Notes under the pieces: model-generated | What the model was told of the DNA's origin: nothing | Databases searched by the model: none | What the model saw: only the letters and a program-made list of their open reading frames with translations | Translations under genes and position numbers: made by a program | Origin: Opitutales bacterium | GTDB taxonomy: Bacteria; Verrucomicrobiota; Verrucomicrobiia; Opitutales; UBA2995 | Direction of reading: 5' to 3' | Length of the DNA stretch: 36,211 bases | Assembly (NCBI GenBank): GCA_022824405.1 | Contig: JAJDZZ010000018.1 | Coordinates: forward strand, 1-36,211 | Shown: positions 1-36,211 of the stretch, in pieces | Layout of the letters: every line of letters starts with the position of its first letter | How positions within the stretch are numbered: position 1 is the first letter of the stretch

Positions 1-153
1 CGCGTCACGCAGTGATACACCGCACTCTGCCCCTTCACCTTCAACCTGGACGTTCTCATACCCCCCACCCTCCTCATTCCTAACCCCACGTCAACAGTTT
101 TTAGCCTGTCCCTTTTAATACGATCTCCGTTCGTTCACTAAGAATTTGGGGGA

Positions 154-175
154 TGTCGCATTCGCTCGGTAAGTG
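154..175 (+). repeat. 22-bp dispersed repeat, copy 1
   Basis: The 22-base segment beginning TGTCGCATTC and ending CGGTAAGTG recurs at 21174-21195 with a single C/T difference. Both copies lie outside genes. The rest of bases 1-186 holds nothing I can assign: no coding frame and no clear terminator for the gene that ends at 187. Confidence 0.6.
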
Positions 176-186
176 AGAAATGGCCC

Positions 187-1458
187 CTAAACGTTCTCGA
201 CCCGGGTGTATTTTTTGACCCAGTCGGGGTCGATATCCACACCGATTCCCGGTCCGGTGGGGACTTTGATTTTTCCATCCTTGAGGCGGAGAGACGAGGT
301 CTTGCATTCGATGGGGAGATCTTCGTAGCCCTTGAACTCGATGTGGTCCCCGGCATTGGGCATGAGGGATACCAGGTGTAGCATGTAGATGTATCCGAAT
401 CCTCCGGACAGGTGTGGGATACACTTCTTGCCCAGGACCTCCCCCATCCGGGCCGCTTTGATGGAGCGAATCAAGCCGCCGAAGTAGTAGTGGTCGGGCT
501 GCACCACGTCGAGGCCGTCATTGGCCAGCAGCCAGCGGAAGGAATACATGCTGTGTTGCTGCTCCCCACCCGCGATGGGAATGGAGAGGGCATCCGTCAC
601 TTCCTTGGTGCCGTCCAGCCAGTCGAAGTAGACCGGTTCTTCAAAATAGCGGTAGTCATATTTTTGCAGCAGCTTGCCCACGCGGATGGCTTCTTTGGGG
701 TCCCGGTAGTAGCCGTTGGCGTCGGCGTAGAGCGCCATATCCGGTCCGAAGGTTTCCCGAATGAGCGGAATGATTGCCTCGGTGCGACCCGCAGGACCCC
801 GTGCATCCAAATCCTTGGTCATGAACATGAGGGCTCCCACCTTGATTTTGACCGCCGGAGCCCCGCTTCTTTCCACCGCCCCTTTGATCAGCGCGACCGA
901 TTCTTCGACCGGCTTTTCCCGCCACTCGGTGGCCTGATAAACCGGTATATGGGTGTTGTGAACCTCTCCCAGCAATTGTCCCACGGGTTTTCCGGCTATG
1001 CGGCCCAACATGTCGAGCAAGGCGAATTCAACCGTTGCCAGAGGAATGCCGATACCCAGGCCACCGAGGCGGAAATTCAAGGCGAACTCCAACGCTTTCT
1101 CCAGCAACCGGTCCATACGTCGCGCGTCCTGGCCGACAAAGAACCGCTGCAGGCGATTTACGAATATCGGATAGAGCAAGCTGATGGTATTGTGCGCAAC
1201 AGAAATGCCTTCCGCTCCGTCGGTGGAGCGAACCCTGCACAAAAAGGACCGGTCCTTTTTCAACAACTCCACCGATTCGATAATAACGGGGTCTTTGAAC
1301 AACTCCTGCTTGAATACCGGTCGAGCCAACACCTCGTCCAATCTGGCATACCTGGACCCCACCCTATCCGATTGGCCATACGCATTTGTCAGGAGGGCTC
1401 CCCCGCCTAACCCACCAGCCAAACCGCCGGCCAGGAACTTTCTTCGGTTCATACTCAT
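187..1458 (-). CDS. Tat-exported mandelate racemase/muconate lactonizing enzyme family protein (enolase superfamily)
   Basis: A 423-residue enolase-superfamily enzyme, probably a sugar-acid dehydratase or epimerase acting in the periplasm. The N-terminus MSMNRRKFLAGGLAGG is a twin-arginine signal, and the Gly-rich hydrophobic stretch runs to about residue 28. The catalytic set of the mandelate-racemase subgroup is visible: Lys204-x-Lys206 (AVKIKVG), metal ligands Asp246 (YADAN), Glu273 or Glu274 (YFEEP) and Glu299 (AGGEQ), and a C-terminal base His349 (CIPHLSGG). Family knowledge says these enzymes abstract a proton alpha to a carboxylate; the substrate cannot be read from the sequence. The start at 1458 is preferred because it keeps the full RR signal, although a second Met two codons in (1452) would also keep it. 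It is separated from the next upstream gene by 281 bases and has its own candidate promoter. Confidence 0.88.
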   Translation of the reverse strand: MSMNRRKFLAGGLAGGLGGGALLTNAYGQSDRVGSRYARLDEVLARPVFKQELFKDPVIIESVELLKKDRSFLCRVRSTDGAEGISVAHNTISLLYPIFVNRLQRFFVGQDARRMDRLLEKALEFALNFRLGGLGIGIPLATVEFALLDMLGRIAGKPVGQLLGEVHNTHIPVYQATEWREKPVEESVALIKGAVERSGAPAVKIKVGALMFMTKDLDARGPAGRTEAIIPLIRETFGPDMALYADANGYYRDPKEAIRVGKLLQKYDYRYFEEPVYFDWLDGTKEVTDALSIPIAGGEQQHSMYSFRWLLANDGLDVVQPDHYYFGGLIRSIKAARMGEVLGKKCIPHLSGGFGYIYMLHLVSLMPNAGDHIEFKGYEDLPIECKTSSLRLKDGKIKVPTGPGIGVDIDPDWVKKYTRVENV

Positions 1459-1467
1459 AGAACCTGT

Positions 1468-1496
1468 ATTATCCCAAAAGCTTCAAAGGCATTCAA
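1468..1496 (-). promoter_or_regulatory. Candidate sigma70-type promoter of the enolase-superfamily gene
   Basis: On the minus strand TTGAAT (1496-1491) and GATAAT (1473-1468) are separated by exactly 17 bases. The -10 box ends only 9 bases before the ATG at 1458, so transcription would begin within a few bases of the start codon and the mRNA would be nearly leaderless. No good Shine-Dalgarno sequence is present, which agrees with that reading. Confidence 0.45.
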
Positions 1497-1506
1497 CCCT
1501 TAGGCA

Positions 1507-1518
1507 AAGGGCGCCCTT
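1507..1518. promoter_or_regulatory. Perfect 12-bp palindrome upstream of the promoter
   Basis: AAGGGCGCCCTT is a perfect palindrome centred about 20 bases upstream of the -35 box of the enolase-superfamily gene. The position suits an operator, but 12 bp is short enough to occur by chance and no second copy was seen. Confidence 0.25.
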
Positions 1519-1521
1519 CAA

Positions 1522-1712
1522 ATAATTCACCACAGATAACTCAGAGGACACAGAGCGGGGATGCGCCGAAAGCGCCAATTGGGAATGAGGGAATTGGAGG
1601 AGTGATGGAATGCGGGAGAGAAGTCCATCATTCCAATATTCCTTATTTTTGGGGGACAGGAATGTCCCCCCTCCGTTATTAAATCCCGTCCATCCTGTTT
1701 ATCCATGTTCAT
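1522..1712. repeat. Mosaic of short dispersed intergenic repeats
   Basis: This non-coding stretch between the PQQ-like gene and the enolase-superfamily gene contains four repeat-like pieces in a row. They are an ACCACAGA..ACTCAGAGGACACAGAG unit (1522-1557, related to 21202-21235), a GGAATG/CATTCC-rich unit (about 1576-1642), a GGGGGACA-ggaa-TGTCCCCC hairpin (1651-1670), and a TCCCGTCCATCCTG..TTATCCATG unit (1681-1712). All four resemble short repeats I recall from intergenic DNA of environmental PVC and other genomes. No convincing open reading frame is present. Confidence 0.55.
1651..1670. repeat. 8-bp perfect stem-loop
   Basis: GGGGGACA (1651-1658), loop GGAA, then TGTCCCCC (1663-1670). 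It lies about 70 bases beyond the stop of the PQQ-like gene. In the direction of that gene the stem is followed by A residues, not a U-tract, so I do not call it an intrinsic terminator; it may still slow or protect the transcript end. Confidence 0.5.
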
Positions 1713-1739
1713 TCCCTAATTCGCGCGCCTTGGCCCGCT

Positions 1740-3158
1740 TTACCCGCTTTTGAAGGCGATCAGGTGTTGGATAGTGCGCAGGTAGGCGGTATCGCCGTCA
1801 AATATGGGAGTACTGCGGTTTTCGCCGAGATTGACACGAGCGATTTCTTTAAACTCAGGACCCGGTTCCACGAAAATGGCCGTTCCGTTTTCCTCACCAA
1901 CGAAGAGTTTGCCATCGACGAGCAGAATACCCGAATAAGCCCGGCCTCGCATTCCGCTGACTTTGTGGGAGTAAATGATTTTCCCGGTGCCAGCGTCCAA
2001 TGCCTGAAGACGGTTACCCATGGAATGGATGTAGAGAAGTCCTTCATGCACGACCGGTGAAGTGTAGTAACGCTCCTTGGACGCCACCGTGTGCCAGACT
2101 TTTTTTAGTCCACGGCGGTTAATTTCCTCAAGAGTGGCAGGTATCTCCATACAATAGACGTCCCCCTGAATCCCCGCCGCTCCATGCACGACATAGACGC
2201 GGTTCCCGTCAACAAAGGGGGAATTGAAGAAAGCCCAAATTTTCTCCCGAATGGTCCAGTCCTGCGATGGCAGTTTTTTCCCGTCTCCTACCCGAATCAG
2301 TTCCCCGCGCGCCGTGTAAACGAACCATTCTCCCTCCACCTGGAAGGAAGCCGGAGTTCCGAAAGTTTGCGGGTCCTTCACGCGCCAGAGCTCATTTCCA
2401 TTTTCAGGATCCAATGCCACGTAGTCGGCAAAGCGGACGATCAGTTTTCCACCGATCAATTGAGGAGATGAGGCCGCTCCCCAGTTGTGATCCGGTTTTT
2501 CCATTATCTTAGCCCAGATTCTGTTTCCTTCCAAATCGTGCTTGGTAACGATGCCCAATCCGTTGCAGGTATAGACGTATCGACCATCCGAACAGGGCGT
2601 CATGGATGTATAACCGTTCGTGCTATGGGTTCTGGGTTTCCTGAATTTTTGCGGAACGGTTCCCGCTTCTTTCCTGAGGCGTGCCAACTCCCTGCGCGCT
2701 TGGGTAAGCTGGTCCCTTAAACGGTCATTGGAACTGTCGTTTCGCAGACGGCGGTTCAGTTGATAGATCTGGCGCTCAAGCGGCTTTAGTTGTCCCGCGC
2801 GCGCGTTTATTTTCTCGATTGTCTCTTTTAGCTGTGCCCGCTCACTGTCGGACATCACCGATACATCCTCATAGGAATTGGAGCTTTTCCAGAGCGTTTC
2901 TCCAGTCCTCGCGTCGGCACAAATCAGGTCCGTGGGCTCAGCCGTATAGAACAATTTTTCCCCCACGATCAAGGGGCAGGCATTGGCCCGAAGGGGCGTC
3001 CTATGTTTCCAGAGAACGGAATCTTCGTCCTCCCAGTCGATAGGAGCTGTGGCGCCTTCATAAGTGCCATTGCCTCCGTTTCGCCAGGAGGTGACATCGG
3101 CGTGGAGACTGGAAACGAAGAACAGGGCAACGAGGGGGATAACAAATAGAGGTTTCAT
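1740..3158 (-). CDS. PQQ-like beta-propeller repeat protein with coiled-coil insert
   Basis: A 472-residue exported protein made of outer-membrane-assembly/PQQ-like propeller blades: repeated units such as DARTGETLW (about residues 82-90), ALDPENGNELWRV and ALDAGTGKIIYSH show the expected turn between strands. A Sec signal covers residues 1-20 (MKPLFVIPLVALFF..LHA). An ATG at 3158 is chosen because an upstream TTG at 3191 would only add eleven residues before the signal peptide. Residues 101-166 break the propeller with a charged helical stretch rich in Glu, Arg, Leu and Gln, predicted to be a coiled coil. Related PVC proteins are often annotated as PQQ-binding-like; I see no proof of a dehydrogenase active site. 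It follows the ceramidase/cytochrome fusion gene by 66 bases and is probably co-transcribed with it. Confidence 0.8.
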   Translation of the reverse strand: MKPLFVIPLVALFFVSSLHADVTSWRNGGNGTYEGATAPIDWEDEDSVLWKHRTPLRANACPLIVGEKLFYTAEPTDLICADARTGETLWKSSNSYEDVSVMSDSERAQLKETIEKINARAGQLKPLERQIYQLNRRLRNDSSNDRLRDQLTQARRELARLRKEAGTVPQKFRKPRTHSTNGYTSMTPCSDGRYVYTCNGLGIVTKHDLEGNRIWAKIMEKPDHNWGAASSPQLIGGKLIVRFADYVALDPENGNELWRVKDPQTFGTPASFQVEGEWFVYTARGELIRVGDGKKLPSQDWTIREKIWAFFNSPFVDGNRVYVVHGAAGIQGDVYCMEIPATLEEINRRGLKKVWHTVASKERYYTSPVVHEGLLYIHSMGNRLQALDAGTGKIIYSHKVSGMRGRAYSGILLVDGKLFVGEENGTAIFVEPGPEFKEIARVNLGENRSTPIFDGDTAYLRTIQHLIAFKSG

Positions 3159-3224
3159 TGTGGTTAAGTTTTTTGTGGTAAAAGACAGCAAAGGGCAAGA
3201 CTTTGCGGCTCGGCACGCGTATAC

Positions 3225-6200
3225 CTACTTGACCGGTATCAGGCGAATTTCCTTGAGCCCGAACTCAGCATCCGGCAGGGAATGCTCCAAACGGAAAACA
3301 GCTTTTGGGGTTTCTGCATGAACCAGGATATTCCCAAATTTCCGTTTCCGGTAATTGTGCATGCTACGGGAATAAACCACGGCCCCGGTGGTGAAGGTGT
3401 CGTTAAGGAACAATTTAAACGGTCTTCCCTTGTATTCCTTTCCCAAACCCGCGTCGGTGAAAACATCATAGAAACCCGGACTCAGATCGTAAACCGTCCA
3501 CTCAATGCTGTCTCCGGCTCCTATCCATTCGATGGCGGAGGTGTCCGGATTATAGTATGCAGAGCTACCCGATACAATTCCCCGGCTCGCTGACAAGGCG
3601 ACTTCGCCATTTTCCTTCGGGCGAATTTTCAAGGATTCATCGGAAGCATTCAGGTAGGCTAGCAAGTCGGCCATCTGCCGATGATCCAAACCTGCGTCCA
3701 GTCCTTCAGGCATAAGGGAAAGGTCGGTGCTTTTTATGGAGGAAAGGTTTTGTCGCAGCAAAGTTTGAGTGGTTCCTCCGATATTGGTCAGGGTGATCGT
3801 TGTAGAGGTTTCTTCCGACAAGATACCCGTTGAGGTTTGTCCATTCTTTGCGGTGACGATGTATTGCTTGAATTTATCCTCCACGGCTCGATTGGGATCA
3901 AGGATGGCGATCAGCAAGGCTTGAGGCGACTTATCGGAAAGCGACGACAGGTTGGGTCCGACGTCCACTCCAACCCCTTCCATGTGGTGGCAAGTCGCGC
4001 ACAAGCTGGCAAAATGCGCGCTTCCGGACGTTGGATCGCCCACGAGATCAAGGGCGGCCCGGTAATCGTCCACCAGTTGTTGTCGGTTAGAGGTGTCCCG
4101 ATTGCCGAACAAGGCCGCGGCGAGGGTTTTTATGGTAGGATCGGAACTTCGACTCAGCCGGTTTCTTTGCACCGCCGAAAATGACGAAATAATTTCCGGC
4201 CGATTCGATGCTTTGCGAAGCAGGGAAGTGGTCCAGTTTTTCCGCGATAGCAAAATGTCCAGAATTTTGGCACGTATCCGCGGGCCAACGCTTTCCCAAT
4301 AATTGAGAAGATGCTCGGGCGCTTGGGATTGCAGAATTCGGGAAAGGCTGTCGACAGCCGCCAATTGAAGTTCCATGGACTGGCTGGGGTTGAGGAGTTC
4401 CCGGGCCAATGCGATATTCTCCTCCTTACCCTTCTTACGATAGGGCAAAATCGATAAGGCGGATACCCGGTCGGCTACCGGTAATTGGGAATCCATGGCC
4501 AAAATTCTGGCCGCTTGAAATAATTCAGTTCTCTTTTGGGCCAGTCCGGGATTCGATCCGATAAATCCTTCGCCATCCTCCGAAAATCGATGAGCAGCCT
4601 TTTCATAGGCATGGTAGGCGACCAGGTGGTCCGGCAGCGAGTGTTCACCTGTTTGGTTAAGTATGGCGGATACCAGAACGCTCAGGACGGTATGGTTTTT
4701 CGAACCCAGAGCCGTATTGAGGAGGCCATCCAGAAATTTGCCAAGGCGAGGCTGCAACAGCCGGCTCCCGGCAAGCTCGGCAAGTTTCGACTGATGAGGT
4801 TGAACCGAGCTCAAGGCCGCGGACAGAAGAATCGGGTCTTCATGATCCCTTTGAATCAATTCAAACAAGGCATTCCCTGCGATTTTCGATTCAGACTCTC
4901 CCAGAGTATAGGCCACCTGCTTGCGAACGTGGGCGCTCTCATCATGGGCCAGTTGAGAGACTTTGGCCAGAATCACCTCGTTATCGAGAAACCCTTCAGC
5001 GAATTTAACGGCCTGAGCCCGCACATTGGCTACCTCGTCATTGAGACCTCGCAACAGGGTTTCCTGGTTCAATGCATCCATGTCATCGAGTATCCAAAAG
5101 GCCAAAACGCGGGTCTCGGGTTGAGAAGCGGACTCCACTGCCCGGCTTAAAGTCGAGGCCACTTCAGCATCGTCCCTGAGCCGAAGCATTTGAAATGCCT
5201 GATCGCGCAGCCAGCGAATTTCCGAATGAAGCGTCTCCGACAGTTCGCTCGTGCTCAGACGGGTCAGATCCGGCGTTGGCAGCCGCTTCGTCCCCTTTTT
5301 GGCGATACGGTATATTCTTCCTTTATCGTGACCTTCCCGCAAATTGATTTTGCGCTGCCAGTCCTCCGGTATCCATTCCGGGTGCTCAATAGCAAAGCGA
5401 TACATGTCTACGACATAGAGCGCACCGTCAGGGCCGGAACGAATTGCCGTCGGCCGGAACCAATTGTCGGTTGACCGCAGAAACTCGGATTCCATTTCCT
5501 CGGGCGCGCGTTTACTTCGGAAACTGGCGCCTTCCGGGTAGACGATAGCCCGGGAGACCAGGTTGTGGACGGGTTCGGCAATAAAGGAATTCCCCACAAA
5601 ATCCGGGCCTAACACGGAGTCTTCGTAAATCATGTAGCCGCAGGCGGATGTGAAGCGGTTGGCCTTCTCGTAGTCGTTGAAACGGCTCAGGGTTTTACTG
5701 ATCGGGTAAACCGGTCCGGCAGTTGGAACCTGCGGAAGAAACACCCGTGCCGAGGTGTAGGCGACGTGTGGGTTGCGTTGCAGGTAACGGTCATCGAGGG
5801 CAAAGTGCCAACCCGGCCAGGAGTTGCTGTTTCCAAACCAGTTGCCCCAGGAATCGCGGTTGCGGCCAAACTGGGTCCCGCCGTTGATGGCTTCTATGGA
5901 ACCGTTACCGGGGTCGATCCTTAGATCGCGGCCGTCGATATCGACCGTTTTACCGGTTTTGACGGACCTGACTATTCCCCCACTATCTCCGTTAGCCAGG
6001 TAAATCTTGGCATCGGGGCCCCATTGCATGCCATTCACCAAGTGTTGCTGATTGCCCAGATTAAACCCGGTATAGAGGATTTCGACATCGTCTGCCTTGC
6101 CGTCGAAATTGGTATCCTCGGCATAAATCAGATCGGGGGCTGTGGTTACGAGAACTCCGTTTTTCCATGGGAAGACGGAGGTTGGATAGGACGCCTCGAG

Positions 6201-7874
6201 AAAAACCGTGGATTCATCGTACTTTCCATCCCGGTTAGTGTCCTCTAGATAGCGTATGCGCCCTCCGCCTTTGCCTTTTCCATCCATGCCCAAGGGGTAA
6301 TCGGCCATTTCCACCACCCACATTCGTCCGTCAGGACCCCAGGCAATATCGATGGGATCCATCACCATGGGCTCTGCCGCAACCAGCTCAATTTCCAGGT
6401 CGGGATGCACCTCCATGGTGGCCAGAGCTTTTTCTTTCGCAATGGGAGCCGGAATTCTTTCCAGGGTTTCCGCTGAATAAAAGGTATGGGGCAATTGTTG
6501 CAGGACTTCATCCAGGACCAAATCTTCGGTGTCGGGTGAGAGCCGGATGGGTTTGTCGTAGTAATACATCGATCCGTCGACTTCGTATCCACCTTCATCG
6601 TAGAGACGCCTGGAGGGGATGTAGGATGGAGAGGCATTGGCGTAGGCATTGATCCAGATTCGGTCGGCATGGAAGATCTCTTTCAATTTTAATGAATAAT
6701 CGACCACCACCTCGCCGGGCAGAAAGACCATGGCCAAGTCGTTTCCGAAAGTCCAGGTCTGGATCGGATAGCCGATAGAGGCAGGAAGCGATTCCCCTCC
6801 ATCCAGTCGCGCAAGTATCTTTTTTCCGTACCAGGCGGTTCTTTGCCTGGAAGCGGCCAATTCTTCCCAGTACTCCCGGGAAGGCAATGGGTCCAGTGGC
6901 AGATCGATACGGTCCAGTGTCGTTTTGGGAGTTGAGGTAAGGGGTGTGAGCCGAGTCGCCAACAAACGATCCACTTCATCGGCCAGGCTCTTGCCGTGAG
7001 CGAGGACATGTTTCATTTCGCCGCGTGGAACAGGATTGGCATCGGCTCCGCAGCCAATGGCGATCATGGCATTGATTCCCGGGTGGCGTTCTTCAAGGAG
7101 ACGTTGAGCCTCCCCGGCCCAGTCGCCGTGAACTTTGTTGTAGCGGCCACCCAGGGTGGTGCAGTGGCACGCGTAATTGGCCAAGATAGCTCTCAGCTTC
7201 CCTTTTGAATTCGAAACTTTCAAAACGGGCAATGCGTGATCGACAGGTCCATCGGGTTGATTCCCAAATCCGGCCCATTTGCCTTTTTCCAGAACGCGGC
7301 GGTTTCCGGCAAAGCTCACCATCCCCTGGCCCCATTCAAGGTTTCCGGATTGGCGGTTTTCCAGTGCGAGGCGGCAAGCCTGAACCACCTTTCCGGTCAG
7401 GTCATTCGAATAATCCTCTATCACAGACCAGTGGTTCGCCGGAATGTCCTCCATAAAGATGGGATCCAGGACGTTTCTCAAATGGGGACCGGAATGCGTG
7501 TGAGTTGCACAAAGAGCCAGATTGGAAGCGGAAATGGACAATTCTTCGGCTACCCTTTCCGTCAACCATTCGGGTACGCCGATCAGATCGAGAGTGACCA
7601 GAAGAACCGTCTCCTCTCCCCTACCCAATGCCATGGCCTTGGCCCACAGCTTTCCGTCTACTCCTTCGGAAGGTTCCCTGCGGTTTCCATAACCGCTCAG
7701 TCGGATGGGATTTTCCGGTGTTATGTCGACACGACTCAGACCGATCAGCATTCCTCGATCCATGGTTTCCGCTTCAACCGGGACGGCTTCCCCTGTCGAG
7801 GACGGCTGGCAGGCAGCGAACAAAAACGAGGAACACAGAAGAAAAAATGCGGAAGATCGCGTAAGGAGCCTCAT
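3225..7874 (-). CDS. Giant lipoprotein: neutral-ceramidase-like domain fused to PVC-type propeller, HEAT repeats and cytochrome c
   Basis: A 1549-residue predicted lipoprotein. The signal MRLLTRSSAFFLL..LFAAC ends in a lipobox; the ATG at 7874 is chosen over a TTG 16 codons upstream. Domains in order: neutral/alkaline-ceramidase-like (about 35-470, with CATHTHSGPH and a later ACHCT..HGDW supplying candidate zinc histidines); a PVC-type sorbosone-dehydrogenase-like propeller starting near residue 487 (DIAWGPDGRMWVVEM); HEAT-like helical repeats (about 880-1210); a cytochrome c module with CATCH at 1292-1296; and a C-terminal beta-sandwich of about 130 residues that may bind carbohydrate. The motif where true ceramidases carry the nucleophilic serine (GDVSPN) reads GADANP here, so ceramidase activity is doubtful. 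The propeller plus heme suggests a periplasmic or cell-surface oxidase. Single-domain versions are known; I do not know how common the fusion is. Confidence 0.85.
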   Translation of the reverse strand: MRLLTRSSAFFLLCSSFLFAACQPSSTGEAVPVEAETMDRGMLIGLSRVDITPENPIRLSGYGNRREPSEGVDGKLWAKAMALGRGEETVLLVTLDLIGVPEWLTERVAEELSISASNLALCATHTHSGPHLRNVLDPIFMEDIPANHWSVIEDYSNDLTGKVVQACRLALENRQSGNLEWGQGMVSFAGNRRVLEKGKWAGFGNQPDGPVDHALPVLKVSNSKGKLRAILANYACHCTTLGGRYNKVHGDWAGEAQRLLEERHPGINAMIAIGCGADANPVPRGEMKHVLAHGKSLADEVDRLLATRLTPLTSTPKTTLDRIDLPLDPLPSREYWEELAASRQRTAWYGKKILARLDGGESLPASIGYPIQTWTFGNDLAMVFLPGEVVVDYSLKLKEIFHADRIWINAYANASPSYIPSRRLYDEGGYEVDGSMYYYDKPIRLSPDTEDLVLDEVLQQLPHTFYSAETLERIPAPIAKEKALATMEVHPDLEIELVAAEPMVMDPIDIAWGPDGRMWVVEMADYPLGMDGKGKGGGRIRYLEDTNRDGKYDESTVFLEASYPTSVFPWKNGVLVTTAPDLIYAEDTNFDGKADDVEILYTGFNLGNQQHLVNGMQWGPDAKIYLANGDSGGIVRSVKTGKTVDIDGRDLRIDPGNGSIEAINGGTQFGRNRDSWGNWFGNSNSWPGWHFALDDRYLQRNPHVAYTSARVFLPQVPTAGPVYPISKTLSRFNDYEKANRFTSACGYMIYEDSVLGPDFVGNSFIAEPVHNLVSRAIVYPEGASFRSKRAPEEMESEFLRSTDNWFRPTAIRSGPDGALYVVDMYRFAIEHPEWIPEDWQRKINLREGHDKGRIYRIAKKGTKRLPTPDLTRLSTSELSETLHSEIRWLRDQAFQMLRLRDDAEVASTLSRAVESASQPETRVLAFWILDDMDALNQETLLRGLNDEVANVRAQAVKFAEGFLDNEVILAKVSQLAHDESAHVRKQVAYTLGESESKIAGNALFELIQRDHEDPILLSAALSSVQPHQSKLAELAGSRLLQPRLGKFLDGLLNTALGSKNHTVLSVLVSAILNQTGEHSLPDHLVAYHAYEKAAHRFSEDGEGFIGSNPGLAQKRTELFQAARILAMDSQLPVADRVSALSILPYRKKGKEENIALARELLNPSQSMELQLAAVDSLSRILQSQAPEHLLNYWESVGPRIRAKILDILLSRKNWTTSLLRKASNRPEIISSFSAVQRNRLSRSSDPTIKTLAAALFGNRDTSNRQQLVDDYRAALDLVGDPTSGSAHFASLCATCHHMEGVGVDVGPNLSSLSDKSPQALLIAILDPNRAVEDKFKQYIVTAKNGQTSTGILSEETSTTITLTNIGGTTQTLLRQNLSSIKSTDLSLMPEGLDAGLDHRQMADLLAYLNASDESLKIRPKENGEVALSASRGIVSGSSAYYNPDTSAIEWIGAGDSIEWTVYDLSPGFYDVFTDAGLGKEYKGRPFKLFLNDTFTTGAVVYSRSMHNYRKRKFGNILVHAETPKAVFRLEHSLPDAEFGLKEIRLIPVK

Positions 7875-7899
7875 GGGATGGGAATGACCAAAAGTCTGA

Positions 7900-7927
7900 A
7901 TTGGAATGTTTGCACCGATCAAGTCAA
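7900..7927 (-). promoter_or_regulatory. Candidate promoter of the ceramidase-like/cytochrome fusion gene
   Basis: On the minus strand TTGACT (7927-7922) is followed after 16 bases by TCCAAT (7905-7900). The -35 box is strong and the -10 box matches four of six consensus positions. Transcription would start near 7893, giving a leader of about 19 bases. Confidence 0.35.
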
Positions 7928-7970
7928 CTTCCCATTGGCAAACAAGATTGACGGGAACAAGGTGGCGGGA

Positions 7971-8000
7971 TCAACCACAGGACCTAAGGGCACAAAGGCA
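7971..8000 (+). repeat. Degenerate CACAGG/CACAAAGG intergenic repeat
   Basis: ATCAACCACAGGACCTAAGG followed by GCACAAAGGC lies in the 138-base gap between the alpha/beta-hydrolase stop and the fusion-gene start. It shares the ACCACAG..GCACA-AG pattern of the units at 1522-1557 and 21202-21235 but is more diverged. Confidence 0.4.
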
Positions 8001-8012
8001 AACACCAACCCG

Positions 8013-8966
8013 TTATTTCAACACCCCGATCTGCCTCATCCAATTCGCCATCACGTGATTCCAGCCAGTGACCGGCTGGTGGGTCGGTCTGAGCCCGTAA
8101 CCGTGACCACCGCTTTCATAGATGTGCAATTCCGCCGGGACGCCTGCTTCTTTGAGTCTTATGTATAGCTCCGCGCTGGCGATGGACCTGTCCTTGTCAT
8201 CGTGGGTAACCGCCATGAAGACGGGCGGCAGGCCATCCGTAATTTCGATCCCGGGCGCTTCATGAATCTGGTAGCCCAGGTAAATGATCCCTACAAAATC
8301 AGGCCTGTAGGGAAATTGGTCGGAATCATCCACCGAGGCGTATTGCCGGGATTCAAGGAATGTGGTGAGCCCGGCAGTCATGGCGCCGGCCGAAAATCCC
8401 ATGAGCCCGATTTTATTCGGATCGATTCCTATTCTGTCGGCCTGGGCCCGGACCAGGCTAACCGCCCGCTGTGCGTCCTGCACGGCTGCCTTCCAACGGT
8501 TTTCCGGATGGCGTGCCGGAACTCGGTATTTGAGCACGATGCCGGTTACACCGATTGAGGTTAACCATTCCGCCACCTCCGTGCCTTCCAGGTCCATGGC
8601 CAGGATGTTAAATCCCCCTCCCGGTGCTATGATTACCGATGTGCCGGTGTCCACGGCCGGCTCGGGTTTATAGATGGTTATCTGAGGTGTGGAAACATTG
8701 GTAAGCCGGATCACTCGTTTACCGGCTACCAGACGACCCTGCTCATCGGTTCGGTCAAATTCCGGGGGCAACTTCTCGGTTTCACCCGGGGCTTTCCCAG
8801 GCCAGATATTCAAGGTGACGGGTTTGGCGGGTGTGGCCAGGAGGGTTTTGTCGACAGGCTCAATTTCGATCCTCAAATCATCATCCAGGGTTAATTTGGG
8901 AGAATCCTGCCCGAACGAAGGCCCTGTTGCGGCGAGCGCCGCCATTAAAATAATTACTTTTTTCAT
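8013..8966 (-). CDS. Secreted alpha/beta-hydrolase (acetylesterase/BD-FAE-like)
   Basis: A 317-residue serine hydrolase with a Sec signal (MKKVIILMAALAATGPSFG). An oxyanion-hole type strand IIAPGGGF (112-119) precedes the nucleophile elbow GFSAG, with Ser192. Asp256 or Asp257 (THDDKD) and His288 (GGHGYG) complete a plausible triad. The opening LNIWPGKAPG is typical of exported xylan-acetylesterase-like enzymes often labelled esterase/lipase or endo-xylanase-B-like. It probably removes acyl groups from a polysaccharide outside the cytoplasm; the substrate is inferred. A GGAAG ribosome-binding sequence lies 3 bases before the ATG at 8966. The gene begins 10 bases after the DUF1501 stop, so the two are almost certainly co-transcribed. 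Confidence 0.85.
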   Translation of the reverse strand: MKKVIILMAALAATGPSFGQDSPKLTLDDDLRIEIEPVDKTLLATPAKPVTLNIWPGKAPGETEKLPPEFDRTDEQGRLVAGKRVIRLTNVSTPQITIYKPEPAVDTGTSVIIAPGGGFNILAMDLEGTEVAEWLTSIGVTGIVLKYRVPARHPENRWKAAVQDAQRAVSLVRAQADRIGIDPNKIGLMGFSAGAMTAGLTTFLESRQYASVDDSDQFPYRPDFVGIIYLGYQIHEAPGIEITDGLPPVFMAVTHDDKDRSIASAELYIRLKEAGVPAELHIYESGGHGYGLRPTHQPVTGWNHVMANWMRQIGVLK

Positions 8967-8976
8967 AATCTTCCGG

Positions 8977-10404
8977 CTAGGTTAGGATATCGTGCACGAC
9001 GTGGCCATGCACGTCGGTAAGGCGGTAGTCCCGGCCCTGGAAGCGGTAGGTCAACCTTTTGTGATCAAACCCCAGCAGGTGTAGAATGGTAGCGTTGAGG
9101 TCGTGTACGTGGACCGGATTTTCCACCACATTAAACCCCAGTTCGTCCGTGGCGCCGTAGGTGTAACCGGGTTTTACTCCTCCGCCGGCCATCCATATGG
9201 TGAAGGCCGCATTGTGGTGATCGCGTCCCCTGTCCTCCCCTGGATTTTGCGTCATGGGCGTCCGGCCGAACTCACCACCCCAAATGACCAGGGTATCCTT
9301 GAGCATGTCGCGGTCCTTCAGGTCCTGCAAAAGGGCCGCCACCGGTTGATCGGTATCCAGACAATTCTTAGTGTGGTTTTTCACCAGGGAGTTGTGTTGA
9401 TCCCAGGCTTCATGGAAGAGCTGGACGAATCGCACGTCCCTTTCCAACATGCGACGGGCCAAGAGGCAATTTCGGGCGAAGTTGGACTTCTTTGGATTTT
9501 TTATCATGTAGGCATCCAGAGTGGCTTGCGACTCCTGACCCAGGTCCATGAGTTCCGGGGCGCTGGACTGCAGGCGGTAAGCCGTTTCGTAGGATTGAAT
9601 CCTGGCGGCCGTTTGCGGATCGGCCGTTCTGGCCAGGGTTTGCTCATTTAACCGTTTGAGAACGTCGAGAGAATCCCTCTGGGCCCGGTCATCGTATCCG
9701 GGTGGATTGGACAAATAGAGGATGGGATCGCCGCTGCCCCGGAAGGGAACTCCATTGTAAATGGTTGGCAGGAAACCACAACCATAGTTGCTGGGCCCCC
9801 CACTGGTGCCTTTGGCGCTGGTGAGAACCACGTAACCCGGGAGGTCTTCCGAGGCGCTTCCCAGGCCATAAACCGTCCAACTTCCCAGACTGGGACGTCC
9901 GAATTGCTGGTGCCCGGTATTCATGAAGATCTGGGCAGGGGCGTGATTCACCTCATTGGTATGCATGGACCGGATGAAACAAATGTCGTCCACGTGTTTT
10001 CCGATGTGGGGAAGTAATTCGCTGAGGTAGTAGCCGCATTCACCGTGTGGACTGAATTTAAATTCGGGGCCGGAAAGCTTTGAGTTGGGGTCGATAAAAG
10101 CAGTGCGGTAATCCTTCAACAGACTGGCCGGAGGGAGTTGCCCATGCCGTTTTGCCAGTTCGGGTTTGTAGTCCAAAAGGTCCAAATGGCTGGGAGCGCC
10201 GGCCATGAAAATGTAAACCACCCGTTTGGCCCTCGGTGTGAAGTGGGGCGCTCTGGGCGCCAGAGGGTTCGTTGAGCCCGCCGCAAATCCATCGCGCAGA
10301 AACAGGGAGTTAAGGGCCAAGCCCGCCATGCCGACTCCACATCGCTGTAAAAACCAACGGCGGGTATTGAGCTTTGCCAATTCATTTTGTATTTCGTTCT
10401 TCAT
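8977..10404 (-). CDS. DUF1501 domain-containing protein, Tat-exported
   Basis: A 475-residue protein of the DUF1501 family, which belongs to the alkaline-phosphatase/sulfatase-like superfamily and is amplified in Planctomycetes and Verrucomicrobia. The N-terminal TRRWFLQRCGVGMAGLAL is a twin-arginine signal. Family signatures include VYIFMAGAPSHLDLLDYKP, SMHTNEVNHAPAQIFMNTG, GGEFGRTPM and DHHNAAFTIWMAGGG. The biochemical role of the family is not established. In PVC genomes it is very often encoded directly beside a PSCyt/PSD1 cytochrome protein, and it is here too: the PSD1 gene ends 16 bases upstream. The pair is presumed to work together at the periplasmic side of the membrane. Confidence 0.9.
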   Translation of the reverse strand: MKNEIQNELAKLNTRRWFLQRCGVGMAGLALNSLFLRDGFAAGSTNPLAPRAPHFTPRAKRVVYIFMAGAPSHLDLLDYKPELAKRHGQLPPASLLKDYRTAFIDPNSKLSGPEFKFSPHGECGYYLSELLPHIGKHVDDICFIRSMHTNEVNHAPAQIFMNTGHQQFGRPSLGSWTVYGLGSASEDLPGYVVLTSAKGTSGGPSNYGCGFLPTIYNGVPFRGSGDPILYLSNPPGYDDRAQRDSLDVLKRLNEQTLARTADPQTAARIQSYETAYRLQSSAPELMDLGQESQATLDAYMIKNPKKSNFARNCLLARRMLERDVRFVQLFHEAWDQHNSLVKNHTKNCLDTDQPVAALLQDLKDRDMLKDTLVIWGGEFGRTPMTQNPGEDRGRDHHNAAFTIWMAGGGVKPGYTYGATDELGFNVVENPVHVHDLNATILHLLGFDHKRLTYRFQGRDYRLTDVHGHVVHDILT

Positions 10405-10420
10405 GACGGTAAGGCCGAAG

Positions 10421-13400
10421 TCAGTTTTTGGTCAGGGTCTCGTCCAGGTTGAGGAGGACTCTGGAGGCAATGGTCCAGGAGGCTACATCCTTTGGGGTAA
10501 CTCCTTCCGGCAGATCCGGAATCGTATCCGGATTTTTGAAAGCGATTTTTCGAATATCGAGCCAACCCTCCGCCAACCGTTGGCTTTGAGATTCGACCAA
10601 GCCCTCTATTTCCCTGGCCTCGAAGCTGGTTGCGGGACGACCGGAAGTAAGCAGAAAACCGTAATTGGCCCGTTCCCGGTTGGTTTGACCTCCTTCTTTG
10701 AGGATTCTCAGGGCCAGGCCCTGGGAGGCCTCCACAAAAATGGTTTCATTCAGGGAAGTGAGCGCGGAAAGGGGTGTGTTCGTCCTCACCCGGCCGGTGC
10801 AGGATTCGTCCGCGTTGGGCGCATCGAAACTGGTTAACACCGGATCGGGCATGGACCGCTTCTTGAACAGGTACAAGGACCTTCGATACCGGTTTTCGTC
10901 TTCGGCGGGGTACCAGTATTCGGGAACGACATAATTGAAATTGAGGACGGATTCGGGAACCGGAGGAAATATGCTCGGACCTCCAATCTTTTGCGTCAGC
11001 AATCCCGAGGCCGCCAGGGCAAGGTCACGCAGCACCTCAGCTTCGTTACGAAACCGCGGGCCTCTTCCCAGCAGGCGGTTATGGGGATCCCTTTCTTTTA
11101 ACTCCGGGGACAGGGAGGAATCCTGCTGGTAGGTTTTGCTGGTCAGGATCGTTTTGATCAAGGCCTTTTGGCTCCATCCGTTTTTCCTGAAATCCACCGC
11201 CAGCCAATCGAGAAGTTCGAGGTATTCCGGCCTCGGGGCGCGAGTGCCCCAGTCCTCGGGGGTTAGAACGAGTCCCGAACCGAAAATGGATTGCCAGATT
11301 CGGTTTACCTGCACGCGCGCGGTTAAGGGAGCATCCTCACCGGTAACCCAATGCGCCAAGTCCAGCCTGGATGGATTGGGTGAGGACAGGGCATTCAAAA
11401 TCTCCGGAGCGCCTCTTTCAACTCGGTGTTTCGGTTTATTCCAAGCCCCACGATCGAGCAGGCGGGTTACCCGGGGAAACTCGGGATCGGTATCAAGGGT
11501 ATGGAGCACGCTGGTTTTTCCTTCCGGGAAACCGGATTCGAGATTGGAGATGCTTTCCAGAATTCCGGCGAAATCTCCCTGGCTTTTGCTCCAGGCTCGA
11601 AAAAGCGCGGCTCGCTCCTTTTCGGAAAGGTTATTTTCTTCGGAGCCCAAGGCAAGAGTCGCGGCATGGTCGTAATCCGGAGCGGTGGGATTCAGTGAAT
11701 CCGTAAGGGAGAAGCGATACCGCCCCAGTTGCTGATTTTCTCGACCCCTACCGTCGCCTCCGTGATTCTGAACCAGTTCCACCTTGAGTCGGCTCCCCTC
11801 GGGCATGGCCAGGGGTTCCTTGAAGGCCACTACGGCAGCGTATTCGGAATGTCTCAGGACAGGACCTCGATCGGGCGCCCAGCCCGTCTTTTCGTCCCCG
11901 TCTATAAGAAAGCTCGCCGGTCCGATTTTTCGTTTTTCTTCCTTATCCCGATTTTCGTCGGAGAAATATTCGCGCATGGCGCCTTCTTCCATTTCGAAGT
12001 CGGCGCTGGCATGGCCCAACTCGACGGGCGTCCATTGCTCTTCACCCGGCCACTTGCGAAACACCTTGAATTCGCTGATGCCAAAGGTTCCCCAATAACT
12101 GCGGCCGGGCCCCGTGAAAGATAAATCCGCGTGGGTGAGCGCTTCCAGTCGAATACCGCTCACAATGGGTAAGTTGGATACCCCCTCGGTAATGGAATAT
12201 CCGTTTACGGTCGGATGACCCAAAGTGAGGATACTATGGTCGGGCAATTCCACCGGGTGGTTGAGGCCTCCATGCCAAAGCTGGGAGGTGGTATCCCAGA
12301 TTTTCCAAATGGAATTTGCCTCCTTTTCTTTCTTTTTCCATTCGGCCAGTTCGGATTTCCAATCCGGCCTGCTTTGCCGGATCTTATCCTCAAGTTTGTT
12401 GACCCGGGCGCGGATGGATTCGATTTCGGCCAGTTGTTCATCCGAATAAACCCAGGACATGGCCTCATGAGTTTCGTTGAAAAATGCGAACAGGCCGTAA
12501 TATTCGTCGTGAGTGATGGGATCGAACTTGTGGGTGTGGCATTGAGCGCAGCGCAAGGTCAATCCCAGGGCGGTTTTCCCAAATGTGTCCATCCGGTCGA
12601 AAATCCCTTCGATCCGAAACTGTTCCGGAACGATGGCCCCTTCCTCGTTGATCATACCGTTGCGCATGAATCCGGTTGCCACCAATTGGTCCTGGGTTCT
12701 GCCGGGCAGAAGATCGCCGGCCAATTGCTCTATCAGGAATTGATCGTAGGGCATATCTTCATTCAGGGCCTCGATGACCCAGTCCCGGTAAATCCATTGC
12801 TCCCTGGCCAAGTCTTTTTCGTAGCCGTTGGAGTCGGCATAGCGGGCCAGGTCCAACCAGTGTCGAGCCCATTTTTCACCGAATGCGGGTCGCCGCATCA
12901 AATCGTCAATCAGCGCCTCTATGGCTTTGGTTTCATTCTCTTTAAAAGCTGAGACAAAGGCGTCGATATCCCCCGGGTTGGGAGGCAGGCCGATGAGGTC
13001 GAGGTAAATGCGTCGGGCCAGGGTGTAGGGGTCGGCTTGTTTGGAAGGCCTTAAACCTTCTTTTTGCAGCCGGTCCATGACAAAGGCATCGATCGGGTGT
13101 TTTGAATGCCTTGGCAGTTTTCTTTTTTTCGGCTTCTGCCAAGCCCAGTGTTCATTGTACACGGCTCCCTCTTCTATCCATTTGTAGAGCAGGTCCCTAT
13201 GTTCCGCCGTGAGTCTCTTTTTGAACTCCTTGGGCGGCATCCGTTCATCCCGGTCCCGGTGGTTGATACGGTAAATGAGCTCGCTGTTATCCGGATTTCC
13301 CGGGTCGATTGCCACCGCTCCGACGAGATCGGCATAGGCTCCTCCCGGAGTATCCAGCCTCAGGTCGGCTTGGCGCGCCTCCGGATCCGGTCCATGGCAT

Positions 13401-13579
13401 TCAAAGCAATGCTCCGCAAGGATCGGTAGGACCTCGCGGCTGAAATCCACCGTGCCGGACGTTCCAAACAGGGCAAGTGGAATGAGGCACAAGGTGGTAG
13501 TTAGTATAAGTAAAACCATTAGGGTGCGCCGATAAGGAGAACCTAGCTTGGTCGAATTGCCTGGATTTTTCAACTCCAT
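10421..13579 (-). CDS. PSD1 and planctomycete cytochrome C domain-containing protein (PSCyt1-PSCyt2-PSD1)
   Basis: A 1052-residue multidomain protein. After a membrane segment (about residues 19-38) comes a planctomycete cytochrome C domain with the heme motif CFECH at 58-62 and a downstream RMPP that can give the axial Met. The PSCyt2/DUF1549 region follows (about 145-360: IDAFVMDRL, RRIYLDLIGLPP, HWLDLARYADSNGYEKD) and ends with a second CxxCH (CAQCH). A less conserved middle part (about 370-640) is followed by the PSD1/DUF1553 domain (LDLAHWVT..VQVNRIWQSIFG). The open frame extends 296 codons further upstream, but that part is antisense to the azurin-domain gene and has no signal peptide. 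The ATG at 13579 has GGAAA eight bases before it and restores a normal N-terminus. First gene of the probable PSD1-DUF1501-hydrolase operon. Confidence 0.9.
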   Translation of the reverse strand: MELKNPGNSTKLGSPYRRTLMVLLILTTTLCLIPLALFGTSGTVDFSREVLPILAEHCFECHGPDPEARQADLRLDTPGGAYADLVGAVAIDPGNPDNSELIYRINHRDRDERMPPKEFKKRLTAEHRDLLYKWIEEGAVYNEHWAWQKPKKRKLPRHSKHPIDAFVMDRLQKEGLRPSKQADPYTLARRIYLDLIGLPPNPGDIDAFVSAFKENETKAIEALIDDLMRRPAFGEKWARHWLDLARYADSNGYEKDLAREQWIYRDWVIEALNEDMPYDQFLIEQLAGDLLPGRTQDQLVATGFMRNGMINEEGAIVPEQFRIEGIFDRMDTFGKTALGLTLRCAQCHTHKFDPITHDEYYGLFAFFNETHEAMSWVYSDEQLAEIESIRARVNKLEDKIRQSRPDWKSELAEWKKKEKEANSIWKIWDTTSQLWHGGLNHPVELPDHSILTLGHPTVNGYSITEGVSNLPIVSGIRLEALTHADLSFTGPGRSYWGTFGISEFKVFRKWPGEEQWTPVELGHASADFEMEEGAMREYFSDENRDKEEKRKIGPASFLIDGDEKTGWAPDRGPVLRHSEYAAVVAFKEPLAMPEGSRLKVELVQNHGGDGRGRENQQLGRYRFSLTDSLNPTAPDYDHAATLALGSEENNLSEKERAALFRAWSKSQGDFAGILESISNLESGFPEGKTSVLHTLDTDPEFPRVTRLLDRGAWNKPKHRVERGAPEILNALSSPNPSRLDLAHWVTGEDAPLTARVQVNRIWQSIFGSGLVLTPEDWGTRAPRPEYLELLDWLAVDFRKNGWSQKALIKTILTSKTYQQDSSLSPELKERDPHNRLLGRGPRFRNEAEVLRDLALAASGLLTQKIGGPSIFPPVPESVLNFNYVVPEYWYPAEDENRYRRSLYLFKKRSMPDPVLTSFDAPNADESCTGRVRTNTPLSALTSLNETIFVEASQGLALRILKEGGQTNRERANYGFLLTSGRPATSFEAREIEGLVESQSQRLAEGWLDIRKIAFKNPDTIPDLPEGVTPKDVASWTIASRVLLNLDETLTKN

Positions 13580-13606
13580 ACGGTTTCCAAAAGAAAAAGA
13601 GACGTT

Positions 13607-13635
13607 TTGACTAACGGGATTATGCTTTGTGTGAT
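13607..13635 (+). promoter_or_regulatory. Candidate promoter of the azurin-domain gene
   Basis: TTGACT (13607-13612), a 17-base spacer and TGTGAT (13630-13635) lie in the 84-base divergent gap between the PSCyt/PSD1 gene and the azurin-domain gene. Transcription would begin near 13642, leaving a leader that contains AAAGG eight bases before the ATG at 13664. Confidence 0.4.
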
Positions 13636-13663
13636 GTGGCCTTAAACTCGAAAGGTTATGTTG

Positions 13664-16600
13664 ATGTCTATTGGTAGGAAAATCGCTTTCGCTCTTCTCC
13701 TCTCTTGCGGGAGCCCGGCCCTTGCTTCCGATTTCAATTTGCTGAACTACGCCGACCCCGCCGTTCACCCCTACGCGGACCCGGCGGGAGGTCGGGATCG
13801 GCACCGTTACACCGATGCGCAGGTTAACGAAATGAGACTCTACGATTTTTACTCCCGGCAGGCGGATTATTATCTGGAGAAAGGAACCGTTCCCGAAATC
13901 ATCCCGGCCTATCCGGGTATGGACGCAGGCTTGAACGGGCACTGGGGAACCCATCCTCAAATTCAGATTCAGGACGATAAGTGGAGCCGAATGGACAACG
14001 GTTCCACCGTCGGTTCGGTCGTGGCGCAAGGAGAGGATTTTATCGTGAAAGCGGTCAACCTCCGCCTCGGCAGCAATCCACCCCTGTCCGCCGTCTTCGA
14101 TCCCCTGAGTCTTTCCTATCGCCTGGTCTGGGGGGAGGCATTCCTGCTTTATCCCAGCTATCAGTGGGGCATTTCCGGACGGGTGGAACCGGGAGGGGAA
14201 ATCATCCTCGAGAATCCCGCTTCCGGCTGGTCCGCCCTTACCGGAGACGAGATTGAGTCGGCAACTGCGAAAAACCATTACAGCGGTAAGCGCGAAACGC
14301 ACAATTACCGCGGCTATTACCTTTATGGAGATGAAACCGTATTCAAATACCGGGTACATTCGGCTGAGATTCTCGACCGGCCAGGGGCGCTCAGCATAGC
14401 CGGGACTGCCGTATTTATGCGAACCCTGCAATTCACCAATGGATCTCCCGGCCTCCGGTTGAACCATTTTCTCCTGCCCAAAGAGGCCAACAGGCTGGAG
14501 TCCGTTATCCCGGACGACTTGGCCGGAGCCGCCTACAAAACAGCCGCCGGCACGATGGGACTTCTCATCCAGGCCTCCGATGGAATCGCCGAGATCAAGG
14601 TTCGAGAAGGGGAAAGGGGCGCCCTGGTTATTGAAATTCCTCCGGGAAAAGCAGGCTCCACCCTCACCCTATACTCCTGGAATGGGGATCTGGAAGCCGA
14701 GGAGGCGGCAAGGGCAATCCGCGAGTTAAAACCTGGCATTCCTCCAAAATTACTTCGCGGCGGTCCGAGCCGATGGACCGAGGTTGAACCCCTGACAGGG
14801 GAGACAGGTTCGGGAAATGGCCCCTACCAGATCGACACCATTCCCGTTCCATTGGAAAATCCCTACCGTTCGCCGATGTTCCTAAGCGGGTTGGATTTCT
14901 ATCCCAATGGAGATGCGGCCGTATCCACCTTCTTCGGAGACGTTTGGCTCGTGCGCGGTTTGGATCGGGATTTAAAATCCGTCCGCTGGAAGCGAATCGC
15001 CCAAGGGTTGAACCAGCCGCTTGGATTGCTGGTCATCGATGGGAAGATCCATGCCTTGGGCAAAGACCAGATTACCGTTTTGCACGACCTCAACGGGGAC
15101 GAGGAAATCGATTTCTACGAAAACTTTTGCAATTCCTATGTCACATCGCCCGGCGGTCACAGTTACAATACGGGGTTTCAGCGGGACGATGCCGGTTTCA
15201 TGTATTTCGCCACCAAACATGCAGGGGTCGTACAGGTTTCCCCGGATGGAAGGAAAGTGCGTTCCCTGGGAGCCGGGATGCGAAACCCCAATGGCATAGG
15301 CGTCAGCCCCGATGGACGCGTCTGGTGCCCACTCCAGGAAGGTCAATGGACCCCGGCTTCTCAAATTGTCCGCATTCAATCCGATGGTTATTACGGACAT
15401 GGGAGGGAACGCCTCGATGAGCGCGAAATCACCCCGGCCACGGCTTACGTGCCGCGGGGAATCGATAACTCCACGGGAGGATTCGTTTACATAACGTCGG
15501 ACCGGTGGGGACCGATGAAAGACAAACTGGTCGCCTTTTCCTATGGAGCATCCTCACATTACCTCTATCTGGAGGATTCGGAAGGCTCGACACCCCAAGG
15601 GGGAATCGTTCCCCTGGAGGGAGATTTTCTATCCGGGATGCACCGCGCCCGCGTGAACCCGGCGGATGGGCAGGTCTACGCGGTGGGAAGCCAGGGCTGG
15701 ATGAATTACGCCCAACAGGACGGATCCTTTGAACGCGTTCGCTACACCGGTAAACCCGTCTATTACCCGTCCGGATTTCAGGTCTTTCAAAACGGCATTC
15801 GGGTAGATTTCAACGAGAGGCTTTCCAAAAGGGAAGTCGAAGAACACGGCCGGTATTTCGCTCAACAATGGCAGTACCTTTACTCCATGGGGTACGGTTC
15901 ACCGGAGTATTCCATCCGTGATCCCCGTAGCGTCGGCCACGATCCGCTGCAAATCCGTTCGGCCACGGTCATGAATGAAGACAAGTCCCTGTTCCTGGAA
16001 ATCCCGGACCTCATTCCCGCCATGACCGTTCACCTGCGACTTCACTTGAAGTTCGCCGACGGCAATCCCTTCGCAACGGATTTATTCGCTACTGTACACC
16101 ATTTGGGAGCGCCATTCCTCGGCATCTCCGACCCCGAACCGCTGGTATCCGGGAAACCGGAATCCCTCAACCTGCTGATTCGGGAACCTCCCCCAACCCC
16201 GGAAGAGGAACCGGGAAACGATGAACCAGGCCGACCCATCCTGCTCAAGGCGATAACAGGCCTGAAATACGACCGCGAAAAAATCGTGGCGCAGGCTGGG
16301 GAGCGAATTTCCCTGACCCTCGAGAATATCGATGTAATGCCCCATAACTGGATTCTGACCGGTTGGTTTAATTACGGACTGATTGGGCAGTTGGCGGACG
16401 CCATGGTGACAGATCCGACCGCGGCCGAGCGTCACTACGTTCCCGATGACCCAAGCGTCCTGGAATATACCCGTATGCTAAACCCCGGGGAATCCCAAAC
16501 CATCCATTTCAACGCTCCAACCGCCTCTGGCAAGTACCCCTATGTGTGCACTTACCCCGGACATTGGCAAGTCATGAAGGGAACCCTTATAGTTTACTAA
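13664..16600 (+). CDS. Secreted DUF6797-type propeller protein with C-terminal azurin-like copper domain
   Basis: A 978-residue exported protein (signal MSIGRKIAFALLLSCG..ALAS). The start at 13664 is favoured over an ATG two codons earlier because AAAGG is then 8 bases away. The N-terminal half (YADPAVHPYADP..; the segment with NGHWGTHPQI) resembles the DUF6797 region of PVC proteins. Residues about 400-700 form a sorbosone-dehydrogenase-like propeller (GMRNPNGIGVSPDGRVW). The last 130 residues are a cupredoxin with all four azurin-type ligands: His in MPHNW (residue 894 from this start), Cys in YVCTYPGHW (962), His (967) and Met (971), spaced Cys-x4-His-x3-Met exactly as in azurin. It is likely a copper electron-transfer protein coupled to sugar or aldose oxidation; the propeller substrate is unknown. 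It is transcribed divergently from the cytochrome operon. Confidence 0.82.
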   Translation: MSIGRKIAFALLLSCGSPALASDFNLLNYADPAVHPYADPAGGRDRHRYTDAQVNEMRLYDFYSRQADYYLEKGTVPEIIPAYPGMDAGLNGHWGTHPQIQIQDDKWSRMDNGSTVGSVVAQGEDFIVKAVNLRLGSNPPLSAVFDPLSLSYRLVWGEAFLLYPSYQWGISGRVEPGGEIILENPASGWSALTGDEIESATAKNHYSGKRETHNYRGYYLYGDETVFKYRVHSAEILDRPGALSIAGTAVFMRTLQFTNGSPGLRLNHFLLPKEANRLESVIPDDLAGAAYKTAAGTMGLLIQASDGIAEIKVREGERGALVIEIPPGKAGSTLTLYSWNGDLEAEEAARAIRELKPGIPPKLLRGGPSRWTEVEPLTGETGSGNGPYQIDTIPVPLENPYRSPMFLSGLDFYPNGDAAVSTFFGDVWLVRGLDRDLKSVRWKRIAQGLNQPLGLLVIDGKIHALGKDQITVLHDLNGDEEIDFYENFCNSYVTSPGGHSYNTGFQRDDAGFMYFATKHAGVVQVSPDGRKVRSLGAGMRNPNGIGVSPDGRVWCPLQEGQWTPASQIVRIQSDGYYGHGRERLDEREITPATAYVPRGIDNSTGGFVYITSDRWGPMKDKLVAFSYGASSHYLYLEDSEGSTPQGGIVPLEGDFLSGMHRARVNPADGQVYAVGSQGWMNYAQQDGSFERVRYTGKPVYYPSGFQVFQNGIRVDFNERLSKREVEEHGRYFAQQWQYLYSMGYGSPEYSIRDPRSVGHDPLQIRSATVMNEDKSLFLEIPDLIPAMTVHLRLHLKFADGNPFATDLFATVHHLGAPFLGISDPEPLVSGKPESLNLLIREPPPTPEEEPGNDEPGRPILLKAITGLKYDREKIVAQAGERISLTLENIDVMPHNWILTGWFNYGLIGQLADAMVTDPTAAERHYVPDDPSVLEYTRMLNPGESQTIHFNAPTASGKYPYVCTYPGHWQVMKGTLIVY

Positions 16601-16604
16601 GATT

Positions 16605-19600
16605 TTGAACAGAACGATATCCATCATCTCGATTCTTGCTTCCACATCGGGGATGTGGGCAGAAGAGTCCTATGAGCCGCAGGTATCTACTTCCATCGAT
16701 GAGGCGTGGCGATGGACGGAGCTGGATATCTTGGCGGGCTTCGATTATTTCTTTGTGGATGAGGCTGCCAACGGCGATCTCTGGTTTGCGGATCAATCGG
16801 GTGAGATAGCTCGCTATGATGGAGTAAAACTCGAAAGGTTCGATGTGGTGGAGGGGCTTTCCGTAGTAGAACTCCACGGAAGTCCGTCGGGTGATGTATA
16901 CGTGCTGACCTTGAACAAGTTTGTGGTTCTAAGGGAAGGTGAATGGATCACCTTGTTGGATGAGAGTGATACCTCTATGGATTTGTATCGATTGGCCGAG
17001 GCTGAAGATGGATCGATTTGGGTGGGGGGATACGACGGATTTTTCCACTTTCAGGGAGACCGGTATGACTATTACGAGACGGGCCAAGTTTGGTTTCGGT
17101 CGATGGTGTTGGATAAGCAGGGAATGTTGTGGTTGATTCCGGAAAACCGTGAAGAGCTTTATATCTACGATACGAACAGTCCTGTTGATGGTAGAATGCG
17201 TTTGGTTCGGCGGATTGAATTCCCCGGTTTGTCCGGGAGCAGGTTATTGAGTCTGGATCCGCAGGGTCGTGTCTGGGTGCTGGACCCGGATGAGAATGGA
17301 GACTGCTACTACTTTGAGAACTATGCGCGTAAGTTGGGCGCTCGAGGGTTGCGAGGTCCATTCTTTAAAGCGGCGGCCTTTAGAATGGCTACGTTGCCTT
17401 CAGGGCGAACCTGGTTCTCCGTACCTCGAGGATTGGCTGAACTGGATGGTCAATCTGTCAGGATATTCTCAGGTGTGACCTTGGTTCCAACGGAGTTGCC
17501 CTGTCTATTGGGTCTTTCCAATGAACGACTGCTGATCGGAGGTCAGAAGTCGAAGACTTATATTGTCGATTTGTCTACCGACCGTCTGGCCACATATTCA
17601 GGTCTCAACTATCAATGTAAGGACCAGGACGGTACGGAGTGGTTTTTAGAGCATGACGGTCGATTGGTCGGCCGCCTGGCTGGAGGAAAGGAGTGGATCG
17701 CCTATGGAGTCTCAGACGGCATTATTGAACGCCCCAATTGCGTTACCACTTCCCAGGACGGCACCTTGTGGGTGTCCGGAAGACACCTCGACTCTGCTGC
17801 GGTTTCATTTCGTGTGAATGGGGAATGGAGGCGACTGAGTATTCCAAATTTCGGGAACATTTTCAGTCACCTGGGAGTTCTTGAGTCACGGGATGGTTCC
17901 ATGGTTTTCGGATCCGGAACTCCATTGAATCGTTTGCGTGGAAGAAGCGGAGGTTCCGTAGTTTTCAGGAAAGTGAAGGGTGATTGGATTCATGAGGTGA
18001 TTGTTCCTCCCAAGGCTCCGCGAAGGCCGGCGGTCATTGTCGAACGAGGCGACCATGAAACCTGGTACGGAAGTGATGAGATGTTTCTCGGATTGGGTGG
18101 AGATTCGATGCCGAAAGTGTCCCGTACTTTCGATCCTCAGCGTTGGATCGACGACATGGCGGTGGATTCAGCAAACCAGTTGTGGGTGGCTGCCTGGGGT
18201 AGCGGCATATTTCAATTGAAAGGAAATGCATGGAAATTTCATGGCGAGGACCAAGGGCTGGTTAGCAACCAGGTAATATACCTCTTGCCGAGTGACTTCT
18301 GGGGTGGTGTCTGGGCTGCAACGCCAAAGGGCCTAAGTCGATTCGATGGCCGGGTGTGGTCCAACTGGGAATTGCCGATCGAAAAGCCATTCATGCGTGA
18401 GGGCGTCACATTAGTCGAGGGCGAGAACGGTACGCTTTGGGTTAACCAAGCCTACCGGGATTGGTTGCTGGAGGGGGAGTATGTTGCCAAACAACGAAAT
18501 CTGTTCGAGGTGCGCCGCTACCGAAAAACGGACGTGGCTCCCGAGACGTTTATGGAAGAGTATCAAAGTGAACTACCGGAGGGCAGTCCTGTAATCGCGT
18601 CCTGGTCGGGGCGGGATTTCTGGTCCGAAACTCCGACTGGGGACCTTGAATATTCCTGGCGCATCGGCGGCGGCGAGTGGTCGAACTTTTCTCGAGAGAC
18701 AGACACGGTTCTGAGTGGTATTGGAGCGGGGGAGTATCTTTTCGAAGTCAGGGCCCGAGACCGGGATTGGAATATCGACCCATCTCCGGCGCAGGCGACC
18801 ATCCAAATGGTTCCTCCGGTTTGGAAACGGGCCTGGTTCATAGGGTTGGTTATAGCTACCCTGGCATTGATCGCCTTTCTCATTGAGCGCCTTTTCCGAG
18901 CGCGGGTGCGAGCAGCCATAGCGATGGAAGAGTTCAAATTGGATTTCTTTACCCATATCTCGCATGAATTGAGAAACCCCTTGGCGGTCATTCTGGGACC
19001 GCTGGAGAGTCTGTTGCAGGACGAGCATTCCCTGAACACGAGACAGAAACTGCGACTGGCGCTTCGCAATACCCGCAAAATGCAGGGTCTGGTGGATCAA
19101 CTGCTGCAATTTCGAAAGGTGGAGCTTGGAAAGACCCAATATCGCCCTGCACCAGGGGAGCTGATCGGCTTTGTTAGAGAGACGATAGAATTGCATGCGC
19201 CACTTTGGCAGAAACGAAACATATCCGTGCGAGTTCGTTCCAATGTGAAGTCCTGCGTGTGTGCCTTTGACTCGGAAAAGCTGCAGAAGATCGTCGATAA
19301 CCTGATTTCGAACGCCATCAAATACTCCTTCAAGGGGGGTGTGATCGAAGTCAGGGTGGATGAGGTCTTTGAAGATGGTGTCCGGGAATTGAATTTCGTG
19401 GTGGAAGATCATGGCCCGGGGATTCCCCAGCACGAACTCTCTCTCATACAAAAGCCCTTTTACCGCGTGAATGGAAAAAGTAATTCCAAGGGGTTTGGGA
19501 TTGGTTTGGCGCTGGTCTCCGGGTTGATAAAGGTCTGGGGCGGAAAGTTGGACATCGAAAGTCCCGTTGATGAAAACGGGAGGGGCACGCGTGTAGGCGT

Positions 19601-20477
19601 GTTGCTTCCTCTCGATGAAGTGGATATGTTGGAACCAAAACCAGAGCTGGACCGTGTGGAGGACGAAGGAGAGAGTGAGGTCGTCAGTAGCGAAAGAGCC
19701 AGTATCCTATTGATAGAAGACAATATGGATTTGCGAACATTCATGCGCGTCGAACTCTCCTCACGCTACGATATCCTCGAAGCGGGCGACGGGCTCGAAG
19801 GCTTGGCTACAGCCATCAGGGAAAACCCGGACTTGATCATCACAGATGTCATGATGCCGGAGATGGATGGCTTCGAGCTATGCCGCAAATTGCGAGAGGA
19901 GCCCGAGACTTCCCATGTGCCGATCGTTATGCTGACAGCCAAGAGTTCGGATGAGCACAATGTGGAGGGAGTCGAAGCCGGAGCGGACGTGTATTTCGCC
20001 AAACCGTTAAACATGCTTAAGCTGATTCCGCAGATTGAGAACCTGCTCGATATGCGTCGAAAAATGAGAAAGCGCTTCACTGAGCAGTTGGTGGTTGAGC
20101 CGACGGGATTGACGATTGTACCGGCAGACCAGGAGTTTATCCGAAAGGCCATTTCCATCGTGGAGTCGAACATGGACGACCCGGAATTCAGGGTGGATCA
20201 ATTTGCCCGTGAAATGGGAATGGGAAAAACTACGCTTCTCAAAAAGCTGCGGGCACTCACCGGCGAGGCTCCCGGTTCCTTTATTCGCAGCATGCGGTTG
20301 AAGCGCGCCGCTCAATTGCTTTCCAAGGGTGAAATGTCCGTTTCCGACACGCTGCTTTACGTGGGAATTCACGACGCCAGTTACTTCAGTCGAGCCTTTA
20401 AAAAGCAGTTTGGAGTGGCTCCCTCCCAATACGGCAAAGAACAGGAACCAGCCCGCACAAATCCCATCACGGTTTAA
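16605..20477 (+). CDS. Hybrid two-component system sensor kinase/AraC-type response regulator (HTCS)
   Basis: A 1290-residue one-protein signalling system. A TTG start is used because it gives a short Sec signal (NRTISIISILA..MWA); the next Met (16653) would delete most of it, so the start is uncertain. Order: two-component-regulator propeller repeats (about 30-640, blades such as DGSIWVGGYDG), Y_Y_Y domain (about 660-735), membrane helix (about 744-763), HisKA with phospho-His787 (SHELRNPL), HATPase with N903 (DNLISNAIKYS), DHGPGIP and GFGIGLAL, a receiver with Asp1081 (ITDVMMPEMDG) and Lys1133, and an AraC HTH (about 1180-1282, ending SYFSRAFKKQFGVAPSQY). In Bacteroidetes such proteins bind an oligosaccharide in the periplasm and switch on a polysaccharide locus, and the downstream locus makes that the likely role. 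It begins 4 bases after the azurin-domain stop, and its end overlaps the convergent toxin gene by 11 bases. Confidence 0.93.
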   Translation: MNRTISIISILASTSGMWAEESYEPQVSTSIDEAWRWTELDILAGFDYFFVDEAANGDLWFADQSGEIARYDGVKLERFDVVEGLSVVELHGSPSGDVYVLTLNKFVVLREGEWITLLDESDTSMDLYRLAEAEDGSIWVGGYDGFFHFQGDRYDYYETGQVWFRSMVLDKQGMLWLIPENREELYIYDTNSPVDGRMRLVRRIEFPGLSGSRLLSLDPQGRVWVLDPDENGDCYYFENYARKLGARGLRGPFFKAAAFRMATLPSGRTWFSVPRGLAELDGQSVRIFSGVTLVPTELPCLLGLSNERLLIGGQKSKTYIVDLSTDRLATYSGLNYQCKDQDGTEWFLEHDGRLVGRLAGGKEWIAYGVSDGIIERPNCVTTSQDGTLWVSGRHLDSAAVSFRVNGEWRRLSIPNFGNIFSHLGVLESRDGSMVFGSGTPLNRLRGRSGGSVVFRKVKGDWIHEVIVPPKAPRRPAVIVERGDHETWYGSDEMFLGLGGDSMPKVSRTFDPQRWIDDMAVDSANQLWVAAWGSGIFQLKGNAWKFHGEDQGLVSNQVIYLLPSDFWGGVWAATPKGLSRFDGRVWSNWELPIEKPFMREGVTLVEGENGTLWVNQAYRDWLLEGEYVAKQRNLFEVRRYRKTDVAPETFMEEYQSELPEGSPVIASWSGRDFWSETPTGDLEYSWRIGGGEWSNFSRETDTVLSGIGAGEYLFEVRARDRDWNIDPSPAQATIQMVPPVWKRAWFIGLVIATLALIAFLIERLFRARVRAAIAMEEFKLDFFTHISHELRNPLAVILGPLESLLQDEHSLNTRQKLRLALRNTRKMQGLVDQLLQFRKVELGKTQYRPAPGELIGFVRETIELHAPLWQKRNISVRVRSNVKSCVCAFDSEKLQKIVDNLISNAIKYSFKGGVIEVRVDEVFEDGVRELNFVVEDHGPGIPQHELSLIQKPFYRVNGKSNSKGFGIGLALVSGLIKVWGGKLDIESPVDENGRGTRVGVLLPLDEVDMLEPKPELDRVEDEGESEVVSSERASILLIEDNMDLRTFMRVELSSRYDILEAGDGLEGLATAIRENPDLIITDVMMPEMDGFELCRKLREEPETSHVPIVMLTAKSSDEHNVEGVEAGADVYFAKPLNMLKLIPQIENLLDMRRKMRKRFTEQLVVEPTGLTIVPADQEFIRKAISIVESNMDDPEFRVDQFAREMGMGKTTLLKKLRALTGEAPGSFIRSMRLKRAAQLLSKGEMSVSDTLLYVGIHDASYFSRAFKKQFGVAPSQYGKEQEPARTNPITV

Positions 20478-20847
20478 ACATCTTGAGGGACAGGTCTTCA
20501 ATGCACTTGAAGTGTTTATAGTTGGAAGTGCAAAGTTTGGATCCATTCTCCATGGCCGTTGCAGCGATTAGAGCATCCGCCATTTGAATACCGTGCTTAA
20601 GTGCATGTTCTTCAATGTATATGGATGCACGTTTTCCGATATTTTCGCTCAACGGTAAAACCAAAAAATCGAAATCCGAAAGAAACGAATGGATCCACTT
20701 TTTCTCCTGACTGTTTCGGGCTCCTTGAAGCAACTCCATATAACTCACAATCGAAAGAAGTCTGTCCCCTGATTCCGAATCAATGAGCCTTGCCGCTTTT
20801 TCATTTCCCCTGAAACACCAGATTAGAACATCTGTATCAAAGAGCAT
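20467..20847 (-). CDS. PIN-domain toxin of a type II toxin-antitoxin pair (VapC-like)
   Basis: A 126-residue PIN-domain protein, the usual length for VapC-type ribonucleases. Acidic metal-binding positions are present: Asp4 and Asp6 (MLFDTDVLIW), Glu38 (SYMELLQG) and Asp91 (QMADALIAATA), with the terminal SNYKHF motif near residue 108. The family cleaves RNA, often tRNA or rRNA, when freed from its antitoxin. Its ATG lies inside the antitoxin gene (11-base overlap), the classic coupled arrangement. Its 3' end overlaps the stop region of the hybrid regulator on the other strand by 11 bases. Confidence 0.9.
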   Translation of the reverse strand: MLFDTDVLIWCFRGNEKAARLIDSESGDRLLSIVSYMELLQGARNSQEKKWIHSFLSDFDFLVLPLSENIGKRASIYIEEHALKHGIQMADALIAATAMENGSKLCTSNYKHFKCIEDLSLKMFKP

Positions 20848-21082
20848 AGCGGTTCGATCTCATCTTCTTAACGTAATCGAGGACATCCTCGGTACCGGGC
20901 AAATCGGCATGCATTCCAAAAGCAGGATGATCTTTTACACGGAGGCCTTTCCCTTCTGATTTCACTGGCGTAATCACAGCAAAGGATTTGCCTCGCCGCA
21001 TCAAGGTAACCTTTTGGTTCTTGTCAATGGCCTCCACGACCTTGGTTGTTTGTCTGCGAAGTTCCAAGAGGGTTGCTTTCAT
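20837..21082 (-). CDS. Phd/YefM-family antitoxin
   Basis: An 81-residue antitoxin read from the ATG at 21082; a GTG six codons upstream (21100) lies inside the operator-like palindrome and is less likely. The N-terminal half (MKATLLELRRQTTKVVEAID..VTLMRRGKSFAVITPV) has the Phd/YefM DNA-binding fold pattern, with the RRGK-aVI strand. The C-terminal tail is charged and would wrap the toxin. Phd-type antitoxins normally repress their own promoter by binding a palindrome at the start of the gene, and one is present at 21093-21113. Pairing of a Phd-type antitoxin with a PIN toxin is well known. Confidence 0.85.
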   Translation of the reverse strand: MKATLLELRRQTTKVVEAIDKNQKVTLMRRGKSFAVITPVKSEGKGLRVKDHPAFGMHADLPGTEDVLDYVKKMRSNRYAL

Positions 21083-21092
21083 TATACAAATT

Positions 21093-21113
21093 GTGCGCAC
21101 TTAAAGTGCACAC
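21093..21113. promoter_or_regulatory. 21-bp palindrome, probable antitoxin operator
   Basis: GTGCGCACTT-A-AAGTGCACAC is a palindrome with 9 of 10 paired positions matching and a single central A. It ends 11 bases upstream of the antitoxin ATG. Its size and position fit an autoregulatory Phd/YefM operator. A TATAAT sequence that overlaps the ATG itself is too far downstream to serve as the -10 box of this gene. Confidence 0.6.
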
Positions 21114-21173
21114 TTTTGGTCAGTTCGTCAATCAGGAATGAGGAATCTTGTGTGTTGGCGCGCCTTTGGAAGG

Positions 21174-21195
21174 TGTCGCATTCGTTCGGTAAGTG
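21174..21195 (+). repeat. 22-bp dispersed repeat, copy 2
   Basis: Begins TGTCGCATTCG and ends TCGGTAAGTG; matches 154-175 at 21 of 22 bases. Same orientation, intergenic, and directly followed by a CACAGA-type repeat unit. Confidence 0.6.
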
Positions 21196-21201
21196 GCTAT
21201 A

Positions 21202-21235
21202 ATTAACCACTGAGGACTCAGAGAACACAGAACGC
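21202..21235 (+). repeat. CACAGAG-type dispersed intergenic repeat
   Basis: ATTAACCACTGAGGACTCAG followed by AGAACACAGAACG aligns without gaps to 1522-1557 over about 30 bases, with only a few differences. Confidence 0.55.
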
Positions 21236-21469
21236 AACCTACCATTTCTCTAAGATTTTGAGTCTGTAATTTGCTATAAATCAAGGAGAAATGGAAGGCT
21301 GCGCTTAGAGTCAAGTAATGCGCTCAATAGTCCTAACGGTTTTCTGCCGATCTGTGTAAAATTACGAGCAAGGTTCATCCTTCACAATGTTCGTTACCGA
21401 TCCCTCTCGGGCTCCTGTTTCGGCTTGAGGCGATTGGACCGCAACTTGGTTAACCCCGAACACTTACTC

Positions 21470-24400
21470 ATGAAAATACGAACAGTAATATTACAGATTT
21501 GGATTACCTCCCTTTTTGCCAGTTGCCTGATTCCCTGGACGTCTCTGGCGCAGGGCGTGAACTCCGAGGACGAAGAAGAGATCTATACGCTTTCCCCATT
21601 TCAGGTGGATGTCTCCGAAGACAGTGGCTACTATGCCTCCCAAACTTTGGCTGGCGGTCGGACTGCCACCGATATCAGGGATGTCGGCACGTCCATCGAA
21701 GTGTTGACGGCAGCCTTCCTCGACGACATCGGCGCGAACAACATCGAAGATTTTTTACAATACACCACCGGCGGTGAAGTAGGCGGCTCCCAAGGTAACT
21801 TCGTAGGTTTTTCCGAAAGTCAGTTTGGTGACGCGAGTACTGCCGCGGCTCGCCGCAATCCGACCCAAAACACTCGCCTTCGCGGAATTGGTCGACCCGA
21901 TACGGTTCGGAATTACTACAAGACGACGATTCCGATGGAGTACTACAATACGGACCGGGTCGATATTAATCGCGGAGCGAACTCTTTCCTCTTCGGTCTG
22001 GGTTCTCCTGCGGGCTTGATCAATACGAACTATCAGAAAGCCGGGATGTTCGATACCTCGCGCATCAACCTGGATCTCGATACCGAAGGAACTTTTCGCA
22101 CGGCTCTCAACTTCAATCGCGAGCTGGTGGAAGATAAACTGGCCGTGCGCGTGGCAGCGCTGTCGAATCAACAGAAGTACCGCCAGAATCCATCCTATCG
22201 CGATGATGAGCGCCTGTATGGGGCGGTAACTTTCAGGCCCTTTCAAAATACTACGATCCGGGCGCACCTTGAATCGGGCGACATATACGGAAATGCCCCT
22301 GATACGCTCCTGCCGTCTCAAGCTTTTGATTCCTTTATCCTTTACCGGACGCCAGTGGATACGTTTTACAATTTGCAGCATTTTGGCGATTCGGAAGGCC
22401 CGAATGCCGCGCAATACAACATGCTGAGTGCGGAGGATAAGGCCAACTTTGTTGCCCCCGGCAGCGATGCCAGAGAAGCCCTGGGACATAGCCGGATGTT
22501 TGGCTATGCCATGGTTTACGATGGCCAAAATGGAGGAGACCCAAGCTTGGCTTTCCAGCCTGACCTCAATCGGGGAGGGGTCGAAGCGGGGGACCCCTTT
22601 TGGGAACCCGAATTTCTGGCCGATGGGACTCCCGATCCCGGATTTGGCAGTACCGCCAATGCCCAGTTGATGTTTTACCGCAATATTCGAAATGTAATCG
22701 ATCCGGTTGGACCGGCCCAAGGGTTTACCAATCTCGATTCCTTTGATTTCTCCAAGCAGAACTTCGGAGGCGATACCGATTTCTACTCTCACGAATTCCA
22801 AACTTATAACCTCGCCTTGGAGCAACTCTTCCTGGATGGAAACGCGGGTATCGAAGTCGGATTCGATTATGAGGAAAAAGACAACGATGCCGTTACCAAC
22901 TTCAATGGCTGGAAGGGAGAATTCCAGATCGACATCAACCGCACGTTACCTTTGCCAGCCCAGGCCCCTACCGGTAACGGCGGCGAACGTTCCGAGGCGC
23001 GGCCCAATCCGAACTTTGGGCGTCCCTATTACCTGACGGAACCCAATCGCTCCACCTCATTCGAGGAACGGGAAGCCATCCGCGCCACCGCCTTCCTCAA
23101 GTATGACTTCTCCGAGAAACATGAGGGCAGTTGGTTGAAGTGGCTGGGCAGGCACACACTGACCCTTCTCGGCGACAAATTTACGGAGCGCTACAGAACG
23201 GCTAATAGCAGTCACAATTCCTTTTCGGAAGATTTCAATTTGCCTTGGTCCCTCTCCTTCGCCGGTGCAGAACAGCCCCACAACGGCTATCGCCGCACCT
23301 CGAAGATGATTTACATGGGGCCGGCTATTCAGAGCTATATCAACGACCCCTTTAATCCGAGCACGCCGATCAGCCTGAGTGACATCGTCATCGAGGCATC
23401 GACGGCCAATCTATTGGATCCGAATCCGGTTACCCAAGCCATTTTCTGGAACTTGGGTCCGGATGCGGAAGGTTCCAATTGGACCCATCTCAACCTCACT
23501 GAGGATGAAAGGATGGCGGATCCGACCACCAACTACGGCGGCACCAATCCCAACAGGTTTGGCAATGAGCCGGATTGGTACACGGGCGACCGTCGCGAGT
23601 ATTGGGATACGGGAACAGTTGAGGCCCGCTGGGTTCCACTGGCCGGCAACAGCAATCGTAAGACGGTGGTGGAATCCATGGCCATCAACCTGCAATCCAT
23701 GTTTTTCGGTGACCACCTGGTGGCAAACCTGGGGTACCGTGAAGACGTGGTGGACAATTGGCTGAATACAAGGTTGATCTCAAATCATTTGCTTACTCAG
23801 GAGGGTTACGATGCAGCCATTCCAGCTGAACAAGGCTCCGTCCCCTCTGATTTGGTGGGTTCGCTGCCAAATTCTTATGCTGGCGATTATACCTTTGCGG
23901 TTTCTCCGGAGTTCCTGCGTCCTGAGGATGGTGATTACTCCTTTTTTGACAAGGGGCCCACGGGTGAAGGTTCGTTTGGATACGGCGGTGTTTTCCACAT
24001 ACCGCAGAAGTGGCTGAATTCAGACACTTTTGGGTTATCCCTGCACTATAACTACTCCAAGAACTTCGTCCCGGATGCGAGTCGCAATACGTTCAAGATT
24101 GGGCAGAATGGAGCAGGTTACAGCTTTGAAACCTTGGCCTCCCCCATTGGTGAAGGGGAAGACATCGGATTCACGGTCAATTTTAATGATCGATTTACCG
24201 CTCGTTTCAATTGGTTCGAATCATCCATCAAAAATAACACGACCTCGCGAATAGGCAACACACTCAACCAACTGGTCGATTTCGCAACCCGCGCTTTTAT
24301 TTGGGCTGACTTTGACATTTCCCAACTCGACCCGGATGGTAACGGAATCATCGATGTCGGGGTGGACGGAACTGACCATCGATGGAAGGACAATCCCCGC

Positions 24401-25243
24401 TATGATGTAAGTCGCACCTACCAGATGAGGGATGCGGTTCAATGGGTGGTCGATGACGGTTGGATGGGATCTCGAATCGAAGAAGGTCTATTGATCCTGA
24501 GGCCCAATGGAAGTGGTTGGATCAGAAACCTTTCCTTCCCCGGCCTGACCGATACGGAAGACCGCGTAGCCAAGGGATTCGAATTGAACCTGACCTACAA
24601 TCCCACCAACAATTGGCGCATCGCCCTCAATGCGTCCCAGATTGAGTCCGTATCCAGTAATGTCGGCGTATTGACCCAGAATGTCATGGATCGCTTTTTC
24701 CCGAATTACAATGAAGTGAAAGATTTCCTCTATTGGGAAGCGGCCGATACCAGACCTTCCAATTTTCCATTGAGCAGGTGGCTCGAACCACGCGTTCGGA
24801 ATTACTATCAGGATAAGTTGCAGGAAGGTAAATCCACGAATGAAGTACGCGAATGGAGTACGAATTTCGTGACCAATTACAATTTCCGGGAAGGTCGTTT
24901 CAAGGGCTTCTCGGTTGGTGGCGCCATCCGTTGGCAGAGTTCCGGAGTGGTTGGTTACCCGCTCATGCCGTTCGATGTTTCCGAAGGCGTTACGCTCAAT
25001 GTTCCCGATGTGGATAACCCTTATGAAGGCAGTGACATCCTATACGTTGACTTGAATATTGGCTACGAAAGGAAGCTCTTTGACGGCAAGGTCATGTATC
25101 GGACCCGTCTCCACCTCAAAAACATCAACAATGCCGGCAGTGATAATTTGACGACCGTTCGCGTGCGCAATGACGGTTCCGCCACGACTGTTCGTTGGGA
25201 CCCGCCGTTGGTGATCCGCTTGGCCAATACTTTCACCTTTTAA
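21470..25243 (+). CDS. TonB-dependent outer-membrane receptor
   Basis: A 1257-residue outer-membrane transporter. The ATG at 21470 gives a Sec signal (MKIRTVILQIWITSLF..TSLAQG); an upstream TTG at 21425 adds 15 residues before it and is not favoured. A TonB-box-like segment (IYTLSPFQVDV) precedes the plug (TATDIRDVGTSIEVLTAAFL..NNIEDFLQY). The rest alternates aromatic strands and ends in ...RLANTFTF with the terminal Phe expected of a beta-barrel. The plug sequence style matches receptors common in Opitutae. There is no carboxypeptidase-like N-terminal extension and no SusD-like lipoprotein next to it, so it is not a standard SusCD pair. It probably imports the oligosaccharide handled by the sulfatases and glycosidases downstream. 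A terminator-like hairpin follows the stop. Confidence 0.93.
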   Translation: MKIRTVILQIWITSLFASCLIPWTSLAQGVNSEDEEEIYTLSPFQVDVSEDSGYYASQTLAGGRTATDIRDVGTSIEVLTAAFLDDIGANNIEDFLQYTTGGEVGGSQGNFVGFSESQFGDASTAAARRNPTQNTRLRGIGRPDTVRNYYKTTIPMEYYNTDRVDINRGANSFLFGLGSPAGLINTNYQKAGMFDTSRINLDLDTEGTFRTALNFNRELVEDKLAVRVAALSNQQKYRQNPSYRDDERLYGAVTFRPFQNTTIRAHLESGDIYGNAPDTLLPSQAFDSFILYRTPVDTFYNLQHFGDSEGPNAAQYNMLSAEDKANFVAPGSDAREALGHSRMFGYAMVYDGQNGGDPSLAFQPDLNRGGVEAGDPFWEPEFLADGTPDPGFGSTANAQLMFYRNIRNVIDPVGPAQGFTNLDSFDFSKQNFGGDTDFYSHEFQTYNLALEQLFLDGNAGIEVGFDYEEKDNDAVTNFNGWKGEFQIDINRTLPLPAQAPTGNGGERSEARPNPNFGRPYYLTEPNRSTSFEEREAIRATAFLKYDFSEKHEGSWLKWLGRHTLTLLGDKFTERYRTANSSHNSFSEDFNLPWSLSFAGAEQPHNGYRRTSKMIYMGPAIQSYINDPFNPSTPISLSDIVIEASTANLLDPNPVTQAIFWNLGPDAEGSNWTHLNLTEDERMADPTTNYGGTNPNRFGNEPDWYTGDRREYWDTGTVEARWVPLAGNSNRKTVVESMAINLQSMFFGDHLVANLGYREDVVDNWLNTRLISNHLLTQEGYDAAIPAEQGSVPSDLVGSLPNSYAGDYTFAVSPEFLRPEDGDYSFFDKGPTGEGSFGYGGVFHIPQKWLNSDTFGLSLHYNYSKNFVPDASRNTFKIGQNGAGYSFETLASPIGEGEDIGFTVNFNDRFTARFNWFESSIKNNTTSRIGNTLNQLVDFATRAFIWADFDISQLDPDGNGIIDVGVDGTDHRWKDNPRYDVSRTYQMRDAVQWVVDDGWMGSRIEEGLLILRPNGSGWIRNLSFPGLTDTEDRVAKGFELNLTYNPTNNWRIALNASQIESVSSNVGVLTQNVMDRFFPNYNEVKDFLYWEAADTRPSNFPLSRWLEPRVRNYYQDKLQEGKSTNEVREWSTNFVTNYNFREGRFKGFSVGGAIRWQSSGVVGYPLMPFDVSEGVTLNVPDVDNPYEGSDILYVDLNIGYERKLFDGKVMYRTRLHLKNINNAGSDNLTTVRVRNDGSATTVRWDPPLVIRLANTFTF

Positions 25244-25275
25244 GTCCACCTTGGACGTATGAATTTCTCGGGAGG

Positions 25276-25306
25276 AAGGCGCTGGTCGGAACCCGGCGCC
25301 TTTTCC
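25276..25306 (+). terminator. Rho-independent terminator after the receptor gene
   Basis: AAGGCGC (25276-25282), a 13-base loop and GCGCCTT (25296-25302) running into TTTT. Located 33 bases after the receptor stop codon. The U-tract is short, so read-through is possible. Confidence 0.55.
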
Positions 25307-25414
25307 CTGGCCGCGAGGAGCCAAAATCTTCCTGCCCACAAGCTCCTCAAAAGGGCTGGGATGAGTGTTGCCAACCAGGAGAGAGAATGACTCTTTGAGC
25401 TATACAATTCCCGC

Positions 25415-26788
25415 ATGAATCTTCTCAGAAACCTGATCATCCCGGCCCTCTTGCTTCCATCCATGTCGATGGCTGCAAATAAGCCGAATATCGTGCTCTT
25501 GTTTGCCGATGACGCGGGTTATGCTGATTTTGGTTTTCAGGGAAGCGAAGTGATCAGGACGCCCCATCTGGACAAGCTGGCGTCGCAGGGAGTGCGGTTT
25601 ACCCAAGCCTACGTGTCCGATCCGACTTGTGGTCCATCCCGTGCAGGTTTGATCACCGGTCGTTATCAGCAACGCTTTGGGTTCGAGGAAAACAACGTGC
25701 CTGGATTTATGAGCGCCGTCTCCGCAGCGGATGGGGAAGAAATGGGTTTGCCCCTGGAGGAGAGGACCATGGCGGATGTTCTGAAAGACCAGGGCTACCG
25801 CTCCGCTTTCTTTGGAAAATGGCATTTGGGAGGGGCCGATCGTTTTCATCCCACCAAGCGTGGCTTCGATGAGTTCTTCGGGTTTCGCGGGGGAGCGCGC
25901 AGTTACTGGGCATATCCGGAAGATCCGGCCGATCCGCTCAACAAGCTGGAACGCGGTATGGGAAATTTCGTTGAACATGAGGGTTACCTTACAGATGTCC
26001 TGGCTGATGAGACGGTCGATTTCATCAAAAGAAACAAAGGTGGCCTGTTCTTTGCTTTTGTATCCTTCAATGCGGTGCATACCCCGATGCATGCCAGGGA
26101 GGAAGATCTCAATCAGTTCCCGGAACTAGATGGCACCCGCAAGGAACTCGCCGCCATGACACTCTCTCTCGACCGCGCTTGCGGGGGAATTTTGACGGCT
26201 CTGGCGGAGCTCGGTTTGGAGGAGAACACCATCGTGGTTTTCACCAATGACAATGGAGGCCCCTCCGACAGGAATGCTTCAGTAAACTTTCCTTTGAGTG
26301 GAACCAAGTCGAACCACCTGGAAGGAGGAATTCGAGTGCCGTTCATCATGCGCTGGCCTGGGCGGTTGCCTGCCGGAGCAGACTACGATTTGCCGATCAG
26401 CACCCTGGACTTGTTGCCGACCTTATACGAAGCGGCAGGTGGAATGGCTGATGCATCGATGAAATTGGATGGAGTGAATATCATGCCCTATGTGCGGGGG
26501 GATGTCGAAGGACGACCGCATCAGGTCCTCTTCTGGAAAAAGGAAACCCGCGCCGTAATGCGGGATGGAGACTGGAAATTGCTGCGGTTCCCCGACCGTC
26601 CGGCTGAGCTATATTATTTGCCGGATGACATTGCCGAGCAAGACAACCTGGCCATGGAGCATCCCGAGCGGGTAAAAACCATGTTCAAGCAAATCTTTGC
26701 CTGGGAGTTGGAATTGGAACGGCCCCGTTGGCTGCTCCAAAGAAAATACGAAAAACTGGATATTGATCGTATGGATATGTACCGGTAG
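25415..26788 (+). CDS. Sulfatase (type I, formylglycine-dependent)
   Basis: A 457-residue exported arylsulfatase-type enzyme with a Sec signal ([20 protein letters not shown]). The metal-binding opening [16 protein letters not shown] and the maturation motif C72-G-P-S-R76 mark the S1 family; Cys72 must be converted to formylglycine. Later signatures are GKWHLGG, TNDNGG and the C-terminal [18 protein letters not shown]. It removes sulfate esters from a saccharide in the periplasm; which position or sugar cannot be told. The gene opens the run after the receptor terminator and is followed by the sugar transporter after 32 bases. No Shine-Dalgarno sequence is visible; TATACAAT lies 6 bases before the ATG. 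Confidence 0.92.
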
Positions 26789-26820
26789 TTCAGGTAGGAC
26801 AAAAAACCCGAGCCAAGGCC

Positions 26821-28386
26821 ATGGATTTACAACATAGGAACGCATTTTTCTATGCAACCGTCGTTGCGTTGGGAGGATTCCTCTTTGGACTGGATGCGGC
26901 CCTGATTGCCGGAACGGTGGATTTTCTCACCCAGGAGTTTTCTCTAACGGCCCTTCAATTGGGGAATGTCGTGAGCGCTCCCGCCTTGGGTGTGCTGGCT
27001 GCGCTGCCATTTGTAGGGTTCATTTGCAACAGATTCGGGCGCAAGAAGACGGTCATGCTGGTTGCCATTCTATACCTGGTATCTGCTATGGGGTCTGCCT
27101 TTGCCCCGAGTTATGAATTTCTTTGGGGAGCGCGTTTTCTTGGAGGCTTGGCCTTCAGCTCGATCGCGCTGGCTTCCATGTATATCGGTGAAGTCGCTCC
27201 CCGGAAATGGCGCGGCAAGCTGGTTTCAATGACCCAGATAAATATCGTTGTCGGACTTTCGGGTGCCTACTTCGTCAACTACCTTATCAACCACTGGGCC
27301 GGTCTCGAGGCCGGATGGGTTGCTTCCCTGGGAATCGATCATCACACTTGGCGCTGGATGCTGGGATCTGAAATTCCATTCGCTCTGCTCTGGGTTTTCC
27401 TTCTCATTTCAATCCCGGAAAGTCCTTCCTGGCTGATGTATCGCAATCGACCGGATGACGCTGAGCGAACACTGCAGAAGATTCTACCGGAGAAGGACAT
27501 TGCGCACCACATGAAGGAAATGCGGGAGAGCCTGCGCAAGAACCCCCAAAGCCACGGCATCGGATCGCAGTTGAAGGAAATTTTCGGGAGACGTATGCGG
27601 CTTATCTTCATCATCGCGCTCACTATCGCGATCGCGCAGCAATCTACAGGAATAAATGCCATCCTGTTTTACGCCCAGACGGTGTTTAAACAGCTCGGTG
27701 GCGGAACGGATGCCGCTTTTGCCCAAGCGCTCTGGATTGGTCTGGTCAGTTTGGTATCCACTATAATCGGCCTTCTATTGGTGGATAAAATCGGCCGGCG
27801 TCCGATGATCATCGGGGGAATGGTCTGGATCGTCATCAGCCACGGGTGGTGTTCCTATGAATTCAAGCAGGCGCGCTATACATTGACTTCGGAGGACATC
27901 GCAGAATTGCAGTATATTCCGAATCCCGAACGTTTGGAGCCCTTGACCGGACTGGCGTATGAGAACGATGTCGCCTTCAAGAAGGCGCTGCGGGAGGCGT
28001 TGGGAGAGGCGGAAGCGCTGGAGCATCAGGGGGCCCTCCTGCAGAAAGCCATTACCATGAATGCGGCCTTCGTGCTCATTGGCATTCTCAGTTTCATCAG
28101 CGCATTTCAGATGACAGTCGGTCCGGTCATGTGGGTCTTGTTCTCAGAGATCTTTCCCATATCAGTGCGTGGTCTGGCCATTCCTTTTTTCACCATAGTT
28201 ACCAGTTTGACAAATTACGTCGTTCAACAATTCTTTCCCTGGCAATTGGAGAATATGGGCATGAGCACCATTTTCCTTTCCTATGCTGCCGTGGTTTCTG
28301 TAGGCCTCATCATCCTCTTCTTTACCCTCAAGGAAACGAAGGGCCTGAGTATCGAGGAAATTCAGGAGAAACTCGCCCGTAGCTAA
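26821..28386 (+). CDS. MFS sugar porter (sugar:proton symporter)
   Basis: A 521-residue inner-membrane transporter of the sugar-porter family. Signatures include GFLFGLDAALIAG in helix 1, RFGRKK between helices 2 and 3, IPESPSWL after helix 6, QQSTGINAILFYAQ in helix 7, DKIGRRP between helices 8 and 9, and GPVMWVLFSEIFP in helix 10. Length is about 50-60 residues above the usual 460-470 because residues about 346-412 form a charged insertion between helices 9 and 10. It likely brings the released monosaccharide (possibly arabinose or galactose, inferred from the neighbours) into the cytoplasm. It begins 32 bases after the sulfatase, with AAGG close to the ATG. Confidence 0.93.
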   Translation: MDLQHRNAFFYATVVALGGFLFGLDAALIAGTVDFLTQEFSLTALQLGNVVSAPALGVLAALPFVGFICNRFGRKKTVMLVAILYLVSAMGSAFAPSYEFLWGARFLGGLAFSSIALASMYIGEVAPRKWRGKLVSMTQINIVVGLSGAYFVNYLINHWAGLEAGWVASLGIDHHTWRWMLGSEIPFALLWVFLLISIPESPSWLMYRNRPDDAERTLQKILPEKDIAHHMKEMRESLRKNPQSHGIGSQLKEIFGRRMRLIFIIALTIAIAQQSTGINAILFYAQTVFKQLGGGTDAAFAQALWIGLVSLVSTIIGLLLVDKIGRRPMIIGGMVWIVISHGWCSYEFKQARYTLTSEDIAELQYIPNPERLEPLTGLAYENDVAFKKALREALGEAEALEHQGALLQKAITMNAAFVLIGILSFISAFQMTVGPVMWVLFSEIFPISVRGLAIPFFTIVTSLTNYVVQQFFPWQLENMGMSTIFLSYAAVVSVGLIILFFTLKETKGLSIEEIQEKLARS

Positions 28387-28418
28387 CCCGCATGTTTCAC
28401 CAAATTTTCTACTGCGCG

Positions 28419-28458
28419 CCCGAATCCCGGCACTGGAGCGGGTTTCCCTGGATTCGGG
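28419..28458 (+). other. 9-bp stem-loop between transporter and GH127 genes
   Basis: CCCGAATCC (28419-28427) pairs perfectly with GGATTCGGG (28450-28458) across a 22-base loop, 33 bases after the transporter stop. No U-tract follows, so it is more likely a transcript-stabilising or attenuating hairpin than a terminator. The rest of the 193-base gap shows no gene. Confidence 0.4.
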
Positions 28459-28579
28459 ACTTTGCAGGGTGTCAACCCGGCTTCACCCCCGAATCTGCAC
28501 GAAACCCCCACCAGCACTCGGCCTTCAAACGCTCGTCACGAATTTTGATGAGACATGCGGGCTAAACCTGTCCCAGACC

Positions 28580-30565
28580 ATGTCTGCCTCAAGTAATCAT
28601 GCAAAGACTGAGGTAAATACCTCCGAGAGTCCGCACGTCAGACTTCGCTCCATCGGGTTCGGTGATTGCAAATGGACGGATGGTTTCTGGGCCGAAAAAA
28701 CCAAACTCTGCCAAGAGGTTATGGCGCCTTACATGGGTTCCCTGCTGAAGGGGGACATCGGCTACGGTCTGAATAATTTCAAAATCGCGGCAGGGCTGAT
28801 GGAAGGCGAACACCGGGGGGAATATTGGCACGACGCAGACTTCTTCAAATGGATGGAAGCCTGTTGTTACTGCTATGCACTGAACGGCGATCGGGCCATC
28901 CTCGACGATCTGGACGAGATTCTGGAAATCGTAGCCCAGGCCCAGGAGGAAGACGGCTATCTCCACGCCTACATTCGGATCAATCGCATCCCTCGCTTTT
29001 CCAACCGCAAGTATCACGAGATGTACAACTGCGGTCACCTCTATACCGCGGCTTGTATCCATCATCGCATGACGGGGAAGACCAACTTTCTCGATATCGC
29101 GGTCAAGAATGCCAACTTGCTCTGCGAGCTCTTCAATCCATGCCCACCCGAACGAAAGCGATTTGGCTTTAACCAGACCCAGATCATGGGGCTGGTGGAG
29201 TTATACCGCACGGTGAAGGACAAGCGTTACCTGAAGCTTGCCGAGATCTTCATCGACAACCGCGGTCAATCCGAGATGGTGCACGACTCCACCACCGAAG
29301 GTTATCCCATCGGTGATATGGTACAGGAGCGAGTAGCCCTACGCGAAGAGACCGAGGCGGTTGGTCATGCCGTGCTTGCGCTCTATTTCTATGCCGGCGC
29401 TGCCGATGTATTTTCGGAGACCGGAGAACAGGCCCTCATCGACGCGCTCGATCGGCTTTGGGAAAACGTTACGCAAAAGAAGATGTATGTTACGGGCGCG
29501 GTGGGGCAGACCCACTACGGCGCTTCATCCCGCCGCGACCTGATCGAGGAAGGCTTTATCGACGAGTACATGATGCCGAACATGACCGCCTACAACGAGA
29601 CCTGTGCCAACATTTGTAATGCCATGTTCAGTCACCGCATGTTGGGGGTGAAGGGTGAGTCGAAATACGCCGACATCATGGAACTCGTCCTGCACAATAG
29701 CTGCCTCTCAGGCATCAGTCTCTGTGGACAGAAATACTATTACGCCAATCCGCTCAGAAAGATAGCCGGCGCTCGCGACTATTCGGTTATGAATACGGAG
29801 TCGCCCGACCGGGAACCCTACCTCCATTGCTTTTGCTGCCCGCCCAACGTGGTGCGGACCGTGGCAAAGGTTTCCGGCTGGGCCTACAGCCTGTCCGCAA
29901 CCGGCCTTTCCGTAAACCTTTACGGCGCTAACCGATTGTCCACAACCTTGCTCGACGGATCGTCTATCGAGCTGCGACAGGAGACAGATTACCCCTGGGA
30001 TGGACCGGTAACGATCACCATCGAGTCGTGTAAGAGCGATCCGTTTGAGGTTCTTCTCCGCATCCCCGAGTGGGCAAGTGGCAGCAGTTTGAAAGTTAAC
30101 GGTGAGAATGTCAGTGTCGACGTCGTTCCTGGCGAGTTTGCCAGGATCGAACGTGTTTGGCAGTCAGGCGATACGATTGATCTGATGCTGCCGATGGACA
30201 TTAAACTGATCGAGGGCCATCCGCGCATTGAGGAGGTCCGCAACCAGGTCGCCATCAAACGGGGACCGATCGTTTACTGCATGGAATCACCGGACTTGCC
30301 GAAAGATGCCGGAATCACGGATGTTTATCTTGCCAGTGATGCGGAGCTGATTTCGGAGAAGCAGCCCGCCTTTCTTGGCGGTATCACCACCGTTCATGGC
30401 GAAATACTTCTCCGGAAAAATCGTACACCGGGCATGTACCACGAACTTAAGAACCCTCAGTTCACTCCCCATCGTGCCCAATTTGTTCCCTATTTCACGT
30501 GGAGCAATCGGGGAGAAGCTGAAATGACGGTCTTTCTACCAGTAATTTGGAAGGATAAACCATGA
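28580..30565 (+). CDS. Glycoside hydrolase family 127 (beta-L-arabinofuranosidase-type, DUF1680)
   Basis: A 661-residue enzyme. Counted from the ATG at 28580, the zinc site and catalytic residues of the family fall where expected: Glu324 (acid/base), Glu340 and Cys342 in YNETC, and Cys419-Cys420 in HCFCCPP. In the characterised Bifidobacterium longum HypBA1 the corresponding residues are Glu322, Glu338, Cys340, Cys417 (nucleophile) and Cys418, a constant offset of two. This supports both the function and the start; a GTG 37 codons upstream gives an unlikely extension. There is no signal peptide, so the enzyme is probably cytoplasmic and acts on imported oligosaccharides to release L-arabinose. 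GH127 also includes other specificities, so arabinofuranose is likely but not certain. The stop overlaps the next start (ATGA). Confidence 0.88.
   Translation: MSASSNHAKTEVNTSESPHVRLRSIGFGDCKWTDGFWAEKTKLCQEVMAPYMGSLLKGDIGYGLNNFKIAAGLMEGEHRGEYWHDADFFKWMEACCYCYALNGDRAILDDLDEILEIVAQAQEEDGYLHAYIRINRIPRFSNRKYHEMYNCGHLYTAACIHHRMTGKTNFLDIAVKNANLLCELFNPCPPERKRFGFNQTQIMGLVELYRTVKDKRYLKLAEIFIDNRGQSEMVHDSTTEGYPIGDMVQERVALREETEAVGHAVLALYFYAGAADVFSETGEQALIDALDRLWENVTQKKMYVTGAVGQTHYGASSRRDLIEEGFIDEYMMPNMTAYNETCANICNAMFSHRMLGVKGESKYADIMELVLHNSCLSGISLCGQKYYYANPLRKIAGARDYSVMNTESPDREPYLHCFCCPPNVVRTVAKVSGWAYSLSATGLSVNLYGANRLSTTLLDGSSIELRQETDYPWDGPVTITIESCKSDPFEVLLRIPEWASGSSLKVNGENVSVDVVPGEFARIERVWQSGDTIDLMLPMDIKLIEGHPRIEEVRNQVAIKRGPIVYCMESPDLPKDAGITDVYLASDAELISEKQPAFLGGITTVHGEILLRKNRTPGMYHELKNPQFTPHRAQFVPYFTWSNRGEAEMTVFLPVIWKDKP
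30549..30555 (+). promoter_or_regulatory. Strong ribosome-binding site of the iduronate-sulfatase-like gene
   Basis: GGAAGGA lies 6 bases before the ATG at 30562, inside the end of the GH127 gene. It is the clearest Shine-Dalgarno sequence in the right part of the window and fixes the start. Confidence 0.65.
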
Positions 30566-32187
30566 AACCGTTTTTATTAACCCTCCTGAGCATCAGCCTG
30601 GCCCTCGCGCCGGTAAGCCTCTTGGCCGATGACCGCCGCAACGTCCTGTTCCTCGCCATCGATGATCTGCGTCCCGAATTGGGTTGCTATGGGTCACCCA
30701 TAGCCAGATCACCCAACATAGATGCTTTGGCGGAGCAAGGCATGGTGTTTGACCGCGCCTATTGCCAGGAAGCGATTTGCAGCCCTTCGCGTGCCAGCCT
30801 GATGACGGGGGCTCGTCCCGACACCATCGGAATCATTGAAAACTACACCTTCTTTCGCGATGCCAATCCCGACCTCGTGACCCTGTCCCAGCACTTCATC
30901 GCCAATGGCTACGAGGCGGTACAGGTGGGTAAGATTTATCATAATCAAGCGTTTTCCGACAATGAATATTCGTGGAGTCGGCAACCAGCCACGATTGATC
31001 TTCCCCAGCCCGTTAACTTCGCACTTCCTGAGAATCGGGAAACGCTACGGCGCAACAGGGTCGCATTGGAAGCAAAGTATGGAGCAAAACGCGTCAAGGG
31101 GAAGGGCATCATTCAAGGTCCGGCCTACGAGGCGGCAGATGTGCCCGACCAAACCTACCGCGACGGCTACAACACCGACGTAGCCATCGCTACCCTGCAG
31201 GAACTGGTGGCTGCAGACAAACCCTTCTTCCTTGGGCTCGGCTTTTACAAACCGCACCTCGATTTTATCGCGCCTCAAAAGTATTGGGATTATTACAATG
31301 AGGCCGATATCCCACTGGCGACGTTCATCGATCCGCCCAAAAACGGTGTCGAGATGGGCCTGCATGCCTCGTTTGAAATGCGCGTCCGTCATGGCATCCC
31401 TAAAACGGGTGGGTTCGACGAAGAACTCTCCCGCAAGCTCATGCACGCCTACCTCGCATGCGTGAGTTATATCGACGCGCAAGTTGGCCGCGTCATTGCC
31501 GCCCTGGAAGTAGCAGGTGTCAGGGATAATACCATCATCATGCTGTGGGGGGATCATGGCTGGCATCTGGGGGAAATGGGTATCTGGGGAAAGGCGACAA
31601 ATTACGAAATCTCAGCCCGGGTGCCCCTGGTGGTGTGGACCCCGGACATGGCCGAATCCAGCCGAGGATCTCACACCAAGGCGCTGGTGGAACTGGTGGA
31701 CCTTTATCCGACCTTATGTGATCTCGCCGGTTTGGAAGAGCCGGAACACCTGGAGGGAACGAGTTTTGCGCCCCTGTTAAATAACCCGGACCAGCCATGG
31801 AAACGTGCCGCATTCAGTCAATTTCCCAATCCCGCTCAGCGCGAATGGGCCGCCAACCCTCTATCTCCCAGTATGCACGAGACCTTCTTTGGTCCCCTCA
31901 TGGCAGAGGTCGAGGCGCGGATCCAAAAGCAACAAGGTGACAGGTGGGACCGGGACCTCTTCGAGAATCACCTCATGGGCTATGCCATGCGCACCGATCG
32001 CTATCGTCTGGTTGTTTGGCAGGATATGCGCTCACCGGAAGCCGACCCGATCGATGTGGAGTTATACGACCATCTCCAAGATCCAAAAGAAACGTTGAAC
32101 ATTGCGGCGGATGAACCGGCCTTGGTGGAGAAATTGTTAGCGCAGTTTCGTGCCGGTTGGCAGGGCAACCTCCCCCCTGAAATTTGA
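30562..32187 (+). CDS. Sulfatase, iduronate-2-sulfatase-like
   Basis: A 541-residue exported sulfatase (signal MKPFLLTLLSISLALAPVSLLA). The opening RRNVLFLAIDDLRPELGCYG followed by SPNIDALAEQGMVFDRAYCQ is the pattern of iduronate-2-sulfatase-type enzymes. The maturation motif is C73-S-P-S-R77. The later GLGFYKPHLDFIAPQKYWD, MLWGDHGWHLGEMGIWGK and VELVDLYPTLCDLAGL agree. In bacteria this subgroup acts on various sulfated sugars, so heparin-like iduronate need not be the substrate. The ATG overlaps the GH127 stop by four bases (translational coupling), and the next gene starts 13 bases after its stop. Confidence 0.93.
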   Translation: MKPFLLTLLSISLALAPVSLLADDRRNVLFLAIDDLRPELGCYGSPIARSPNIDALAEQGMVFDRAYCQEAICSPSRASLMTGARPDTIGIIENYTFFRDANPDLVTLSQHFIANGYEAVQVGKIYHNQAFSDNEYSWSRQPATIDLPQPVNFALPENRETLRRNRVALEAKYGAKRVKGKGIIQGPAYEAADVPDQTYRDGYNTDVAIATLQELVAADKPFFLGLGFYKPHLDFIAPQKYWDYYNEADIPLATFIDPPKNGVEMGLHASFEMRVRHGIPKTGGFDEELSRKLMHAYLACVSYIDAQVGRVIAALEVAGVRDNTIIMLWGDHGWHLGEMGIWGKATNYEISARVPLVVWTPDMAESSRGSHTKALVELVDLYPTLCDLAGLEEPEHLEGTSFAPLLNNPDQPWKRAAFSQFPNPAQREWAANPLSPSMHETFFGPLMAEVEARIQKQQGDRWDRDLFENHLMGYAMRTDRYRLVVWQDMRSPEADPIDVELYDHLQDPKETLNIAADEPALVEKLLAQFRAGWQGNLPPEI

Positions 32188-32200
32188 AACCCTACTTCTG

Positions 32201-35200
32201 ATGAAACGACTTCTTTGTACGGTTTTGATACAGTCGACCGTGTTGACCGCGGTTGCCTTTGCCGAGGACCGGCCTAATTTCATCATCATCCTGTGTGATG
32301 ACCTGGGATACGCCGACGTAGGGTTCAATAACTCCGAGGATATCCGGACGCCTCATCTGGATCGACTGGCTCATGGTGGTATGATCCTTACCTCGGGCTA
32401 TGTGGCCCATCCCTTTTGCGGACCGAGTCGCATGAGTCTGATGGCTGGGAGGTATTCCCATCAGTTTGGCGGACCGTTTAATTTGCCCATCAGTAGTGAT
32501 GGCCCGGAAGAATATTATAAGCATGGCATTCCCGAATCCGAGAAACTGATCAGCAACGAGCTTCAGGATGCCGGATACTTCACGGGAGCGATCGGAAAAT
32601 GGCATATGGGAATGACCGCGCCCTATCATCCCAACAACCGCGGGTTCGATGAGTATTATGGATTCCTCGGAGGAGGGCATCGTTATTTCCCCAGCCAATT
32701 CATGCCCGCCTATAAGCGGCGCCTGGCAGCGGGAGATGGGCCGATCAACGAATACCTGATCCCATTGGAGCACAATGGTGAGCAGGTCGATGAGACCGAG
32801 TACATCACCGATGCGCTATCGCGCGAAGCAGTGAACTTTGTTCATCTGGCAGACCGACAGGATAAGCCGTTTTTCCTCTATCTGGCCTATAACGCCCCCC
32901 ATTCCCCACTTGAAGCCAAGGAGGAGGATCTGGCCTTGTATTCACATATTGCGGACCAAAAGCGCCGCATTTATGCGGCCATGGTACATGCGGTGGATCG
33001 CGGTGTGGGGCGTTTGGTGGAGGCCCTCGAAGAGACCGGCGCTTACGAAAACACCCTGATTGCTTTCTTCAGCGACAACGGCGGAAAGGAATCGCTGGGC
33101 GCCGACAATGGCCCGCTTCTCGAAGGGAAGGGAAGCACGGCGGAAGGCGGGATCCGCGTGCCCATGTTTTTTCATTATCCCGCCCGGTTGGAGGCTGGCC
33201 AAGTCTACCGGCATTCCATCACAGCGTTGGATTTATACCCGACATTTTCCGCCCTGGCGCGGGTGGAAATCTCTGAGGACAAAATCCTCAGTGGAAAGAA
33301 CATTTGGCCGGCCCTGCAATCTGGTCAGGATGCCCGACCGGGCGAAATGATCTACGCGCTACGGCATCGCAAGGGATTCCATGACGTGGGTGGGCGCATC
33401 GACCGGTGGAAGGTTCACCGCCTTTACCAGGGGCCGTGGAAACTATTCAACCTCGACGAAGACATCGGCGAAACAAACGACCTCAGTAGTCAGCACCCCG
33501 AGAAGGTTGAATCCATGGTCGAGCAACTCGAGCGATGGAGCCGTTCCCACACCGAGCCCAAGTGGTTTCATATCCGCCAGGAGGGCAAGGAATGGCATGA
33601 AGCCGACATGCCGCGCTTCGATGAGACCTTTCGTTTGAAATCCGGGGTCGTGGGATCGTCCGGCAGTTCTGCAGGGCTCGAAGCACAGGCGTTGGTCAAA
33701 ATGGATTTGCTCAAAACATTGATGGATACAGCCCATTCTCAATCCATCGACGTTACCCGGGAAGAAACGGTGATGTGGTTTGCCCGGGAATTTCTGAAAT
33801 TCGCCGATTGGGACGAGAAAAACACAGAGGCAAATGAATACCTGTTTGGCGTCTATCGCGAACCCTTCAAAAGCCAAAAGGAGAAACTGGCCGCTGAGCT
33901 ACCGGATTTTGAGCGCAAAAAGGTCATCGAAATCCTGGACAAGGGAATCGCCACCCTCGAAGCCGTCTTGAGCGGTGAGATCGTGCGGCGCCCGGTCAAT
34001 AAGGTTGATTGGCAAAACATCGAGGTTGCTGAAGACGTATTGTTGAGCAATGGGAAGCCCATTTTCCTCTATGACTACTTCTCCAAGTCGGTGGGGCGCC
34101 CGCTCACCGATAACCAAGTATACAACGATCACCTGGGAGCGATTTTTCATGGTGGTGAAAACTTGTACCCCGTTGACCATGACAGAGCCATCAACTCCTT
34201 CCTGCTGAAAGAAGACGACTCCTGGGATGAGGATCTCTTGAGGGAGATCATCGGCATTTCCGATACCAATGTGGGGTTCCTTCTGTTCTGGAACGGTGGT
34301 ATCCCCGATTGGGTGTTGGAAAAAGAGCCAGAGGCCAATAAAGGGCGCAGCCTCTTCACCGGTTTCGACATCGACAATCCCCTGGTGCGCGATGTCTGGG
34401 GGAAAATTGCCCGTAAGGCCGGCGAACTTACCCAAGGCAAGAAAGTCACCCAACTGGGTTACATTCTTTCCAACGAGCCTCACTGGTTTGCTGCGGAAGA
34501 GCACTGGACCCAGCACTTCCTGGAAATGAATTCAGTTTCCTCCTACACCCATGCCAATTTCAAGGCCTGGTTAAAGGAAACCTATGGCGGCAGGATCGAG
34601 AAGCTGAACGAGAACTGGGAAACCTCCTTTGCCGACTTCGATTCCATCACCTATCCGTTTCCGATTTCACGTTCCTACCGGGGTAAACCCATGTGGTATG
34701 ACTGGTGTCGCTACAATATGCAGCGTGGGACGGATTGGTTCACCTACATTCAAGAGGAGTTGCGGAAGGGAAATCCGGATGCGGATACGAGCATCAAACT
34801 GCAACCCAGTCTCTTTTCCGAAAACTACCGGTCCCATGGCATCGATGTGGAAGCGCTGACGGAACTCACATCCATGATCGGTGACGATGCCAAAACGCAA
34901 TGGATCAGAAACCTGAACCGCGCCGAGCCGGATCCATGGGAAGAACACTACGCCTATTTCTGGGAAGAGCTGAGCATGACCTACGACTTCCTGGAATCCG
35001 TGGCGCCCAACAAGATCCACTTCAATTCGGAGAATCATTTTCTCTCCGCATCCTGGGTGCGGGAGTTGGATATGCCGGAGGAATACGTGCGAAATGTATA
35101 CTGGTTGGCCACGATTCAAGGCATGGATGCCAATCTCGCCTGGTGGTGGGCGCGGGACCCGGATGGTTCCCCGGAAGACCGAATGGAAGGCGAATTGAAT

Positions 35201-35977
35201 TTCTTCGATCCGGCCCTGGCCGGGTCCTATGCCGCATCTGCCAATCAACAGCCGCACGTCGTCAATGAAGTGACCCAGGTCATGTACGACTTGAACAGTT
35301 TCTCCGAGGAGGTGATGGCAATCCGCAAGCAACGCCGCCCGGTTCGCCTGTTTTACTCAGAGACATCGGCCATCAACAAGCGCCGCCATATGACGGATCT
35401 GTTCGAGATCTATGAGCAGTTGTTTTTCGAGGGGTTCCCCCTCGGCTTCGCCACCGAAAAGATCATCGAGAAGCAGGACGCAAGCAACTGGGATGTAATC
35501 GTCGTTTACAAAACGGAATACGTAACCGATGCGGAATTCGATACCCTGCAAAGTTACCTGGACAACGGCGGCACGGTGTTGATGGACAACCTTTCCAGTC
35601 TGGCTAAAAACGAATACGGGCGGAAACGCAGCGAAGGCCTGAGAAGTGGAAATGGAAAGCTCGTCGTAATGGGAAAGCAGGCTTCCCCGAAGGAAACGAA
35701 AGCGAAGGCTTTGGAGCTAATAGAGACGAGCCTGCCCGAACTCGTTCTCACCGAAGACAATGGCACGGATTACAAAGGCTGCACCTGGAGAGTCGCAAGA
35801 GGTCCGGATAGAAGCTTACTGCTGAATATCCTTAATCTTGGCAAGCATACGGCGGAGCTTGACATCCAAATGAAAAATGGAGAGGCGGCGGCCGCAACGG
35901 ACATGCTGACCGGTCGAGCAATGGGATCCGACTTTAAGTTGAACCCAAACGGTGTGCTGCTCCTCGAAGTAAAGTAA
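32201..35977 (+). CDS. Two-enzyme fusion: sulfatase plus GH42-like glycoside hydrolase
   Basis: A 1258-residue exported protein (signal MKRLLCTVLIQSTVLTAVAFA) read from the ATG at 32201; an upstream GTG at 32150 lies inside the previous gene. Residues about 22-480 are a complete type I sulfatase: NFIIILCDDLGYADVGF, C73-G-P-S-R77, GKWHMG and FSDNGG, ending in a conventional tail. A helical linker (about 490-600) leads to a clan GH-A type glycosidase (about 602-1040) with candidate catalytic Glu759 (SNEPHW) and Glu944 (HFNSEN). The stretch FKAWLKETYGGRIEKLNENW matches the GH42 style. Residues about 1047-1200 resemble the glutamine-amidotransferase-like trimerisation domain of GH42 beta-galactosidases, followed by a small beta domain. 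It would desulfate and cleave the same sulfated, perhaps galactose-containing, glycan. The GH42 assignment is by pattern only. Confidence 0.82.
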   Translation: MKRLLCTVLIQSTVLTAVAFAEDRPNFIIILCDDLGYADVGFNNSEDIRTPHLDRLAHGGMILTSGYVAHPFCGPSRMSLMAGRYSHQFGGPFNLPISSDGPEEYYKHGIPESEKLISNELQDAGYFTGAIGKWHMGMTAPYHPNNRGFDEYYGFLGGGHRYFPSQFMPAYKRRLAAGDGPINEYLIPLEHNGEQVDETEYITDALSREAVNFVHLADRQDKPFFLYLAYNAPHSPLEAKEEDLALYSHIADQKRRIYAAMVHAVDRGVGRLVEALEETGAYENTLIAFFSDNGGKESLGADNGPLLEGKGSTAEGGIRVPMFFHYPARLEAGQVYRHSITALDLYPTFSALARVEISEDKILSGKNIWPALQSGQDARPGEMIYALRHRKGFHDVGGRIDRWKVHRLYQGPWKLFNLDEDIGETNDLSSQHPEKVESMVEQLERWSRSHTEPKWFHIRQEGKEWHEADMPRFDETFRLKSGVVGSSGSSAGLEAQALVKMDLLKTLMDTAHSQSIDVTREETVMWFAREFLKFADWDEKNTEANEYLFGVYREPFKSQKEKLAAELPDFERKKVIEILDKGIATLEAVLSGEIVRRPVNKVDWQNIEVAEDVLLSNGKPIFLYDYFSKSVGRPLTDNQVYNDHLGAIFHGGENLYPVDHDRAINSFLLKEDDSWDEDLLREIIGISDTNVGFLLFWNGGIPDWVLEKEPEANKGRSLFTGFDIDNPLVRDVWGKIARKAGELTQGKKVTQLGYILSNEPHWFAAEEHWTQHFLEMNSVSSYTHANFKAWLKETYGGRIEKLNENWETSFADFDSITYPFPISRSYRGKPMWYDWCRYNMQRGTDWFTYIQEELRKGNPDADTSIKLQPSLFSENYRSHGIDVEALTELTSMIGDDAKTQWIRNLNRAEPDPWEEHYAYFWEELSMTYDFLESVAPNKIHFNSENHFLSASWVRELDMPEEYVRNVYWLATIQGMDANLAWWWARDPDGSPEDRMEGELNFFDPALAGSYAASANQQPHVVNEVTQVMYDLNSFSEEVMAIRKQRRPVRLFYSETSAINKRRHMTDLFEIYEQLFFEGFPLGFATEKIIEKQDASNWDVIVVYKTEYVTDAEFDTLQSYLDNGGTVLMDNLSSLAKNEYGRKRSEGLRSGNGKLVVMGKQASPKETKAKALELIETSLPELVLTEDNGTDYKGCTWRVARGPDRSLLLNILNLGKHTAELDIQMKNGEAAAATDMLTGRAMGSDFKLNPNGVLLLEVK

Positions 35978-36076
35978 AATGGGGTCAAACGCGAATGGCG
36001 CTTAGTTAAGGGGGGTTTAGGAAGTATTTTCACTTGTTTCTCCTCGATTCTGCAACCCACATTACCAGGCTAAAAA

Positions 36077-36123
36077 GGGCGGTTTAAAACTGACCCACTA
36101 TGGGCGGTTTAAAATTGACCCAC
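36077..36123 (+). repeat. Two 22-bp direct repeats, IS21-end-like
   Basis: GGGCGGTTTAAAACTGACCC plus AC (36077-36098) and the same with ATTGACCC (36102-36123), 25 bases apart with a single C/T difference. Tandem copies of a GGTTTAAAA-TGACCC unit resemble the multiple terminal repeats bound by IS21-family transposase. No istA or istB gene is inside the window. Confidence 0.5.
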
Positions 36124-36139
36124 CTGAGAGGGAAAATCG

Positions 36140-36182
36140 GGAGGGGGGAAGCGAAGGCCGGAGGCCGAAGCTTCCCCCCTCC
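36140..36182. repeat. 13-bp perfect inverted repeat
   Basis: GGAGGGGGGAAGC (36140-36152) pairs perfectly with GCTTCCCCCCTCC (36170-36182); the 17-base interior holds GGCC-gga-GGCC, which can fold further. It could be a terminator-like or REP-like element next to the direct repeats. No U-tract follows. The rest of 35978-36211 shows no gene. Confidence 0.6.
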
Positions 36183-36211
36183 TGGAGAGATTCCGGTTGA
36201 TCGAGACAACT

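Follow-up and report, generated by a model that had tools for sequence, protein, structure and literature searches.

The S1_19 sulfatases and the glycoside hydrolases of family GH167 have been published as separate proteins which work in turn. The published homologues of subfamily S1_19A were found to be endo-acting and to remove the sulfate from D-galactose-4-sulfate (G4S) in both kappa- and iota-carrageenan, and the S1_19A enzymes of known structure (PDB 6bia and 6b0j) are stand-alone proteins in the literature. Family GH167 was defined from carrageenan enzymes described as 'GH42-like', shares less than 20% identity with GH42 and belongs to clan GH-A, and its layout contains a unique all-helical N-terminal domain N followed by the barrel domain A, domain B and the beta-sandwich domain C (PMC6923384). 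The known GH167 exo-carrageenases (PS47 GH167, BovGH167 with structure 6ptm, and the Wenyingzhuangia enzyme with structure 9whd) each constitute a separate protein that carries its own signal peptide. The kappa-NC4 was found to remain uncut by GH167 until its galactose-4-sulfate is removed, only desulfated ends being used (PMC6923384), and the published partner which opens kappa-NC4 for GH167 is an exo-acting S1_19B. In the published carrageenan cluster of Zobellia, S1_19, S1_7, GH127 and MFS genes were found (PMC5698469). A sulfatase and an exo-glycosidase which take consecutive steps and are contained in one polypeptide are known from the protein P36 of Formosa agariphila (S1_25-GH78), which acts on ulvan (PMC8511951, PMC8360166).

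The window, that is the whole stretch of 36,211 nucleotides analysed here (contig JAJDZZ010000018.1 of an Opitutales bacterium), was found to end with a gene at 32201-35977 (+), which contained one unbroken frame of 1258 aa without internal stop codons, from the ATG at 32201 to the stop codon at 35975-35977. By sequence comparison, the product is two enzymes for the degradation of carrageenan from red seaweed, a sulfatase and a GH167, fused in one exported bacterial protein. The sequence-only reading had proposed a sulfatase-glycosidase fusion in a single exported polypeptide, and this was borne out by the uninterrupted frame, by the full length of both halves as judged by homology, and by a signal peptide (residues 1-21, 32201..32263, +) which was recognised by eye in the translation, with the cut expected after AFA. 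The phmmer E values of 1e-169 for the sulfatase half and 1e-164 for the glycosidase half argue against a chance open reading frame, and the frame was found to be identical in the whole-genome contig.

The sulfatase half (residues 22-480, 32264..33640, +), delimited by the ends of the stand-alone homologues, is by homology an S1_19A-like carrageenan 4-O-sulfatase domain of the endo-4S iota/kappa type. It was found to contain the Pfam sulfatase domain PF00884 at residues 25-353 (E 7.5e-57) followed by an SGSH_C-type tail. The S1 motifs were present where the earlier reading had placed them, with CDD at residues 32-34 containing the metal-site DD33-34, followed by C73GPSR (C-x-P/A-S-R), in which Cys73 is the predicted formylglycine precursor. 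In the phmmer search against the PDB, the S1_19A structures 6bia, 6b0j and 6b0k were matched with E values of 1e-167 to 1e-169 (1e-169 for 6bia/6b0j) whereas S1_19B was matched with 4e-86. The S1_19A-type assignment rests on these PDB matches (567 bits for S1_19A and 293 bits for S1_19B or other S1 groups) together with the homologues from GH167 loci (50-60% and 34-36% identity, respectively). Residues 21-457 were aligned to the iota-carrageenan sulfatase structure 6bia/6b0j, and the likeness extended over the whole sulfatase half including the catalytic Cys motif; unlike these stand-alone enzymes, the present protein runs on via a linker into the GH167. The S1_19A-like genes of other GH167 loci were found by alignment to stop mostly at, or a few residues past, residue 480 of the fusion, and two of the aligned genes contained C-terminal extensions of their own. 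The S1_19A-like sulfatase of Rhodopirellula sallentina (L049:4082-5872), located directly 5' of a GH167, contained an extra C-terminal stretch with the EF-hand-like motif DTNNDG, and that of a Calditrichia bacterium (L054:1262-3085) contained a C-terminal extension resembling a sorting or FlgD-like domain.

Since the sulfatase homologues end at about residue 480, the true interdomain linker would comprise only about 11 residues. It is the Gly/Ser-rich LKSGVVGSSGS (residues about 481-491, 33641..33673, +), as placed by the alignment of the sulfatase C-termini and the GH167 N-termini and by the low pLDDT at this position. The GH167 part was found to start at about residue 487-492, right after the linker, whose place is occupied in stand-alone GH167s by the signal peptide. 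The join is a clean fusion, because a whole sulfatase replaces the signal peptide and the GH167 is short of this peptide alone. The VVGSS of the linker resembles the VVGTS in the N-terminal region of a relative (L020), and is perhaps a remnant.

The glycosidase half is a member of GH167, as judged by its full-length sequence, predicted fold, catalytic Glu pair and domain N. Residues 488-1257 were matched end to end by BovGH167 6ptm (E 9e-165, 769 residues) and by the Wenyingzhuangia GH167 9whd (E 8e-160). The identity was about 37% to these two solved structures and 77-82% to stand-alone GH167-like proteins. The domains N-A-B-C and the catalytic Glu pair were shared with the known exo-carrageenases. 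The all-helical domain N (residues about 487-591, 33674..33973, +) was placed by alignment to the N-terminal part of 6ptm/9whd, and this is the stretch which had earlier been taken for a helical linker of 110 residues and of unknown type; four N-terminal helices were found in the model, in agreement with the published layout (PMC6923384), and an unknown linker domain was thus rejected. It was followed by the (alpha/beta)8 catalytic domain A (about 592-1047, 33974..35341, +), supported by alignment to 6ptm and by the model, by domain B, which is GH42 trimerisation-like (about 1048-1175, 35342..35725, +; model secondary structure, sub-threshold PF08532 and homology), and by the beta-sandwich domain C with the stop codon (35726..35977, +; model secondary structure and homology).

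The putative acid/base E759 (NEPHW) and nucleophile E944 (NSENH), which had been named as candidates from the letters, were found to be aligned with E293 and E470 of the 6ptm chain, the proven acid/base and nucleophile of BovGH167 (E295 and E472 in the paper, the numbering offset being two for both), and both were conserved throughout the relatives. The model of residues 481-1258, obtained with 22 natural sequences (pLDDT 88, pTM 0.90), contained E759 after the strand 274-277 and E944 within the strand 460-465, a predicted placement of the acidic pair as in clan GH-A. In the Foldseek search with this model, 6ptm and 9whd were found at the top (TM 0.89-0.90), far above the GH42 structures (0.5-0.57). 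The sequence-only reading could not place this half because the Pfam matches there, GH42M and GH42C, were below threshold only; the GH42 catalytic family model PF02449 gave no match in the glycosidase half. Its 'GH42-like' label is therefore replaced by GH167, and the new glycoside hydrolase family which it had considered was rejected by the same sequence and fold matches to GH167.

The fusion gene closes a carrageenan operon. The genes found upstream, all on the + strand, were a hybrid two-component regulator (16605..20477; sensor propeller repeats, HisKA, response regulator and AraC-type HTH in Pfam), a TonB-dependent receptor (21425..25243; Pfam Plug), an S1_19B-like exo-4S kappa-carrageenan sulfatase (25415..26788; phmmer match to 6prm, E 2.5e-198), an MFS sugar permease (26821..28386; Pfam Sugar_tr) and a GH127 (28469..30565; Pfam GH127 domains and 5mqo), which by context and by analogy with Zobellia would be an alpha-1,3-(3,6-anhydro)-D-galactosidase. 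These were followed by a second sulfatase of the S1_7/iduronate-2-sulfatase-like type (30562..32187; Pfam, 6hhm E 3e-89 and iduronate-2-sulfatases next), whose end is separated from the fusion gene by 13 bases. In a genome of the same order (G242), the same genes were found in one cluster with the sulfatase and the GH167 separate. In the source genome (3.4 Mb), tblastn with the sulfatase query gave 191 matches, a very large sulfatase gene set, and one GH16 match was found elsewhere; two further sulfatase matches in large open frames (C60 and C58) were found to be adjacent separate genes and not fusions. Elsewhere in the window, 3225-7922 (-) encodes a 1565-aa protein in which a part resembling neutral ceramidase is combined with DUF7133, HEAT repeats and a cytochrome c domain.

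The best explanation, to which we give a probability of about 0.8, is that the fusion protein would be exported and bifunctional, serving kappa/iota-carrageenan catabolism by desulfating and then cutting. Cys73 would be matured to formylglycine in the S1_19A-type domain, which would hydrolyse the 4-sulfate of D-galactose-4-sulfate and convert kappa to beta and iota to alpha motifs. The tethered GH167, which belongs to the retaining hydrolases of clan GH-A and has the acid/base E759 and the nucleophile E944, would then free beta-neocarrabiose from the non-reducing end, being blocked while the unit at this end is still sulfated. Further handling of the disaccharide would fall to two other products of the operon, the GH127 and the MFS permease, and other sulfates would be dealt with by the S1_19B- and S1_7-like sulfatases encoded there; with iota-carrageenan as substrate, a DA2S sulfatase is needed in addition, as a separate enzyme. 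The pairing is functionally coherent because GH167 acts on desulfated ends only, and since GH167 needs desulfated kappa-NC4, one chain could desulfate it and then release beta-neocarrabiose. The fusion, both families, the catalytic residues and the operon were shown from this DNA, and each reaction would follow that of the published homologues. Both domains were found to be complete with intact catalytic residues, and the consecutive steps are published for homologues as separate proteins only. We infer that each half is active, that the two would have the same molecule as target and that the tether may bring a gain.

A course of desulfation and cutting in one protein, as put forward in the earlier reading, stands in the best explanation, and the concept as such was already known from P36. 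That protein differs from the present one in its sulfatase family, its GH family and its polysaccharide, and homology of the GH parts is not claimed. The family of each half and the two-step principle are thus known, but in the accessible part of the literature naming GH167, no description of a sulfatase-GH167 fusion was found.

The strongest rival accepts a real fusion with independent halves, in which the tether serves only co-export and co-expression with no rate gain over separate proteins. It differs from the best explanation solely in the effect of the tether, and we rate it slightly below an even chance. It is favoured by the shortness of the tether, a Gly/Ser stretch, by the separate proteins which suffice in nearly all relatives, and by the modes of action, as the sites of an endo S1_19A and an exo GH167 on the chain may not coincide. 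Tight coupling at the end of the chain cannot be taken for granted, since the sulfatase in the fusion is an endo S1_19A and the partner known from the literature is an exo S1_19B. Confidence in the full-length model (residues 22-1180) was low (mean pLDDT 57.5, pTM 0.45), and the active-site geometry is unreadable from it. A benefit of joining, whatever its nature, is hinted at by a second, independent sulfatase-GH167 fusion with another sulfatase subfamily.

This second fusion (genome G984) was the only one found in 241 Pirellulaceae genomes, and encodes a protein of 1358 aa (L154:6740-10816, -) which contained an S1_7-like sulfatase followed by an EF-hand-like spacer and a GH167. As in the window, an N-terminal sulfatase with CGPSR is joined in frame to GH167, whereas the S1_7-like sulfatase is 24% identical to that of the window, the spacer is EF-hand-like and the GH167 belongs to a distant clade (about 37% identical), located elsewhere in the GH167 tree on a long branch. 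Because the sulfatases are 24% identical and the GH167s are placed in separate parts of the tree, the two fusions are independent, and the sulfatase-GH167 fusion arose at least twice, as judged from these comparisons. The genes next to the second fusion encode a further S1_7-like sulfatase and a GH16. Further fusions were sought in the genomes of the window's relatives, order and phylum and of the Pelagicoccus family, and none was found; nor was any besides G984 found in 343 genomes of its phylum, 29 of the Pontiella family and 299 of the Aureibaculum family. No fused GH167 was found among 80 GH167 loci from named genomes or among plasmid loci, and in all the other surveyed GH167 loci except that of G984 the sulfatase and GH167 genes were separate. 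The survey thus gave one other fused relative, of independent origin, and not the many database entries by which the sequence-only reading would have been refuted. No sulfatase domain was found in the GH42-like proteins with CBM9 or Ig parts from other genomes.

The exact S1_19A-GH167 fusion is known from one genome only, whose assembly consists of 92 contigs, in which a base-level error is formally possible; in the only additional genome from its genus (91% complete), no GH167 match was found. The merging of two adjacent genes by a misassembled deletion in this draft genome was considered, and the uniqueness of the fusion among more than 80 GH167 loci and the existence of the presumed ancestral order, a separate S1_19A then GH167, in R. 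sallentina (L049) would agree with it. We hold such an artefact to be very improbable, as the join is in frame, at the natural end of the sulfatase and from just past the signal-peptide site of the GH167, with a Gly/Ser-rich spacer between, which would be rare for a random misjoin; the codon-position G+C pattern was also unbroken across the junction, where no tandem repeat was found. Least probable of all is that the glycosidase half targets another galactan of the agar or porphyran type, or that the pair serves another sulfated polysaccharide, for while family membership leaves the substrate unfixed, the closest solved relatives of both halves and the S1_19B-like neighbour are carrageenan enzymes, and the GH127 and the permease match the published carrageenan cluster.

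The fusion of the best explanation would have originated by the joining of two neighbouring genes, with the sulfatase kept at full length and the GH167 losing its signal peptide only. The GH167s placed closest to that of the window in the tree were those of R. sallentina (79%) and Pelagicoccus mobilis (82%), with a support of 92/89 for the fork shared with R. sallentina, and the order found in R. sallentina, S1_19A-like then GH167, is a plausible pre-fusion state. The close GH167 relatives were found scattered over Planctomycetota, Verrucomicrobiota and Kiritimatiellota, which suggests gene transfer of GH167 among those phyla. The two independent fusions are evolutionary evidence that the steps may gain from joining, and they raise the testable question of whether the joining of a sulfatase and an exo-hydrolase speeds the breakdown of sulfated polysaccharides; the present fusion is also a candidate single-protein tool for beta-neocarrabiose production. 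A convergent PVC class of single-chain desulfating exo-carrageenases, with S1_19A-GH167 in Verrucomicrobiota and S1_7-like-GH167 in Planctomycetota, in which the chain end would be handed straight from the sulfatase to the hydrolase via the tether for repeated stripping and cutting of kappa-carrageenan oligosaccharides, is a speculative and rather unlikely extension. The GH167 of a Pelagicoccus-type genome (G688; L132, L135 and L155), 80-83% identical, was found in pieces with an internal stop codon and is probably a pseudogene. Many distant-clade GH167s (L024, L035, L105, L114, L115 and L124) were found to be extended at the C-terminus by about 100 to 350 residues.
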